From Halocatena pleomorpha (GTDB taxonomy: Archaea; Halobacteriota; Halobacteria; Halobacteriales; Haloarculaceae), in the NCBI RefSeq assembly GCF_003862495.1, contig NZ_RRCH01000014.1, positions 1 through 64,000 on the forward strand: a stretch of DNA of 64,000 nt. The letters run 5' to 3'. A model generated the notes under the pieces. The model was not told the origin of the DNA, made no database searches, and was given only the letters and a program-made list of their open reading frames with translations. Both the position numbers and the translations under genes were made by a program. Positions 1-64,000 of the stretch are shown piece after piece; position 1 is the stretch's first letter; each line of letters begins with the position of its first letter.

Positions 1-414
1 CTTCCAGCCGTACTTACCCTGCTCGGCTTCGATAGCGATCTCGCCCGCCATCGGCGCGTGGTAGGTGTAGACTTCAGGGATCGAACAGTCTGCACGCTTC
101 AGTCCGATCGACTGGACCGGGTTGTGGACGTACGCCAGATCGAACCCATACTGTTCGTGAAGTCGATCGATCGTCTCCGGGAGTCGTGCAACGGTGTAGA
201 AGGGATACAAGTGGTATCGGCGCGATTCCGTTGGGGGTGCACGATACCGATACAGTTCGTACCCGTCGCGTGATTCGTGTTGTGAAACGTCGTTGTCAAG
301 CTTTCGGGTAACGACAACAACGTCGTGGCCCGCAGCTGCCAGTCCTTCGACTTCGTTCAGTAGCGATTTGGCTATTCCTCCCATCCGCTCCGGCCAGAAC
401 CCATCGACGATCAC
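1..414 (-). CDS. Glycosyltransferase, N-terminal part (3' end outside window)
   Basis: The minus frame reads without a stop from a GTG at 414 to the window edge (138 codons). The start region (VIVDGFWPERMGGIAKSL) is the first beta strand and glycine loop of a GT-B fold glycosyltransferase (GT1/GT4 type), and later KLDNDVSQHES and YVHNPVQSIGL fit the same N-terminal Rossmann half. It probably transfers a sugar to a lipid-linked or surface glycan at the inner face of the membrane. There is no ATG near the expected N-terminus: a TAA lies at about 448-450, and 27 bases of open frame before the GTG encode KTLL, which would complete the first strand. The true start may therefore be non-ATG or the 5' end damaged. 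It lies 147 bp downstream of UDP-glucose dehydrogenase in the same orientation, which supports a role in glycan assembly. Confidence 0.75.
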   Translation of the reverse strand, partial: MIVDGFWPERMGGIAKSLLNEVEGLAAAGHDVVVVTRKLDNDVSQHESRDGYELYRYRAPPTESRRYHLYPFYTVARLPETIDRLHEQYGFDLAYVHNPVQSIGLKRADCSIPEVYTYHAPMAGEIAIEAEQGKYGWK

Positions 415-561
415 CAGCAGTGTCTTCGGCTCAGTTATACACGCTAGTTATCGACTGGATTTACAACTCGTTCGGACACACATTGTGTGAGACGTGACCG
501 TTTCGATTCTGTGTGTATGGTAGCGGCGGTGTCACGCTCTCTGACAGGTTTCTCAAGCATC

Positions 562-1854
562 TTACCAGGTGATTCCCTCGTAGATAATGTCGTCTTGGCG
601 TGTGATAACTCGCCGGCCGTCGACAACCACTGGAGTTGTCATCTGGTCGAATTCCGCGTCGAGCGCGCTGAATTCGTCCCAGTCTGTGACAACGACAGCC
701 CCGTGTGCGCCGTTGAGTGCCGCTGCCGCCGATTCTGCGTAGTCGATGTCGGGAAACGTTTCTCGCATGTGTTCGATCGCGACGGGATCGTACGCGACGA
801 TATCTGCGTTGCGCTCTTGGAGTCCTTCGATCGTTGGGACTGCTCGCGAACCGCGGATGTCGTCCGTTCCGGATTTGAACGCCAGTCCGAGAACAGCGAT
901 CTGACGATCCGATACGTCAACGTGTTTTTCGAGCAGATCGAGCAGCCGCTTGGGCTGTTTTTCGTTCACCTCGACTGCGGCTTCGAGCAGTGACGGCTCG
1001 TAGTTCACCTCGTCGGCTGCGGCGATGAGCGCACGGGTGTCTTTTGGAAAGCAACTGCCACCCCAGCCCACGCCGCTTCGTAGAAACTGTTTGCCGATCC
1101 GGTCGTCGAGTCCGATGGCGGTTGCCACCTCGTAGGCGTCGACACCGTACTCTTTACAGAGGTTTCCGAGCTCGTTTATCAGACTGATTTTTGTGGCGAG
1201 AAACGCGTTGTTCGCGTATTTGATCATCTCTGCCTCCCGAATGCCGGTCTCGACCACTGCTGGTGAAGATTCGGCTATCAGTGGTTCGAACACATCGGTA
1301 AGCAGTTGAGTGGCGCGGTCGGTCTGGGTCCCGAACACTATCTTGTCAGGGGTCTGGAAATCCGTAACAGCTGTTCCCTGACTGAGGAATTCAGGATTCA
1401 TCGCCACATCGATCTGTTGGTCTGTCTCCTTGTCGGCTGCCTCGTTCAAGAGTGGATAGAGCACGTCTTCGGTTGTCCCAGGAACCACTGTGCTCTTGAC
1501 GACGACCTGATGAGAACCGTCTTTGGCGGCGAGTGCCTCACCGAGTGTGCGTGCACTCGCTTCGATTGCCGACGTGTCGATGCTTCCATCGGCATTCGAC
1601 GGCGTTGGCAGCGCGAGAAACGTTATATCAGTGTCCCGAACGGCGGCGTAGTCGGTTGTTGCCGTGAGTTGGTTGCCGCCATAGATATTGATAAGCTCAT
1701 CCAGTTCAGGCTCGTGGATCGGCGCTTTCCCGTGATTGAGTTGATCAACGATCTGCTCGTCAATGTCGATAGTCATTACCGTGTGACCGAGGTCAGCAAA
1801 GCACGCGGCAACCGTCGTGCCAACGTAACCGCTCCCAACAATACTAATCTCCAT
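562..1854 (-). CDS. aglM: UDP-glucose 6-dehydrogenase (AglM type)
   Basis: 430 residues, the usual length for UDP-glucose/GDP-mannose dehydrogenases. The NAD-binding motif GSGYVG is at residues 7-12. The central dimerisation domain includes EAEMIKYANNAFLATKIS, and the catalytic cysteine sits in GWGGSCFPKDT (Cys268). The C-terminal UDP-binding domain has GLAFKSGTDDIRGS. The enzyme makes two NAD-dependent oxidations of UDP-glucose to UDP-glucuronate in the cytosol. In Haloferax, AglM supplies hexuronic acids for N-glycosylation of the S-layer, and the neighbouring glycosyltransferase, nucleotidyltransferase and epimerase make that role likely here. The gene symbol is by family resemblance; paralogues in exopolysaccharide clusters look the same. 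Confidence 0.93.
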   Translation of the reverse strand: MEISIVGSGYVGTTVAACFADLGHTVMTIDIDEQIVDQLNHGKAPIHEPELDELINIYGGNQLTATTDYAAVRDTDITFLALPTPSNADGSIDTSAIEASARTLGEALAAKDGSHQVVVKSTVVPGTTEDVLYPLLNEAADKETDQQIDVAMNPEFLSQGTAVTDFQTPDKIVFGTQTDRATQLLTDVFEPLIAESSPAVVETGIREAEMIKYANNAFLATKISLINELGNLCKEYGVDAYEVATAIGLDDRIGKQFLRSGVGWGGSCFPKDTRALIAAADEVNYEPSLLEAAVEVNEKQPKRLLDLLEKHVDVSDRQIAVLGLAFKSGTDDIRGSRAVPTIEGLQERNADIVAYDPVAIEHMRETFPDIDYAESAAAALNGAHGAVVVTDWDEFSALDAEFDQMTTPVVVDGRRVITRQDDIIYEGITW

Positions 1855-1935
1855 TACCGGAGTGTTCTTGCCTGCAACCTTCAGTGTTTTCGATGCCCAC
1901 AGCGGTGCTCAGATACGGATAAAGCGTGAATCGAT

Positions 1936-1967
1936 CTGTTTTCTGTGCGGTTTGTCACAGAAAACAG
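1936..1967. repeat. Perfect 12-bp inverted repeat (strong hairpin)
   Basis: CTGTTTTCTGTG at 1936-1947 is followed by an 8-base loop and its exact reverse complement CACAGAAAACAG at 1956-1967. It lies 82 bp upstream of the UDP-glucose dehydrogenase start and about 160 bp upstream of the divergent nucleotidyltransferase, so it could be an operator for either promoter or a structured leader. It is too long and regular to be chance in such a short gap. No homologous copy was noticed elsewhere in the window. Confidence 0.6.
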
Positions 1968-2120
1968 GCCGCTTCAGCGACTGTTTGAACGAGATTGAAT
2001 TAGGTTTTGTGTCGTGAAAAGAAATACCGCCGTGGCGCATGATTGTTTCCCTTCTCTGGAACCAGCGTATCTGGACACTATCATCCACGAGTAGGAAACC
2101 TGTACTCTATCCGCTACTCC

Positions 2121-2909
2121 ATGAATCGTATGAAAGCTGTCATCTTGACTGCTGGAAAAGGACCCCGTCTTCGTCCCCTGCCTGATGACAAACCCAAGGG
2201 GATGGTTGAAGTCGCTTCCAAGCCAATTCTTACGCACTGCTTCGAACAGCTGGCAGCAATCGGTGTTGATGCGTTTGTCGTCGTGGTTGGGTACCGGAAG
2301 CAGGACATCATCGACCACTGTGGGGATGTGTTCGATGGGATTCCAATCACCTACACCCATCAACGCGAACGATCGAAAGCGGACTCGCCCACGCGTTACT
2401 CACCGTCGAAAATCACATCGATGATGATTTCGTGTTGATGCTCGGAGATAATATTTTTCAGGTAAATTTACAGGAAGTCGTTATCCAACAGCAAACAATC
2501 CATGCCGACGCCGTGTTTCTCGCTGAGGAGGTTCCGTACGAGCAAGCGAGTCGATACGGCGTGTGTAACCAACGGTGACAACGAAATCACGAACGTGATC
2601 GAAAAGCCCGAAGATCCTCCATCGAACACGGTAATGACCGGATTTTATACGTTCTCTTCTGCCATCTTCCATGCCTGTTACCTCGTCCAGCCATCCGATC
2701 GCGGTGAGTATGAGATCAGCGAGGCCATCGACCTGTTGATTCACGGTGGTCGGACGATCGAGACCGTCACTATGGATGGCTGGCGGGTTGATGTCGGGTA
2801 TCCCAAAGACCGTGACGAGGCCGAACGGTTGCTTGCATCAGACTTAGTACCGCTGCTGGGGTGGACAGGAGCCCCCGCGCTCGACAGTTCTGTTCTCGAA
2901 AAATGGTGA
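2121..2909 (+). pseudogene. aglF: Sugar-1-phosphate nucleotidyltransferase (AglF/RmlA-like), double frameshift
   Basis: The first part (MKAVILTAGKGPRLRPL from the ATG at 2130) and the last part (TNGDNEITNVIEKPEDPP to the stop at 2909) are in the same frame. The middle of about 185 bp (GLAHALLTVENHIDDDFVLM, LGDNIFQ) is read only in another frame. The joints fall near 2379, where one base seems lost after ERSKA, and near 2564, where two bases seem lost from a GT repeat. Conceptual repair gives about 260 residues, the normal length of glucose-1-phosphate thymidylyl/uridylyltransferases. The nucleotide-binding signature GxGTRLxPLT has proline in place of both threonines, which suggests genuine decay as well. 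When intact it would activate a sugar-1-phosphate for the neighbouring dehydrogenase or epimerase. Confidence 0.8.
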
Positions 2910-3142
2910 CGATCGGACGGCCGCTTGCTCGGTGTACTACGACGCCACGCATCCTCACGGTTCACATCTGCTTGAGAAGGTGAACACTGAGTTCGTGGTG
3001 TTCTTTGGAGTAACCAAATGCGGATGGTGACTGGATGACGATCCTTGATCTTCTGACTGTCTGTCGATCAACTGTACTGAAAGTATGAAACAACACCAAC
3101 ATTGCTTTTGAACAAGACCGACAATCCTTAGTCTGGATAGGA

Positions 3143-4069
3143 ATGAATCGGAATATGGATGGAAAGCGCGTTCTTGTCACAGGCGGTGCTGGATTCATCG
3201 GATCAAATCTCGCAAACTATCTCGCAGAGCTGAACGATGTTGTCGTGATCGATGACTTGTACCTCGGCACCCCGGAGAATCTCGACGACTCTGTCGAGTT
3301 TCACGATGCGAGCGTTCTTGACGACGAACTTCCCGGTTCTACCGACATCGATGTTCTGTTTCATCTCGCGGCGCTCTCCTCTCGGAACATGCACGAGGAA
3401 AACCCACAACAGGGCGTTCGTGTCAACGTTGAGGGCTTCGTGAACACTGTTGAGCAGGTTCGTGAGCAGTGTGACACGGTTGTCTACGCTTCCACTTCCT
3501 CGATTTATGGCAGTCGAACCGAGCCTTCTCCGGAGGACATGGAGATCACAGCACAGACGGGATACGAGGCTTCGAAACTTGCCCGTGAGAAGTACGCGGA
3601 ATACTACTCGAACCATTATGGGATGACAATGGCGGGACTTCGCTTTTTCTCCGTCTATCAGGGCTACGGCGGCGCAGAAGAGCACAAAGGTGAGTACGCG
3701 AACATCGTCGCACAGTTCGCAGACGAGATCGTCAATGGTCAATCACCTGGGATATTCGGAGACGGCTCCCAGACGCGTGATTTCACCCACATCGATGACA
3801 TTGTTCGCGGGCTTGAAGCTGCTGCCGATCATCGTCTCGACGGTATCTACAACCTCGGTACCGGCGAGCGCTACGATTTCAATACAGTCGTTGGGTTGCT
3901 CAACGAGGAACTAGGGACCGATGTCGAACCAGAGTACATTGAAACACCGTTCGACGACTATGTCCACGACACCCTTGCTGACAGTACGAAAATGCGGGAA
4001 GCCACCGGTTGGGAACCGCAGATCGATTTTGAGGAGGGTATCGAACGAGTGTGTGCGCCCTACAAGTAG
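3143..4069 (+). CDS. NAD-dependent sugar-nucleotide epimerase/dehydratase (extended SDR)
   Basis: 308 residues, the normal size for the GalE/RmlB-like extended SDR family. The NAD motif GGAGFIG is at 14-20, the active-site serine region is YASTSSIYG (115-123), and the catalytic pair is Tyr141/Lys145 in YEASK. Downstream, RDFTHIDDIVRGL and YNLGTGERY are typical substrate-domain motifs. The most likely activity is 4-epimerisation of a UDP-sugar such as UDP-glucose or UDP-glucuronate, but dehydratase function cannot be excluded. A start at 3155 (MDGKRVLVTGG) is equally acceptable. It follows the broken nucleotidyltransferase after a 233-bp gap in which I see no gene, and it closes the glycan cluster. 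Confidence 0.88.
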   Translation: MNRNMDGKRVLVTGGAGFIGSNLANYLAELNDVVVIDDLYLGTPENLDDSVEFHDASVLDDELPGSTDIDVLFHLAALSSRNMHEENPQQGVRVNVEGFVNTVEQVREQCDTVVYASTSSIYGSRTEPSPEDMEITAQTGYEASKLAREKYAEYYSNHYGMTMAGLRFFSVYQGYGGAEEHKGEYANIVAQFADEIVNGQSPGIFGDGSQTRDFTHIDDIVRGLEAAADHRLDGIYNLGTGERYDFNTVVGLLNEELGTDVEPEYIETPFDDYVHDTLADSTKMREATGWEPQIDFEEGIERVCAPYK

Positions 4070-4375
4070 GACACAGAGCATTCAATTTTCCTCGACTTAC
4101 CGATGAATACGTCGTGTATCTGCTTTGTTGTTGGGAAATCACTGGCGCTATCGAACAGCGGTTCTCGATGGCCTCTTAGAGTACCTTCGAAGATTGTGGA
4201 AGGGACGCGAGCACCACTCTGAAATTCCATACAGCGACATGCAATTCACTCTTGGGGGATCCTTCTCACAGGAATCACGTGCTGTTGACAGACGTGGTGC
4301 TCAAGACAGTTGACCACCGAGGCAAAGGTGATGATCCGAGGGCTTGGCACCGTGCTTTTCATCGACCCATTCGCT

Positions 4376-4987
4376 ATGATGAATACGATTGGCCTAGTTG
4401 CGTTTGCACTCGTCGGCTCATCGAAGGCAATCCGTGAAGAGTTCGATCTGTTCGGAATCACCGTTGTTGGTTTAGCGATGGCATTTGCTGGCGGGATGAC
4501 TCGGGATCTCCTTGTAAATCGAATTCCACTCGCACTGCAGTTACCACTCGAAATTAGTTTGGGGTTGCTTGGGGTCAGTTTGGCAATCATGCTAAGCGTG
4601 ATCCTTCCGTCTCCAGATACCCACCCGATTACCCTTGCCTCGGACGCTATCGGACTCGCTGCCTTCACGACGACGGGAGCGATCGTTGCAACCGAGGTAA
4701 ACGTTTCAGTGTTTGGTGTCGTCGCTATTGCAACAATTAATGCAGTGGGAGGGGGTGCAGTTGCGGACATTCTTCTCGATCGCTCTCCATTTATTCTCTT
4801 CGACGATTTCTATGCCAGTTGTGCAGTGTTAGGTGGAAGCGCATACTGGATAATGATACGCATGGGTGTTGCCGGGAGCACTGCTGCTGTCGTTTGTGCA
4901 GTAGTGACCGTTGGGACGCGGTTGGCAGCAGTTACGTACGACTGGAACCTCCCCACGATACAAAATTTAGGGCTGATGAGTGAATGA
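4376..4987 (+). CDS. TRIC/UPF0126 family membrane channel
   Basis: About 203 residues with six to seven hydrophobic segments. The family pattern is clear: a first helix MMNTIGLVAFALVGSSKAIR, then LFGITVVGLAMAFAGGMTRD with the GGG/GGMxRD repeat motif, then a second copy with VVAIATINAVGGGAVADILL. This internal duplication is the hallmark of prokaryotic trimeric intracellular cation channels (UPF0126, YicG type), thought to conduct K+ or Na+. I chose the ATG at 4376 because the family starts almost directly with helix 1; in-frame TTG 4310, GTG 4328 and ATG 4331 would add a short unmatched leader. It is a single-gene unit with no obvious link to the glycan genes before it. Confidence 0.85.
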   Translation: MMNTIGLVAFALVGSSKAIREEFDLFGITVVGLAMAFAGGMTRDLLVNRIPLALQLPLEISLGLLGVSLAIMLSVILPSPDTHPITLASDAIGLAAFTTTGAIVATEVNVSVFGVVAIATINAVGGGAVADILLDRSPFILFDDFYASCAVLGGSAYWIMIRMGVAGSTAAVVCAVVTVGTRLAAVTYDWNLPTIQNLGLMSE

Positions 4988-5899
4988 ATATTTGCGGATT
5001 GACAGTCATAAGAGCGATTCTCACTTCGGAAACTGCGCCATCTATACTGTCAACTGGGCGCATTTTTTAACCATACCACAATATACATCTCATATGTCCA
5101 ATAATGTATCTCTTTCTTTCCTGGTATATTTTATATCAGCTAGATATTGAACAGTCAGCGTATAACTTGACACCGCTGATCACTTTACAAGGACAAAGTG
5201 GATCTGTATATTTCTTTATTGTCATAAATCCGCTATCTAATCAGTAATTAATCGTGCTTCTATTCAGTACGGCTTTCTGAATATCGTGAATATGATCAAT
5301 TCTATCAAGAGTACCAGCAAGACGAATAGATGCCGTCTCAAAATCCTATATTAGCAGAAGCCGGCTAACTGGGTTCGTCATGCATAGCCCCTACGAAATT
5401 TAGACGGCTAGTATTGATTTCGAGTGGAATATAGTGAGATAAGCCATCTACAGAAATCCATCCTCCGAGGTTGCGAATTGCTAACTTCGGAGTGTAAACG
5501 TGTATAGTTCGCTTGCAACTTTGATTCTATTGTACTGTTTCGAAATCACCGCTTCCAGCTGTACGCTTCAGGAGTGGCGCTAGTATACAAGTCGTACGTC
5601 GTGGTGATAGTCGGTCTGGGGTGAGTTTGCAGAGAGCTGTCGCTCTCTGCCCTGCTTCACTCGAACGCGGTTGAGCGTCGTCAATAGCGTGGTCGCTGAG
5701 GCGACCCGGTGACCGTCGTGATGTGGACCGCCGGAGCATCCCCTTGGCCTGTTGGCAGTGACGTGTTTGCGGTTCCGAGCTTTCGACTGCACCCGAAGGT
5801 GAGCGAGGTCTCGACGTTGGCCGCCGAGTAGCCAGCCCACGCTGTCAGCTACGTTCGTCGAACCGACCACTACGACGTCCTGTGCTTCACGCTATACGC
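4988..5899. other. Gene-poor, AT-rich stretch
   Basis: About 900 bp with no convincing gene. The first 530 bp are AT-rich with many stops in all frames. From about 5527 the base composition rises and there are short open minus-strand frames (5527-5739 and 5580-5870) that resemble no family I recognise; they may be remnants of a gene or IS lying downstream of the broken SDR. An 18-base sequence at 5451-5468 recurs near 20340. Confidence 0.5.
5451..5468 (+). repeat. 18-bp dispersed repeat, copy 1
   Basis: CAGAAATCCATCCTCCGA is found here and again, same strand, at 20340-20357. Both copies lie in gene-poor, AT-rich DNA, which suggests the end of a lost mobile element or a shared non-coding unit. 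Flanking bases do not match over any length. Confidence 0.5.
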
Positions 5900-6633
5900 C
5901 TACCCCATAATTGCGCCACAAGAGATGTTGACCTCCGTGGCAGTGATGGCGGGCTTGCTCAGAGGCCACGAAGCCCACGTCGGCCAGTGTCGCTGTCCTA
6001 CCAAGCAGGGTCGCCTCCTTCGTTGCAGCGGCGATCTCGTCGTGGCATTCGACGTCATCCGGAATGGACTCTGGCACACCGCCCGTTTTCAGGGTGACGA
6101 TACGGAGACCATGCGATCCGAGTTCGATTGCCCACTGCCGACGAAGCCCTCGACAGCGTCGAGGGCGATTTTGAAACCGTCCATCTCAGGTGGTGCGTCG
6201 GGGTTTGAGCCGCCGAACATCAAGACGACCCCGGATTTGCGCTCGATCATATGCCGGGCGGCCGCCCTCGTCGTCAGAACTGCGTCCGCATCGCGGTCGT
6301 GATCGGCTGCATGAAATCCCCGACCGAGATCTCGGTCAGCGGCTCCTGAATATCCCCGATTCCAATGAGGTTGAACGAGATGTCGATTCGCCCGGTCTCT
6401 TCGACTACTGCGTCGACGAACCCGTCGACGGCCTGCTCGTTAAGGGCATCAACGACAGCGATGTCCGCCTCGCCACCGTCCGAGCGAATGTCCTGAGCAA
6501 CCTCGTCGAGCGTCGTTTGAGTGCGTCAGGAGAGGAAGACCCTGGCTCCCTCACTGGCGACGGCGCGGGCGAAAGCACTGCCGATCGACCCGCCTGCGCC
6601 GTAGATCACAGCGACCTTATCGTCCAGCATCAT
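5900..6633 (-). pseudogene. Short-chain dehydrogenase/reductase, several lesions
   Basis: It starts MMLDDKVAVIYGAGGSIG at 6633, with the SDR cofactor motif GAGGSIG, and ends at a TAG at 5900-5902 after ITATEVNISCGAIMG, a typical SDR C-terminus. In between I see an in-frame TGA after GARVFLS at 6526-6528 and a shift near 6276, with sequence resuming as LTTRAAARHMIERKSGVVLM. There is another shift near 6155, with sequence resuming as LRRQWAIELGSHGLRIVTL, and a last one near 5950. Intact length would be about 245 residues, normal for classical SDRs. It sits 88 bp downstream of the SRPBCC gene in the same direction and was probably third in an ArsR-SRPBCC-SDR operon. It is clearly non-functional unless every lesion is an assembly error. 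Confidence 0.85.
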
Positions 6634-6721
6634 GCCGATCCCCCCTTCAGGGCGAGGAGCCCCTGTGACGTCTCGATCAGGAGTCGGATCGTCGGTCTCG
6701 TTGAGTCGGCTTCGATCATCG

Positions 6722-7222
6722 TTACGTACTCTCCACCAGTCTGGCGAGGTTCGACAGCGAGTCGATCCACCCTTCGTTGGCGTCGCTTGGGGGAACGGCC
6801 TCGGGGAATCCCTCATGGCGGACAGTGACCTCGGTTCCCACAGAAACCGCCTCGAAGGTGACCGTCACCGTCGTCTTGCCGGCCATCTCGGGGTCGTCGG
6901 TCTCGAATTCATCCGTGTAGACGATGCGTTCACCGGGAACCAGCTCTAGGTAGGTGCCGCCGAAGGTCGAATCGTACTCGGCGAACTTCTCGGTCTCGCC
7001 CGTGAACGTTATGCGGTATGTCCCGCCCTCTTCGGGTTCTAAGTGGTGTACCTCAGCCGAGAAACCGGTCGGTGGAAACCACTGAGCGAGTTCGTCGGGG
7101 TCGAGGAATGCCTCGTACACTCGCTTGGGCGATGCTTCGATGACGCGGCTTACGGTCACGCTCCGTGAGTCATTCTGTTCGCTGTTTATCGTCGGCTCTC
7201 TTCCGCTGTTGTCGTCTGTCAT
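6722..7222 (-). CDS. SRPBCC (AHSA1-like) domain protein
   Basis: 166 residues. The core reads VTVSRVIEASPKRVYEAFLD, then ELAQWFPP, then GGTYRITFTG, FGGTYLELVPGERIVYTDEF, and VTVTFEAVSVGTEVTVRHEG, which is the helix-grip START/AHSA1 pattern (activator of Hsp90 ATPase homologue 1-like). Such proteins bind small hydrophobic ligands in the cytosol; the substrate is unknown. Its ATG overlaps the stop of the ArsR-type regulator by four bases (7219-7222), so the two are translationally coupled. This ArsR-SRPBCC pairing is common in bacteria and haloarchaea. The first 20 residues are a low-complexity acidic leader not expected in the domain. Confidence 0.88.
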   Translation of the reverse strand: MTDDNSGREPTINSEQNDSRSVTVSRVIEASPKRVYEAFLDPDELAQWFPPTGFSAEVHHLEPEEGGTYRITFTGETEKFAEYDSTFGGTYLELVPGERIVYTDEFETDDPEMAGKTTVTVTFEAVSVGTEVTVRHEGFPEAVPPSDANEGWIDSLSNLARLVEST

Positions 7223-7557
7223 CGGTCTTCATTCTCCAGATGGTCGGCCAACGCATCGAAGCGATCTTCCCAGAAGACGCGGTAACGGGTGAGCCAGCCG
7301 AACGCGTCGCTCAGCGGCGCAGAGTCCAGATGACACCGACGAACGCGGCCGTCTTGCTCGACATCAAGCAAGCCCGCGTCTTCCAGCACGCGCAGATGCT
7401 TCGAGACCGCTGCCAGTGAAACCTCGTGGGGTTCGGCCAGTTCGCTGACGCTCTTTGGACCGTCGGCTAACTCCTCCAGAGTGGCCCGGCGGATCGGGTG
7501 GGCCAGCGCGTGGAAGACCGCGTCAAGGTCTAGGTCGTCCGACTGACGTTCAACCAT
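7219..7557 (-). CDS. ArsR-family winged-helix regulator
   Basis: About 112 residues: AVFHALAHPIRRATLEELAD, then KSVSELAEPHEVSLAAVSKHLRVLEDAGLLDVEQDGRVRRCHLD, a standard ArsR winged helix with recognition helix SLAAVSKHL. I see no metal-binding cysteines, which fits the non-metal ArsR group that partners SRPBCC proteins. I prefer the ATG at 7557 because a TTTAAT element lies 27 bp upstream and a near-perfect palindrome (7584-7603) overlaps it; the ATG at 7569 would put these too close. It probably represses its own operon (this gene, the SRPBCC gene and the now broken SDR). Confidence 0.88.
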   Translation of the reverse strand: MVERQSDDLDLDAVFHALAHPIRRATLEELADGPKSVSELAEPHEVSLAAVSKHLRVLEDAGLLDVEQDGRVRRCHLDSAPLSDAFGWLTRYRVFWEDRFDALADHLENEDR

Positions 7558-7583
7558 CCGGTTAAGCATATATCGGCCCGTGC

Positions 7584-7603
7584 ATTAAACCTATCGGTTA
7601 AAT
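7584..7603. promoter_or_regulatory. Candidate operator/TATA palindrome of the ArsR operon
   Basis: ATTAAACC-TATC-GGTTAAAT is an almost perfect inverted repeat (one mismatch pair) overlapping the probable TATA element upstream of the minus-strand ArsR gene. A third half-site (CCGGTTAA, 7558-7565) lies next to the start codon. This is the expected location for an autorepressor binding site. Confidence 0.55.
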
Positions 7604-8024
7604 AAATTGCCGTACCGAACCGGGTGACAGCCGCATTGCGCCCCCGAGATAGCGTATTCGGTGAGAGTCCTAGTGAGTCTTGAAGTCGAGTACGAACACG
7701 TGCTGATATGACAGCTGACGATACGCGTACGCTGCTGAAGAAGGTGACCGGAATCGGGTAGTGTGTTTCCCGATCCGGGATAATACCGGGATTCGAGTAG
7801 CGACGCTGTCGTTCATCGAGGAAATTCACCGAAATGGTCATTATAATATCGAGAGAGTGTGATTGAGAACCAATCTGAAGCGGTTCTCGCTTACTGATTC
7901 GCCCGAAGCCACACATCACAGCCCTGCTGAACCGCCGTAGTCTCAACTTTCCATTCCCTCACCAATCACGATTCAAAGAACACAACCGGCATCATTTAGC
8001 ACCAGCTTCTCTAGATTTCTGAAC
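7604..8024. other. Intergenic region without a recognised gene
   Basis: 420 bp between the divergent ArsR operon and proline iminopeptidase. No frame shows a recognisable protein. A weak CATTTAG box near 7993-7999 lies about 28 bp before the iminopeptidase ATG and may be its promoter. Confidence 0.45.
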
Positions 8025-8978
8025 ATGGCTGAACTCTACCCACCTATAGAACCATACGACAACGGAATGCTTGATGTTGGAGGTGGAAATCACGTCTACT
8101 GGGAAGTCTGTGGTAATCCGGACGGCAAGCCTGCCCTCGTAGTTCACGGTGGCCCGGGATCAGGATGCTCACCACGTCACCGACAAGATTTCGATCCCGA
8201 GCGATATCTGGTAGTGCTGTTCGATCAACGCGGATGCGGACGTAGCACACCTCCCGCAAGCGACCCCGAGACGAACATGAGTTCGAATACAACCGATCAT
8301 CTCCTCGCGGACATGGAACAGCTCCGCGAACACCTCGGTATCGAACGCTGGCTGTTGTCCGGTGCTTCGTGGGGTTCGACGCTGCTCCTCGCCTATGCCG
8401 AACGACATCCGGATCGAGTCTCAGAGATCGTTATCACTGGTGTTACCACCACTCGACGCTCCGAGATCGACTGGCTCTACCACGGCATGTCTCGGTTCTT
8501 CCCGGAGGAATGGGAGCGGTTTCGAACGGTTCCTGATATCGAGCACAACGATGTTGTCGCCGGTTACGCCCGCCTCATGGACGATCCCGATCAAGAGGTG
8601 CGGAAACGAGCCGCGAACGAGTGGTGTTCATGGGAAGACACGATCATCTCTCAGGAACCGAACGGAACGGCGAACGTCTATGCTGGCCGCTCGCTCGATG
8701 AGAAACTCTCGTTCGTACGCATCGCCTCGCATTACTTTTCGAACGGCGCGTGGCTGGAGGAGAAGGAACTCCTCCGTAATGCCGACCGCTTAACGGGGAT
8801 TCCTGGTGTTCTCATTCACGGCCGGCTCGATCTGGCCGCACCGCTTGAGACCGCGTGGGAGTTAGACCACGCTTGGCCCGATGCCGAACTAACCGTCGTT
8901 GAGGATTCCGGGCACACTGGCAGCGACACGATGGCTGAACACAAACATAGCACGCTCGATAGGTTCGCCAGAAACTGA
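8025..8978 (+). CDS. pip: Proline iminopeptidase (alpha/beta hydrolase, S33)
   Basis: 317 residues, the classic length of the PIP family. It starts MAELYPPIEPYDNGMLDV, which matches the conserved N-terminus of proline iminopeptidases. The oxyanion region is HGGPGSGCSPRHRQDFDPE, followed by VLFDQRGCGRSTP. The nucleophile is Ser115 in GASWGS. The acid lies in HGRLDLAAP and the histidine in EDSGHTGSD near the C-terminus. It removes N-terminal proline from peptides in the cytosol. It stands alone as a transcription unit, convergent with the Bat-type regulator downstream (41-bp gap). Confidence 0.95.
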   Translation: MAELYPPIEPYDNGMLDVGGGNHVYWEVCGNPDGKPALVVHGGPGSGCSPRHRQDFDPERYLVVLFDQRGCGRSTPPASDPETNMSSNTTDHLLADMEQLREHLGIERWLLSGASWGSTLLLAYAERHPDRVSEIVITGVTTTRRSEIDWLYHGMSRFFPEEWERFRTVPDIEHNDVVAGYARLMDDPDQEVRKRAANEWCSWEDTIISQEPNGTANVYAGRSLDEKLSFVRIASHYFSNGAWLEEKELLRNADRLTGIPGVLIHGRLDLAAPLETAWELDHAWPDAELTVVEDSGHTGSDTMAEHKHSTLDRFARN

Positions 8979-9018
8979 TGAGATTGAATGCCGAACCGGG
9001 CAACTCACAGGAAGATAT

Positions 9019-9687
9019 CTATTTCGGCTCTCGATTCTCGTTTGCTTCGACCGATGACTCACCGATAGCCTCCTTGATAATCGTTTCTTCCGCGCGGTGG
9101 AGCACACCGCTTACAGCCGATGGATTCACACCGAACCCTTCTGCCAGTTCCGTGAGTGTACACCCACGTGGACTATCGTAGTATCCACGTTCGACTGCCT
9201 CGGTGATGCATTCGTGTTGTCGGGCCGTGAGCAGTTCGCTTGGGTCGTACGCCTGTGTTATCGATTGGAGCTCATACGGGATGCCTGCAGCATCCATCTC
9301 CTCCGGGAACTGCGATATCCGCTCGTGTGAGGCAGTATGCTCGGCTGTCAACCACCCGTCTTGCAACTGTGCGGGGAATCGCGGCAGAATTCCTGCTGCA
9401 CGAAGTGCGCGGTTCGATTCCGTTTCTGGGATCAAATACTGAATGACCAGCGTCCGTCCATCGTTGTGCAGCACCTCATAGGACATCTCTGGGGCGTCCT
9501 CGAAGTGTTGCGTGACAGTTTCCGGATCGGTCGTGTCGAGTTCTACAAGCCCGAGTATTCCGTCGTCCGTGGGATGACTCGATAGTATACTGAACTCTTC
9601 GTCGGGCAGCTCGGTCGATATCGCAGCCAGTGGATCTTCGTGGACTGCAGCGTCGAAGGTGAGTTGGACGCGAGGCATTGTGCTCAA
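9019..9687 (-). CDS. Bacterio-opsin-activator-type (HTH_10) transcriptional regulator
   Basis: 222 residues. The C-terminal third, ELLTARQHECITEAVERGYYDSPRGCTLTELAEGFGVNPSAVSGVLHRAEE, is the HTH_10 (Bat) domain found almost only in haloarchaea. The N-terminal 150 residues are an acidic sensor-like region without a recognisable PAS or GAF motif, with the opening MSTMPRVQLTFDA typical of the group. It is transcribed away from the FMN reductase/DUF5519/MFS operon across a 268-bp gap, so it is the best candidate for that operon's regulator. The inducer is unknown. Confidence 0.88.
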   Translation of the reverse strand: MSTMPRVQLTFDAAVHEDPLAAISTELPDEEFSILSSHPTDDGILGLVELDTTDPETVTQHFEDAPEMSYEVLHNDGRTLVIQYLIPETESNRALRAAGILPRFPAQLQDGWLTAEHTASHERISQFPEEMDAAGIPYELQSITQAYDPSELLTARQHECITEAVERGYYDSPRGCTLTELAEGFGVNPSAVSGVLHRAEETIIKEAIGESSVEANENREPK

Positions 9688-9955
9688 ATAGTCCTGAGGG
9701 AATTTAAAAGGCTATGAAAATGTTCATGTTTGAGGTCATGGCTACGCTCTCTGGTTAGTCATGAGAAAGTGCAAAATACTGCGCCAACGGTAGAGGCTGG
9801 ATATCGAATGTGAATATATTCACCCGAATTTGTACAGTGCGCACCCTCTTTCACTTATTCATGGTGCTATCAAGTCACCATCGAACTGGCAGCCCCCACG
9901 AACAGACCGAGAACTACCAGTACAGAACGCACATTCAAAAGGGAGTTGACGGACG

Positions 9956-10543
9956 ATGACCGCTTCCTCGCTGGAAATCCTCGTCGTGCAGGGAACGATT
10001 CGGGAGGGACGGAGTTCGATCCACCCCGCTCGCTACGTCACCAGCCGATTCCATGAGATGGGCCACGATGTCGAACTCTTCGATATGAAGGACTACGAAA
10101 TTCCACTATTCAGAAATCGGCGCGATGCAGTCAGGGACCCCCACCCCAATGTGGATGCGTTTGGCAAGAAAGTCGAGGCAGCGGATGCACTCGTCATCGT
10201 CGCGCCGGAGTACAACCACTCGATTCCCGGTGCGCTGAAGAACCTGCTTGACCACCTGTATCCGGAATACGAGAACACAGCGTTCTCGTATGTCACCGTA
10301 TCGGCGGGTGGATTCGGCGGCGTCAGAGCGCTCAGCCATCTCCACGATATCACACTGGAGTTCGACGCTCATCCGGGTCCCGATCTCCCCGTCTCGCACG
10401 TACATGATGCCTTCGACGAGGACGGCACCCTCATCGACGAGACCTACGAGAACAGGTTCGAGGAGTTCGTCACGGCGGTCGTTGACCATGCCGAACAGTT
10501 CGTCCCGTCTGCTGTCGGCACTACCCCGGAGGCCGGCGTATGA
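9956..10543 (+). CDS. NADPH-dependent FMN reductase family protein
   Basis: 195 residues of flavodoxin-like fold. The phosphate-binding loop is VQGTIREGRSS near the N-terminus, followed by LFDMKDYEIPLF, VIVAPEYNHSIPGALKNLLDHL (the PEYNxSxPGxLKNxxD signature) and VTVSAGGFGGVRAL. It reduces FMN or quinones with NAD(P)H in the cytosol. The last four bases (ATGA) overlap the next gene, so production is coupled to the DUF5519 protein. The signature motifs are all intact. Confidence 0.93.
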   Translation: MTASSLEILVVQGTIREGRSSIHPARYVTSRFHEMGHDVELFDMKDYEIPLFRNRRDAVRDPHPNVDAFGKKVEAADALVIVAPEYNHSIPGALKNLLDHLYPEYENTAFSYVTVSAGGFGGVRALSHLHDITLEFDAHPGPDLPVSHVHDAFDEDGTLIDETYENRFEEFVTAVVDHAEQFVPSAVGTTPEAGV

Positions 10544-10956
10544 ATTCGATTGAATCCGCCGTCAGCACATGGCCCGGAGTGAAAGTCGATTCCCACGACC
10601 GTGGCGGTGGGCGCGAATTCACCTTCGATGGGCGGGAGATTGGCCACATCCACCGCGGCAAACTCGTCGACATCCCGTTTGCCAAACGTGTCCGTGACGT
10701 TCTCATCGCAGAGGAACAGGCCGAAAAACACCACGTCATGCCCGATTCCGGATGGGTCTCCTATCGGGTTCAGTCGGACGAAGACATCGGTGGAGCACTC
10801 TGGCTCCTCCGCGTTGCGTATCTCTACCATGTAATCACGATGCGAAAGCGTGAGGGACACCCTCTAGAAGGTGGAATCGATATCGACGCAGCACTCTCCG
10901 AGTTGGATATGAGCGACGCGTTACAAGACGTGTTCAACGAGATGAGAGTCGCATGA
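10540..10956 (+). CDS. DUF5519 ('luciferase'-domain) protein
   Basis: 138 residues: VSTWPGVKVDSHDRGGGREFTFDGREIGHIHRGKLVDIPFAKRVRDVL, then HHVMPDSGWVSYRVQSDEDIGGALWLLRVAYLYH. This matches the small DUF5519 family, which Pfam names after fungal luciferase although most members have no known activity. The conserved GREIGHIHR and SGWVSYR blocks suggest a ligand pocket rich in His and Arg. It lies between an FMN reductase and an MFS exporter with four-base overlaps on both sides, so the three products very likely act together, perhaps on a small redox-active compound. The function is not established. Confidence 0.82.
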   Translation: MNSIESAVSTWPGVKVDSHDRGGGREFTFDGREIGHIHRGKLVDIPFAKRVRDVLIAEEQAEKHHVMPDSGWVSYRVQSDEDIGGALWLLRVAYLYHVITMRKREGHPLEGGIDIDAALSELDMSDALQDVFNEMRVA

Positions 10957-12203
10957 GCGGCGGGACAGAACTTCCGCGCCCGCGGCTCGCCCAAGGAACG
11001 CTGTTACTCGCCAGCATGCTCACGATCATGGCGGGGGCGACGATTTCCCCGGCACTGCCAGCGATTCAGCGAGAGTTCGCGACTGCGCCGAACGCAGGAG
11101 TCCTCGTTGGACTCGTCCTCACGATGCACGGGTTGTTCATCGCAGTTGGCTCACCCATCATCGGGGCGCTCGCTGATCGGTATGGCCGTCGATGGTTACT
11201 CCTCGTTTCGACGGTGGTCTACGCACTCGCCGGTGGCTCAGGGTTCGTGTTAGATTCGTTGCTAGCGATCCTCGCCAGCCGAGCAGTGCTAGGGCTGGCG
11301 GTTGCGGGCGTAATGGTGACGGTGACTGCACTGATCACCGACTACTACGACGAGAATCGCCGGGATACGATCCTTGGACGACAGGGTGCGTTCATGTCAA
11401 TCGGCGGCGTCGTTCTGTTACCGCTCGCGGGTATGCTCGCGGATATCGGTTGGCGGGTTCCGTTCCTCGTTTACACGGTGGCGGTGGCGCTCCTGCCAGC
11501 GATGGTGTTCGCGTTGCCAGAGCCGAACCGCCGTGAACCCACCGGGGACCGTCCGATGAGTCTCGACGATCTCCGCCAAACGCTCGCTGTGTTCCCCCTC
11601 AGAACACTCGGGCTTATCGCCGCGCTTGGGTTAGTCGGTCAGATCATCTTCTACATGATCCCGGTCCAAATACCGTTCTATCTCGAAACGCAGGCCGGGG
11701 CAAGTGGCACAGTGATCGGCGCTGCGCTGGCGGCGTCGACGGGAGCTGGTGGAGTCGCCTCGCTGCTGTATGGCCGCATCCGCCGGTCCTTAAGTATGAT
11801 CGGCATCGTTGCGCTCACATTTGGATTCATGAGTATCGGGTACACCGCGATCGGTGTGAGTAGGACGGTTCCCAGTGTTGTCGTTGGTCTGGCGATTGCG
11901 GGTGCTGGCAGTGGCTTTCTCCTGACGAACCTCAACGCGTGGATCGCAGCGGTCACCCCGGAATCTGTTCGCGGGCGAGCGCTCAGCGCCTTGACAAGCG
12001 CGTTCTTCCTCGGACAGTTTCTCTCACCGCTCGTGGTCCAACCGGTAAGCGATAGTCTGGGCCTTGGGACGACGTTTGTCGGAGTCGGTCTGTTGCTGGC
12101 GGGCGGAGCGACTGTATTCGCGTTCGTAAGCGTGTCTGTCACGCCCCCTCCGAAATCGGAACCCGCTGTGCAGCAACAAGTCGATGACCGAACAGCCGAT
12201 TGA
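10953..12203 (+). CDS. Major facilitator superfamily transporter
   Basis: 416 residues, twelve predicted membrane helices. The MFS loop motif between helices 2 and 3 is GALADRYGRRWLLL, and the helix-5 region VAGVMVTVTALITDYYDENRRDTILG with the later RGRALSALTSAFFLGQFLSP fit drug/metabolite exporters of the DHA1 type. It would export a small molecule in exchange for protons. It is the third gene of the FMN reductase/DUF5519 operon, coupled by a four-base overlap. Confidence 0.92.
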   Translation: MSGGTELPRPRLAQGTLLLASMLTIMAGATISPALPAIQREFATAPNAGVLVGLVLTMHGLFIAVGSPIIGALADRYGRRWLLLVSTVVYALAGGSGFVLDSLLAILASRAVLGLAVAGVMVTVTALITDYYDENRRDTILGRQGAFMSIGGVVLLPLAGMLADIGWRVPFLVYTVAVALLPAMVFALPEPNRREPTGDRPMSLDDLRQTLAVFPLRTLGLIAALGLVGQIIFYMIPVQIPFYLETQAGASGTVIGAALAASTGAGGVASLLYGRIRRSLSMIGIVALTFGFMSIGYTAIGVSRTVPSVVVGLAIAGAGSGFLLTNLNAWIAAVTPESVRGRALSALTSAFFLGQFLSPLVVQPVSDSLGLGTTFVGVGLLLAGGATVFAFVSVSVTPPPKSEPAVQQQVDDRTAD

Positions 12204-12292
12204 CCAACTCGACTGAGGGACGCGTACAGCCACTGAAAGTCATAGGAAATATCCAATAATTATACAAGTAACAATTAAGTTATTTATAGAAA

Positions 12293-12300
12293 TATACTTA
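12293..12300 (+). promoter_or_regulatory. TATA box of the DUF4177 gene
   Basis: TATACTTA is centred 26 bp upstream of the ATG at 12322 in a 100-bp AT-rich spacer, the standard arrangement for a leaderless haloarchaeal transcript. It supports the 12322 start over the in-frame ATG at 12304. Confidence 0.55.
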
Positions 12301-12321
12301 TTTATGGGCGGTTATTTATAT

Positions 12322-12498
12322 ATGCAGCAATGGGAATACAAGATTTGTAAGCTTTCGGGTAGGGCGATGAGTACAATAGAGTTACCAACCGAAGAAGAGC
12401 TAAATGAACTCGGTAAAGATGGTTGGGAATTAGCAACCTCTATGACAGATAAGACGGATTTTGATAATACACTCATATACAAGCGACCGAAAAAATAG
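12322..12498 (+). CDS. DUF4177-like small protein
   Basis: 58 residues: MQQWEYKICKLSG, then ELPTEEELNELGKDGWELATSM, ending IYKRPKK. The WEYK opening, the LxxLGxxGWEL core and the terminal KRP match DUF4177, a small cytosolic domain of unknown function found in bacteria, archaea and phages. Its codon use is much richer in A/T than the surrounding genes and it is flanked by a fragment resembling a viral protein and an IS remnant, so it was probably acquired. The start is set by the TATA box 26 bp upstream. Confidence 0.75.
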   Translation: MQQWEYKICKLSGRAMSTIELPTEEELNELGKDGWELATSMTDKTDFDNTLIYKRPKK

Positions 12499-12518
12499 CA
12501 AGGATATCGAGAGTATGG

Positions 12519-12722
12519 TTATCTATGGATCACTGACCGAAGTTCGTCAGCGACTGCTGTTCCAACCGCATTAGGATCGGACGCGCCGCGTGCGTCTACT
12601 TTGACATTGTTGATAACCTGGCTTGAGGAGGCGCGGGTAGGAACAGAAGGTGGATAAGGTTCGGTTGTAGGTGTGTCCTCCGAAGGAGGTGTGGGTGGGT
12701 GAGTGGGGACATGGGGGGGAAC
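12519..12722 (-). pseudogene. C-terminal fragment resembling a viral tail protein
   Basis: The minus frame ending at 12519 reads through a Pro/Thr-rich linker (PTHPPTPPSEDTPTTEPYPP) into VINNVKVDARGASDPNAVG and then ADELRSVIHR and a stop. A proline-rich linker followed by VxVDARGAxDPxAVxxAV and a short helix is the pattern I know from C-termini of phage or haloviral tail/tape-measure proteins. No N-terminal part or start is present, and the frame runs into IS-derived DNA. I read it as a proviral scrap cut off by a transposition or deletion. The viral assignment is by pattern only. Confidence 0.45.
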
Positions 12723-12774
12723 GGAGGACTTGGGCGGATCGGTCCCGCGGCGGCGGTTCTCCATCGACTCACCG

Positions 12775-13063
12775 GGAACCACGAGGTCGCAAACACCGAG
12801 TTTCTGGTCGACGGTATGGGCTACTTGACTGCCCTTGCTCGCCACGAATTGAGCGGTGAACTCAACTATACCACCCGAAACATCATCGAGAAATGGTCTC
12901 AGACCGTGACGATGCGAATCGACCGCTTTCACTCGTTTTGGCGGGGCAGTCCAGCTAGCGCGAGACGCTGGCTGCGACGATTTCGGCACCACTACAACCA
13001 TGATCGACCGAATCAAGCGCTCGACGGACGAATGCCAGCGCAGGAGGTTAACTAGACAGTGCC
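12775..13063 (+). mobile_element. IS6-type transposase C-terminal remnant with right inverted repeat
   Basis: The plus frame from about 12775 to the stop at 13055 reads EFLVDGMGYLTALARHEL, then NIIEKWSQTVTMRIDRFHSF, RWLRRFRHHYNHDRPNQAL and DGRMPAQEVN. This is the C-terminal DDE region (last acidic residue in NIIEKW) of an IS6-like haloarchaeal transposase. Directly after the stop comes CTAGACAGTGCC (13052-13063), the reverse complement of a GGCACTGTCTAG terminal repeat, which marks the right end. The N-terminal two thirds and the left end are missing. An expected aromatic in WFQT is Ser here. Confidence 0.75.
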
Positions 13064-13738
13064 TGTAGGTGCTGTTCCACGATACGATGATAGTAACGAG
13101 GGTACGCTGTTATTGCAGACTGTTCGATCCATGACGGTCACGCCCAAAACTGCGGAGCAGCACTACCGATGATGATCAGTCTACCCCGCAAAGATCGGCG
13201 GCACAGTCGTGGGATATTCGATTGTCATACGGGTGTGATGACGTCTGTGTTCTGCATGCGGACGAGAGACGATCCCTTCTCTCTGTCCGGTGGGTCTACA
13301 CGCTCTACTATGGCAGCTACCCCATAGCCACTACAACGCTCTCGACGGGGATCGGTGGATACTCGCTAAGATACTAAGTGAGTAGTAAGCAGTTATATGT
13401 GAAGTGGTATGTAATAGACATAAAACAATTGGGATGGGAGAGATGTAATGACACCACACCAGACGAGGTGAACTTCGTTATCGAGTCAACGTATCGTGTG
13501 CCACACCCGACCGGCAGCAGGTCCTACGTCGATGTCGCAGGAGGCAGATCTGGAACATGCTCTCTTCAGGATCTAGGCTCAACGCTGGCTCTGGCACCTG
13601 ATGTTCCAGCATTCGCTCAAACTCGGAGGCGAGGATCACTTTTTATTACTGTAATGAAGGAGTAGTGGGTTCTATCAATTATCAATTTACCGTCACAGCC
13701 AGCAAGTATTAATGCTCTGCGAGTCCCTTACACAACAT
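13064..13738. other. Gene-poor stretch after the IS remnant
   Basis: 675 bp. A plus-strand frame from 13378 to 13665 (95 codons) is open but has no family match that I recognise, no clear promoter, and a composition that does not look coding. Nothing else is supported. Confidence 0.4.
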
Positions 13739-14077
13739 ATGGAAACTGTAGTCCATCTCGTTTCAGGGGACGAAACAGAACAGAAAACCGCCCTCAACAT
13801 CGTCAGAAATCTCTTAGACGATGAGACCGGCAGTATTGACGATGTTGCGGTTGTCGCCCAGGCTGGAGGCATCGAGTCGGTCACAATTGACGGGGACAGC
13901 GAGAAGCAAGTGCAGTCTCTCTTGGATGACGGCGTCTCATTCAAGGCCTGTAGTAATACTCTCGATGTCATGGATCTCAACGAATCCGAACTCATTGATG
14001 GCATTGAAACTGTTCCAGAAGGAGCTGTTGAAATCACGCGGCTAGAAAATGAGGGATACGCGTACATGCGACCGTAA
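13739..14077 (+). CDS. DsrE-family sulfur-relay-like protein
   Basis: 112 residues beginning METVVHLVSGDETEQKTALNIVRNLLDDE. The core VAVVAQAGGIESVTIDG, then LLDDGVSFKACSNTLDVMDL, then GIETVPEGAVEITRLENEGYAYMRP is the DsrE/DsrF-like fold with the single conserved cysteine in FKACSNT. These proteins carry persulfide or serve as small redox/sulfur carriers in the cytosol. I chose the ATG at 13739 because the family starts exactly there; the upstream in-frame ATG at 13712 adds an unmatched leader. It is monocistronic as far as can be seen. Confidence 0.85.
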   Translation: METVVHLVSGDETEQKTALNIVRNLLDDETGSIDDVAVVAQAGGIESVTIDGDSEKQVQSLLDDGVSFKACSNTLDVMDLNESELIDGIETVPEGAVEITRLENEGYAYMRP

Positions 14078-14341
14078 ACGAAGCGACGACGGGGCATTAT
14101 TCCGACTGTTATAAAACGGTACTCGCGCTCACACCCGTTGATGCGGCAGGTTTACGGCAGAATGACCGAATAGTGGACAGTTCACGTATCTTTCGCCTAT
14201 CAGTTGGTCAGCGAGCAATCGCATCGTATGCTATCAATCTATACAGGTGCAGACACCAGAAGATAAGTGCTCCACTGGCGCGAGTCGCATACTCGCGCTT
14301 GGAGACCGACGTTTATGCTTCAGACCATCGAACCCGCCAGT

Positions 14342-14830
14342 ATGACTGGGATCGGTCCGGACTCAGAGTGTTTTCGAAATCTGATAGCTGACTCCGAACC
14401 GGGCTTCGAGAATGTGATAAGGTGCGTGTTCGGCATCCAGCACCACGAGATTCAAACCTACCAAACACTGCTTGAGCGTCCGGGGAGTACTGTTGAGGAA
14501 CTCGCTGTAGTGTTAGAGCGCGACCGTTTGAACATCAACTGCTCGCTGTCGACGCTGCGCGAAAAGGGGTTCGCCGACCGCGTTCGACGGCTGCTTGATG
14601 ACGGCGGCCATATCTATCAGTACTCCGAGAAGCCGGTGCCAGAAGCCATGAAACTGATGCACGAGACGCTTGACAAGTGGACCGCTTACGTCTACGCCTG
14701 TATCGACGAGCTCAGTGAGGACGAGGGTCCCAGTAGCCAGCCGTCGACACCACCCTTCAGCGTTGGTGAGTCGTTCACCGTCGAGACGTGGCCTGACTGC
14801 GTATTCCCGCTTGCTCGGGACAAATACTGA
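14342..14830 (+). CDS. Winged-helix transcriptional regulator (TrmB/MarR-like)
   Basis: 162 residues. The HTH is FGIQHHEIQTYQTLLERPGSTVEELAVVLERDRLNINCSLSTLREKGFADRV, with a wing RLLDDGGHIYQYSEKP, followed by a helix for dimerisation. This arrangement (an 'H-E-I-x-T-Y' helix 1 and multi-step VEELA helix) is the TrmB-like winged helix common in haloarchaea, often paired with sulfur or metal genes. The acidic C-terminal tail has no known motif. The DsrE gene lies 265 bp upstream on the same strand, so a link is possible but unproven. Confidence 0.82.
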   Translation: MTGIGPDSECFRNLIADSEPGFENVIRCVFGIQHHEIQTYQTLLERPGSTVEELAVVLERDRLNINCSLSTLREKGFADRVRRLLDDGGHIYQYSEKPVPEAMKLMHETLDKWTAYVYACIDELSEDEGPSSQPSTPPFSVGESFTVETWPDCVFPLARDKY

Positions 14831-15021
14831 GCGGTGAGTATGATCGTCCAGTGCTCACTGTTACGAAAATATGATGGTTCTGACTGTCTTGCCTAACGAT
14901 GGTTCGAATGCAAGAGAACGGAGAGTTGTTAGGGATATCCATCCACCAACTCACGAGGATAGTTATGTTCCAACATCGATTGATGTCTGGGAACCACGTC
15001 CCATCGACGGAAGCGGTTTGA

Positions 15022-15545
15022 GACCGATCGAGCGTTGCTGGTCATACTGCCGTCGTAACCGGGGGATCGAGCGGCATCGGACGGATAATCACAGAAACAT
15101 TCGTCGCCGACGGTGCCGAGGTCGTTATCTGTTCACGGTCGCACGGCGACGTTGAGGACGTCGCCACAGAACTGAGTAAGGCTGACCTCCCTGGTACCGT
15201 GCTGCCGGTAGAAGCCGACGTTACCGAGCAAGATGCTGTTGATTCGCTCAGAGAGTGTACTCTTGACAAGTTCAGTGACATCGATATTCTCGTCAACAAC
15301 GCGGGTGGAAGCGACCTCGCCCCATCCGACGATATTGATTCTAGTGCATTGGAACATAATATTGAGATGAACATCGTTGGCACATACACTGTTACCCAAG
15401 CCTTCGCGGATCCTCTCCGCGACAACGGCGGTGCCATCGTCAATATGGCTAGTATGGCCGACAATATGCGATTCCGACGATGACGGCCTATAGTGCCGCA
15501 ACGGCAGGGGTGACCTCGCTTTCCCAGACGCTCGCAAAGGAATCT
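15022..15545 (+). pseudogene. Short-chain dehydrogenase remnant
   Basis: The reading begins VAGHTAVVTGGSSGIGRIIT (SDR cofactor motif TGGSSGIG) and continues VVICSRSHGDVEDVA, VLPVEADVTEQDAV and DILVNNAGGSD (the NNAG motif), then DNGGAIVNMASMADN. It then shifts frame near 15477 and resumes as AIPTMTAYSAATAGVTSLSQTLAKES, which holds the catalytic Tyr (the usual YxxxK Lys position reads Ala-Thr-Ala here). The sequence then stops matching SDRs at about 15545 and runs straight into part of a different gene. No good start codon was found. It is a dead SDR missing its last third. Confidence 0.8.
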
Positions 15546-15705
15546 CGACTTCTACGACCTGTGGGGCAATCGTATCCAGATCGTTGCCTGTGAAGAGATC
15601 TAGTTCACGAAGCCTAACCATGTCCTCTCTGCAATGGATCTCTCGAATCTCGAAGAATCCGAGTTTACAGTCACTGACTTCAAGAAAAGACTGGCAGCCA
15701 AATGA
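15546..15705 (+). pseudogene. Glyoxalase/VOC-domain C-terminal remnant
   Basis: Joined directly to the SDR remnant, this reads DFYDLWGNRIQIVACEEI, an in-frame TAG at 15601-15603, then FTKPNHVLSAMDLSNLEESE and a stop at 15703. 'DPxGNxIQxVxYxxIxFTK' is the familiar C-terminal strand and tail of vicinal-oxygen-chelate (glyoxalase-like) proteins, where the TAG would be a Gln codon (CAG to TAG). Only about 52 codons are left. An SDR and a VOC gene were probably once neighbours and a deletion fused their remains. Confidence 0.65.
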
Positions 15706-15761
15706 GTGCTAATAAATTCAGATGTTTTAAACACTAACTTATTGGGAAGAGGTAATCACCG

Positions 15762-17270
15762 TCAATCGTCGGAGTCAGCATCGTCGTCTTCCACAAACGA
15801 GGACACCTCAGGCCGGGTGGTACGCTGCCCGAACAGCCAGTCCGACCAGCTAAGTTTGAGCAGTTGGCGATCACGGTCCGGGAAGCGCCGTTCTGTCGTC
15901 TGTGCGTAGTTCACAAGCGCGACTAAGACCACACCGCCAATAGTGTTTCCGAGCAATACTGGCAACCAGAACTCGTAGAGGACGGTGAACAGCCCGGCCC
16001 CGCTGACAAGCACGAAATAGAACGCCTCACATGCTGCCGTGATGACGTGGTACAGTTCGGCCCCAGCAATCATATAGAACACGATATAGATGAGCAGAAA
16101 GCGAGAGACGGTATCGCGTGCAGCGTGGTCAAGCCACACCACGCCAGCAACAAGCCATCCCGTAAACAGCGCCTTGAGAAACACGTCCCACCACCCGAGG
16201 GAAATCCCGTACCGGGTGAATTCGGCACCAGCGCGCATCGCAGCAGGCGAGAGGACGTGGCTGTTTGCGAGGGTGAACGCGCCGAGTCCCGCTCCGATTG
16301 CGTTTCCTGCTAACACGATCAGCCACACTCGAAACAACATCGGCACGCTGGTAAGTCGGGTCAGAACCAGCGCGACTGGCGGTAACGTGTTCTCAGTATA
16401 CAGCTGATATCGTCCCATGATGATGTAGAGAAAGCCAAGCGGATAGAGGACGGCACTGAGAAAGCTGTTGGTGGGAAAGAGTGCGCTGCCTACTGCGTGT
16501 CCCAGGAACGTCAGCGTGATAGCGAACCCGGCGGCGAGCCCGCTGAAAAAAAGTTCACGAGTGCTCGAATCGATCTCCTCATCAGCACTCGCAACAATGC
16601 GCTGGAAGATCTCGTCCGACGAGAATCGATCACGGATGGCCGCCCCTGCTGCGGGAGCCCCACGCCGCGATCGATCGATCGTCTCTCGGAGCGCAGGAGT
16701 GTCGCTGTCCAGTTGTGATTGAATACCCAAGAACCCACCTGCTTCCGCGAGTGCCCTAAGGAGATGTTCGAATTCGAGCGGGCCCTCATAGCGCTCACCG
16801 TTGATGAAGAAGGTTGGCGTACCGGTAACACCACTGCGTGTACCGCTTTGGACATCCTGGTTGACGCGTTGCTCATGGACCCGCTCGTGCAATTCCTGCT
16901 TGAACTGGTCCGTGTCGAGTCCGAGTTCGGCAGCATACTCGATGAGATGATCCTCTTCAAGTGCGTCTTGATGTTCATAGAGTTGGTCATGCATCTGCCA
17001 GAACTGCCCCTGAGACCCAGCTGCCTCGGCTGCTTCGGCAGCATGCTGTGCATTCGGATGTACACTAGACAGCGGGAAATGGCGAAAGGCGAATCGCAAC
17101 CGGTTCCCGAGTCGGTCTTGAATCCGCCTGAGTATTGGATATAGATCGCTACAGGACGGACAGTCGTAGTCACCGTATTCGACCAACGTCACAGGTGCGT
17201 CGTCCGGCCCTTTGGTATGATCGCGGGCATGAATCGGTGACGTAAGTGTTGATACCCTAGATCGACTCAT
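15762..17270 (-). CDS. DsbA-like thioredoxin domain fused to formate/nitrite transporter (FNT)
   Basis: 502 residues in two domains. Residues 18 to about 185 are a DsbA/thioredoxin-like domain: APVTLVEYGDYDCPSCSDLYP with the redox motif CPSC (Cys37, Cys40), and the cis-proline loop GVTGTPTFFINGERYEG. Residues about 235-480 are an FNT channel with six hydrophobic segments, the first with LFFSGLAAGFAITLTFLG, and NAIGAGLGAFTLANS and LPVLLGNTIGGVVLVALVNY as FNT-type loops. A C-terminal acidic tail follows. There is no signal peptide, so the thioredoxin domain is probably cytosolic, next to the channel's inner mouth. The linker DRSRRGAPAAGAAIRDRFSSDE is charged. It may couple thiol redox state to monovalent anion (formate, nitrite, hydrosulfide) transport, which is inference. 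Confidence 0.9.
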   Translation of the reverse strand: MSRSRVSTLTSPIHARDHTKGPDDAPVTLVEYGDYDCPSCSDLYPILRRIQDRLGNRLRFAFRHFPLSSVHPNAQHAAEAAEAAGSQGQFWQMHDQLYEHQDALEEDHLIEYAAELGLDTDQFKQELHERVHEQRVNQDVQSGTRSGVTGTPTFFINGERYEGPLEFEHLLRALAEAGGFLGIQSQLDSDTPALRETIDRSRRGAPAAGAAIRDRFSSDEIFQRIVASADEEIDSSTRELFFSGLAAGFAITLTFLGHAVGSALFPTNSFLSAVLYPLGFLYIIMGRYQLYTENTLPPVALVLTRLTSVPMLFRVWLIVLAGNAIGAGLGAFTLANSHVLSPAAMRAGAEFTRYGISLGWWDVFLKALFTGWLVAGVVWLDHAARDTVSRFLLIYIVFYMIAGAELYHVITAACEAFYFVLVSGAGLFTVLYEFWLPVLLGNTIGGVVLVALVNYAQTTERRFPDRDRQLLKLSWSDWLFGQRTTRPEVSSFVEDDDADSDD

Positions 17271-17881
17271 ATGACTTCATTGGGTCGATTTCCCAGTTAG
17301 TCTGTGTAACACTTCTGTCTTGTGCGTAATATACGCTGTCAGTAGGGAATCCGCTTATCTCGTTTTTAACTAAATTTACTGATGTAATTAAATTCTTCGA
17401 CAAAGTTTGTTTACATATATCTGGCCGACAGTATAGAATACTCATCTCTCGCCCTTCGTCAAGTGGTTCATTCGTAGCTGTCATCATAGTGCTCTGGGAT
17501 ACACGGGAGATAGGCATAAACATAGTTCCAGAGAAGCCAGCTCAAGGCGATGGTAATCAGATAGTCACCAGAAAGCTGAGTGACCTTCGGTATATTTATC
17601 AGTCGCTATTCGGCGTCAGGAGGGGTATCGAAGTCAACACCGAGCGCACGGCATAGACAGTTGACAACGGCCAGAAAATCCAGTGGCCGAGGCTTCTCGG
17701 CAGCCATCAAAATACAAGCGGAGTCTTGTACATGCTACTAGATCATTGTAAGTCAATATAAGACGTATTACATCCATACGTCTGTAATTGGCAGCGTCTC
17801 CTTTACCCTTGCCACTACTTCAGTAGGGTCATACTATCCTACAACCTTCAAGTAACCTTCAGATTACGGACCCACAAGCGG
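17271..17881. other. Gene-poor stretch between DsbA-FNT and an IS remnant
   Basis: 610 bp, AT-rich in the first half. A minus-strand frame 17257-17523 (88 codons) overlaps the DsbA-FNT start by 14 bases and has no family match; a 34-codon minus frame (MAAEKPRPLDFLAVVNC, 17600-17710) ends in acidic residues and may be a gene scrap. Neither is strong enough to call. Confidence 0.4.
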
Positions 17882-18300
17882 GCCGTGTGTACACATGAAG
17901 ATACGCTGCTCCGTCGGCATGTCCTCGCAGCGTGCTGTCTCATGCGGTCGTACCGCAAGATTGAACCGTTCGGTAATCGCTTTCACGAGGAGCTTGGACT
18001 GTGGTTTCATCGGCTGCATCTGTTCAAGCCGGACTGCCGGGATCAGGACGAGGTCGCTGTCGATGAGACGAACATCGAAATCGACAGCCAAGTAGTCTAT
18101 ATCTGGGCGGCAGTTGATTGTGGGATGCTCGAAGTACTGGCTGTATCTGTCTCTCCCGGCCGCGTGTCTCTTGGATTATGATATTACACGAGAAGCGTGA
18201 GGTAATCAGCCGCTCATCGAAGCCTGGTTCGGACTGTTCAAGTACCGAACCAGGCACTTCTGGCGATTTCTCGCCGGTGCATCACTGATTTCACAGATCA
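17882..18300 (+). mobile_element. Decayed IS transposase with internal deletion
   Basis: From about 17960 the frame reads NRFHEELGLWFHRLHLFKPD, DQDEVAVDETNIEI and VVYIWAAVDCGMLEVLAVSVSPGR, the first half of a DDE transposase of the IS6-like group common in haloarchaea (first catalytic Asp in AVDET, second in AAVDC). It then stops, and after a short gap a different frame (18213 on) gives LIEAWFGLFKYRTRHFWRFL, the C-terminal part with the last catalytic Glu. About 60-70 residues between them are missing, together with normal ends. The element is dead. Confidence 0.7.
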
Positions 18301-18433
18301 TGACTCACTGCCGTTGCGACATTCCACAATGCGACGCTAACCTTGACACTTCTCTCTGTCTGGCCCAAACAGTCTTGGTCGGCTTTCCCATTCCTATCCT
18401 TTTTACGCAGCTAGACCATATGGTCAAACACCG

Positions 18434-19924
18434 ATGTCAAAGGATCTCTCGCCAGAGGCCGATTGGAACGCACTCTACATAGATGGTGAGTGGACTAGCG
18501 GTCAAAGCGATGCAACGCTGACCGACGAAAATCCATCGACTCGGGAGGTATTCACTGAGGTCCCGGCTGCAACTGAGGCAGATGTCAACACCGCCTATGA
18601 GGCAGCAGCAGCGGCTCAAAGCGACTGGAAGGACCAGCCACCGGCGCGTCGACAAGCGGTGATTCACCAGTTCCTCCACGTTCTCCAAGAGAGCAGCGAG
18701 GAGATCATGAAGTTGCTGGAGAATGAGGTGGGAGGCTCCCGGATCATGGGTGAGACGTCGATACAGATTGCGTCTGACCACGCGAGCGAAGCCGCGACTC
18801 TCCCCCGACGTATGAAGGGAGAACACGTTGACTCGAATGTTCCAGGAAAGGAAAACCTGGTCCAACAGGGTCCTAAGGGAGTTGTCACGGTTATCTCTCC
18901 ATGGAATTTCCCGCTCAATCTCTCGATGCGTGCCGTTGCGCCCGCAATCGCTGCCGGTAACGCTGTTGTCCTCAAACCGTCGTCCAACTCACCGATTACA
19001 GGTGGGCTTCTTTTCGGCAAGCTGTTTGAGCAAACTGAGCTCCCAGCTGGTGTCATAAATGTCGTGACTGGACGGGGATCGGAGATCGGTGACCGTGTCG
19101 CTGGCCATCCCGAAAGTGATGTAGTGGCGTTCACCGGATCGACGGAGGTCGGCCAGCACGTCTCCGGGATTGCGGGGGAGAACTTAGCGATCCCGGCGAT
19201 GGAACTTGGCGGAAACAATGCCCACATTGTGACGGCCGATGCCGATCTCAACCGCGCGATCGACGGCGGCACCTTCGGGTCGTTCGTCCACCAAGGGCAG
19301 GTGTGTATCTCGATTAACCGCCATATCGTTCATGAAGACATCTATGATGAGTACGTCGAGCGGCTCGTTGACCGAGCGGAGTCACTGCCGGTTGGGAGTG
19401 CTCACGACGAGGATACGATTGTCGGGCCGATCATCGACGAATCCCAGCGCGACGAGATGCTTGGCTACATTGAGAAAACGGTTGATGCGGGTGCCACGCT
19501 CGAAACGGGTGGCGAGACCGTCGCGCTTGAAGGGATCGACGACTCCCTTGTTGTCGCACCCACTGTCCTTTCAGGTGTGACCAACGATATGGCCGCCGCC
19601 TGCAACGAACACTTCGGCCCAATCGCTCCTGTCATTCCATTCTCCGATATCGACAAGGCGGTTGAAATCGCTAACGACACCAAATACGGCCTTTCCGGAT
19701 CTGTCCATGCTGGAGACCTTGCGGTTGGAAAGACGATCGCCGAACGGATGGAGACCGGGAACGTCCACATCAATGATCAGCCGATCAACGACGAGGCACA
19801 CGTTCCGTTCAGTGGTACCGGTGCGTCCGGCGTCGGTACGTACAACAGCGACGCCTTCCTTCACGAGATCACTGAGACCAAGTGGATCTCGATTCAACAC
19901 GAGGCACGCGAGTATCCGTTTTGA
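18434..19924 (+). CDS. NAD(P)-dependent aldehyde dehydrogenase
   Basis: 496 residues, full family length. Motifs in order: ISPWNFPLNLSMRAVAPAIAAGNAVVLKPS (cofactor binding), FTGSTEVGQHV (NAD loop), MELGGNNAHIV (catalytic Glu), HQGQVCISINR (catalytic Cys), HFGPIAPVIPF and NDTKYGLSGSVHAGD near the C-terminus. The QGQVCISINR and ELGGNN variants resemble the benzaldehyde/vanillin dehydrogenase branch, so an aromatic or medium-chain aldehyde may be the substrate, but this is not certain. It stands alone among decayed DNA and its start is immediately downstream of the IS remnant. Confidence 0.93.
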   Translation: MSKDLSPEADWNALYIDGEWTSGQSDATLTDENPSTREVFTEVPAATEADVNTAYEAAAAAQSDWKDQPPARRQAVIHQFLHVLQESSEEIMKLLENEVGGSRIMGETSIQIASDHASEAATLPRRMKGEHVDSNVPGKENLVQQGPKGVVTVISPWNFPLNLSMRAVAPAIAAGNAVVLKPSSNSPITGGLLFGKLFEQTELPAGVINVVTGRGSEIGDRVAGHPESDVVAFTGSTEVGQHVSGIAGENLAIPAMELGGNNAHIVTADADLNRAIDGGTFGSFVHQGQVCISINRHIVHEDIYDEYVERLVDRAESLPVGSAHDEDTIVGPIIDESQRDEMLGYIEKTVDAGATLETGGETVALEGIDDSLVVAPTVLSGVTNDMAAACNEHFGPIAPVIPFSDIDKAVEIANDTKYGLSGSVHAGDLAVGKTIAERMETGNVHINDQPINDEAHVPFSGTGASGVGTYNSDAFLHEITETKWISIQHEAREYPF

Positions 19925-21225
19925 AGCTCTACTGAACTCTCACGTATCTAGTCGGACGACGGCTTTCGAAGATCAGGATCCAACGCCGAGTCGGATTCCG
20001 ATTGCATTACTAGAGGTCGGCTAGGTCTCTAATGCACGACCAGTCTCGAAATCTATCTTAGCAGCACAAATTTCACGAGACGATGTCCATTAGAAATCGC
20101 ACCTAGCCGACTTCAAATTCGATAATGATCGTTGGCGACATGAACGAGCAACGGTCAAGACCAAGGAGAAGACGCTTATGCCGCTTGCTGATCGGAGACC
20201 CGAGTAGATCGCACGCCTATCAGGTGCTCTCAGCGATGCTTGTTACAGTACCCCAAATCGAGTAGCATGCCGAGAGAAGCCCTCTCGTGGCACTGATACT
20301 TAAATTCTATCTAGTGTTGGGTGAGTAAAAGACATTTTCCAGAAATCCATCCTCCGAAGTAGGGTATTTCCAGTACAGGATTTGCTATAGTGATATGAGA
20401 TTTATGTCTACCATGCATATTTTTGCGATATAGCCGTAGAGTTACCAGACTGTCGGCGTCTGGAAAGACACAATACCTATACGTAAGCTGTCCGTATCCC
20501 GCTCCCAACCGAATATGACCGACTCAGATTACCCCCAACCACAGCACACCGGCTTCTTCTGAGAGAAACCAGAGAGACAAGATCATGAGTAACGAGACTA
20601 ATATCATATCACTCAGGTTTTCTGACTACAATGGTGATCTCCCTAGTGTCCATGTGATCGTTTCTGGATATTTGATCACGACGTGAGCTGAGGCGCTTAC
20701 ATACAAGCTGGGGGCATCGCGAGGTCGTATCACACCGACCACCTCGAACGCTCATGGAGTGCCCATTGGAGTTGAAGTCAGGCAGGTGATTTTTATGAAC
20801 GTATAATATTAATATCAATTAAAAATGAAGAAGGCTATCTGAAGTAACTCCATAAGTACCCACCGGGAATGTGCAGACCAAGCACGTCAAAACGCTGTAT
20901 CACGTCCCCCCGGACATTGATGCCTTGGAAGCTCGTATCGATCAGTCGATCACAGCTAAGGACGAGCAACCGGAACTCCTGCGGGGCTTTCCCAAAGCGG
21001 CTGGACTTTGGATGAGGGTATTATAGAATAACGCTAAGCTCGTGTCTCACCGTTAGGGTCGTGAGAGATGTTCAATATTGAGCTCACCAGATCTGTGTCG
21101 GTCTAACAGGGGCTTCGAAACTCAGTGGATGCTTGACTATAATATGAACTGTTTGAGGTGCTTGTCCTCGTTGGACCTTCATCTTACAAAAATAAATAAC
21201 ACCCGACAGAGGGGACGAATTCGTT
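19925..21225. other. Long gene-poor region, likely decayed DNA
   Basis: 1.3 kb without a gene I can support. Open frames are short and match nothing I know. One plus frame from a GTG near 20876 (QTKHVKTLYHVPPDIDALEA, then ARIDQSITAKDEQPELLRGF) looks protein-like for about 50 codons but ends in a stop at about 21028. The 18-base repeat (20340-20357) and an inverted 10-mer TCGGCTAGGT (20017-20026 and 20103-20112) lie here, which suggests remains of mobile elements. Confidence 0.5.
20340..20357 (+). repeat. 18-bp dispersed repeat, copy 2
   Basis: Identical to the copy at 5451-5468 over CAGAAATCCATCCTCCGA and on the same strand, in AT-rich gene-poor DNA. Confidence 0.5.
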
Positions 21226-21408
21226 CTATTCGTCGTCGACAGTCGATTTGATCGCTTGGAGTTGGTCGACAAGGTCGTCGGTTGACGCCTGTGATTCAAA
21301 GGTCAGTTCACCCTCGTGTTCGTTCTCGTGAACGTTAACGCCTTGGGTGTCGTCAGTATTCATTTCCTGATTTTTCTGCTCGGATTCATCGTAGCTTCCA
21401 AATCCCAT
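21226..21408 (-). CDS. Small acidic DUF5786-like protein
   Basis: 60 residues: MGFGSYDESEQKNQEMN, a short variable middle, then HEGELTFESQASTDDLVDQLQAIK and an acidic end. The MGFGSYDESEQ start and the HEG...STDDLxxQLQ block are characteristic of DUF5786, a small haloarchaeal cytosolic family of unknown function. The gene lies 152 bp downstream of the lipoprotein gene on the same strand. It is intact. Confidence 0.85.
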   Translation of the reverse strand: MGFGSYDESEQKNQEMNTDDTQGVNVHENEHEGELTFESQASTDDLVDQLQAIKSTVDDE

Positions 21409-21560
21409 ATCTAACGAGGGTGGCGAGACGGACTAAAAACACCCGATTCGTTACTACTGTGATTGATCGGTCAGTCAGTGCTCAGAGCGGACGAACGAAT
21501 CACCAACACCCGACAGCGTGCTTGTCGATGGGGTCCTTGCGCCGGGAGCGTGACACGGCG

Positions 21561-22841
21561 TCAATCCCAAAACTTCGGCACCGTCGCATCAACCTGATAT
21601 CCCGCTCCTTGGTTACTGTCAGAGATGAGCGTTCGTCGATCGCCATCCATCGACAGTGGACCCATAACGTTCGTGAGCAAAATCTCTCGGGTTTCGGTCC
21701 GGTAGAGTTCGTACCATTCGTCCCCGTCGACGCTCGCGAGAACGACTGAATCCTCTGCGGTGTCGTGCATGGGTGAGTAGCCAAACGGCATGAGACAGAG
21801 TTCACGGCCCGACTCTACGTCCTCTCGAATGTGCCATCGACGACGAGCGTACATCTCCATCGTGTCATCGTTAGGATTCGTCTTTATCTGCACGTGTGGC
21901 CGAACCAGATCGCCCGCCCCGTCTGGCTCGTCGTCAGGTCCCTCACGTTCCCAACGGATGATACCCTCCGGGGCCCCATCCGTACCGAAAGCAACACAGT
22001 CCTTGAACGCCGCTATTTGTGTAATCATCGTCACACCACCGCGCTCGGTGAGTTCCTTCCAGGAGCTGCCGTGGTCATTGCTCCAGTAGATCTGTGAGTT
22101 TCCGTGATCACCGACAGCGACCCAGACCCGTTCGGCATACGGATCGTACTCCACGTCGTGAATATGGTTATTCGCGGCGTCCATATCGACCACCTCCGGT
22201 TCGAGCACCAACTCGAAGCTTTTCCCGCCGTCGGTTGAGATCAGCACCTCATTTGCATGGTTCCCGTTCTTGAAATCCGATCCCTCATAACAGGAGATAA
22301 CCACGATGTTCTCGTGGACGGCGTGGCCCATGCTGTTGGAAGTTCGCCCCCAGTCGAATTCGTAGAGCGTTTCTGATCCGCTGAGATCTTCATTGAGTAG
22401 CTCCAGACGCCCTGTTGTCTCGTCGAAATGGCCGCCGATCCCGACGAGAATTCGACCGCTGTCGGGAACGATAACTGTTTCAACACGTTCATCCCCAAGC
22501 TTCGGGTCACCTTCGAACGAGTAGAGCGTTTCGGTCGTCTTCCACCAGTCGTCGCTGACTACCACCTCGGGACCATCGCGCCCGTACAGACGCCCGTCCT
22601 GATCGACCCAGACCGGTTGGCCCGCCTCTCGCTCGTTGCGAACATCGAGACTGTAGTGGGTGTACGGTCGGCCATCACCACCTTTCGGTTCTGGTTCCGT
22701 TTTTGGTTCTGTTTCCGATTCGTTCCCTGTGGGCTCCGTCTTCGTCGCGTTCTCGGGTTCGTCGTCCATCGAACAGCCTGCAAGCGTAACTCCCGTTCCT
22801 ACTGTTGTGGCTGTTCGTTCGAGGAACCGTCTTCGATGCAT
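21561..22841 (-). CDS. Tat lipoprotein with BNR/sialidase-like beta-propeller
   Basis: 426 residues. The N-terminus MHRRRFLERTATTVGTGVTL with the lipobox LAGC (Cys22) is a twin-arginine lipoprotein signal. A Thr/Glu/Pro-rich tether follows (ENATKTEPTGNESETEP). The rest carries Asp-box-like repeats: LISTDGGKSFELV, IYWSNDHGSSWKEL, LASVDGDEWYELYRT, and a weaker VVSDDWWKTTETLYSF. This is the six-bladed BNR/sialidase-type propeller fold, outside the cell and anchored to the membrane. I see no sialidase catalytic Arg/Tyr set, so a binding role is as likely as an enzymatic one. It is probably exported folded. Confidence 0.85.
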   Translation of the reverse strand: MHRRRFLERTATTVGTGVTLAGCSMDDEPENATKTEPTGNESETEPKTEPEPKGGDGRPYTHYSLDVRNEREAGQPVWVDQDGRLYGRDGPEVVVSDDWWKTTETLYSFEGDPKLGDERVETVIVPDSGRILVGIGGHFDETTGRLELLNEDLSGSETLYEFDWGRTSNSMGHAVHENIVVISCYEGSDFKNGNHANEVLISTDGGKSFELVLEPEVVDMDAANNHIHDVEYDPYAERVWVAVGDHGNSQIYWSNDHGSSWKELTERGGVTMITQIAAFKDCVAFGTDGAPEGIIRWEREGPDDEPDGAGDLVRPHVQIKTNPNDDTMEMYARRRWHIREDVESGRELCLMPFGYSPMHDTAEDSVVLASVDGDEWYELYRTETREILLTNVMGPLSMDGDRRTLISDSNQGAGYQVDATVPKFWD

Positions 22842-23051
22842 AGAAAATATATAGTCTTCAGTGGAAAGTGCTTTCCTATTGACTACGAATGGCTGAACTA
22901 GATTGATATTGGTTGAAGAAAACTATAGTTCTAAACAATTTAGAAGTAATAAATATAAAATAAATACCAGATAACTATGTGGTGTTGAATAACACTACGT
23001 ATACATTCAAAGTGGAATTTTTATCAACAAATTTCACATAGAATAGATGTC

Positions 23052-25643
23052 CTATACGAGCTGAGCGAGCAAACGTTTACGGACTATGAGCAGGCACGGG
23101 AGTACAGTCATGCACGCGATGAACGCATAGACGATACTGAGTCCAGTTACTATCCCAAACCGCCGTAGCGGTGGTGACAACGCTAGTGCTAGCACTCCGA
23201 AGCCAGCGGCTGTCGTTACTGCGCTTCCGAGCAACGCGCCGCCGGTTCCTGTGAGTGCTGCCGTCAATGTATCAGTAAGTGTACTGTGACGAGCACGTTC
23301 GTCAACGAATCGTTCGCTGACGTGAATGCTGTAATCCACGCCGAGCCCGATCGCCAAACTCGTGATAACGACAGTCTCGCTGTTGAACGGGATGTCGAAG
23401 ACAGCCATCGTTCCAAGCAACCATGCGAGGGCAATGACCACTGGGATGAGCGTTACCACCCCCAGTCCCGGCGCACGGTAGCGCCACCAGTACAATCCGA
23501 CGAGAAGAACAAGGATGACGCCAAGCGTGATAGCGAACCCTTCGATGAGGGTTTCGAACAGTCCACTCTGAACGACTGCAGTGATAACCGGACCGCCCGT
23601 CGCAACCGCTGTTACCGGTGCAGTTCCTTCGATCGACGCCGCGACAGCCCGGACATCGCCCGCGACCGACTGAGCAGAGGCGTTGCCCTGCACGCCGACG
23701 ATCAGGCGTGCGGATTCGTACGAGCCATTGTCCGTCCTGTAGAGCACCGAAGCGGCTCGGTCGGGAGCGGTTTCGTACACGAGATCATACACTGCCTCGA
23801 CGTCCCTGTCTGGGAGACCGTCACCGTCCGTGTCGCGTCTTTCGATCGCGGTGGCGACCGTCTGATTTTCGGCGGCGACGCTCCGGATAACGGACGCCGG
23901 ACTCTCGATCGCAGCGCGACCATCGTTCCTAACGACGATCGTCCCATCGCGGTCTATGTCCTGTGTCGCGTCGGCGGCGGTGAGCACCGTCGGCGCAGTC
24001 ACGTCGCCACGTATCAGTATCTGTCCCTCCGCGTTCTGTCCCCGTTGGCGGAAGTTATCACTCAGATAGTTGAGGTTTTCACTCGCCTCGTAGTTGCCGG
24101 GTGCGAACGGTTCTGGGAGCGAATCCATCCATTCCGGCGCGTCCTGTGGGATGAAATCGGCCTGATTGAACTCCGTATCGATACCGGCCGCCCCATAGAC
24201 ACCAGCGGAGGCGAGCAACACCGAAACCACGAGGACGACAACAGGGACACGCTGGACGAGCGTCGAAACGCCCGAGAGAACACGGTTCAACCATCCTGAA
24301 CCGACGCCGACAGCGGGATTGTGCCGGTCACGGCCACGGCGCTCGAACACCCGTTCGAGTTCGAGTTTGAGAGCCGGAACGAGTGCACCAAAAACGAGAA
24401 AGATGGCAACGATGCCGACGCCGCTCAGGACAGCGAAATCCTGAATCGATTGCAGTGGGCTGGTGTAGTTCGAGAAAAAGCCAACGGCCGTTGAGAACGC
24501 AGCGGTCGCCAGCGCGAGCACAACACCGTCGATCCCGATACGCATCGCAGACGTTGGATCTCGTCGATCGATCGATTCGTCGCTGTCAAGCACGCCGTCT
24601 CGTGCCTCCCGATAGCGCATGACAACATGTAACGAGTAGTCGATACTGAGACCGATGAGCAAGAACGGTACGGCGATGAGCGTCGAGTTCGACGGTATTC
24701 CGAGCCATCCCTGTACACCACTGTACCAGACCATCACGACGCCGATCCCAGCGACGCTCACGAGCACGTCCATGAGATCTCGGTAGGCGATGGTGAGAAC
24801 AACGAGAAGGAGGACGATCGCAACAGGGGTGATAATGATGAACGTATCACCGATCGCCTGTGAGGATTCCGCATCGATGATACCTTGTCCGAACACGAAC
24901 GCGTCGGTAAAGTGCTTCTCGACCAGCGAATCGATCGCAACCTGAGCGTCGTTCACCGCCTGGGAAGTGGTGTTCGTCTCACTCGGACTCTGCTGAAAAA
25001 CGAGCGTTGTTCTGGCCTCGGCAGTGGTCGTTCCTGGCGTATACTCCGTTGACAGGAACTCGGTTGGATCGCTACCCGATACGGTGCCGTTCGAGTCGAG
25101 AATGCGACTGAGATACGTTTCGACTTGCGTATCGGAACTGGTTTCGAGGGCTGTGATCTGCTGATCGAGCGTCGGTGACGACCGCTGGCGCTGCTCTGTA
25201 GCTGTTGTAGAACTGTTCTCGACGTTCGGCGTGGGTGCCTTGTTGGTTTGCTCGCGAGCGTACGCGACGTTTGCAACCGCGTTCTCGATGCCGATTACTC
25301 CTGTTTCGGTCCGAAGCGTCGCGTTAATAGAGCCGTTTTCACGGAGTTCCTTCTGCAGACGGAGACTTCGTAGTAACGACTCTCGTGTGAGTGTGTTACC
25401 ACCTTCATCCCTGACGACGATTTGTGCAACGACAGCGTCATCGGTTTTGTACGTCGAATCGATCTGATCGAGTGCTGTCTGTTCCGACGAATCGATACCA
25501 GCCTGACCGATCTGCCCGTCTTCAGTTGTGCCGACGACAGCACCAGCACCGACAACAGTGGTAACAACTAGCAATAGAGCGAGTATCAGTTTACTGTGTG
25601 ATGTGAGTAGCGCCGCGTACCGAGACGTGAACTTCCGGCTCAT
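23052..25643 (-). CDS. RND-superfamily MMPL-type transporter
   Basis: 863 residues with two repeated halves, each an extracytoplasmic domain followed by a membrane bundle. TM1 is LILALLLVVTTVVGAGAVVG near the N-terminus. The first sterol-sensing-like block is FLLIGLSIDYSLHVVMRYRE, with its partner in the second half, SLAIGLGVDYSIHVSERFVDE. These GLxxDYxxH motifs hold the proton-relay Asp of MMPL/HpnN-type pumps. It may move lipids or lipid-linked glycans across the membrane; the substrate is unknown. Two small genes just upstream on the same strand (HTH and DUF7521-like) commonly accompany such genes in haloarchaea and are probable partners. Confidence 0.93.
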   Translation of the reverse strand: MSRKFTSRYAALLTSHSKLILALLLVVTTVVGAGAVVGTTEDGQIGQAGIDSSEQTALDQIDSTYKTDDAVVAQIVVRDEGGNTLTRESLLRSLRLQKELRENGSINATLRTETGVIGIENAVANVAYAREQTNKAPTPNVENSSTTATEQRQRSSPTLDQQITALETSSDTQVETYLSRILDSNGTVSGSDPTEFLSTEYTPGTTTAEARTTLVFQQSPSETNTTSQAVNDAQVAIDSLVEKHFTDAFVFGQGIIDAESSQAIGDTFIIITPVAIVLLLVVLTIAYRDLMDVLVSVAGIGVVMVWYSGVQGWLGIPSNSTLIAVPFLLIGLSIDYSLHVVMRYREARDGVLDSDESIDRRDPTSAMRIGIDGVVLALATAAFSTAVGFFSNYTSPLQSIQDFAVLSGVGIVAIFLVFGALVPALKLELERVFERRGRDRHNPAVGVGSGWLNRVLSGVSTLVQRVPVVVLVVSVLLASAGVYGAAGIDTEFNQADFIPQDAPEWMDSLPEPFAPGNYEASENLNYLSDNFRQRGQNAEGQILIRGDVTAPTVLTAADATQDIDRDGTIVVRNDGRAAIESPASVIRSVAAENQTVATAIERRDTDGDGLPDRDVEAVYDLVYETAPDRAASVLYRTDNGSYESARLIVGVQGNASAQSVAGDVRAVAASIEGTAPVTAVATGGPVITAVVQSGLFETLIEGFAITLGVILVLLVGLYWWRYRAPGLGVVTLIPVVIALAWLLGTMAVFDIPFNSETVVITSLAIGLGVDYSIHVSERFVDERARHSTLTDTLTAALTGTGGALLGSAVTTAAGFGVLALALSPPLRRFGIVTGLSIVYAFIACMTVLPCLLIVRKRLLAQLV

Positions 25644-25829
25644 CAGTCACTGTCACCCCTCCGGTTGCGACATCGATTACTGCGTTCGGTCGTCTGTCGG
25701 AAAATCCGGTTCATACCCGTTCTCCGAGTGTGACTAATAAGGCGTAATGGACGATTCCCAAGACGTGGGGCAACTGGATATTACGCTACGGTTCTCGTCA
25801 CATCGTGTTCGTGATGTTACACCCGATTT

Positions 25830-26105
25830 CTACGTTTCATAGAGTCCAACAATCATCACAATGAATCCGACGGAGATTATTACACTTTCGAGAAGCATTC
25901 CAATCGTGACTGATGCGCCGCCAATGTGGTGGAAGACGCCGACGAGAAACGTTCCGAGTGTGATAATCGCCAACCCGACGGCAAAATACTGGAGGCCTGC
26001 GATTCGAGTGCGACTGTAGGCTCTATACGCCATCAAGGAGACGATTCCTCCCAGGGTAAGTGCGGTGAGCTTAACGATGAGGAGCAAGCCAACGAGTAGG
26101 TCCAT
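25830..26105 (-). CDS. DUF7521-like small membrane protein
   Basis: 91 residues with three hydrophobic segments: MDLLVGLLLIVKLTALTLGG, a middle AVGLAIITLGTFLVGVF and a last SVIISVGFIVMIVGLYE, separated by the basic loop YRAYSRTR. This topology matches DUF7521, a haloarchaeal membrane family of unknown function that usually follows an HTH gene. Its ATG shares one base with the stop of the HTH gene (TAATG), so translation is coupled. The in-frame ATG further upstream (26132) would overlap the HTH gene by 28 bases and is less likely. Confidence 0.75.
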   Translation of the reverse strand: MDLLVGLLLIVKLTALTLGGIVSLMAYRAYSRTRIAGLQYFAVGLAIITLGTFLVGVFHHIGGASVTIGMLLESVIISVGFIVMIVGLYET

Positions 26106-26557
26106 TATGATTCCTCTTTCATTGCTGACCAAAACGTAGCTAGTCGTTCTTCTGCGTCCCTCTCTCGACGCATAACTCTCATTGTGAACTCACCAGAATC
26201 GTCGAGACCGATCGAGATCTCCGTAAAGTCTCGTTCGTACAGCGTGGCGTTTGGGCCGTCCCGCCGAACTTCCGTATACTCTCTAACGAGAGCAGCTTCG
26301 CGAAGTAGTTCGAGCTTCCGGTACACAGTCGAATTAGACATACTACATTCATCAGAGAGTTGTCCAGCGGATTTTGGGTCGTCTAATTGTGTAAGTATCG
26401 TTCGACACTTGGTGTCGTCAAGCGATTCCAACACCGCTGGGAGGTCGGCATCGTCCCCTTCGCTCGATAGTAATTGGACTACTTCTGTCGATGCGTCTAC
26501 CAAATCAGTCGACGGAATCAGTGATAGCCGGTTCGAACCAACGTGTTCTCCATCCAT
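26105..26557 (-). CDS. Winged-helix transcriptional regulator
   Basis: 150 residues. Core: VLESLDDTKCRTILTQLDDPKSAGQLSDECSMSNSTVYRKLELLREAALVREYTEVRRDGPNATLYERDF, an ArsR/TrmB-like winged helix with recognition helix MSNSTVYRKLELL. The C-terminal FTEISIGLDDSGEFTMRV region is a small sensor-like beta sheet common to this haloarchaeal group. It is the first gene of a unit with the DUF7521-like membrane protein and probably the RND transporter, and likely regulates them in response to an envelope signal. The signal is unknown. Confidence 0.85.
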   Translation of the reverse strand: MDGEHVGSNRLSLIPSTDLVDASTEVVQLLSSEGDDADLPAVLESLDDTKCRTILTQLDDPKSAGQLSDECSMSNSTVYRKLELLREAALVREYTEVRRDGPNATLYERDFTEISIGLDDSGEFTMRVMRRERDAEERLATFWSAMKEES

Positions 26558-27091
26558 ATCAAAAGTAATATAAGTACATGTCGTTTTGAGTGTCTGTACA
26601 GATCATCTCTCGAAGTATTCGCCCCTTATGACGGAGCGAATATAGGAATCACGATCAGTCCCACGCCTTGGGAACGGGGTAACCCCGGTCTCTGTGTGGC
26701 TTCTGGTTGGCTACTAAGACGGAGCAACGTTCCCTTACCCGAAGCACTCCGTTATTCGTCATCAATCGTTCAATCGGAATTAATATTTGGGTTCACTGCT
26801 GCGTCGCAATTAGCCTACAAATTACGATGGTACGTGCCGATGTTAGTGAGATACGTTGTAATATTGGGAGACCGATCGTGAACGGAGTTCCGGTCCTCGG
26901 TACCAAGGGGCAGTCGACTCTCAGTATCGTTCGGTTGCTTGGGAGACGCGATATCTGCGTCGCAACCTGAACGAATCAACGACGCTCCATCCGATCTCGG
27001 TCAGTGCAGCTGTCCTATTTGGGTTCTTTCACCACCGACCAGCGCGGTTCAAGATGGACCGGACGATCAAACACGACACACAAAGACGACA
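26558..27091. other. Intergenic region with a possible tnpB tail
   Basis: 530 bp between the HTH operon and the sulfatase-fold gene. On the minus strand 26655-26714 reads VANQKPHRDRGYPVPKAWD and a stop. This resembles the C-terminal tail of IS200/IS605-family TnpB proteins (KPxRxRGxPxxKAWD), as far as I can judge by eye. Nothing else is recognisable. The sulfatase-like gene's promoter must lie in the last 100 bp. Confidence 0.35.
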
Positions 27092-28498
27092 ATGACAAAC
27101 ATAATCTGGATCACGATCGAGAGCACTCGGGCGGACCACACGTCACTCCACAGCTACGATCGAGACACGACGCCGAATCTCCAGCGAATCGCTGACTTGG
27201 ATGGCGGTCGATCGTTTTCAACGTGTATCAGTCACGGGATATGGACGCGTTCGTCGAGCGCATCGATCCTCACCGGAACGTGGCCCTCCCGTCACAGGGC
27301 AGGGATGGACAGCGAACGAATACCCACCGAACTGATGACTGTTCCTGAACTGTTACGAGAGGAGGGATACCACACTGCTGCGATGTCTCCGAATGCCAAT
27401 CTAAGCTCAGGGACGGGTCTTGACCGTGGATTCACCGATTTCATGTGGATCGACAAGTCTACTCTTCTCGATGATATGAGCAAGGCTACTCTTCTCAAAT
27501 ATCTCTTTAACATCAGAACCCACGGCGGTGGACTAACCAGAGATACGTGGCGACACAACACAGGGTACATGATGCTGGACATGACCAAGCGGTGGCTTCG
27601 GTCGTTTCTGCACTCGACTGAGCCGTTCTTTCTGTACTTGCACTTCGGTGATCCACACCACCCGTATTATCCACCGCTGCCGATACTGAAGCGTGAGACC
27701 GCACGTCTCGGCCTCTCTCCGAAAGAAGCGGAAGAAATCGCTCTCCACCACCACTCCCATATCGACGAACTCGTTGCCCAGGGATGCCCGTACACCGAAG
27801 AGGAGTGGAGAGCACTCACGGCGTTGTACGACGGGGGTATTGAATACGCTGATAAGATCATCGGTGAACTCTTCGACTACGCCTCAGCACTGAACCTCGA
27901 CAACACCGTTTTCGTCATCACAGCTGACCACGGCGAGTCGCTGGGAGAACAGAACCTTCTCGGTCACAAAATCGGCGTGCATGACGGCCTTATCCACGTT
28001 CCGCTCATCGTGTACGGTTCGGAAGAGATGCTGGACTACGCGGGAGAGACGATACAGCATATCGATGTCATGAAGACCCTCCTTGAGTCGATTGGCTCCG
28101 ATACCAGCCAGTTACAAGGTATCGACCTCAGAAATGAGACGCGAACTCACACGATCACACAGCGCGGCCCGTGTCGACGCCAAAGGACCCTCGACGCCTA
28201 CCGGGAATTCAATCCTGATTTCGATGTTTCGCGGTATCTCCCTGGGATGCTCACCGCCATTCGAACAACGAAATTCAAATATCTGAAGGGTGAAAATGAC
28301 TCCAGACTTTACCGGTTACCAGACGAGAACACCGATGTAGCCGCTTACTATGACAATGTGACTCAACAATTTGATGAGAAGCTAACTCGATGGTGGGAGC
28401 ACAGCGGAAAGCCGATCACTGATTCCGAACCAATCGACAGCGCATTCACGGAAGCGCTGCGCGAACAACTTACCGATCTCGGCTACTTCGTCGAATGA
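27092..28498 (+). CDS. Sulfatase-fold (alkaline phosphatase superfamily) hydrolase or transferase
   Basis: 468 residues; I placed the start at 27092 (MTNIIWITIESTRADH), since the upstream in-frame ATG (26939) adds 51 unmatched residues. The sulfatase/AP-superfamily skeleton is clear: SLHSYDRDTTPNLQRIA, the ASILTGTWPSRH block, and FVITADHGESLGEQNLLGH with metal ligands Asp and His. However, the first ligand position is Glu10 (IESTRADH, usually Asp) and the nucleophile position, Thr52 in TRSSSASILTG, lacks the Cys/Ser-x-Pro-x-Arg needed for formylglycine. Glu plus Thr is the pattern of LtaS/MdoB/EptA-type phosphotransferases. It may act on phosphodiesters or phosphoglycerol, not sulfate esters. 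No signal peptide is seen. Confidence 0.85.
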   Translation: MTNIIWITIESTRADHTSLHSYDRDTTPNLQRIADLDGGRSFSTCISHGIWTRSSSASILTGTWPSRHRAGMDSERIPTELMTVPELLREEGYHTAAMSPNANLSSGTGLDRGFTDFMWIDKSTLLDDMSKATLLKYLFNIRTHGGGLTRDTWRHNTGYMMLDMTKRWLRSFLHSTEPFFLYLHFGDPHHPYYPPLPILKRETARLGLSPKEAEEIALHHHSHIDELVAQGCPYTEEEWRALTALYDGGIEYADKIIGELFDYASALNLDNTVFVITADHGESLGEQNLLGHKIGVHDGLIHVPLIVYGSEEMLDYAGETIQHIDVMKTLLESIGSDTSQLQGIDLRNETRTHTITQRGPCRRQRTLDAYREFNPDFDVSRYLPGMLTAIRTTKFKYLKGENDSRLYRLPDENTDVAAYYDNVTQQFDEKLTRWWEHSGKPITDSEPIDSAFTEALREQLTDLGYFVE

Positions 28499-29082
28499 GG
28501 CTATGGCCGTGACTCGCTTTCAGCCGCTCCAAAAATCGGTGGGATTCGTACCGTGAGTACTGTCAGTGCTGTCTCCCGCGAACCGGCGAAAAAGTTGGCC
28601 GCTGTCCATAGTGTGTTACTGCTGTGCTATTTCCAGCGAGCATCACAAGCCACACAAACAGTGGCCGGTGTATGCGGTTACTCTACGCAGGGAAACACAC
28701 GCCGCAACACTATCCTAACAACTCATATTTACACATATTTAGGAAGACAGTGTAACGTGCGGATTTCACAGCTGAAGACTAACTGATAGGAGATTCTCTC
28801 ATCCTCACTGTGCACGCTGTCCACGGTAACATTGTAACGCCACTGTCGTATTCATTTGATTTTAACACACATGGTAATCGTGCGATCTATGCTAATATAC
28901 CAAAGATACGTTATAATCATCGACAGTTAAATGGAAGCTACGTATCAACAGACATTGTTTACACAATACGAATAATGTATTACTGTGATCGATTTCCCGG
29001 AAACCCTACTAGCCGAGTCGTACGCATCTGTACACGGATAGACTGGGACGCTGTTTCGGGCGATTATTAACTCGCCCGAAGG
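28499..29082. other. Intergenic region upstream of the rhamnosidase
   Basis: About 580 bp, AT-rich from 28700 on, with no supported gene. Its last part carries the promoter of the rhamnosidase gene. Confidence 0.45.
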
Positions 29083-29088
29083 TTTATG
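29083..29088 (+). promoter_or_regulatory. TATA box of the rhamnosidase gene
   Basis: TTTATG centred 27-28 bp before the ATG at 29113, in otherwise mixed sequence (GAAGGTTTATGTTTC), is the canonical archaeal spacing for a leaderless transcript and settles the start codon at 29113. Confidence 0.55.
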
Positions 29089-29112
29089 TTTCTAGTACTG
29101 AGATTTCACTTC

Positions 29113-32100
29113 ATGTCTGCATCCTCTGAGGAGCAGTTGCCTCGGCCGAGAGATCTTTGTGTGGAGTACGAAGCGGAACCGATCAACGTTGACCCGACGA
29201 CACCGCCGCGATTCTCCTGGCAAGTTGAAACGAATCACCGCGATGTTCGCCAGACCGCATATCGCGTCATCATCGGCCGGGAAGAAGAAACCGTAGCAGA
29301 AGGCCGCGGCGATCTCTGGGACTCCGGCCGCGTTGACTCATCAGCGGCGACGGGCGTGCGCTATGGTGGACCGTCCCTCGCGTCGAATGAAACGTACCAC
29401 TGGTCAGTAAAGGTCTGGACCGATACGAGCGAGACGGACTGGGCAGCACCGGTTCCGTTCTCAACGGCGCTCGAACCCGAGGAGTGGCGGGGTGAGTGGA
29501 TCGCTCACCAGCCCGGAGCTGGTGATGTTGACGGCTGGCGCAGCCAGTGGCAAGATTCGAAATCAGCGAGCGAGGAGTGGGTGCAGGTCGATCTGGGCGA
29601 CATCCGGGACGTTTCCGAGATCACGCTCCACCCCGCCAATCCTATCTCTATCGTTCGGACACCCGACACTGTGCCTGTCACAATGTCGTGGTCTGACAAC
29701 CCCCTCGCGGAGTTTGGATTTCCGGACGCCTACCGCGTCGAAGTGGCAGACGATCCTGATTTCGCGGCGGCAACCGTTGTCGCTGAGTACACAGCTGAGT
29801 CTGCGCCAAAGCTGGACGACCCAGCGGGGCAACCTGACGACAGCGTTGCCCCGCGAACCCACGACGGGTTCGACGCACGCGGACGGTACGTCCGCGTCAC
29901 CGCAACCGATCTCTCCTCAGTTCAACCAGCCGCGAGGTCGATATCGAGCGTTCGGGATGTCGACCGGTGTGTCGAATCGATCGATGCGTACGCGTGTTTT
30001 GCTCTCGCTGCGCTCACTGTCCGGGCCGATGACGGGACGAACCTCACGCCCGGTGATATCGAGACATCATCGTCTGTTGAGACGGACACGTGGAGTCGTG
30101 ACTACCTGATTGACGGTGGTACCGAGTCTCAGCTGGCGTCTTCTTCACCGCTGCTCAGGAATGAATTCTCGATCGAGAAGCCCGTCCGTTCAGCGCGAAT
30201 CCACGTCGCTGCGGTGGGGTACGGGGAACTGTACGTCAACGGCGAGCGCATCAGCAATCGACAGCTCGACCCTGCGTGGACGGATTATGAGCGCCGTGTT
30301 CTGTACGCGACACACGACATCTCGGACCAACTCCGAGAGGGTTCGAACGCGCTTGGGTTGTGGCTCGGTCGTGGTTGGTTCGCTAAACGCAGCTCCTACT
30401 GGCTCTCCGACGGCTCACCGCGCGGCCGCGCAACCCTGACGATCGAATTCGAGGACGGGACGACCCGAACCCGGTCGACAGACGGCAACTGGCTGGCGAC
30501 TGGGAGTCCGTTGCTCGAAAACGACATCTACGATGGCGAGCACTACGACGCCCGGCGGGAAGCGAGTGGATGGAGCGAGTCAGATTTCGATGACAGGGAC
30601 TGGGACCCAGCGAGCGTCGTCGATGGTCCTGGCGGAACGCTCCGACCGGAGCGGATCCAGCCGATGCAGGTGGTCGACACCTTCGATGTCGTCGAGGCCT
30701 CCGACCGCGAGGACCTCTCCGAGCGCGAGGTGCCCGACCGCGAGGACGGTCCAATCGTCGACTTCGGACAGAATCTCACCGGATGGGTGGAGATCGAGAT
30801 CGACGGCGCGGACGCAGGGGATGAGATACGGCTTCGTCACGCGGAGGCGCTCACCGCCGACGGTGAACTCTCCACCACGGATTTGCGGAGCGCCGACGCG
30901 ACCGACACGTACGTCGCCCGCGGTGACGGAACCGAGACGTACGAACCCCAGTTCACGTATCACGGCTTCCGATACGCCCAGATATCGGGCTACCCGGGTG
31001 AGTTCGATCCTGACGCAGTGACAGCGAAGGTCGTCCACACAGCCATGGAACCACGGGGCGAATTCGCCTGTTCGAACGATGATCTGAACCAGGTCCAGCA
31101 CAACGCGGTATGGGGATTACGTGGTAATACCCACTCGATTCCGGAGGACTGCCCCCAACGTGACGAACGCTTCGGTTGGACCGGCGACGCCCACATTTCG
31201 ACCCGGGCGCTGCTGTTCAACTTCGACGCGGTCCGGTTTGACGAGAAGTGGGCGCGCGACCACGACGACGCTGCGTCCGAGATGGGGTACGTCCCAGACG
31301 TTATTCCGAACAAAGCTGCTGAGACCCCCGCTGATCCAACGTGGTCGATCACGCGCGTGATGGTGCCGTGGTATCTCTACAAACACGACGGCGACATCGG
31401 CGTCCTCAGAGAGCAGTATGAGGGGATGCGGGCGTACGTCGAGTACTGGCTCTCAGTTGCGGACAACGGTATCCTCCCCGATACATACGGGAAGTACGGT
31501 GACTGGCTCGCGTTCGAGAACACCGAGGGACGTCGCGGACTTCCACACGACCTCTACAACACAGCGTTTCTCTACCAAGTCACCGACACGTTCTCGAAGA
31601 TCGCCGCCGTTCTCGGGAACGAGACGGACGCCGACGCCTACCGCCACCGGGCCGACGTGATCGCCGCTGCGTTTAACGACCGCTTTTTCGACGCCGACGC
31701 GGGCGTGTATGGCCCAGGAACGCAGTCGTCGTACGCCGTCCCGCTGTTTCTCGGAATGGTTCCAGAGGGAGACACCGAACTCGTCGCTGAAAACCTCGCT
31801 GCGACAGTACGGGCAGACGGCAGCAAGCTTCAGACTGGCTTTCTCGGGACACGGCCGCTTATCCATACGCTCGCGGCCCACGGCTACACGGAACTCGCCT
31901 ACGAGGTTGTGAGCCAGCCCGACCAGCCCGGTTGGGTGTACATGGCTCGCAACGGTGCGACGACACTGTGGGAGCGCTGGAACGCCGACGAAAGCGTCGG
32001 CTCCGGAATGAACTCGCTTAATCACTCACCGTTCACGCACGTTTCTGAGTTCTTCTATGCGGTGTTAGCGGGCATCCAAGTAGCGGATGCGCCTATGACC

Positions 32101-32415
32101 GAACACGTCACGATCGCTCCTGCTCTGGTCAACGATCTTGACTGGGTGGACGCGAGCGTCGAGACGCCGAACGGAACCCTCGCGGTCGCGTGGGACCGAG
32201 ATGGAGACGAATACCGACTCAGCACGACAATCCCGTGGAACACGTCTGCGACGATCAGACTGCCCGAGGCCGCCGATGCGACTGTAGCGGAGTCTGGAAC
32301 GAAACTCCACGGGCGCACCGATGGGTCCCTCTCGGGCCTCCGTACTATCAACCGAGACGCCGGCGACGTAGTCCTCGAAGTCGGATCTGGTACGTACGAA
32401 TTCGAGGTTGTATAG
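29113..32415 (+). CDS. GH78 alpha-L-rhamnosidase with inserted discoidin-like domain
   Basis: 1100 residues. The N-terminal RPRDLCVEYEAEPINVDPTT, then FSWQVETNHRDVRQTAYRVI, is the fibronectin-like domain of bacterial GH78 enzymes. An insert of about 170 residues (WVQVDLGDIRDVSEITLHPANP ... GRYVRVTATDLSS) looks like an F5/8C (discoidin) carbohydrate-binding fold. Then come the GH78 beta domain (GYGELYVNGERISNRQLDPAWTDYERRVLY), the (alpha/alpha)6 catalytic domain with EDCPQRDERFGWTGDAHIS (catalytic acid Glu/Asp cluster), ARNGATTLWERWN (catalytic base region) and a C-terminal beta domain. It releases terminal L-rhamnose from oligosaccharides or glycosides. There is no signal peptide, so it acts inside the cell. 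The start at 29113 is supported by TTTATG 28 bp upstream. Confidence 0.93.
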   Translation: MSASSEEQLPRPRDLCVEYEAEPINVDPTTPPRFSWQVETNHRDVRQTAYRVIIGREEETVAEGRGDLWDSGRVDSSAATGVRYGGPSLASNETYHWSVKVWTDTSETDWAAPVPFSTALEPEEWRGEWIAHQPGAGDVDGWRSQWQDSKSASEEWVQVDLGDIRDVSEITLHPANPISIVRTPDTVPVTMSWSDNPLAEFGFPDAYRVEVADDPDFAAATVVAEYTAESAPKLDDPAGQPDDSVAPRTHDGFDARGRYVRVTATDLSSVQPAARSISSVRDVDRCVESIDAYACFALAALTVRADDGTNLTPGDIETSSSVETDTWSRDYLIDGGTESQLASSSPLLRNEFSIEKPVRSARIHVAAVGYGELYVNGERISNRQLDPAWTDYERRVLYATHDISDQLREGSNALGLWLGRGWFAKRSSYWLSDGSPRGRATLTIEFEDGTTRTRSTDGNWLATGSPLLENDIYDGEHYDARREASGWSESDFDDRDWDPASVVDGPGGTLRPERIQPMQVVDTFDVVEASDREDLSEREVPDREDGPIVDFGQNLTGWVEIEIDGADAGDEIRLRHAEALTADGELSTTDLRSADATDTYVARGDGTETYEPQFTYHGFRYAQISGYPGEFDPDAVTAKVVHTAMEPRGEFACSNDDLNQVQHNAVWGLRGNTHSIPEDCPQRDERFGWTGDAHISTRALLFNFDAVRFDEKWARDHDDAASEMGYVPDVIPNKAAETPADPTWSITRVMVPWYLYKHDGDIGVLREQYEGMRAYVEYWLSVADNGILPDTYGKYGDWLAFENTEGRRGLPHDLYNTAFLYQVTDTFSKIAAVLGNETDADAYRHRADVIAAAFNDRFFDADAGVYGPGTQSSYAVPLFLGMVPEGDTELVAENLAATVRADGSKLQTGFLGTRPLIHTLAAHGYTELAYEVVSQPDQPGWVYMARNGATTLWERWNADESVGSGMNSLNHSPFTHVSEFFYAVLAGIQVADAPMTEHVTIAPALVNDLDWVDASVETPNGTLAVAWDRDGDEYRLSTTIPWNTSATIRLPEAADATVAESGTKLHGRTDGSLSGLRTINRDAGDVVLEVGSGTYEFEVV

Positions 32416-32481
32416 TTGGGATCTCCTTCGTCGCTTGATCCGACGAGTGTTTAGATCGTTTCTCCTACAGGTGGTCTCCGA

Positions 32482-32754
32482 TCAACGGGCGTCTCCTGCC
32501 CGCCGAATGAAGTACACCCCAGTGAGCACGTATATCCCTCCGCTGATCCCATTGATGAGCACCGGATCCCATGGCGTATCAGCTGGCATTTCTGTGATCA
32601 GTGGCGTCACCAGAACGAGCACACCCATTATGAAGATGACTGAGCCAGCAAACAGTTCGACCGGAAGGTCGTATTCGTTTTGGTCGGACGCTTTGCTGGT
32701 CTGATCGTCGGTAGCCGATACATCTGGGGTCGTTGTCTGTGGGTTATTATCCAT
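32482..32754 (-). CDS. Small two-helix membrane protein (SSS symporter partner)
   Basis: 90 residues. A hydrophilic N-terminus rich in Asp, Asn, Thr and Ser precedes two hydrophobic helices, LFAGSVIFIMGVLVLVTPL and VLINGISGGIYVLTGVYFI, joined by a loop with two Pro. The ATG at 32754 lies ten bases after the stop of the SSS symporter; an in-frame GTG at 32763 would touch that stop. Small membrane proteins of this form follow SSS transporters in many haloarchaea and may be accessory subunits. No domain is recognised. Confidence 0.65.
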   Translation of the reverse strand: MDNNPQTTTPDVSATDDQTSKASDQNEYDLPVELFAGSVIFIMGVLVLVTPLITEMPADTPWDPVLINGISGGIYVLTGVYFIRRAGDAR

Positions 32755-32763
32755 TGGAATCAC

Positions 32764-34356
32764 CTAGAAGATAACAGCTGCACCGATGAACGTCAGCACG
32801 GCGAGCGCCGTTGTTACCACCGATGCTCGTTTCACTACTGGTGAAATGGTTGTCATGTTTTCGTTTCGGACTGATGAGAGGAATTCCGTCGGGGTTTCCC
32901 CGTCGCTCGGGGACGTGAACGCGCTCACGACGCCCACCACCGCCATAATCGTGGTGAGTGAATACAGGGATCTGATGTACGTTGCGTCGTGACCGAGTTT
33001 GACCCCGAGATACACGCTAAATGTTAGGCCGAACACAATCCCAGCCAGCGCGCCAGTGGTCGTCGCCCCGTCCCACAGCCCGCCGACGATCGCAACCGCA
33101 GCGAACGTGGGCATGATCGTCACCAACAACGATTGCGCAACCAAGTACATTGAATCTTGCAGCGAGAAGTAATACGCCATGCTGATCGATATCAGGACGA
33201 ACAGAACGCCCGCGACGTGGCTGACTGTAACATAATGTTCGGCTGCCCGATCGGGGGCAACGTGTTGCCGGTAAATACGCTCTGTGAGCAACGTCTGAAA
33301 GTTGTTGAGCTGTGAGTCGACACTGGATAGAACGCCAGCGAGTAGCCCGACGATCACCACCCCATAGAGACCGGGCGGGATGATCTCACGAATCAGTACC
33401 GGCATTGCTTGGTCAGACACCGCGAGATTCGGGTAGAGCGCTGCTGCAGCAACCCCTGGGAGCAAGATGAACAGCGGTACTAATACTGCGTACCAGATGC
33501 CGGTGTACAGAAATCCGAGCTGTGCAGATTCCGCACTCTCGGCTGCCAACGGTCGCTGTAGGATCTGTGATTCTGCACCCCAATACGCGATCGATTGGGC
33601 GATAAAACCCATGTACAGTAGCGCCACAGCGACCGGACCGCCAAACGGGAAGTCAGCTATGAGGGGATGGTTCGACGGCGTCATCGTTCCCTGATACGAT
33701 TCGATGCCCTCGATGAGTCCTGCTATTCCCCCGACCAGATCCAGCGTCATCGGCAAGATCAGGGCAAGCGGGATGAACATAAGGACGAACTGGATCGTGT
33801 CGGAGCCGGCAACCGCGCCGAAGCCCCCGAGCAGCGTGTAGGTCGTTCCGATGATCACCACGACGCCAATCGAGAGCCATAGATCCCATCCCAACAGCGT
33901 GTTCAACACGAGTGATCCCGCGTAGATGTACAATCCCATGTTGATGACCATCCAGACGAACGTCCAGATGAAATCGTACGCGTCACCGACCGGACTTCCG
34001 AACCGTTCGTTGAGCCACTCACCCAGCGAGAAAGCCCGAATCTCACGGATGAAAGGAATGATCGCAATCGTCCCGACGACGATACCGATCGCGGTCGAGA
34101 TCGGGGTCATGAGCGCAATGACCCCGAACGAATAGGCGAATCCAGCCATTCCGATGAAATCGTTTGCGTTCAAATTCGTTGCGACCGTGGAAAACGCTTG
34201 TATCCACGGTGGAAGTGACCGATCTGCTAAGAACGTGCTCGCGGAATCGACCGTGTTTCGGCGCATGTACGCGCCGAAAACGACGATTGACAGCACGAAC
34301 GTTACAATTGCTATCCACTCCGTTACAACGAGTGTTGGTGAACCTGCTGTCTCCAT
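32764..34356 (-). CDS. Sodium:solute symporter (SSS family)
   Basis: 530 residues, twelve to thirteen predicted helices. Family motifs: AYMRRNTVDSASTFLADRSL and PPWIQAFSTVATNLNANDFIGMAGFAYSFG at the N-terminus, EIRAFSLGEWLNERFG, then SIGVVVIIGTTYTLLGGFGAVAGSDTIQF (the SSS signature area). Near the middle, YGVVIVGLLAGVLSSVDSQLNNFQTL is the conserved sodium-site helix. It imports a sugar or organic solute with Na+. Position next to the rhamnosidase suggests rhamnose or a related sugar, but the substrate is inferred only. The ATG at 34356 is preferred, since TATAAGAA lies about 30 bp upstream. Confidence 0.93.
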   Translation of the reverse strand: METAGSPTLVVTEWIAIVTFVLSIVVFGAYMRRNTVDSASTFLADRSLPPWIQAFSTVATNLNANDFIGMAGFAYSFGVIALMTPISTAIGIVVGTIAIIPFIREIRAFSLGEWLNERFGSPVGDAYDFIWTFVWMVINMGLYIYAGSLVLNTLLGWDLWLSIGVVVIIGTTYTLLGGFGAVAGSDTIQFVLMFIPLALILPMTLDLVGGIAGLIEGIESYQGTMTPSNHPLIADFPFGGPVAVALLYMGFIAQSIAYWGAESQILQRPLAAESAESAQLGFLYTGIWYAVLVPLFILLPGVAAAALYPNLAVSDQAMPVLIREIIPPGLYGVVIVGLLAGVLSSVDSQLNNFQTLLTERIYRQHVAPDRAAEHYVTVSHVAGVLFVLISISMAYYFSLQDSMYLVAQSLLVTIMPTFAAVAIVGGLWDGATTTGALAGIVFGLTFSVYLGVKLGHDATYIRSLYSLTTIMAVVGVVSAFTSPSDGETPTEFLSSVRNENMTTISPVVKRASVVTTALAVLTFIGAAVIF

Positions 34357-34377
34357 GTTACAGTGAAACAATTGCAC

Positions 34378-35358
34378 ATGATTTTCTTATAGCTTATCAT
34401 CCACGTATGAATTCACACGTAGGCGTTGTGCAGCCGACTGTGTCCGGTATCGCCGGACGCGTACTAAAGGAGCGTATGGCCTGTTATAGCTGCTGTACGA
34501 AGACATATTCTAGAATACCGTTCGTGTCTTGTGTCCGGCGATACCGATACACCTCCGTTTTCGTTGTTCGATGCTAGGGCAGGACAGTTAGTCCTTCGAA
34601 CTACCATTGCCATATTAATAAATTAAAATACATGTAGTTATTAAATATAATTCGACAGGCCACGAAAATATTTGTACGATAGCATTGGACAACTCGAATG
34701 TGATGTCGGGACAGTAATGCAACCATCAGTAGCAGGAGTTCTGTTGGATCAAGAGGTTACACTGGAGACATATTACAACAGTACGACTGTAATCTCACAT
34801 CCGATCGACCTGCTCAAGATCCGTGGCTGTTACAATCCTATCAATTTTATTTCCATACTATAACCGTTGTTGTATTCAATACAATATTATGTTCTATCCC
34901 TTTGATTGATTTCTCAGACAAATTTGATACATCTCCCACAGTGGTAGCTCCGAGATGTCCTATACGGATGCCTCCTGTGTATCTGATCATTGACGCGTGC
35001 CGTCCTCTGATGACACGGACAAGAAATTAGCGCATCTATTTTTCCTTTTTCTATAGTTGTTCGTGTCAATATTCATTTTTGTAGCATTCTATATCAGAAT
35101 ATATAGGTTTTTCAACCAATAATACAAAAATAGGTAACACAAACTGTCCCATAAGTCACCCACGTGTTAGCATTCAATACTATCCGTCATCTCCGGACAG
35201 GTGAACAGCACTAGCCGAACCCTCAAAACAGTGTTCGTCAATCGCACTGACTATACCGCATTACTGTATCCTCCCAGAGAATCGAATCCTCCGAAGGGAA
35301 TCCCGTCTGACCTATCGTGTATCGTCAAGGATTATACAAACTAGGGTGAACTTCTTCT
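34378..35358. other. AT-rich intergenic region with MITE-like inverted repeat
   Basis: 980 bp with no supported gene. A plus frame 34672-34863 (63 codons) is open but not recognised. The region holds a 13-bp inverted repeat pair (see 34446-34545). The TATA-like TTATAC near 35332 probably serves the frameshifted PQQ gene. Confidence 0.45.
34446..34545. repeat. 100-bp element with 13-bp terminal inverted repeats (MITE-like)
   Basis: GGTATCGCCGGAC at 34446-34458 and its exact reverse complement GTCCGGCGATACC at 34533-34545 bracket 74 bp. Outside the arms GTGT is partly conserved on both sides, which would extend the repeat. The left arm is itself a palindrome (GTCCGG-TATCG-CCGGAC). The size and shape fit a small non-autonomous transposable element or a structured RNA. 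Confidence 0.5.
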
Positions 35359-36581
35359 ATGATGGCCCGCACCCGACGTCGATTTCTTGAATCAACCGGA
35401 CTCGTGCTCGCTGGTTCGCTCAGTAACAGATTCGTTGCCGGTAGCTCTGATTCTGCTCTTCCGACCACGTACGATTGGCCGATGGCGCGGTACGACCCTG
35501 CCGGGACCGGCCACCATCCGACGGCATCGGGTCCCAAAGACGACGTCAGGATCGCCTGGACTCACGACACGACGGACTGGTTTCTGGGAACAGTTCCACC
35601 GATCCGACGAGGAAAAACGATCTACGCTGTGGGGAACGGACTACTCGCTCTCGACAGTGAAACCGGAGCACAGCAGTTCAGTCATCCTGGTCCGTATCGC
35701 TCCAGCCCCGTCTGTGTTCGGTCTCCGATCTACGACACCGCCACGCTTGCAGTGACTGCTTCATCCGGTGTTTTCGGATTGAACGCTGATGGTGGACTCG
35801 ATGTTCCGTTGTCAGATCGGTCGTTCGGTGCGCAGCGATGGACAGCGTCCCCTCTTCGAGGGCTGGCTTTTTCGGTCCGACTGGCTCAGTCGTCCCCCCT
35901 GTTGCTGCTGACAGAGCGATCTACACCCCACTTCCGGCCACGGATTCGATCGCCTCACTCGATCCGAGCGATGGGACGATCCAGTGGCAAAAGACACCCC
36001 ACGAAGACGACTCGGTCAGCGTCGAATTCAATAGACCCGCCGTGAAAGATGATCTCATCTTCGTTACGAGCTGGCCCCAGCGAGTGACCGCCTACCGCAC
36101 CGACACCGGAGTCAAACGCTGGCAACGAGAACTTGACGAACAGACGCTTTTGCCACCAGTAGCGACCGAGGAAGGGGTTGTCGTCCCGTCTCGCACCAGT
36201 GTTCGTTTACTCGACGCTGCCGACGGCTCCGACCTGTGGAACCGTAGTCTCGATGGGAATGCGGTCGAGAGTGCACCAGCGGTAGCCAGCGGAACGATCT
36301 TCGTTGCCGACGAACGGGAGTTTCTCCACGCGCTCGATCTCGTGACGGGCAAGCCACTGTGGACGCTGCCGTTCGATGGGCCAACGTCGCCAGTCGTGGC
36401 TGACGATATCGTGTACGCGGTTCGATCGGCAGTCTCGTTGGTCGGTATCGACGCCAAATCGGGTGAGAAACGGTTCGAGTATCAGCCATCACAAGTTCCG
36501 TTGTCGGCACCGATCGTCGGTGATGGCGTCCTCTATGTCACCAATCGCAATCGAGTAATCGCTCTGGAGGAAGCGACATGA
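35359..36581 (+). pseudogene. PQQ-type beta-propeller protein, one frameshift
   Basis: The first frame (35359-35855 or so) gives a Tat-like start MMARTRRRFLESTGLVLAGS, then YDWPMARYDPAGTGHHPTASGP, the usual opening of haloarchaeal PQQ-repeat proteins. Blades of the type GLLALDSETGAQQF follow. The frame shifts by one base near 35855 and continues with ADRAIYTPLPATDSIASLDPSDGTIQWQK, LIFVTSWPQRVTAYRTDTGVKRW, LLDAADGSDLWNRS, LHALDLVTGKPLWTL and GIDAKSGEKRFEY to the stop. About eight W-motif blades in all. Repaired it is about 407 residues, normal. The downstream membrane protein overlaps its stop by four bases, which suggests a recently intact operon or a sequencing error. Confidence 0.85.
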
Positions 36582-37330
36582 TGCCGGTCACTGTACTGAG
36601 GGAAGCGGGATCGCGCATTCGCCACGATCCGGCTCTCGTCGGACCGTTCGCAGTCGCCGGGCTTTTCGTCATGCTCGCAGATCTGCTCCGCGAGTTCGAT
36701 CCGATCCCGGTTGCGACGCCGGTTTCGTTCGGGCACACGTTCAGCATCCAGTATTCAATCGTGCCGAAAGGCACCGCCCGAACGATCAGACACATCAATG
36801 CGTTATTCGATCTCCGGGATCCGTATCTTCTCGGCGCTGTTGCGCTCGAACTCCTCGTTTTGCTGGCCGTCGGACTCGCTGGCTGGCTGACGATCACGCG
36901 CGCGCTGCGCGTCGAGCGTCGTCTTGATTCGCTCGCCAGATACATCGGATTCCTATTTGTAGTGACTCTTCTCTTTCGGATAATGGATTTCCAGACGATC
37001 ACCGTCGGTAGCTTACTGCTCTTCATACTGATGGTTCTCGCTGCCTTTCTCGTACTGATCCGTCTGTTTTTCCTCCCTGGTCTGCTGGTCCGTGGCTGTC
37101 GATACACAACAGCGCTCCAAAAAAGCATCCGCACGGCCGTCGGAGAGCGATGGACTCTGTTCTGTCTCATCATCGTCTTTGGATTCGCGTCCTGGGGGTT
37201 GGCGCAAGTCCCGATCGTGGGTGGAGGACTGAGTACCGTGGTGGTGGCACCGATTCACGCTGTCTCGATCGCTGTTTTACTCGACCGAAACAGCGCAGTG
37301 ATCGTCCGTGCAGATAGTCGATCCGGTTGA
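36578..37330 (+). CDS. Multi-pass membrane protein of unknown function
   Basis: 250 residues with about five hydrophobic segments: ALVGPFAVAGLFVMLADLL, LLGAVALELLVLLAVGLAGWL, IGFLFVVTLLFRIM, LLLFILMVLAAFLVLIRLFF and TLFCLIIVFGFASWGLAQVP. The pattern LIRLFFLPGLLVRGCRYTTALQKSIRTAVG, then a final helix, resembles haloarchaeal membrane proteins encoded beside PQQ-propeller genes. It overlaps the PQQ gene by four bases and so probably works with it at the membrane. No catalytic motif is visible. It is convergent with the secreted protein gene downstream. Confidence 0.75.
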   Translation: MMPVTVLREAGSRIRHDPALVGPFAVAGLFVMLADLLREFDPIPVATPVSFGHTFSIQYSIVPKGTARTIRHINALFDLRDPYLLGAVALELLVLLAVGLAGWLTITRALRVERRLDSLARYIGFLFVVTLLFRIMDFQTITVGSLLLFILMVLAAFLVLIRLFFLPGLLVRGCRYTTALQKSIRTAVGERWTLFCLIIVFGFASWGLAQVPIVGGGLSTVVVAPIHAVSIAVLLDRNSAVIVRADSRSG

Positions 37331-37407
37331 GACTGAACCGATGGCGGGGTAGCTGATACCGAAGCTCCGACTCGAGTAGAACGAGCCACTCCCCCTCTGT
37401 GACTCGA

Positions 37408-37926
37408 TCAGGGAAGCAGTCGGTCGATGCTGGACCCACACACGGAGGTTCTACCGCCACCGTTCTCTTCGAACGTCATGTGGTGCTCCTGTCCTCGTTT
37501 GGTGCACGTTTCGAGGCTCGTACGAACGTGAGTCTCGTTGTTACCGAGATCTTCGACGACGTAGACCGTGACGTTGCCGGGTGTCCATCCATCGATCGTC
37601 GTCGTCACTGCCTCACCTGGATCGACCGATATTCCTTGGGTCGGGATACCGTCGTCGGCCAGCGTCACGTTTCGGAATCCATCTGGCCAGATCAACTGAG
37701 AGAGGGTCGCAAGTCGTCGTTCTCCGTCTCGTGTGGTGACCGCGAAATTCATGAGCAACGCCGTTCGCCTGTCTTCAACGGTGTACGCAGTCACTCGGTA
37801 CGTCGTGTCGCCGTCGTTCGTAGCCGTCATTGTCGGCGGAGCATCGACCGCTTCACCGGCGATCATAGAGAGTCCGCTGAGGAGGATCAGACCAGCGATG
37901 AAGATGATCGTTCGTCGAGATACCAT
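37408..37926 (-). CDS. Membrane-anchored extracellular protein of unknown function
   Basis: 172 residues from the ATG at 37926. MVSRRTIIFIAGLILLSGLSMIAG is a signal peptide or N-terminal anchor. The mature part, YRVTAYTVEDRRTALLMNFAVTTRDGERR, then WPDGFRNVTLADDG and GWTPGNVTVYVVED, is a beta-rich domain like those of haloarchaeal surface proteins. Three Cys (CTKR, VCGSS) near the end may pair. Other starts (37962, 38094) are in frame but add leader sequence before the hydrophobic helix. It lies convergent to the PQQ-associated membrane protein. I do not recognise the family. Confidence 0.6.
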   Translation of the reverse strand: MVSRRTIIFIAGLILLSGLSMIAGEAVDAPPTMTATNDGDTTYRVTAYTVEDRRTALLMNFAVTTRDGERRLATLSQLIWPDGFRNVTLADDGIPTQGISVDPGEAVTTTIDGWTPGNVTVYVVEDLGNNETHVRTSLETCTKRGQEHHMTFEENGGGRTSVCGSSIDRLLP

Positions 37927-38166
37927 ACCAGAAATAGCAGAGGCCCAACGGAAATAATCCATCCATTCTGGCCACTCAAGCCGGAGCGGCTGATAACCGC
38001 TGACATTCACTACCGACTCGCGTTCGACGGCTCTCAGGGTTTGGGGCAGTCGGCCACTGGTGTCGCTGAAGCTTCTCCACTCACCCGCTTGCAATCGTAT
38101 CTCAGCGTCTCCCCACCGTCAGCTGGCTTTTGCTTCACAGCGAGGATCTGTGATCTGTCGGTGTCC

Positions 38167-39666
38167 CTATCGGATCGAGATTGCGGCAACCGTCGCTGGC
38201 GGAAGTTCCACCGTGCACGTTCCATCAGTGTCGGCTGAGATGGCCAGTTCGGTAGCCACGAACTCGTCGGCGTTGTCCGCAGTAGCCACAAGATCTGGTG
38301 CTTGATCCGCAAAGAGGATCTCACCGTTAGCCTCCGTCTCGCTCGGACAGTCGCCTTCGAGTGAGATTTCGACAGTGTGTTCTTCGAGACAATCGAGGTT
38401 CGTGACAGTGACGTACGTCTCCTCGTCAGCGATCGAAGCGGAGGCACCAACCAACGTGAGATCGTCGTCCGCTACTTCACGCGTCGGCGCGGCAACGGAT
38501 GTCCGGACGGCTTCGTTGCTCTTATGGGGGGCGTACAGATCGAAGACACGGTATGTCGGACGCGCCCACGCGTCGTTTTCGTCGGTTTCGACGAGGCACT
38601 GAAGGACGTTGACAGTTTGGGCGATGTTCGTCATCGTCACGACATCACTATGATCGTTGAACACGTCGAGGACCGCCGCCGCTGAAAGCCCATCGAGAAC
38701 AGTTCCCGGCTGTTCGAGACCGCTCTCAGCTGTGGCTTCGGGATGCCAGGCCCCCCACTCATCGACGATGACACCGATATCACGCGTCGTGGCAACCGCA
38801 TCGATCGCGGCGGCTATCCGCTCGATGTGGCGCTCCATTTCGAGCGCTTCAGCGAGGAATTCGTCGTAATCGTCTTCGTCGGCCTCGGAAACGCTCATCG
38901 TCCGACCGTAGTAGTGGTGCAACGTGAGATGGTCGAGCGGGAACGATTTTCCCCACGGAGCACCGGCGACCTCTTCGAGGAACCGACGGTTCCACTCGTG
39001 GCCTTCGTAGCCGCATGCGATGAGTTCGAGATCGTGGTCAAGCAGTAGGGCGTCCGTGGTTCCGACGTAGGTCGCAAAGCGTCGGTACTCCCGCGCGTAC
39101 TGTTCGGGGGTCATCCGACCGCCACAGCCCCAGTTCTCGTTTCCGAGTCCCCAGTAGGTGACGCCGTAGGGTTCCTCGTGACCGTTCTGTCGGCGTCGGT
39201 CTGCCAGTTCGGTGTCGCCGCCGTAGTTGCAGTACTCTACCCAGTCCGTGGCTTCCTGTGGGTCGCCGGAGCCGACGTTCGCGGCGAGATACGGCTCTGT
39301 GTCGAGGCGCTCACAGAGCGCGAGGAATTCGTCGGTGCCGAACGCGTTCGATTCTTCGGGCGTCTCTTCTGGCCCTTGTGCCCAAAAGAGGTTGCGGCGA
39401 CGGGGTCGTTCATCGCGCGGTCCGACGCCGTCTTTCCAGTGATAATCATCAGCGAAACACCCGCCGGGCCAGCGGAGGACCGGGAGATCGAGATCTTCGA
39501 GCAAGGAAACGGTGTCGTCGCGCAAGCCGCTTTCTTCCGCGCTGTCGCTGTGCCAGATCCCGCCGTAAATACAACGACCGAGGTGTTCAGAAAAGTGACC
39601 GTGTACTTCCGGTGCGATTTGATCGATAGTCGCCTCAGTATGAACCGCTATGCGTGCCTCAGCCAT
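38167..39666 (-). CDS. GH51 alpha-L-arabinofuranosidase
   Basis: 499 residues from the ATG at 39666, about the usual GH51 length. It has the N-terminal strand ARIAVHTEATIDQIAPEVHGHFSEHLGRCIYGGIW, LPVLRWPGGCFADDYHWKDGVGPR, and the acid/base Glu in YWGLGNENWGCGG. The nucleophile Glu is in IVDEWGAWHPEA. A C-terminal beta domain begins near residue 400 (EDTYVTVTNLD-like). It cleaves terminal arabinofuranose from arabinan/arabinoxylan oligosaccharides inside the cell; no signal peptide. The start is fixed by TATTAATA (39693-39700), about 30 bp upstream. It diverges from the sugar ABC importer, an arrangement that implies shared regulation. Confidence 0.95.
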   Translation of the reverse strand: MAEARIAVHTEATIDQIAPEVHGHFSEHLGRCIYGGIWHSDSAEESGLRDDTVSLLEDLDLPVLRWPGGCFADDYHWKDGVGPRDERPRRRNLFWAQGPEETPEESNAFGTDEFLALCERLDTEPYLAANVGSGDPQEATDWVEYCNYGGDTELADRRRQNGHEEPYGVTYWGLGNENWGCGGRMTPEQYAREYRRFATYVGTTDALLLDHDLELIACGYEGHEWNRRFLEEVAGAPWGKSFPLDHLTLHHYYGRTMSVSEADEDDYDEFLAEALEMERHIERIAAAIDAVATTRDIGVIVDEWGAWHPEATAESGLEQPGTVLDGLSAAAVLDVFNDHSDVVTMTNIAQTVNVLQCLVETDENDAWARPTYRVFDLYAPHKSNEAVRTSVAAPTREVADDDLTLVGASASIADEETYVTVTNLDCLEEHTVEISLEGDCPSETEANGEILFADQAPDLVATADNADEFVATELAISADTDGTCTVELPPATVAAISIR

Positions 39667-39692
39667 ACATTGATTGATATTTGTACATACCA

Positions 39693-39700
39693 TATTAATA
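39693..39700 (-). promoter_or_regulatory. TATA box of the arabinofuranosidase gene
   Basis: TATTAATA on the minus strand, centred about 30 bp upstream of the ATG at 39666, fits a leaderless haloarchaeal promoter and decides against the in-frame ATGs further upstream. Confidence 0.55.
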
Positions 39701-39760
39701 CTTCGGGTCCTATCGTTCCAATGCCCCATCACTGAGACGACAACAGATCTCCGGATCGAT

Positions 39761-39785
39761 GGAACTGGTAACCGGTTTGGGTTCC
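39761..39785. promoter_or_regulatory. Candidate operator palindrome between divergent sugar promoters
   Basis: GGAAC at 39761-39765 and GTTCC at 39781-39785 flank a central AACCGGTT (39770-39777), giving an imperfect 25-bp dyad centred midway between the GH51 TATA box and the ABC operon TATA box. It is a plausible binding site for a shared regulator. Confidence 0.45.
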
Positions 39786-39827
39786 TATGTCCGTTCTGTG
39801 CTGGGACAACACATGATGACTAGTACC

Positions 39828-39878
39828 ATCAAACATGAAAACGACAATAGAAGTAAAATATATATGTATATGTTTGAT
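39828..39878. promoter_or_regulatory. Inverted repeat flanking the ABC operon TATA box
   Basis: ATCAAACAT at 39828-39836 and ATGTTTGAT at 39870-39878 are exact reverse complements, on each side of AAAATATATATGTATA (39857-39868 holds the TATA box, about 27 bp before the ATG at 39891). A repressor or activator dimer could bind across the promoter. Confidence 0.55.
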
Positions 39879-39890
39879 TGGTGCTGTTGT

Positions 39891-41204
39891 ATGAGAGCAG
39901 GTGACAGAAGAGAGAGACCACGCTCCCGTTCGAGCGGTCGGGACAGCCAGAGTTACACGAGCCGTCGGGGGCTGTTGCGAGCAGCGGGTGCTGTCGGGCT
40001 TGCCGGACTCGCTGGCTGCACAGGGTTCGTCGGTAGCTCCTCGGACGGCATCGAGTACTGGACGTTGTTCAGCGGCGGTGACGGCGCAGTCATGAAGTCG
40101 ATGGTCAACGAGATTAACGACAGCGGCGACCACGACTTTCAGATCAATCGACAGCGGGTTCCGTGGGACGAACACTATCGCCGTCTGTATACCTCAATGG
40201 TCGGCGGGAATCCGCCGGACATCGCCGTGATGCACTCGCGGATGATGAACGAATATCAGGACAATCTCGTGCCGGTCACCGACGAGATCGGCACGGAGCC
40301 GTACCTCACGGACGTTGCTCAGGGTGGAATGGTCGACGGCGAACAACTCGCTGTTCCGATCGATACCCATCCGTTGGGACTCTATTACAACAAGGAGATT
40401 TTCGAAGAAGCCGGATTAGATCCCGAGAAGCCGCCGAACACGCCGGATCGGTTCCAGGAAGCCGCTGCTGCGATTATCGAAAACACCGACTACTACGCGT
40501 TCGATTTCCCCGAAGGGGAGTATCACGCAGAAACGATGTGGATGTTGCTTCACGGTCGGGGTGGCAAGGTTCTGACCGACGACTACGAACCCGCGTTCGA
40601 TACGCCAGACGGTCGAGCAGTCGTTCAGGAGATGCACGACTGGGTCCACAAACACGGGTGGGCACCCGTCGATCCGGTAGCGGGGTGGGAGGCGTGGAAC
40701 CGGGGTGAACTCGGGATGAGGATCGACGGGACGTGGCACGTGACCGTCGTCCGGGAGGTAGGGTTCGAGTTCGGTATGACGAAACCGTTCGTCATGCCGG
40801 GCGCAGACAATCCCGTTACGATCGGTGACAGCCACACACTGATCATTCCCCAGAGCGAAGAGCGCGACCGGAAGCGCCTCGAAAACGCGATCGAGACCAT
40901 TCGCTTGCTTTCCCAACAGTTCAACGACAGATGGGGACGGAAAGCCGGTCACCTTCCTGCCAGCAAGGCGGCGCTCAAAAGCGATTCGCTCCGGACATCG
41001 AAGACGTGGGAACAGACGCTCGGAGTGTTTCATGATATGGTGAACAACGATCAGTTCATTCGGCCGCCGGCGACGCCGAACGTCGAGGAGTACACTGAAG
41101 CGATCTATCAGCCCCTCGATGACATGCGCGCCGGGAACATATCTCCCGATAAGATGATCAAAACCGCTGTGAACGGCGTCGAACAAGCATTCAACAGAAG
41201 ATAA
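39891..41204 (+). CDS. Carbohydrate ABC transporter substrate-binding lipoprotein
   Basis: 437 residues from ATG 39891. The leader SRRGLLRAAGAVGLAGLAGC is a twin-arginine signal with an LAGC lipobox, so the protein is a Tat-exported, lipid-anchored binding protein at the outer face of the membrane. The mature part (IEYWTLFSGGDGAVMKSMVNE, VPWDEHYRRLYTSMVGGNPPDIAV, PIDTHPLGLYYNKEIFEEAGLD, GWEAWNRGELGMRIDGTWHV) is a family 1 carbohydrate-binding protein (UgpB/MsmE-like). The start choice rests on a strong TATA box 27 bp upstream. The stop overlaps the next ATG by one base, so the operon is coupled. Confidence 0.95.
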   Translation: MRAGDRRERPRSRSSGRDSQSYTSRRGLLRAAGAVGLAGLAGCTGFVGSSSDGIEYWTLFSGGDGAVMKSMVNEINDSGDHDFQINRQRVPWDEHYRRLYTSMVGGNPPDIAVMHSRMMNEYQDNLVPVTDEIGTEPYLTDVAQGGMVDGEQLAVPIDTHPLGLYYNKEIFEEAGLDPEKPPNTPDRFQEAAAAIIENTDYYAFDFPEGEYHAETMWMLLHGRGGKVLTDDYEPAFDTPDGRAVVQEMHDWVHKHGWAPVDPVAGWEAWNRGELGMRIDGTWHVTVVREVGFEFGMTKPFVMPGADNPVTIGDSHTLIIPQSEERDRKRLENAIETIRLLSQQFNDRWGRKAGHLPASKAALKSDSLRTSKTWEQTLGVFHDMVNNDQFIRPPATPNVEEYTEAIYQPLDDMRAGNISPDKMIKTAVNGVEQAFNRR

Positions 41205-42112
41205 TGGCACAATCAACCCAACAGACTGACGCAGACGGATCGGGACTCGACCGCTCGAAGTCGATGACACGCGAGTGGATTGCGGGAGCTACGTTTTCGC
41301 TTCCGTACATCCTGATTGCCGGAACGTTCCTCTTTGGCCCGCTGGTGCTCGCGCTGTACATGAGTCTCCACGACTGGAACGCGCTCGCCCCGGCCCAATC
41401 GCAGTTCATCGGCTTTGAGAACTACCAGATTCTGCTATCTGACCCTGACTTTTGGAACGCGCTGTGGAACACCCTTTATTTCGTCTTTCTGACAGTCCCG
41501 CCGATCATCATCGGCTCGCTGTTGCTCGCGCTCGGCGTCAACCGTGACGTGAAAGGCAAATGGCTGTTGCGAACGATCTTTTTCAGTCCGTACGTGTTGA
41601 CCGTCGCGGTCGTCGGGCTTCTCTGGACGGAACTGTTCAACGCTTCGGGACTGATTCCCTACCACATCGGTGGGGGGAACTGGTTGACATCTCCCGAGCT
41701 TGCGATGCCGGGGATCGCGATCGCAACGATCTGGTGGCAGTTGGCATTCAATTTCATCATCCTTCTGGCCGCGCGCCAGAACGTTCCCGACCGACTGTAT
41801 GAAGCGGCGAAACTGGACGGGGCGAGCACGGGGCAGATGATGCGCCACATCACGATCCCACAGATGCGAAACCCGCTCGTCTTCGTCGTCATCGTCACCT
41901 TTGTCAATTCCTTTCAGGTGTTCGGTCAGCCGTTCATCATGACCAACGGCGGACCAACGTTCTCCACGACGACAATCGTCCTTTACCTCTACGAGACGGC
42001 CTTTACCGGCCGGGAGTTCGGCTATGCCGCTGCGGTCGGCTACGTCCTGTTTATGATCCTGATTGCTATCTCGGCAACCAACTACTACTTCCTCGCAGGT
42101 GATGATCAATGA
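41204..42112 (+). CDS. Carbohydrate ABC transporter permease (MalF/UgpA type)
   Basis: 302 residues, six predicted helices. The inner-membrane coupling (EAA) motif reads EAAKLDGASTGQMMRHITIP, followed by PLVFVVIVTFVNSFQVFGQPFIMTNGGP typical of MalF-class permeases, and TIVLYLYETAFTGREFGYAAAVG near the end. It forms a heterodimer with the next gene product. The ATG overlaps the binding-protein stop by one base. The gene is intact. Confidence 0.95.
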   Translation: MAQSTQQTDADGSGLDRSKSMTREWIAGATFSLPYILIAGTFLFGPLVLALYMSLHDWNALAPAQSQFIGFENYQILLSDPDFWNALWNTLYFVFLTVPPIIIGSLLLALGVNRDVKGKWLLRTIFFSPYVLTVAVVGLLWTELFNASGLIPYHIGGGNWLTSPELAMPGIAIATIWWQLAFNFIILLAARQNVPDRLYEAAKLDGASTGQMMRHITIPQMRNPLVFVVIVTFVNSFQVFGQPFIMTNGGPTFSTTTIVLYLYETAFTGREFGYAAAVGYVLFMILIAISATNYYFLAGDDQ

Positions 42113-42972
42113 GCACCGAATCATCCGTTCTCGGGAACGTATCGCTGTCGAGCGACCGCCTTCGAACCATCGCCTTGTACGTCGGTCTGTACGGAACGGC
42201 GGGTCTGTTCCTCGTCCCATACTGGTACATGTTTGCGACATCGTTCATGACACGCGAGCTAGTATATTCAGAGGTCCCGCATCTAATCCCGTGGGATCTA
42301 ACGCTGCATTGGTATGACTACCTCCTCACGAGTTCGCTAGTCGTTCAGTGGACCGGCAACACGATCATTCTCGCCGGGATCACGACGCTCGTCGTCCTCT
42401 TAGTCGACGCGATGATCGCGTATTCGCTGACCCGGCTCGATTGGCCCGGTAGGCGCGTGATCTTCGGGGTTATCGTGGCGAGCTTCATGGTGCCCGGTAT
42501 CATCAACCTCGTTCCCGTGTACATCATCGTGAGTGAACTCGGTCTCGTCAACTCCATTTGGGGTGTCGTCCTTCCGAGTGCTGCCAACCCGCTCGGCGTG
42601 TTCATGCTCGTCCAGTTTTTCAAAGACCTTCCTGAGGAGTTGGAAGAAGCCGCTCGCCTCGATGGGTTCTCGCGCCTGCGAATCTTTACCCACATCGTAC
42701 TGCCGCTGATGCGGTCGGCACTCGCGGCGCTCGGACTGTTCATTTTCATCTGGACGTGGAACTCGTTCGTCTGGCCGCTGTTGATTCTTCAGAGTGAGAC
42801 GATGTACACGCTGCCGATCGGGCTGGTGACGTTACAAGAGAACATGGGCGTCACCGAACCGGGTGTGATCATGACGTCCGCAGTCATCGCCTCGGTTCCG
42901 CTGCTGATCCTGTTCCTCGTCATGCAAAAGCAGCTCGTCCGGGCCGTCGAAATGCAGGGGACGACGAAATGA
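42109..42972 (+). CDS. Carbohydrate ABC transporter permease (MalG/UgpE type)
   Basis: 287 residues, six helices. The EAA motif is EELEEAARLDGFSRLRIFTHIVLPLMRSAL, and FIFIWTWNSFVWPLLILQSE is the MalG-type signature region. It overlaps both neighbours by four bases (ATGA), as is usual in these operons. The MalG partner binds the second copy of the ATPase through its EAA loop. Confidence 0.95.
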   Translation: MSTESSVLGNVSLSSDRLRTIALYVGLYGTAGLFLVPYWYMFATSFMTRELVYSEVPHLIPWDLTLHWYDYLLTSSLVVQWTGNTIILAGITTLVVLLVDAMIAYSLTRLDWPGRRVIFGVIVASFMVPGIINLVPVYIIVSELGLVNSIWGVVLPSAANPLGVFMLVQFFKDLPEELEEAARLDGFSRLRIFTHIVLPLMRSALAALGLFIFIWTWNSFVWPLLILQSETMYTLPIGLVTLQENMGVTEPGVIMTSAVIASVPLLILFLVMQKQLVRAVEMQGTTK

Positions 42973-43613
42973 CCGAGACGAACCTCGATCCGATGTACGC
43001 CTCCATCAAGCGGACCGGACGGTTCGTCTGGGAACACCTCGTGTCCATCGTCTCGATCAGCGTCGTCTGGTTTCTCGCGTCGCTGCCGATCGTGACGGTC
43101 GGTCCTGCGACTGTCGGAGCGTACCGGGCCGTGTTGTCACTCCGGGACGACGATCACGCGGGAATCGATCGGGGTGGGGTCTGGGCGACCGTTCGCCAAC
43201 AGGCCGTTCATGCGACGCTGCTCGGATTCGTCCCGTTGGTGTTGTTCGTGATCGCAGGGAACTACGTGCTCGCGTACCTTGCAAGCGGAACGGTCGCCGC
43301 CGGTCTGCTCGGGCTCTGTTGTGCGTACGCCGGTTTGTACGCATCGCTCGTGTCGGTTCCGACACTACTCGGTCTCGCAGCGGGGAAATCCGCCCCCTCT
43401 GCGCTCACGGACGGCGTTCTCTGGACCGCCCGCCACGCGGTCGGCGCGGTGGCGCTCGGCGTCGTAACGGGCGTACTGTTCGTCATCACGTCGTTGTTGA
43501 CCGTCGCGGTGGCGTTGCTGTTCGCTGGCGTCGCGTTCGCGCTTCACGTCGAGTTCATCTCGGTCGTTTCCGAAACCGACACACCGGCACCGACGGCGGT
43601 GGTTGATCGATGA
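42969..43613 (+). CDS. DUF624 (YesL-like) membrane protein
   Basis: 214 residues with about six hydrophobic segments, starting with a 30-residue cytosolic part and VSIVSISVVWFLASLPIVTVGPATVGAYRA. The 'LxSLPIxTxGxAxxAxY' block is the DUF624/YesL signature. YesL-type proteins are encoded with rhamnogalacturonan and other sugar importers in Bacillus and recur in haloarchaeal sugar operons; their exact function is unknown. The four-base overlap with the permease gene ties it to this importer. Confidence 0.88.
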   Translation: MTETNLDPMYASIKRTGRFVWEHLVSIVSISVVWFLASLPIVTVGPATVGAYRAVLSLRDDDHAGIDRGGVWATVRQQAVHATLLGFVPLVLFVIAGNYVLAYLASGTVAAGLLGLCCAYAGLYASLVSVPTLLGLAAGKSAPSALTDGVLWTARHAVGAVALGVVTGVLFVITSLLTVAVALLFAGVAFALHVEFISVVSETDTPAPTAVVDR

Positions 43614-43712
43614 CCGGATGTGCCGACCGACACCGAATCGCTGCCCTGGAAACGGGTGAATCGAGAGGATCGGGTAGAACCGACGGTAGTTACGAACTAA
43701 CGGAGCTTCAAA

Positions 43713-44867
43713 ATGAGTAAAACGAATGACGCAGCATCGGTAACGTTCGAGAACGTGCGGAAAGTGTACTCCGACGACTTCGTCGCGGTCGATAGCTTCG
43801 ACGCCACCATCGACGACGGCGAGTTCATCACCGTCGTCGGTCCCTCTGGGTCCGGCAAATCGACGCTACTACGCATGGTCGCCGGTCTCGAAGAGATCAC
43901 CGGTGGCGACGTTCGGATCGGCTCGGAGAGCATCAAGGGTGTCGAACCCCAAGACCGTGGGATTGCGATGGTGTTCCAGAACTACGCACTGTATCCCCAC
44001 ATGACTGTTCGAAAGAACATGTCCTACGGACTGAAACTGACGACAGAGCTTCCCGACGAGGAGATCAAGCAGCGGGTTCGGGAAACAGCGGAGATGATGG
44101 GCATCGAAGACCAACTGGACGACAAACCGGCGAACCTTTCGGGCGGACAGCAACAGCGCGTTGCGACCGGTCGCGCGATCGTCCGCGATCCGAAGATTTT
44201 CCTGATGGACGAACCCCTATCGAATCTCGACGCCAAACTCAAGGTCCACATGCGGACGGAACTCCAGCGGCTCCAAGAAGAGCTTGGAACGACGACCATC
44301 TACGTCACTCACGACCAACACGAAGCGTTGACGATGAGCGATCGGATTATCGTTCTCAACGAGGGTGAACTCCAGCAGTTCGCCCCGCCGGAAGAGGTGT
44401 ACAACGAACCCGCAAACCGGTTCGTCGCGGACTTCATCGGCAGCCCAGCGATGAACTTCTTCGATGTCGAACTGCACGGAACGACGCTCCTCGGCAACGG
44501 GTTCGAGTACGAACTCCCGTCCGCGATCGTCGATACGATCTCCGACACGGACGCAACAACCGGTCTCGAACTCGGGATTCGGCCCGAAGACATCACATAC
44601 GACGCAAGCGGTGACAACACGATCACCGCGGTCGTTGATGTCGTCGAGGTAGCGGGGAGCGACAATTTCATCTATTTGGATATCGAGGGATCGGAGTGTC
44701 GTGTTCGGGTGTCTGGCGGCCTGAAACCGACCGTCGGTGACCGTGTGGATATCGCGTTTAACCCTGACGACGTTCACCTCTTCGACGCGTCCGGTGAAAA
44801 TCTGCTCACCGGATCGAGCGATACGGCTGTCCCCCAAGCTCAGACTGAGTCCGAAAAGACCACCTGA
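43713..44867 (+). CDS. Carbohydrate ABC transporter ATP-binding protein (MsmX/UgpC type)
   Basis: 384 residues. Walker A GPSGSGKST at 43-51, Q-loop FQNYALYPHMTVRKN, signature LSGGQQQRV, Walker B IFLMDEPLSNLDA, and switch H in TIYVTHDQHEALT. The C-terminal 140 residues are the TOBE/MOP regulatory domain (GIRPEDITYDASG) of the MsmX/UgpC/MalK class, so the ATPase may be shared by several importers. A 100-bp gap separates it from DUF624, with no promoter evident, so it is probably still in the operon. Confidence 0.96.
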   Translation: MSKTNDAASVTFENVRKVYSDDFVAVDSFDATIDDGEFITVVGPSGSGKSTLLRMVAGLEEITGGDVRIGSESIKGVEPQDRGIAMVFQNYALYPHMTVRKNMSYGLKLTTELPDEEIKQRVRETAEMMGIEDQLDDKPANLSGGQQQRVATGRAIVRDPKIFLMDEPLSNLDAKLKVHMRTELQRLQEELGTTTIYVTHDQHEALTMSDRIIVLNEGELQQFAPPEEVYNEPANRFVADFIGSPAMNFFDVELHGTTLLGNGFEYELPSAIVDTISDTDATTGLELGIRPEDITYDASGDNTITAVVDVVEVAGSDNFIYLDIEGSECRVRVSGGLKPTVGDRVDIAFNPDDVHLFDASGENLLTGSSDTAVPQAQTESEKTT

Positions 44868-44902
44868 GCGACGACGTTCGGGGTTCAAACGCCCTGGGGC
44901 GG

Positions 44903-44923
44903 CGTGTTCTGAACTCGAACACG
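44903..44923 (+). terminator. Hairpin after the ABC operon
   Basis: CGTGTTC (44903-44909) and GAACACG (44917-44923) form a 7-bp stem with a 7-base loop 35 bp past the ATPase stop. It could end the operon or stabilise the 3' end; archaeal termination mostly uses T-runs, so the call is tentative. Confidence 0.3.
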
Positions 44924-45029
44924 GAACTGGTATCCGCACGCATACGGTGAGTCACGTGTCAGGGATAGCAGTTGTCAGCTCTAAGCACCGCACTCGGATC
45001 GGTCTTCGTGGCTGCTACGTGTCGTTCTT

Positions 45030-45710
45030 TCATCGTCGAGCCGCCACTCGCATCACCAACTGGAGAACGTGAACGAACACACCAGCGACCGCAATGTAGA
45101 CGCCGATCGTTTGCAGTGCGACGGAGGCGTTTCGTTCATCACGCACCTGCCAGACTTCCCACCCGAGTCGGAGCAGGAAGCCGAGGAAGATCAGGAAGAA
45201 ACCCACAATCAGGACGGGCGGGAAGACTGTTCCGATCGCAATCGCCACGACACCGCCGAGAAACGAGTAGTTAGCGCCGGTTCCCCAACTCTCGAACGTC
45301 TTCGACCGGGCGTAAACGTAGCCCGAAATCACCGCGGTGAGCATGGCAACGATGATCGCAGTCACAATGAGGATCAGCAATTGACGCTCCCGAGGCGCGA
45401 TCGAGAGCACCCCTGCCCCGAAGATTCCGAAGGCGAGTTGCAAGATCACTAGTCCAACCACGGCAAGACCCACGTTGTTGCTATTGATACCCCGCTCTGC
45501 AATCACCTCACCGCCCACGATCGCTGCGCCGTACACCAGAACGCCGATAATCGGAACCGCAAACAGGTAGTTGTTGATTGCTGCGAGTGGCGTCACGACG
45601 AAGACGTACATCAATAGGGCGTTGATCGCCATCAGGGCGCTTGCGCCACCGATGATCCGTGCTTCACGACTTGAGAGACCGAATAACCCCTGGGTCTCGA
45701 CAGTGCTCAT
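45030..45710 (-). CDS. Multi-pass membrane protein of unknown function
   Basis: 226 residues with seven hydrophobic segments and short loops: SALMAINALLMYVFVVTPL, FAVPIIGVLVYGAAIVGG, VGLAVVGLVILQLAFGIFG, LLILIVTAIIVAMLTAVISGYVY, FLGGVVAIAIGTVFPPVLIVGF and VYIAVAGVFVHVLQLVM. The MSTVETQGLFGLSSREARIIGGA opening and seven-helix layout recall Bax1-inhibitor-like membrane proteins of haloarchaea, which is a weak guess. It faces the ABC operon's ATPase gene convergently. Confidence 0.7.
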   Translation of the reverse strand: MSTVETQGLFGLSSREARIIGGASALMAINALLMYVFVVTPLAAINNYLFAVPIIGVLVYGAAIVGGEVIAERGINSNNVGLAVVGLVILQLAFGIFGAGVLSIAPRERQLLILIVTAIIVAMLTAVISGYVYARSKTFESWGTGANYSFLGGVVAIAIGTVFPPVLIVGFFLIFLGFLLRLGWEVWQVRDERNASVALQTIGVYIAVAGVFVHVLQLVMRVAARR

Positions 45711-45838
45711 ATCTTGTTCCTACGCCGTCGGCCCCGAAAAGTGTACCCTCGTGCTCTGTGTTTGGTGTCCGTACGCCGGTACTCCTTAGCTGAGTCGGGA
45801 CGGAATCCGTGCAGAACGGTGGTACAGCGTCTCGTTAA

Positions 45839-45940
45839 CTAAACCGGACTCGGTAACTGCAAGGTAAATGATTGATAAATTAACAAAGCTCCGAACAACG
45901 CCATTCCTGTCCCAATCATCAGCTGGAGAAACGCTTTCAT
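45839..45940 (-). CDS. Small single-helix membrane protein
   Basis: 33 residues, MKAFLQLMIGTGMALFGALLIYQSFTLQLPSPV, a single hydrophobic segment (13-26 or so) with a short polar tail. The gene is too short for conventional ORF calling but such one-helix proteins, MxAxQLxIGxGLxLFGALLxYQS in form, are widespread in haloarchaea. I see no clear TATA box. Confidence is limited by size. Confidence 0.4.
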   Translation of the reverse strand: MKAFLQLMIGTGMALFGALLIYQSFTLQLPSPV

Positions 45941-46228
45941 CGTGCACTGTGTACCGCCGCGTAACACTTGAACCGCGCTAGTGCGATCTACTATCAAGCC
46001 ACCAACTACCACAAGCGTGATCCCGATCCCACCGCGTCGAACTACGAAATTCGAAACCAGTTCTGGTACGATGTTTGGTGTGTTCAGCCCGATCATACGC
46101 TGTGCTTTTGTTGTTTCTGCTTGTGTTTTTTTGTGTTGAGGTTCGGGATCGATCCACGGCTGATCTGCACCGTTCGACTGCGCAAGCACTATCGTTATTC
46201 CGTTGAGTGCCGAATATCAGTTCGGTCT

Positions 46229-46990
46229 ATGTCTCCGTTGATCCACCGCCACAGCACGATCGTGCTTCAAGAATCGGGGGCATTGCGTCGGCTCAGCGCG
46301 TTCGGCCAGCAACTCGAACAAGCATTCGCACCAGCCAGAGCGATTCTCAAGCCGATCCTTTCGAATCAGATCGTCTTTGGTACCTGGATACTACTGGTGG
46401 TGTTGTCTGTCGGCGTCCTGTGGTGGGATATCAGAAAGCGCAATCAGGCACTCCCATCGCTGATGAAATTCGTCTGGACGCTCACTGTGCTGTACTCGGG
46501 TCCATTCGGACTCGCAATTTACTGGTATGCGGGCCGGACACAGATCAGTCGTGATTCGCTCTGGCGGCGTGGACTCCGCTCGGATTCACACTGTTACTCT
46601 GGCTGTGGGGCGGGTGAGATCGTCGGCATTACGATTGCACAGGGAATTCTCGCCCTCAGCACGCTGTGGGTTGTGGCAATCACCTTTGGCTTCGCCTATC
46701 TCTTTGGCTATGCGCTCAATATCGGACCACTCATGCAGGAGGGCGAATCGTTCGTGCAAGCCGCCAAAGACGCGCTTCTCAGCGAAACACCCAGTATCAC
46801 GATCATGGAAATCGCCGCGATCACGACCGATCTCCTTGTGGCGGGAACCGCGGGCATCACCAGCGTATTGTTCTGGATGGCACTCGCGTTCTCGCTGTCC
46901 ATCGGATTCATCGCTGCCTACCCGGTCAATGCGGGCTTGATCGCCGTCGGCGTCAAAGAAGGCATGATGAACCCACAGAAGATGTCCTGA
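46229..46990 (+). CDS. DUF4396 family membrane protein
   Basis: 253 residues. After a 50-residue amphipathic leader come TWILLVVLSVGVLWWDI, WTLTVLYSGPFGLAIYWYAGR, a Cys-rich loop SHCYSGCGAGEIVGITIAQG, and then four more helices. The SGPxGLxxYWxxGR and HCxxGCxxGxI motifs match DUF4396, a membrane family with possible copper or metal binding through the Cys/His loop. The final YPVNAGLIAVGVKEGMM is the family's usual end. I start at the ATG at 46229, where the downstream sequence matches. It is monocistronic here. Confidence 0.85.
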   Translation: MSPLIHRHSTIVLQESGALRRLSAFGQQLEQAFAPARAILKPILSNQIVFGTWILLVVLSVGVLWWDIRKRNQALPSLMKFVWTLTVLYSGPFGLAIYWYAGRTQISRDSLWRRGLRSDSHCYSGCGAGEIVGITIAQGILALSTLWVVAITFGFAYLFGYALNIGPLMQEGESFVQAAKDALLSETPSITIMEIAAITTDLLVAGTAGITSVLFWMALAFSLSIGFIAAYPVNAGLIAVGVKEGMMNPQKMS

Positions 46991-47135
46991 GCAGGTAGCA
47001 GCACTATTCGTTTCTTGATACCGAATAGTGTGGAAGATCAATACACAGACGACCAAACACGAATCGCTTGACGGCGTAGCCACACTGGTCTTAGCAACAC
47101 AGAGCTTCTTGACGGTGGTTATAGTATGTAGTCCT

Positions 47136-48530
47136 ATGCGGAGCCATGACCTCATTGTACTCGGTGGCGGGACGGGCAACGTCGTCGCGTCTGCGGCAGC
47201 CGACGCAGGACTCGATGTGGCGCTCATCGAGCGTGGCCGGCTCGGCGGTACCTGTCTCAATCGAGGCTGTAATCCCTCGAAGAAGCTCATTCATCACGCA
47301 GACATCGTCGAGACGGTACGGCAAGCGAATTCCTTCGGTATCGACGCGTCGCTGGATAGTATTGCGTTCGCAGACATCGTCGATACGGTTACTACCACCA
47401 TCACCGAAGCGGCGGAACACAAGGCTGAGCGCGCCCGTGAAAACGATAACATCACGTTCTACCAGACAGATGGCCGATTTGTCGACGAGCACGTGGTTGA
47501 AGTAGGTCCTGACAATCAGGGAGACCTCTTGACCGCTGAGAAAATAGTGCTTGCGGGTGGTTCACGACCGTTGCTCTCCGACTCGATCGACGGTATTGAC
47601 GACGTGGAGTTTTTGACTAGCGCCGAGGCTCTTCGCGTCCAAGAGCGATTCGACCGGCTCGTCGTCGTCGGCGGTGGGTACATCGCGGTGGAAATGAGCC
47701 ACTTCTTCGGCGCGATGGGGACGGATGTCGTCATCGTCGGTCACGGGGAGGTGCTCGCTGACCGTGAAGACCGGGACATCGCTGAGCGATTGACTGCTGT
47801 GTATGATGATAAACACGAACTCCATTTGGGCTACACGGCGACGCGGTTCGAATCAGATGGGGGTACAAAGATCGTGACTGCCGAGTCCGACGAGGGGGAC
47901 GCGATCGAGGTTGTGGGCGACCACCTGTTGGTCGCTACCGGTCGCAGACCGAACTCCGATCGTTGGAACGTCGAGGCGGCGGATCTGAGGACGACCGATA
48001 CGGGTTTCGTCCAGACGAACGAGTATTTGGAGACCTCCACAGACGGAGTATGGGCCATCGGTGACATCGCGGGCAACTACATGTTCAAACACTCGGGTGA
48101 CAAAGAAGCCGAGTACGTCGTTGAGAACGCAGTCAACGGGAACCGACAGCCCGTCGAATATCCTGGGATGGCTCACGCCATTTTCGGAGCACCACAGATC
48201 GCTAGCCTCGGCAAAACCGAGTCAGAAGTCCAAGACAGTGGCCGCGATTATGAAATCGGCACGTTCGCGTATGACGATACAGCCCTCGGCGCAGTCTTAG
48301 AAGCCGATGTCGGATTTGCGAAGGCCATCATTGGAAACGATGGGGACGTGCTCGGCTTCCACATCATCGGTCCGCACGCGTCACTGCTCATCCACGAGGT
48401 GAGTACTGCTGTCGCGGCCGGTGCTGACGCCACCTCGATCGCTGAAACGATCCACGTCCATCCTGCGCTGTCGGAGGTCGTTCAAGGGGCATTCCGAGAT
48501 GTTCGAGATGTCGCCCCGTCCGGTATTTGA
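47136..48530 (+). CDS. FAD-dependent pyridine nucleotide-disulfide oxidoreductase
   Basis: 464 residues from the ATG at 47136. The FAD motif GGGTGNVVASAA is near the N-terminus, followed by the redox disulfide in GGTCLNRGCNPSKK. A second nucleotide motif, VVVGGGYIAVEMSHFFGAMG, binds NAD(P)H. GVWAIGDIAG is the FAD ribityl site, and HVHPALSEVVQ carries the catalytic His/Glu pair of the dihydrolipoamide dehydrogenase/mycothione reductase group. It reduces a disulfide with NAD(P)H. In haloarchaea bis-gamma-glutamylcystine reductase belongs to this branch, so that is a candidate, as is dihydrolipoyl dehydrogenase. Start choice follows family alignment. Confidence 0.9.
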   Translation: MRSHDLIVLGGGTGNVVASAAADAGLDVALIERGRLGGTCLNRGCNPSKKLIHHADIVETVRQANSFGIDASLDSIAFADIVDTVTTTITEAAEHKAERARENDNITFYQTDGRFVDEHVVEVGPDNQGDLLTAEKIVLAGGSRPLLSDSIDGIDDVEFLTSAEALRVQERFDRLVVVGGGYIAVEMSHFFGAMGTDVVIVGHGEVLADREDRDIAERLTAVYDDKHELHLGYTATRFESDGGTKIVTAESDEGDAIEVVGDHLLVATGRRPNSDRWNVEAADLRTTDTGFVQTNEYLETSTDGVWAIGDIAGNYMFKHSGDKEAEYVVENAVNGNRQPVEYPGMAHAIFGAPQIASLGKTESEVQDSGRDYEIGTFAYDDTALGAVLEADVGFAKAIIGNDGDVLGFHIIGPHASLLIHEVSTAVAAGADATSIAETIHVHPALSEVVQGAFRDVRDVAPSGI

Positions 48531-48645
48531 ACTCGTTGTCAACGACGGATACGGGACGCGCTGATGAACGGGCGCGTTCACGGTCGTCACATACCGGTAC
48601 GCTACAGAGATACATTTTTCTTCCCATCGATCCTTTCTCCGAAGG

Positions 48646-49983
48646 ATGATCGAGAATCGATCAGGACTGACCACAACGCCGGCCCACGATGTTGCGCTCG
48701 GATGTATCGAATCAGGAATCACGGCTGCACACCCACGAAACGTTATCAAAAACACAGTTTCAGTAACGGACGACACCCTCCGTATCAGGCAGGACTCATA
48801 CGATTTGAACGACTATTCGGAGGTGCTGATCCTCGGAGGCGGCAAGGCGGCCGGACAAATGGCCGATGTATTGGAACCGTTGCTTAATGATCATCTCACC
48901 GGTGGCGTCGTGGTGACAAACGATCCAACGGCGACGGCTCGTGTAACGATGTTCGAAGGGAACCACCCTGTTCCAGACGCAGGCGGCGTCAAAGGGACAA
49001 AACGACTACTCGAACTGGCTGAGGAAGCTGATGAACGGACTCTCATTCTGACGGCCATCACTGGCGGCGGAAGCGCACTCCTAGCGGCCCCGACCGATAC
49101 GATTTCACTAGCTGACCTCCAAGCAGTCACCGACGAACTGCTAGCCGGTGGAGCGACGATCCACGAGATCAACGTCCTTCGAAAGCACCTTTCGAAGATC
49201 AAAGGCGGACGACTCGCTCGGGTTGCCGCTCCGGCGACTGTTGTGGGACTGATCGTCAGCGATGTCGTCGGTGACGATCCCGATATCATCGCCAGCGGGC
49301 CGCTCACCCCGGACGCGTCGACGTTCCAAGACGCGATCGATATCATCAATGCGTACAGGCTGTCCGTTCCTGAAAGCGTTGACAGACATCTCGCAGCTGG
49401 TGTCGACGGAACGATTCCGGAGACCCCCCATCCGGGGGCGGCGTTTTTCGAAACCGTCCACGAATACGTCCTTGCGAGCGGGCGGACTGCAGTAGAAGCC
49501 GCTCGTCAGGAGGCTCAACAACGAGGATACGAAACGATCGTTCTCTCTTCACGAGTGCGGGGTGAGGCGAGTGAGGTTGCGAAGACGTACATCGCTATTG
49601 CAGAGGAGGTCAGGGCGACGGGAACACCGGTCGCTCCCCCCGCAGTCGTGCTTGCGGGTGGCGAGACGACCGTTACATTACAAGGAGACGGAAATGGGGG
49701 ACCGAACCAAGAGCTTGCACTGAGTGGAAGTCTTGAACTGACTGATGCAGATACCGTCGTCGCCAGCGTCGATACAGACGGTATAGACGGCGCATCGGAC
49801 GCTGCTGGGGCTATCGTCGATAGCGAAACGGCGACACCGCCCGAGGCTGCTCGTTCCGCGCTTGCGGACAACGACGTGTATCCGTTTCTTGACGCCGCAG
49901 AAGCGCTGGTACACACTGGGCCGACAGGGACGAACGTCAACGACATCCAGGTCATCGTTATCGACGATGATTGTGACGAATAA
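48646..49983 (+). CDS. Glycerate 2-kinase (DUF4147/MOFRL family)
   Basis: 445 residues, the normal length. N-terminal DUF4147 domain: LGCIESGITAAHPRNVIKNTV, then VLILGGGKAAGQMAD, NHPVPDAGGVKGTKRLLELAEEADERTLIL and ITGGGSALLAAPTDTISLADLQ. C-terminal MOFRL domain: AVVLAGGETTVTLQGDGNGGPNQELALS, VDTDGIDGASDAAGAIVDSETA, with the TGPTGTNVNDIQVIVI end. The enzyme phosphorylates D-glycerate to 2-phosphoglycerate, as in the semi-phosphorylative Entner-Doudoroff and serine/glyoxylate routes. The disulfide reductase just upstream (115-bp gap) shares orientation but not an obvious pathway. Confidence 0.94.
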   Translation: MIENRSGLTTTPAHDVALGCIESGITAAHPRNVIKNTVSVTDDTLRIRQDSYDLNDYSEVLILGGGKAAGQMADVLEPLLNDHLTGGVVVTNDPTATARVTMFEGNHPVPDAGGVKGTKRLLELAEEADERTLILTAITGGGSALLAAPTDTISLADLQAVTDELLAGGATIHEINVLRKHLSKIKGGRLARVAAPATVVGLIVSDVVGDDPDIIASGPLTPDASTFQDAIDIINAYRLSVPESVDRHLAAGVDGTIPETPHPGAAFFETVHEYVLASGRTAVEAARQEAQQRGYETIVLSSRVRGEASEVAKTYIAIAEEVRATGTPVAPPAVVLAGGETTVTLQGDGNGGPNQELALSGSLELTDADTVVASVDTDGIDGASDAAGAIVDSETATPPEAARSALADNDVYPFLDAAEALVHTGPTGTNVNDIQVIVIDDDCDE

Positions 49984-50167
49984 TTCCGCATCCAGGGTAC
50001 ACGCCAGAGCGTCGGCGTTTCAGGCCGGCGGCAGGGACCTCCCAACCGACTCTAGGGTCGCAACCTTCTGTCACCAGCGATCCTGATTGGATGTCTAGTA
50101 CTGTTCTCTTCGACAGCAGACTCACATCGCTGATCAAATATCAGGATCTCACGCACGTATTAGTCGG

Positions 50168-51238
50168 CTACTCTACGTATTCCGTGTCGATCGGGTCCTC
50201 GATATCACCCATAACCGACTCCAGAAGATCCGTCACGGTGACCATCCCGAGAACCTCGCCGTCCTCGATAACGAGTGCGAGTTCCTGATTTTCGGTTTGG
50301 AACTGATCGATAGCGTCACTCACGTCGACATCCGGCGAAAGGGTCATCGGCGGAGCTGCTAGCTTCGTGAAGTCAATATCGTCTCCTGTCAGTTCGTCAC
50401 GGTACCTGACTAAGATCGGAAAATACACGATTCCGTGAAACGCAGTCAGCTCGCTACCAACTAGTGGATAGCGCGTATGCGGACTTTCCTCCATCTTACG
50501 GAAGTTCTCTTCGATATCGTCTTCTGTAGAGAGGGCGATGATATCGTTTGCAGGGATCATAACCTCACGAACGGGTCGCTCACCGATAACGAGTGCATTC
50601 ATTACTTCGTTTCGGCGTTCCTCGGAGAGGTCGCCCTCGTCGAGAAGCGACCCGAGTCGGTTCCGCAGTTCGGCCCGGGACTCGATAACGTCTTCTTCGG
50701 TTTCAAGCCACGCGCCAGTCATTTGGATGCCGAATAGTTTAAGCGTCCATTTCGCGATCCAGTCACCGAGTGTGATGATCGGGGAGATCGTCCGGTTAAA
50801 CCAGTACAGTGGTGTCGCGCCGTATCGACACACCATTCGTGACCGTTCAACACCGAGGTACGTCGGCGTCTGTTCCCCGTGCGTCAAGTGGAGGAGGTTG
50901 ATGATGAGAAACGCGATGATCCCCCCTAAGCCAATAGCTGCCAACACCGTGTTTTCGAACAGTGGCTCGAAGATGGCTGCTAACGCGGGTTCAGCGACGA
51001 TTCCGACCGCGATACTCGACGCCGTAATGCCGACCTGACACGTTGTCAAATATATCTCAAGATTCTGTGTCATCTCCCACGCTCGTTCTAACGCCTGGTG
51101 ACCGTCCCCCACGAATTCCTCCTCGCTGAACTGTCGCGCTCGGGTGAGCGCGAACTCGATCGCAACGAAAAACCCGTTTGACAAAATGAGAAGCAGTCCC
51201 ACAACGAGACGAAGTCCGATTTCAACCGAGTTCATCAA
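50168..51238 (-). CDS. CNNM-type transporter (DUF21 plus tandem CBS domains)
   Basis: 356 residues. The N-terminal DUF21 membrane domain spans about 1-190: LVVGLLLILSNGFFVAIEFALTRAR, then WEMTQNLEIYLTTCQVGITASSIAVGIVAEPALA and IAFLIINLLHLTHGEQTPTYLGV, with the EQTPTYLG motif (usually GExxPK). Two CBS domains follow: VREVMIPANDIIALSTEDDIEENF ... TRYPLVGS and LSPDVDVSDAIDQFQTENQELALVIEDGEVLGMVTVTDL. CNNM/CorC-type proteins carry Mg2+ or other ions and may sense ATP through the CBS pair. The C-terminal corC domain is missing, as in other short members. It is followed 66 bp later on the same strand by the stress protein gene. Confidence 0.9.
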   Translation of the reverse strand: MMNSVEIGLRLVVGLLLILSNGFFVAIEFALTRARQFSEEEFVGDGHQALERAWEMTQNLEIYLTTCQVGITASSIAVGIVAEPALAAIFEPLFENTVLAAIGLGGIIAFLIINLLHLTHGEQTPTYLGVERSRMVCRYGATPLYWFNRTISPIITLGDWIAKWTLKLFGIQMTGAWLETEEDVIESRAELRNRLGSLLDEGDLSEERRNEVMNALVIGERPVREVMIPANDIIALSTEDDIEENFRKMEESPHTRYPLVGSELTAFHGIVYFPILVRYRDELTGDDIDFTKLAAPPMTLSPDVDVSDAIDQFQTENQELALVIEDGEVLGMVTVTDLLESVMGDIEDPIDTEYVE

Positions 51239-51304
51239 CTGTGTGTATTGGGGTGGAGACTAAATAAGCCCAGGAAATCATCACTGTATTCACGAGAGTC
51301 GGGG

Positions 51305-52174
51305 CTACTCTGACTCTGCGAGGGTGATGACCGGAACCGGCGCAGAACGAACCGTCTTTTCAGCCACGCTTCCAAGCAGGATTCGATCGGTTCCGTGTTT
51401 TCCTGTCGTTCCCATCACGACAGCGTGGATATCGTTCGATTCGATACAGTCACGGATCGCCTCGACAGGCGTCCCGCGTTCAATGTGTTGTACCGTATCC
51501 CCAATCCCATATTCCTCTGCCTCTGAGATGATGTCCGTGACGGCGTTGAGTGCAACCTGTTCGCTGTCCTGTTCGGTACCAACAGACCGAACACTCAGAC
51601 CGACCTCTGTCTCGTCTACGACGGAGAGGACGTGAACGACTGCGTCGAGGGACGCCGCAAGCAGGAGCCCGTGGGCGGCGGCGCGAGTTGCTGCAGTACT
51701 TCCGTCCGTTGGAAGGAGAATCTTCTTGTAGGGAAATTTTAGTTGCTCATCGGGTTGCATCCGTGCTGTGAGGACAGGGACAGAAGAGAGCCGAACAACC
51801 TTCTCAGAAATACTCCCGATGAGGTAGCGTGAGATCCCTTCGCGGGCATGAGTGGGCAGCACGATCAAATCGTGCCCATAACGCTCGGCGTACTCGACGA
51901 TCGTCGGAGCCGGATTGCCCTGAACGACATCGGTGTCGTGCGTCACTCCGAGTGTGTGTAATGTCTTCGCCGCCTCATCAACGATCTTTTCACCCTGTTG
52001 AACGAGACCATCGACTACCCGACCGTTGACGACAGTGGCGCTGTCACGGCTCGTATCAGCGACATAGAGGATGTGAACGGTGGCGTCAGTTCGGTGGGCG
52101 ATTTCGCTCGTGTGGTGGAGTATCGACGCCGCTCCGTCACTACCGTCGAACGGGAGAAGGATGTTCTCGTACAT
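51305..52174 (-). CDS. Tandem universal stress protein (UspA x2)
   Basis: 289 residues with two UspA domains. Domain 1: MYENILLPFDGSDGAASILHH ... LIVLPTHAREGISRYLIGSISEKVVRLSSVPVLT. Domain 2: YKKILLPTDGSTAATRAAAHG ... VVMGTTGKHGTDRILLGSVAEKTVRSAPVPVIT. The second domain keeps the ATP-binding GxxGxxxxxxxxxGS motif; the first has a weaker form. Universal stress proteins bind ATP and help stress survival. Many haloarchaea encode several. Confidence 0.95.
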   Translation of the reverse strand: MYENILLPFDGSDGAASILHHTSEIAHRTDATVHILYVADTSRDSATVVNGRVVDGLVQQGEKIVDEAAKTLHTLGVTHDTDVVQGNPAPTIVEYAERYGHDLIVLPTHAREGISRYLIGSISEKVVRLSSVPVLTARMQPDEQLKFPYKKILLPTDGSTAATRAAAHGLLLAASLDAVVHVLSVVDETEVGLSVRSVGTEQDSEQVALNAVTDIISEAEEYGIGDTVQHIERGTPVEAIRDCIESNDIHAVVMGTTGKHGTDRILLGSVAEKTVRSAPVPVITLAESE

Positions 52175-52333
52175 CGATCGTGAAATGTTACGACAGCCAA
52201 GCCCTAAATAGTTTTATTCCTCATTGAGGTGGTATTTACTGATCGCGGCGTCCTATCCTTATCCGCCGATTGGTTCCTATCTGTATCGCAACTGAAATCG
52301 GCAATCAGGAACCAGCCGTAGCCGAGACACCCA

Positions 52334-52564
52334 TTAGCCCCCTGCTACTTCCGCGAGTGACAGTAAAAGCCCCGGAACAATCAGCAAGATGAGACCACCG
52401 ATGATCAGAGCGAGTGGAACGACGAGAAGCCCCATGTCCGTTAGCAACCAGAGCCCGAAACCACTAAGGAGAGCGAGAAGACCGATGAGGCGGAGGAGCC
52501 ATACAATAGCGCCTTCGATTTCTGACTCTGCGACTACGTCCGTGAGTTCGAGGATATCGTCCAT
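52334..52564 (-). CDS. Small membrane protein (two to three helices)
   Basis: 76 residues from the ATG at 52564. After an acidic N-terminal helix (DDILELTDVVAESEIEGAI) come VWLLRLIGLLALLSGFGLWLL and GLLVVPLALIIGGLILLIVPGLLLSL. This pattern of two closely spaced hydrophobic helices with short loops is common to small haloarchaeal membrane proteins; no family is recognised. In-frame ATGs at 52576 and 52630 add polar leader residues. It is the next minus-strand gene beyond the USP gene but lies upstream of it by about 160 bp. Confidence 0.6.
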   Translation of the reverse strand: MDDILELTDVVAESEIEGAIVWLLRLIGLLALLSGFGLWLLTDMGLLVVPLALIIGGLILLIVPGLLLSLAEVAGG

Positions 52565-52576
52565 TGACACGTACAT

Positions 52577-53071
52577 CTCATAGCTGTAGCACCATATACT
52601 TCGGTGCTCTCTGCCGTAACTGATAGCCACCCCGTTTCATATGAATCCGTGGTAGCGTTCGTCTGCGTGGCCTGCTTCCCTTACTGCCAACCCACCGGGT
52701 TAGCTTGAGCGTGTAAGACATCTATCCCTGTTTTGAACCAACCATTCTATATGTTGGTTATAGTACTATACCACGCTGCACACTATTGTTCACTAAGTTG
52801 ATATAGTCTGTTACGATGGAATCCATCAGTTCACCGTACCGGTAGGGTGACGGTGATCGGTTCATCGAAGTCGTTGGCTCGACTACCGACGGCCACTCGG
52901 ACCCGTGGATTCTGTGCCGAGAAAAACGCCAATCGGACAGGATTGGGGCTAGTGGTGACCCAACCGATTGCCTGAGAATGGTATCAACAAATCCATATGG
53001 ACTATAATAATATCTAAAATAACTAATTATCCAATATGTGATTTTGCCGTCCCGTATCCAAACTACTGATC
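52577..53071. other. Intergenic region with a C-terminal gene remnant and a hairpin
   Basis: 495 bp. The minus frame at about 52847-52945 reads VRLAFFSAQNPRVRVAVGSR, ANDFDEPITVTLPVR and stop, resembling the end of a protein but with no start. A 7-bp inverted repeat (AACCAAC 52736-52742, GTTGGTT 52753-52759) lies before it. I see no complete gene. Confidence 0.35.
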
Positions 53072-54505
53072 ATGCCCGAAGCAGGTCCACCTTCAACGGA
53101 AGAAATCGCTGCGGCGATTCCGGACGAAGCGAGCCAGACGTTTATCGACCGATTCCGGGGCGAGGTGATCCGTCCCGACGACCACGGATACGACGAAGCC
53201 CGGCAGATCTGGAACGGGATGATCGATAAGCGCCCAGCGATAATCGCCCAGTGTACCGGCGTCGCTGATGTCGTTGAGGCAGTGAATTTCGCCCGAGACA
53301 ATGACCTGCTCGTCGCAGTCCGTGGTGGCGGGCACAACGTCGCAGGGACTGCTCTCTGTGATGGTGGTATCGTCATCGATCTCTCCGAGATGAACGGTGT
53401 CCGCGTTGATTCTGAAGAGAAGACGGTTCGTGCCGGCGGTGGAGCGACTCTTGGTGATGTTGACCGAGAGACGCAGGTCTTCGGGCTGGCAACGCCCTTG
53501 GGCGTCGTATCGAAGACCGGAATCGCTGGACTGACCCTCAATGGCGGCGTCGGCCACCTCCGACGAAAACACGGATTGGCGTGTGACAGCCTCGAATCCG
53601 TTGATATCGTTACGGCCGACGGAGCGGTTCTGACAGCCGATCACGATCAACACGAGGACCTGTTCTGGGCACTACGCGGTGGTGGCGGAAATTTTGGCGT
53701 CGTTACGTCGTTCGAATACCGGCTTCATGCTGTCGGTCCCGACGTGTTCGGTCTTTTCGTGGTTCATCATGGAGACAACGCTGTCGAAGTCTTCCAGCAG
53801 TTCCGTGAGTACGCCGGCTCAGCCTCCGAGAACGCGAGCGTCCTCCCCTTCTATCTGTTCGTCCCTGACACCGAGGAGTTTCCAGAAGAAGCATGGGGTG
53901 AACCGGCGGTCGGAGTTCTGGGCTGTTATGTCGGAGCGATCGACGACGCTGAAGCGGAATTTCACTCGCTCCGATCGATCACTGATCCGATCGTCGACTT
54001 CAGTGGACGAATGCCGTATACGGAGTTGCAGACGCTGCTCGATGCCGACTATCCGGACGGGCGTCAGTACTACTGGAAGGCGACGTACGTAGACGAATTC
54101 ACCGACGATCTGCTCGATTTCGCCGTTCATCACGGCAATGAAAGCCCATCAGCACTGTCAACTGTCGATCTCTGGCATCTCGGTGGCGCGATCAGCGCCA
54201 GAACCCAAGACGCGACAGCTTTCTGGCACCGAGATAAGGATTTCATGCTTACCTTTGAGGCCAACTGGGATGATCCAGACATGAACGATGAAAACGTCGC
54301 GTGGGTTCGGGAGGGTATCGACGAAGTGCGGCGGCTAGAGGCGGCATCGGGTGGATACGGAAACTTTCCGGGATTCAACGAGGATCCCGGTCGGGCCATC
54401 TTCGGCGGAAACTACGACCGGCTTGTGGAGGTGAAGACCGAATACGATCCTGAGAACCTGTTTCGTTCGAATCAATACATCGCTCCCGACACCGATGGCG
54501 ATTAA
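53072..54505 (+). CDS. FAD-linked oxidoreductase (BBE-like, p-cresol methylhydroxylase superfamily)
   Basis: 477 residues. FAD-binding core: IIAQCTGVADVVEAVNFARDNDLLVAVRGGGHNVAG, with the histidine that can carry 8-alpha-linked FAD, and IVIDLSEMNGVRVDSEEKTVRAGGGATLGDVD. Then GGVGHLRRKHGLACDSLESVDIVTADGAVLTAD and FWALRGGGGNFGVVTSFEY. The C-terminal BBE block ends ANWDDPDMN ... YGNFPGFNEDPGRAIFGGNYDRLVEVKTEYDPENLFRSNQYI. It oxidises alcohols or sugars with O2 or another acceptor. Only one covalent FAD link seems possible, since the second Cys motif is changed. It is convergent with a cytochrome P450. Confidence 0.93.
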   Translation: MPEAGPPSTEEIAAAIPDEASQTFIDRFRGEVIRPDDHGYDEARQIWNGMIDKRPAIIAQCTGVADVVEAVNFARDNDLLVAVRGGGHNVAGTALCDGGIVIDLSEMNGVRVDSEEKTVRAGGGATLGDVDRETQVFGLATPLGVVSKTGIAGLTLNGGVGHLRRKHGLACDSLESVDIVTADGAVLTADHDQHEDLFWALRGGGGNFGVVTSFEYRLHAVGPDVFGLFVVHHGDNAVEVFQQFREYAGSASENASVLPFYLFVPDTEEFPEEAWGEPAVGVLGCYVGAIDDAEAEFHSLRSITDPIVDFSGRMPYTELQTLLDADYPDGRQYYWKATYVDEFTDDLLDFAVHHGNESPSALSTVDLWHLGGAISARTQDATAFWHRDKDFMLTFEANWDDPDMNDENVAWVREGIDEVRRLEAASGGYGNFPGFNEDPGRAIFGGNYDRLVEVKTEYDPENLFRSNQYIAPDTDGD

Positions 54506-54608
54506 CAAGCCGAATCATCCCGACGAACCCCGATTGTACACGACCGAACCGGCGTGGCTCATCGCTGAAGCTAGATGGAGTGAGACTACTCGGTCGGTGC
54601 ACTCCGTA

Positions 54609-55814
54609 CTATTCGACGTGGAGCGGCAGGGACTCCAGCCCATACACGATCGGGCTGCTCACTGGCTGGAACTGGTCATCGCGCAGTTCGATGGTGTCGT
54701 AGCGGTCGAACAGTGTCGAGAGCGCGACACCGGCCTCAAGTCGTGCGAGGGGTGCACCTAAGCAGTAATGCACACCAGTCCCGAACGCTATATGTCGATT
54801 GGGAGATCGCTCAGGCAGGAATTCGTCTGGATTGTCGAACACGCTCTCGTCGCGGTTGGCGGACCCAATCCACGCCGTAACGCGCTCATCCGCAGCGATC
54901 TCGACACCGTCGATTTCGGTGTCCTCAGTTGCGACGCGAGACATCGCTTGGACGGGTGAACGGAATCGGAGCGCCTCTTCGATCGCCTGTTTGCGGTCGA
55001 CAGCCCCCGACGCAACGGCATGGAGAATGTCCTGTTCGGCAAAGCTCCAGATAGCGTTCGTGATGAGGTTCGTCGTCGTGATGTTTCCCGCAATGAGTAG
55101 CAAAATACAGAATCCGAGCTGCTCGGTCGGTGAGAGTGCCTCGGCGTTCGCGGCAAGTGTGACGAGATCGTCTCGGTCGCTGCCCCGGCGTTCCGTCAAA
55201 GCGTTTCGGAAGAACGACGACATTTCCGCTATTGATTGCGTCCGGTGCTGTTCGTTTTTCCGAAGGGTTTCTTCAGTTTGCTCTCGCGGGGCAGCAACCA
55301 GTGCGTCGGACCACTGCTTGAACTCATCACGACGCTCGGCGGGGATATCGAGCAGTTCCGCGATGACGATGACCGGAAGCGGAAACGAATACGCCGAGAC
55401 GATGTCGAACGTCTCCCCTTCGATGTCGTCAAGCAACGATTCGGCAACGGTTTCGATGTACGGACGACGGTCGCGGATAGCGTCCGGCTGAAAACGGTCG
55501 TCGACAAACTGCCGCAGTCGCTCGTGTTCTGGCGGATCGACGCTGATCATCGACGCCGAAAGTGGACTGGAATCGTCCGCCCCCGAATCGTCGTCGGGTG
55601 GTGTATCCGAGGAAAACGTTTCATAATCTGAGAGCACGGTCCGCACGGCATCGTACTTGAAGACGTCCCACGCACGTCGTTCTTCGTCGTAGGAGACCGG
55701 ACGCTCATCGCGCATTTTCTGATACCAATCGAAGGGATCGAGGCGTCCCTCTCGGTCCTGCAATGGCGCAGGCTGACGGGCGAACACGCCGGACGTGCTG
55801 GGTTCGTTGCTCAT
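54609..55814 (-). CDS. Cytochrome P450
   Basis: 401 residues, usual class I length. Substrate region: PLQDREGRLDPFDWYQKMRDERPV, then MISVDPPEHERLRQFVDDRFQP (the helix C WR/HxR region). Helix I: LLLIAGNITTTNLITNAIW. The K-helix ExxR is EEALRFRSPVQ, and the heme ligand is Cys351 in FGTGVHYCLGAPLARLE. The helix-I motif normally has an acid before the Thr (AGxE/DTT), which is Ile here (AGNITTT), unusual for a monooxygenase. Substrate is unknown. The reductase partner is not in the window. Confidence 0.94.
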   Translation of the reverse strand: MSNEPSTSGVFARQPAPLQDREGRLDPFDWYQKMRDERPVSYDEERRAWDVFKYDAVRTVLSDYETFSSDTPPDDDSGADDSSPLSASMISVDPPEHERLRQFVDDRFQPDAIRDRRPYIETVAESLLDDIEGETFDIVSAYSFPLPVIVIAELLDIPAERRDEFKQWSDALVAAPREQTEETLRKNEQHRTQSIAEMSSFFRNALTERRGSDRDDLVTLAANAEALSPTEQLGFCILLLIAGNITTTNLITNAIWSFAEQDILHAVASGAVDRKQAIEEALRFRSPVQAMSRVATEDTEIDGVEIAADERVTAWIGSANRDESVFDNPDEFLPERSPNRHIAFGTGVHYCLGAPLARLEAGVALSTLFDRYDTIELRDDQFQPVSSPIVYGLESLPLHVE

Positions 55815-55967
55815 CGAATTTAAAGACGCTCTATCGAGTAATAAGCGTTGAGAACATACAGTTATTCCATCAATAATATATTATGACGATACTTCGAGAC
55901 TATTGAAAACGATCGACACTCAATGACTGGACGTCAAGCCCGGACCCCCTGTCGGACGGTCTCGGAA

Positions 55968-56984
55968 TCAGGTTTGATCACTATCAAATACTTTTGCTAA
56001 GCTGTCTCCAATGGCTTTCATTCCTTTGTCTCCCGGATGAAGAAGATCAGCTGTCAATCCGGAGAGAGGCATCAGTTCGGTTCCGTCAATGAGTGAGAGG
56101 GTATCATGGGGGGATGCAGCAACGATAGAGCGTAGTGCGTCTCGGTACGCGTTGGCGTGTTCAGAATCACCCGATTCAGTCACATCGTCGAAGTACGGAA
56201 ATAGTGTAACACAGATGATTTGTTTTTCGGGATGCGCCTCGGCAATCGTATTGACGAACGTATCGGCGCGCTCGTCGAACTCGTCAGGTGAAAATCCGCC
56301 CGTATTCGCCATATTCACGGAGAGCGCGAGCGTCGCCACGTCCCAATCGTCTCGGGTTGCGATGTACTCCGCCATCGAAGACTCGCAGTAGGCCGACCCG
56401 GAACACCCGAAATTCAGTGCGTCATACCCACAGTTCCGGGCAACGTGTGAGACATAGTTCATATGGGTCGCTGACGACGCCGCTCCCTCCGTGATCGACG
56501 TTCCGTACGCGAGATATCGTTTGTCGGGTAGTTCGGTAGCAGCGGGAGGGCGACAGCTGCCGGAAATGTCGTGAACGGCGACTGCGTGGAATCGCTCGAA
56601 CAGTATTCGACAGACGTGGGGATCGAACCGTCCTGTCTCAGTTGTGGTGAGTTCTGTGAGACGATCCGGGATGGTTAGTTCGAGTGTCTTGGGTTCTGGA
56701 CCGATCGCAGTCGGTTCCCACGGCTGGAACGAACCCCAGAACGTTCGAACCCGCGTTCGTTCGACCGCCGAGAGCGTGATCTCGATCGTGTCTTTCTCGG
56801 AGCGCGGAACGAACCTGATCTCACTCCCGGTCGGATGCCGAACGCGCTCGCAGGCGACCTCGTTCAGGCGTTCTCCCACCGTGGCGGGTACCCGACACAA
56901 TCGATCGGCGTCGTTCGCCCACTCTGCAGGTACCGTTTCCGCGACGTTGTGCAGCGAAACTGAGGGGTATTTCGCTATGTCCAT
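55968..56984 (-). CDS. SGNH/GDSL-type esterase
   Basis: 338 residues. The N-terminal 140 residues are a beta-sandwich carbohydrate-binding-like domain. The SGNH hydrolase follows: block I AYGTSITEG (catalytic Ser), the Gly in GCSGSAYCESS, block III LSVNMANTGG (Asn), and block V TADLLHPGDKGMKAIG (Asp/His). This is the layout of carbohydrate esterases that remove acetyl groups from sugars (CE2-like or DUF4886-like). It is 129 bp downstream of the broken binding-protein gene on the same strand, so a joint role in handling an acylated glycan is possible. There is no signal peptide. Confidence 0.88.
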   Translation of the reverse strand: MDIAKYPSVSLHNVAETVPAEWANDADRLCRVPATVGERLNEVACERVRHPTGSEIRFVPRSEKDTIEITLSAVERTRVRTFWGSFQPWEPTAIGPEPKTLELTIPDRLTELTTTETGRFDPHVCRILFERFHAVAVHDISGSCRPPAATELPDKRYLAYGTSITEGAASSATHMNYVSHVARNCGYDALNFGCSGSAYCESSMAEYIATRDDWDVATLALSVNMANTGGFSPDEFDERADTFVNTIAEAHPEKQIICVTLFPYFDDVTESGDSEHANAYRDALRSIVAASPHDTLSLIDGTELMPLSGLTADLLHPGDKGMKAIGDSLAKVFDSDQT

Positions 56985-57113
56985 GTAGTTCCGCTCCGGC
57001 GTTCAGGGAAACCCGTGGACTTCCTATCGCCTCGTTCGCCCGGCCGTTTTAGTTTGTCTCTCGCCAACAGCATGAACTGAAGACGCGCAGTCATCGTCTG
57101 CCATCCAGCGGAG

Positions 57114-58864
57114 TTACCCATCATATTGGAGTTCACCCTCGTGAATCCACCAGAACTGTGGCCACTTGACGCGCCAATTGGTGCTCTCTTTTTTCGGAAT
57201 CGTCCATTCGTCGTTTGTCACCCACGACTGTTCGTATTTTGAGACGAGTCCGAGGAACGGGAGTTCGATGTGGTTGTGCCACGCAGCTCGTTGGACGAAC
57301 GGGCGTGACTTGTCATCACTGGGTTGCTGTGCGATTTTCTCGGTCTCCTCTAAGGGAGTGATCGTCATCTCGCCTCCGTCTCGTCCGGGAATCGTCTGTT
57401 CGGATTTGGCTTTCTCCCGGTAGTTGTGCCCGCCACCGATCTCCGATTCCCACAGCTGGTAGTACAGTGGGAAATATGGGAACGTCGACCGTGAGCCCCC
57501 CGGCAGCCAGTAGAGACTCCCCATCGTGAAGTTGCTGTCCGAGTAGCGACTGAACCAGTCGTTCGTTGGCAGCGTGCTGATCGAGAAGTCAAAGCCGAAG
57601 TTGTTCAGTTGATCGATAACCGTGCTGGTCATCGTCGTCCAGTCCGACCACCCCGCCGGCGAGTAGTACTCTCCGCTGATGGCGTTTCCATCCGAGTCTG
57701 TCCACGTGCCGTTCTGCTTGGAGTAGCCGGCGTCTTGGAGTAGTTTGGTGGCTTTCTCGGTTTGACTTGACTTGGGCCCGTACGTCTCGAAATCGCTCAT
57801 CCAGTCACCGAGCCAGTACTCCTGATCTTTGGGCGCGATCCCACAGGGAATCTGATTGACGAATTTCGAGCGCGGCCCGGCGTTGTCGACGATCTGCTGT
57901 CGATTGATGACGTGGGCGACCGCTTGCCGAACTGCACGTTTACCGAAATGCGGATCGTCATGGTTGAACACGACGCCGTACCCCCACTTCGCAGGAATGT
58001 TGACCTCTACCACGTGATCGGGAAACTTTTTTCGATCTCTGGCGGCACGAACGCACTCGTCGCTGCATCGATCTCCCTGCCAGAGATCAGTGCCTGGTGC
58101 TGAGCGGTAGCGCCCCCTTCGTTGTCGATGAGATACGTGTTGAAATTCACATTATCAGACTTATAGAAGTGCTTATTACGCTCGAATTCGAACGCCTGAC
58201 GATCTTTGTTAACGAACGAGAATGGCCCACTGGCGACAGGATCCTCCCACGCCCACTGGAGGAACTCCGATTCGGACGCGTCGAGCCATCGTTCGTGAGT
58301 TTGGGCCTTCACATCGACGAAAAAGTTCGTGAGCTCGAACTTGATGATTCGGGGGTTCGTTGATCCCGAGAGACGTAGTCGGGCAGTCTTGTCATCGACG
58401 ATTTTGTAGTTGTCGAGATAGCCCCACAGAGAACTACTGGCCTTCTTCGCCAACTGGAGTTGGACATCGAGATCCTCGGTCGTCCATTCGTCGCCGTCGT
58501 CCCACGTCAGATCGTCACGGAACGTCACTGTGGTTTCCTGATCGGAAATCTTGAGATCGCTGAGTGCACCATAGAGGAACTTGTCGTCGTTGAACGAGTA
58601 TTTCAAGAACGGTGCGAATACACAGCGGCCAGCCGGCCAACAGTAGTTCTGCGTGGCGTAGGAATTGAAGTGGAGATCCACCGGGTTTCCGTTGTATGCG
58701 TTGATGAGGGCAGCGTCGCTGGTTCCACCTCTTCCATCGCTGTCACCACTCAAATTGCCCGTACAACCAGCAAGCACAGCCATACCGGATGCCCCAGTGG
58801 CCACCAGCAGCTTCCGCCGACTGATCGTGTTGCTGGTATCGCTACGACTGTTTTGTGATAACAT
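57114..58864 (-). pseudogene. ABC transporter substrate-binding lipoprotein (SBP_bac_5), one frameshift
   Basis: From the ATG at 58864 the first frame gives MLSQNSRSDTSNTISRRKLL and VATGASGMAVLAGCTGN, a Tat signal with an LAGC lipobox. Mature motifs are LTWDDGDEWTTEDLDVQLQLAKKA and WEDPVASGPFSFVNKDRQAFEFERN, as in family 5 peptide/oligosaccharide binding proteins. The frame breaks near 58019 (EKSFP, then a stop) and continues in the next frame as VEVNIPAKWGYGVVFNHDDPHFGKRAVRQAVAHVINRQQI to the stop at 57114. Restoring one base gives about 583 residues, the full length. No permease or ATPase genes lie beside it. TTTATTAT lies 25 bp before the start. Confidence 0.88.
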
Positions 58865-59429
58865 GTCGTCCACGAACATACGATCGATAATAAATATTGC
58901 GAATATTGCAAAAGATGACGACAAAATGGCGGTGTTCTGATCAGCAGTGATACGAACAGTTACACAATACATCGTCACAGAGTAGTCGGCAAATACGTCC
59001 CTGTTCCCGCTATGCTGATCAGTCCGCTGTCGAGTGGTTTTTGAGTATATTCTCCAGTCCAGAGCTGTAATCCCTCCGCTTGCAGGTGGTTAAAATCAGA
59101 TACGACACTTCATTTTTCCTCGTTCGTTTTCATGAAGATGAACGGCTTTATTCCACAGGCTGTTGTAAGTTCTTCGTTTCTTATGGTTTCAAATCTAGGT
59201 CTCTTTCGACTGAAGATCGTACAGACGAGTACTATCGAGTTCGATACCGTCGGCGTTTGTCGTTATTATAATGTACTCGATGGTAAACGAGTCGGTGACA
59301 ACGGTGTCCTCCTCACGAGCGTCTCAGTCCGCCTTCGTCGGTGTCCATTACACTCGTACTATCGTAATCTGTGTCATCTTCTCTGGGTGAACCAAACAGA
59401 ACGATAACCACCGTAAGTGATGTCGTCGG
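58865..59429. other. Intergenic region without a supported gene
   Basis: 565 bp. The plus frame 59132-59407 (91 codons) is open but unrecognised and lacks a clear promoter. The binding-protein gene's TATA box is at the 58.89 kb end. Confidence 0.4.
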
Positions 59430-59678
59430 TCAGGAACAATGCTCCTCTGCAATCCGTTCGAGTGTCTCGTACTCTCCGTGTGAGTACGCGTCTGTAACAG
59501 CAACTGTACCGAGATCGATAGGACCCTTCGAGACAGCTTCCTCGTTGATCGGCCCGTTTGCCCCTCGTCTGAGTGTACCAGCAACACCGCTACCCATCCG
59601 AAGGCTCGTCCAGGCAGCGTTCACCAGCACGTCGGCACGCTGAGCAGCGATGTCTCCCTGTACGACGGTGAATTCCAC
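59430..59678 (-). pseudogene. Macro-domain protein with internal deletion
   Basis: 82 residues: MEFTVVQGDIAAQRADVLVNAAWTSLRMGSGVAGTLRRGANGPINEEAVSKGPIDLG, then VAVTDAYSHGEYETLERIAEEHC. The first 68 residues match the start of haloarchaeal macro domains (ADP-ribose-binding; usually QGDI...DALVNAA, then GSGVAGAL). The last part, YETLERIAEE, matches their C-terminal helix, which normally lies about 100 residues later. The 'AY' at the junction recurs at both places in intact relatives, suggesting an in-frame deletion. The ADP-ribose pocket (GxGxxG and second-half loops) would be gone. Confidence 0.7.
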
Positions 59679-60061
59679 ACCGATAGTTGAGCAGACACTG
59701 TAAAAGCACCATCGATGAAATGATCTTGGTGATGAAGTTCGACACCAGTGATGTAGCCAGTTGTAAGAATCATGCTTGAAGAAAGTGAATAAATAACATA
59801 TTGAGTTCTTGTAGCATATAACTCCTTCATCAGCCCAACACTACCCGTAAGGAACTAAGAATACTGGATTTGGGTTGTAGTAAATTGACACAAATAAAAC
59901 AATTCGACAGAGACAAGGGATCGTCGCTCTGACTCGGATTGTACGAAGATGACTACGAGAGATTGTCAAAGCACGAATCAAAACGTCCGCGGCGTGTTCA
60001 TGAGAACAGGCAACGACCGAGCTATTTCCTATCGACGGCAGAACGCGTTTCAGATCGGACG

Positions 60062-61393
60062 ATGAGCGAATACGACGAAGACACACACGGCGTCACGGGT
60101 ACTCCGAAACAGGGATTGCTCACGGCTACCGTCGGGTTTTTCGCTGGTTTGACAACCATCGTTTTCTACGGCGCTGCAGGTCCCATATTCGAGGAACAGT
60201 TGGCGCTGACTGGTATTTTTCACGGACTGTTGTTAGCGTCCCCCCACCTCAGCAAGGCCGTTCTCAGGATCCCGTTCGGTGCATGGGTGGACGAAGTTGG
60301 TGGCCGAAAACCGATGCTCATCCTGTTAGCGTCAACTGTCGTCGGGATCGCTGGGCTGGTCGTGACGCTGTTTCTGACGTATCCCGAGAACTTCGATATG
60401 GGTCTGTACCCGTTGTTGGTCTTGTTCGGGCTTTTGGCGGGCGCTGGTGGTGCCACGTTCTCCGTCGGAATTTCTCAAACCTCCTATTGGTATCCGAGCG
60501 ATAAGCAGGGGTTCGCAATGGGAGCGTTCGCCGGTATCGGGAATATCGGTCCGGGTATGGTGACGTATGCTCTGCCCGTGTTGATCGGTATCGGCGGGCT
60601 GACGCTGGCGTATTCGACGTGGCTCGGGTTCGTGGTCGTCGTCACCGTCGCGTACGGACTCCTTGCCGTCAACCCTTACTACTTCCAGCTACTTGACAAC
60701 GGAGCTGACGAAACGGACGCTCAGGAAACCGCGAGCAAACTCGGGCAAGACATTTTCCCCTCTGGTAACGCGTGGGACTCGCTGCGAGAGTCAGCTACAA
60801 TCCGCCGAACGTGGGTTTTGGTGTTCCTGTACACTGTCTCGTTCGGTGGAGGATTCACGTCACTGTCTGCTTGGTTCCCAACGTACTGGGATCTATTTCA
60901 TGGGTTTGATCTCTCGACAGCGGGCTTGTTGACAGGCATTTTCATCGTCTACGGATCACTCATCAGGGTCCCTGGCGGCAGCATCAGCGATCGATTCGGT
61001 GGTGAAAACGTCGCGATCGTGAGTTTCATCGTTATGGCAGCCGGTGCGGGAATCATGACGATTGCGACGGGGGTCTGGCTCGCTCTCACCGGAATGATGG
61101 TCCTCGGAACCGGAATGGGAATCGCAAACGCGGCTGTGTTCGAGTTGGTACCGAAGTTCGTTCCGGAAGCCGTCGGCGGTGCGTCCGGGTGGATTAGTGG
61201 CATCGGCGGGGGTGGGACCCTGGTCATCCTCCCGGTGCTGGGCTACTACGTGGATTTCCTCGGTCACATTGGTTACGCACGAGGGTTTTCCCTCTTCGTG
61301 GTGTTGAGCGTGATCTGTGCCGGCGTCGCGTTGACACTGAAAATTTACGATCCGGGCGTCTCAGAGCCGGTCGAGGACACGCCGGTTCACTGA
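60062..61393 (+). CDS. MFS transporter, nitrate/nitrite porter (NarK) type
   Basis: 443 residues, twelve helices, start at 60062. The NNP-family signatures are clear: GPIFEEQLALTGIFHGLLLASPHLSKAVLRIPFGAWVDEVGGRKPML, then LLAGAGGATFSVGISQTSYWYPSDKQGFAMGAFAGIGNIGPG, and GMGIANAAVFELVPKFVPEAVGGASGWISGIGGGGTL in the second half. These GxGxxxFxxGxxxxSxWYPxxxQG motifs are those of nitrate/nitrite porters. It may import nitrate or export nitrite; no nitrate reductase or nitrite reductase gene lies nearby. It is convergent with a USP gene. Confidence 0.92.
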   Translation: MSEYDEDTHGVTGTPKQGLLTATVGFFAGLTTIVFYGAAGPIFEEQLALTGIFHGLLLASPHLSKAVLRIPFGAWVDEVGGRKPMLILLASTVVGIAGLVVTLFLTYPENFDMGLYPLLVLFGLLAGAGGATFSVGISQTSYWYPSDKQGFAMGAFAGIGNIGPGMVTYALPVLIGIGGLTLAYSTWLGFVVVVTVAYGLLAVNPYYFQLLDNGADETDAQETASKLGQDIFPSGNAWDSLRESATIRRTWVLVFLYTVSFGGGFTSLSAWFPTYWDLFHGFDLSTAGLLTGIFIVYGSLIRVPGGSISDRFGGENVAIVSFIVMAAGAGIMTIATGVWLALTGMMVLGTGMGIANAAVFELVPKFVPEAVGGASGWISGIGGGGTLVILPVLGYYVDFLGHIGYARGFSLFVVLSVICAGVALTLKIYDPGVSEPVEDTPVH

Positions 61394-61444
61394 GACAGTT
61401 CTCTTAAGTATTTGTCGGGATGTGAGTTCTGACAAACGTGTTTT

Positions 61445-61891
61445 TTACGTCTCCGGTTCCCGGCGCACGGTCAAGACAGGGTTTTCAGCGTGACGAACAA
61501 CGTTCTCAGTCACGCTTCCGAGCAGTGCTCGTCTGACGCCGGTCCGACCGTGTGTTCCCATCACGATCAGATCGATGTCATGCTCGGTCGCGTAGGCAAG
61601 GATGTCGTCGTGGGGATTCCCACGCCGGACAGCGGTTCGAGCGTCGATTCCCCGGTCCGCTGCCTGATCAGCGACCACAGTAGTGGTCTCGTGGCCGGTC
61701 TTTTCGAGCGCGTTTAACAGATTGTCGAGACCAGGAACCCCCTCACCGGTACCGGAAACCGCTGCCGGTTGATTGACGATGTACAGGACGTGGAGCACCG
61801 CATTGTGGATATCAGCGAGATTTATCGCCGTTTCCACTGCTGGTCTGACTGCTGCGCTGCCGTCCGTCGGAATGAGGATTCGATCGAACAT
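61445..61891 (-). CDS. Universal stress protein (UspA)
   Basis: 148 residues from the ATG at 61891: MFDRILIPTDGSAAVRPAVETAINLA, VLHVLYIVNQPA, and HDIDLIVMGTHGRTGVRRALLGSVTENVVRHAENPVLTVR. The ATP-binding GxxGxxxxxxxxxGS motif is intact. The in-frame ATG at 61945 adds 18 unmatched residues. It is convergent with the NarK-type gene (51-bp gap). Confidence 0.94.
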   Translation of the reverse strand: MFDRILIPTDGSAAVRPAVETAINLADIHNAVLHVLYIVNQPAAVSGTGEGVPGLDNLLNALEKTGHETTTVVADQAADRGIDARTAVRRGNPHDDILAYATEHDIDLIVMGTHGRTGVRRALLGSVTENVVRHAENPVLTVRREPET

Positions 61892-62048
61892 GGGTTCATC
61901 GCTCTCGTTTCGTGGTAACAGGTGTCGAGGTATAACGTTGATCAATCGGCCCCCTTTGGTGCCGATTCTCCAATATCAGGTGACACGTTCCGTCCGTTGA
62001 TATTGCCGGGCGCACGCTTACCCGTTCGGTCAAATAACGTTCTGTACG

Positions 62049-62210
62049 ATGGTTTGGGAGTTCCAATGTCCGGTCGATGGGTGTGAGTTTTCGAAGCAGG
62101 CGAACAGAGAATCGACAGTCATCGAGAGCGCTCAGGATCACACACGAAACACGCACGGTTCCACACCGACTCGCGAGGAGATTGAACAGTACGTCATCGG
62201 CCCGGGATGA
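62049..62210 (+). CDS. Small CPxxGC/HxxxxH protein (DUF1059-like)
   Basis: 53 codons, too short for a 60-codon cut-off: MVWEFQCPVDGCEFSKQANR, ESTVIESAQDHTRNTHGST, PTREEIEQYVIGPG and stop. The arrangement Cys-Pro-x-x-Gly-Cys followed by D-H-T-x-x-T-H (Cys7, Cys12, His31, His36) is a small zinc-binding-like unit, and the ESTVIESAQDHTRNTHG part resembles the DUF1059 family (VxxHAxxxHG). It is a credible intact gene with an in-frame ATG and a clear stop. Its function is unknown; the family is found across haloarchaea, often near stress or transporter genes. Confidence 0.7.
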   Translation: MVWEFQCPVDGCEFSKQANRESTVIESAQDHTRNTHGSTPTREEIEQYVIGPG

Positions 62211-62290
62211 TGGTCGGATCGTAGATCCTTGTGTCGGCCGGTTTATGAAACCCGAGCGAATTAGTGAATAGGGACCAACTATCACAGTCG

Positions 62291-63430
62291 ATGGCACACG
62301 AGATGTGGACGGAAGAACGGCCACCAGAGGATTTCTACCGAATCCTTGATCCGAATGGGGAATTGCAGACAGATCCTCCCGAACTGGACGAAGAGGAGCT
62401 ACTGAAACTGTATCGGACGTTCATCGCGACGCGGATACTTGAAGAGAAGATGTTGAATATGCAACGCAGCGGGGAGGTCAGCCTCGTCGCGCGGACACTC
62501 GGAGAAGAGGCCACGCCACTCGGGTGTGCCGCGGCCCTGCAACCCGACGACTGGATATTTTACACGTATCGGCAAACACCGGCACTACTCTACTGGAAAC
62601 TGCCCATGGTAGAGGTGATCGCCAGCGCCACCGGACGTGAACCCGAAACGATCGCTGAGCAGGTAGACACCGAAGACACTCCCGTGAATTTTTCCCCGGA
62701 TTACACGCCGATCGGGACGAACGTCGTCAACGGAGTTGGTGCAGCTATGACAGACGCGTTCAACGACCGAGACACCGTTACGATGGTGTTTACCGGTGAT
62801 GGATCAACTAGCCAAGGCGCGTTTCACGACGGGATGAACTTCGCCGGTGTTTTCGATGTTCCGGCAGTTATCGTCTGTCAAAACAACCAGTGGGCGATCT
62901 CCGAACCCGCACACCGTCAGACCGGTAGCGAGACGTTCGCTCAGAAAGCCGACGCGTATGGACTGCCCAGCGCCCGCGTAGATGGGAACGACGTGTTCGC
63001 CGTCTATGAGACGGCGCGTACGGCAGTCGAACGCGCTCGATCGGGTAACGGGGCGACGTTCATCGAGTGTGTAACGTACCGGATGGGGGCGCACAACACG
63101 TCGGACAATCCGAACCGGTATCGGGACGACAGCGAGCAACGGGCGTACTGGGAGGATCGGGATCCGGTCGATCGATACGAAACGTATCTCCGGGACCAAG
63201 GGATTCTCGAAGACGATACCGAAGCGGAGTTGCGGGATGGGATCAACGATCAGGTTGACGATGCCGTTGAGCGAGTCCGTTCGATCTCGACTTCGGAACC
63301 GGAGCGGATGTTTGACACCATCCTCCACGGCGAATCGTGGCGCGAACGCCACCAGCGAGCGGAACTGCACCGAGAACTGAACGACATGAATCCGTTTGTC
63401 GATTTCACCGGGGAGGGGTTCGATGAGTAA
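62291..63430 (+). CDS. 2-oxoacid dehydrogenase E1 component, alpha subunit
   Basis: 379 residues from ATG 62291; GTG 62264 is an alternative. The N-terminal segment (YRILDPNGELQTDPPELDEEELLKLYRTFIATRILEEKMLNMQRSGEV) is the alpha-subunit start. The thiamine diphosphate motif is GDGSTSQGAFHDGMNFAGVFDVPAVIVCQNNQWAIS, and YRMGAHNTSDNPNRYR is the phosphorylation/active loop of E1 alpha. With E1 beta it decarboxylates pyruvate or a branched 2-oxoacid and transfers the acyl group to E2. In haloarchaea the natural substrate of these complexes is often uncertain. A TTTATGAAA at 62242-62250 sits about 45 bp upstream. The stop overlaps E1 beta's start by eight bases. Confidence 0.95.
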   Translation: MAHEMWTEERPPEDFYRILDPNGELQTDPPELDEEELLKLYRTFIATRILEEKMLNMQRSGEVSLVARTLGEEATPLGCAAALQPDDWIFYTYRQTPALLYWKLPMVEVIASATGREPETIAEQVDTEDTPVNFSPDYTPIGTNVVNGVGAAMTDAFNDRDTVTMVFTGDGSTSQGAFHDGMNFAGVFDVPAVIVCQNNQWAISEPAHRQTGSETFAQKADAYGLPSARVDGNDVFAVYETARTAVERARSGNGATFIECVTYRMGAHNTSDNPNRYRDDSEQRAYWEDRDPVDRYETYLRDQGILEDDTEAELRDGINDQVDDAVERVRSISTSEPERMFDTILHGESWRERHQRAELHRELNDMNPFVDFTGEGFDE

Positions 63431-64000
63431 CGATCTCGATACGGAGTTGGACACCGACGAGACGGCGATCGATCCTCAGGAGACCGAAACTATCAATCTC
63501 ATCACAGCGGTCAATCGGACGCTCCATCAGGAGATGGACCGCGATGAAAGCATCCGGCTGCTCGGCTACGACATCGGTCCGCTGGGTGGGGTCTATCGGG
63601 GAACGGAAGGATTGTTAGCGGAGTTCGGTGACAAACGGGTCATCGACACGCCGCTTTCGGAAAACGGTATTATCGGCACTGCTGTGGGCATGGCAATGCG
63701 AGGCGAGCGGCCAGTTCCCGAGATCCAGTTCATGGGCTTTTTCTACCCCGCCTTCGGCCAGTTCATGTACGCAGTTGTCAAAATGTATAAGCGAACTGGC
63801 GGCGCGCTGGAGCTGCCGATGACGATACGCATTCCGTACGGTGGAGGGGTCAAGGCGCTCGAATACCATCAGGAATCGACTGAGACGTACTTCATCCACA
63901 CACCCGGCGTTCGAGTCATCTGTGCGAGCACACCCGCACAGACGAAGGGGTTGCTGGCGGCGAGTATCCGTACCGTTGATCCCGTGATCTTTCTCGAACC
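63423..64000 (+). CDS. 2-oxoacid dehydrogenase E1 component, beta subunit (3' end outside window)
   Basis: 192 codons to the window edge, starting MSNDLDTELDTDETAIDPQE. The N-terminus is an acidic leader, then INLITAVNRTLHQEMDRDESIRLLGYDIGPLGGVYRGTEGLLAEFGDKRVIDTPLSENGI, then GTAVGMAMRGERPVPEIQFMGFFYPAFGQFMYAVVKMYKRTGGALELPMTIRIPYGGGVKALEYHQEST. These are the E1 beta transketolase-like core motifs. It forms an alpha2beta2 tetramer with the preceding gene product and overlaps it by eight bases, so the two are co-translated. E2 and E3 genes presumably follow outside the window. Confidence 0.95.
   Translation, partial: MSNDLDTELDTDETAIDPQETETINLITAVNRTLHQEMDRDESIRLLGYDIGPLGGVYRGTEGLLAEFGDKRVIDTPLSENGIIGTAVGMAMRGERPVPEIQFMGFFYPAFGQFMYAVVKMYKRTGGALELPMTIRIPYGGGVKALEYHQESTETYFIHTPGVRVICASTPAQTKGLLAASIRTVDPVIFLE

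Follow-up and report, generated by a model that had tools for sequence, protein, structure and literature searches.

What does a sulfatase-fold protein do when a threonine takes the place of the cysteine that is converted to formylglycine (FGly)? The question is raised by one gene in the window, the 64,000-nucleotide stretch of the Halocatena pleomorpha genome analysed here (genome of 3.65 Mb, 61 contigs, 96.6% complete; the window is on contig C6). A sequence-only reading had suggested that the product is a phosphotransferase or phosphodiesterase akin to LtaS and EptA, hidden among sulfatase annotations.

A conserved and soluble PF00884 protein

The gene is an unbroken reading frame of 468 codons, and the PF00884 profile covers the full core of its product, P0001 (149.5 bits against a curated cut-off of 25). 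The gene and the residues discussed below are:

27092..28498, plus strand: CDS of the 468-aa PF00884 alkaline-phosphatase-fold protein P0001 (ATG at 27092, TGA at 28496-28498)
27119..27121 (GAG), plus strand: Glu10, which comes directly after strand 1 (residues 3-9) and is predicted from the alignment to be the first metal ligand
27245..27247 (ACG), plus strand: Thr52, which opens helix 52-61 and is the predicted nucleophile (from the alignment; it occupies the position of the FGly cysteine)
27656..27658, plus strand: His189, invariant active-site histidine (47/47), by its PHxP motif the counterpart of His211 of the Pseudomonas arylsulfatase
27926..27931, plus strand: Asp279-His280, predicted metal ligands after strand 272-278 (47/47; secondary structure)
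27965..27967, plus strand: His292, near-invariant (45/47)

The closest named relatives, in Halocatena marina and Halocatena salina, are intact genes whose products share 77% identity with P0001; they reside on replicons of 415-475 kb and are annotated "sulfatase". Haloarcula hispanica has an orthologue of 43% identity, encoded on a replicon of 406 kb. Compared with these two orthologues, the gene has a dN/dS of about 0.13-0.17, low enough to indicate purifying selection. No segment of P0001 is hydrophobic (averaged over 19 residues, hydropathy peaks at 1.13), and the protein is predicted to be soluble, with no membrane domain. A promoter and terminator scan with bacterial models gave a signal no higher than in shuffled sequences.

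A threonine-type active site in place of the FGly site

The absence of a CxPxR or SxPxR motif and the role of Thr52 as the aligned nucleophile, both proposed from the sequence, were borne out. The site reads T52-R-S-S-S-A-S-I-L-T-G62, and Thr52 aligns without gaps with the cysteine of the CSPSR motif in a paralogue (L005) from the same genome. Across an alignment of 47 sequences, comprising P0001 and 46 archaeal and bacterial relatives from several phyla, position 52 is Thr in 41, Ser in six and Cys in none, and the rows of the Ser type lack the signature Arg. The equivalents of the sulfatase residues Arg55, Lys113 and His115 are replaced in P0001, where S99-x-N101 stands at the K-x-H site (each of the two residues in 40/47); His292 we take, by motif comparison, to occupy the place of the sulfatase lysine.

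The loss of these three sulfatase residues would suit an inactive relative of the fold with a binding or regulatory role. We consider this highly improbable, given the retention of the Thr/Ser nucleophile, Asp279, His280 and His189 in 47 sequences from several phyla, a pattern beyond chance, and the purifying selection on the gene. Glu10 was correctly located and numbered in the earlier reading, but it is not peculiar to LtaS and EptA: of the 45 filled rows at position 10, 28 hold Asp and 17 Glu. As the two residues replace each other among relatives, we rejected Glu10 as a diagnostic residue.

We found no match to FGE (PF03781) or to anSME (TIGR03942) in the 96.6%-complete genome. With neither an FGly motif nor an FGly-making enzyme found, it is very unlikely that P0001 is a true S1 sulfatase. 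The paralogue L005 (C4:37479-38354) carries its canonical CSPSR motif even though the genome shows no match to either maturation enzyme. P0001 resembles the S1 sulfatases (SulfAtlas; choline sulfatase 6fny, 6g5z) in fold, PF00884 membership, nucleophile position, Asp-His ligands and spacing to the LTG glycine, and differs from them in having Thr for Cys, no Pro or Arg of CxPxR, S-x-N for K-x-H, and no maturation enzyme found in its genome.

A threonine at this site is present in 30 of the 59 PF00884 Pfam seed sequences (Barbeyron et al. 2016, PMC5066984). The same authors pointed out that an oxidised threonine gives a ketone and not FGly, and that the TxNxE examples should not be called sulfatases without evidence (PMC5066984). 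Since they had already noted the exchange of Thr for Cys, our observation falls within a recognised problem, and P0001 is a member of an already recognised, widespread Thr-type PF00884 class; the motif named in that work is TxNxE, whereas the family of P0001 is of the TRSSS/TLPSS kind.

A sulfatase reading could also be drawn from the next downstream gene:

29086..32415, plus strand: GH78 alpha-L-rhamnosidase, 587 bp away (Pfam PF17389, 5e-101)

Together, the two genes might form a catabolic locus for rhamnose glycans in which P0001 is a true sulfatase that works without FGly. The adjoining GH78 gene speaks for this, as does the presence of 6hr5, annotated as an alpha-L-rhamnosidase/sulfatase, among the PDB matches of P0001. 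We nonetheless find it very unlikely, because the FGly motif is missing, neither FGE nor anSME is matched, oxidation of Thr would end in a ketone (PMC5066984), and the GH78 gene is not adjacent in the two nearest Halocatena relatives (L039, L040). On this loss of adjacency we rejected the rhamnosidase-sulfatase pair and, on present evidence, place GH78 outside the system.

Several other features were seen in the window. A ten-pair inverted repeat at 29054-29081 (TTTCGGGCGA ... TCGCCCGAAG, with one G-T pair) lies just 5' of the GH78 ATG at 29086 and could be an operator. By eye, a GH51-like arabinofuranosidase in the region 38167-44867 faces a set of sugar ABC-transporter genes (for a binding protein, two permeases and an ATPase), and a 502-aa ORF on the minus strand (15762-17270) seems to join a DsbA/thioredoxin-like domain to a formate/nitrite-transporter-like membrane domain; this ORF has a close copy in another Halocatena genome (L260). 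On the plus strand, a PQQ/beta-propeller-like frame at 35359-36581 is split into two overlapping parts (35359-36045 and 35838-36581), probably by a frameshift or sequencing error.

Fold relatives and the comparison with LtaS and EptA

In the AlphaFold model of P0001 (pLDDT 93, pTM 0.93), E10 follows strand 1, a helix begins with T52, and strand 272-278 is followed by D279-H280, a predicted layout that matches the usual alkaline-phosphatase arrangement. Foldseek returned 323 PDB matches at E<=0.001. Phosphonate monoester hydrolases headed the list together with choline sulfatases (TM of about 0.65-0.69), the hydrolases 2w8s and 2vqr being the best (E of 4e-21 and 1e-20, TM 0.68-0.69), while LtaS and EptA were absent among the best 50 of the 323. 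NCBIfam models gave 86 bits for arylsulfatase and at most 39 bits for EptA/MCR. Judged by its sequence and modelled fold, P0001 sides with the branch of arylsulfatases, choline sulfatases and phosphonate monoester hydrolases.

These results bear on the phosphotransferase interpretation, according to which Thr52 would move a phosphoryl-alcohol group (e.g., glycerol phosphate) from a donor to a glycan, in the manner of LtaS and EptA. LtaS (2w5q) and EptA/MCR-1 indeed share with P0001 the Thr nucleophile and the Glu and Asp-His ligands by alignment. The weak EptA/MCR matches (39 bits) and the glycan-assembly neighbourhoods of its relatives, described below, lend further support. Known Thr-type enzymes of the alkaline-phosphatase fold move phosphoryl groups, which counts against a sulfuryl reading. 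Sequence similarity to LtaS and EptA is weak, however, and P0001 stands nearer to the sulfatases in score (86 bits for arylsulfatase) and to the phosphonate hydrolases in fold. LtaS and EptA/MCR-1 are moreover membrane enzymes that are active outside the cell, LtaS and EptA acting on lipid donors, whereas P0001 lacks a membrane domain and its catalytic strand already starts at residue 3. As the experimental precedent for haloarchaeal sulfatase-like proteins is also sulfation (PMC11980604), we regard phosphotransfer as unlikely.

The motif spacing separates P0001 from LtaS as well. Gly62 of the LTG motif does lie ten residues after Thr52, as had been claimed, though not "exactly as in LtaS". 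In LtaS of S. aureus, where the chain reads GQGK-T-SDSEFTMDNSLYG, the next Gly follows the Thr by 13 residues and no LTG occurs, and this rules out an LtaS-like spacing (entry 2w5r has Ala in place of that Thr). Sulfatases ordinarily show the ten-residue spacing, as in CSPSRGSLMTG of the paralogue L005.

A cytosolic hydrolase (phosphodiesterase, phosphatase or phosphonate monoester hydrolase), in which phospho-Thr52 would be released to water, is a second phosphoryl-based possibility. It would suit a gene that stands alone, the superfamily includes phosphodiesterases that use Thr, and the best fold matches, 2w8s and 2vqr, resemble P0001 also in overall sequence profile. Yet the matched hydrolases carry FGly and not Thr, and the relatives of P0001 are placed in biosynthetic glycan loci, leaving us to judge this option improbable. 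The sequence-only reading was thus right that P0001 should not be an FGly-dependent sulfatase, whereas its proposed kinship with LtaS and EptA gives way before the sulfatase-branch sequence and fold and the missing membrane domain; phosphotransferase or phosphodiesterase activity keeps some probability, with neighbourhoods and haloarchaeal precedent favouring glycan sulfation at least equally.

Relatives are found in glycan-assembly loci

Relatives were located with an alignment as query, a scan of the genome contigs with the single protein having returned none. We collected the 20-kb surroundings of 40 homologues from Haloarculaceae, clustered their genes and used Pfam to identify those that recurred. 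The recurrent neighbours were GT4 and GT2 glycosyltransferases, NAD epimerase, UDP-glucose dehydrogenase, a polysaccharide flippase and the oligosaccharyltransferase STT3/AglB. At least one such sugar-assembly marker occurred in 36/40 homologue loci, compared with 1/20 control regions of the same genomes, and at least two in 29/40 compared with 0/20; the size of this contrast is inflated, as the markers were drawn from the homologue loci themselves, but its direction is clear. A second alkaline-phosphatase-like type with no Pfam family ("c2") accompanied 16 of the 40 loci and one of the 20 controls. The aglB gene lay within about 10 kb in 7/40 loci, and also beside a 52%-identical homologue (L187) in a genome of the Halobacteriaceae (G225).

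In Salinibaculum litoreum (L043/L085), genes for a glycosyltransferase, the homologue, a flippase, ATP-sulfurylase and APS kinase follow one another on the same strand. ATP-sulfurylase and APS kinase together produce PAPS. A classical sulfotransferase gene located about 5 kb further along could be an alternative user of this PAPS.

The gene for P0001 is itself isolated: no gene for glycan assembly lies within 10 kb of it. The edge of a surface-sugar locus, with UDP-glucose dehydrogenase, a nucleotidyltransferase-like stretch (2118-2834) and NAD epimerase, is visible about 23 kb away, at 562-4069 of the window. Phylogenetically, P0001 groups with the two Halocatena relatives (SH-aLRT 100) and then with Halosimplex (99), all of them within a 43-row clade of haloarchaeal sequences (100). 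Among the homologues linked to aglB, several (Salinibaculum L085, L187 of G225 and Haloarcula types) belong to a sister group outside the P0001 subgroup, in which many loci retain genes for UDP-glucose dehydrogenase, flippase or glycosyltransferase. The isolation of the window's copy means that its function could have shifted from that of its relatives, and this limits our confidence in the explanation that we prefer.

A proposed group transferase and its donor

Direct precedent comes from Hbt. salinarum, where VNG1056C and VNG1057C, two proteins of alkaline-phosphatase fold encoded in the aglB cluster, are reported to be sulfotransferases of the N-glycan: their deletion strongly cuts sulfation, and expression of either in Hfx. 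volcanii places sulfate on the N-glycan of that host (PMC11980604). VNG1057C is soluble and arylsulfatase-like (PMC11980604). Likened by description, P0001 shares with the pair its haloarchaeal origin, alkaline-phosphatase core and sulfatase-like annotation, and with VNG1057C its solubility. Like the pair, several P0001 homologues lie in an aglB-linked glycan locus; P0001 itself is not beside aglB. The start of VNG1057C, taken from the cloning primer and used as a pattern, had no match in 392 order-level genomes and 13 of a genus that is probably Halobacterium, and the start of VNG1055 gave approximate matches only. VNG1056C, which has no InterPro family, an N-terminal membrane segment and a primer-read C-terminus of LEDLGYL, may belong to the c2 type.

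Taking these lines of evidence together, our tentative first choice is that P0001 is a group transferase of the alkaline-phosphatase fold that works in the cytosol, modifying cell-surface glycan precursors, the group being sulfuryl with greater likelihood than phosphoryl. The chemistry of a Thr nucleophile lends itself best to making a covalent ester and then handing the group on. In the proposed mechanism, Thr52 would be activated by a metal bound to E10, D279 and H280 and would take the charged group from its donor as a covalent Thr ester; from Thr52 the group would then pass, not to water, but to a hydroxyl on a sugar of a lipid- or nucleotide-linked glycan.

The donor is the chief weakness of this explanation and also its most interesting loose end. 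PAPS, donor, catalytic and active site are terms that do not appear in the main text of PMC11980604. Strong APS-kinase matches (E below 1e-40) were present in 16 of the 146 genomes of the family, namely in 6/51 genomes with a close homologue and 10/95 without (Fisher p = 0.79). Dependence on PAPS, tried by co-occurrence, was accordingly rejected, there being no association with APS kinase or ATP-sulfurylase. One carrier of a 77%-identical homologue (G040) has no APS kinase, and no recognisable APS kinase was found in any of 26 Halobacteriaceae genomes, including the genus that is probably Halobacterium. Hbt. salinarum, a member of the Halobacteriaceae, makes sulfated N-glycans (PMC11980604). 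The lack of association implies either that the family uses a donor other than PAPS from the standard kinase or that many members of the family do not sulfate. A specific form of the first option, in which the family would be PAPS-independent sulfotransferases that pass sulfate from another donor through a sulfo-threonine intermediate to surface glycans, is a long shot. The genome of the window does encode an APS kinase (L259, C12:109266-109679), next to a sulfotransferase-like gene with an APRGGSS motif; such pairs recur in four other genomes (G042, G124, G008 and G122) and possibly serve glycolipid sulfation.

The name sulfatase is routinely given to PF00884 proteins that have no FGly signature. 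Here, the active site and neighbourhoods of a conserved, haloarchaea-wide family fit glycan modification instead, and the family bears on how, and from which donor, proteins of the sulfatase fold may add sulfate.
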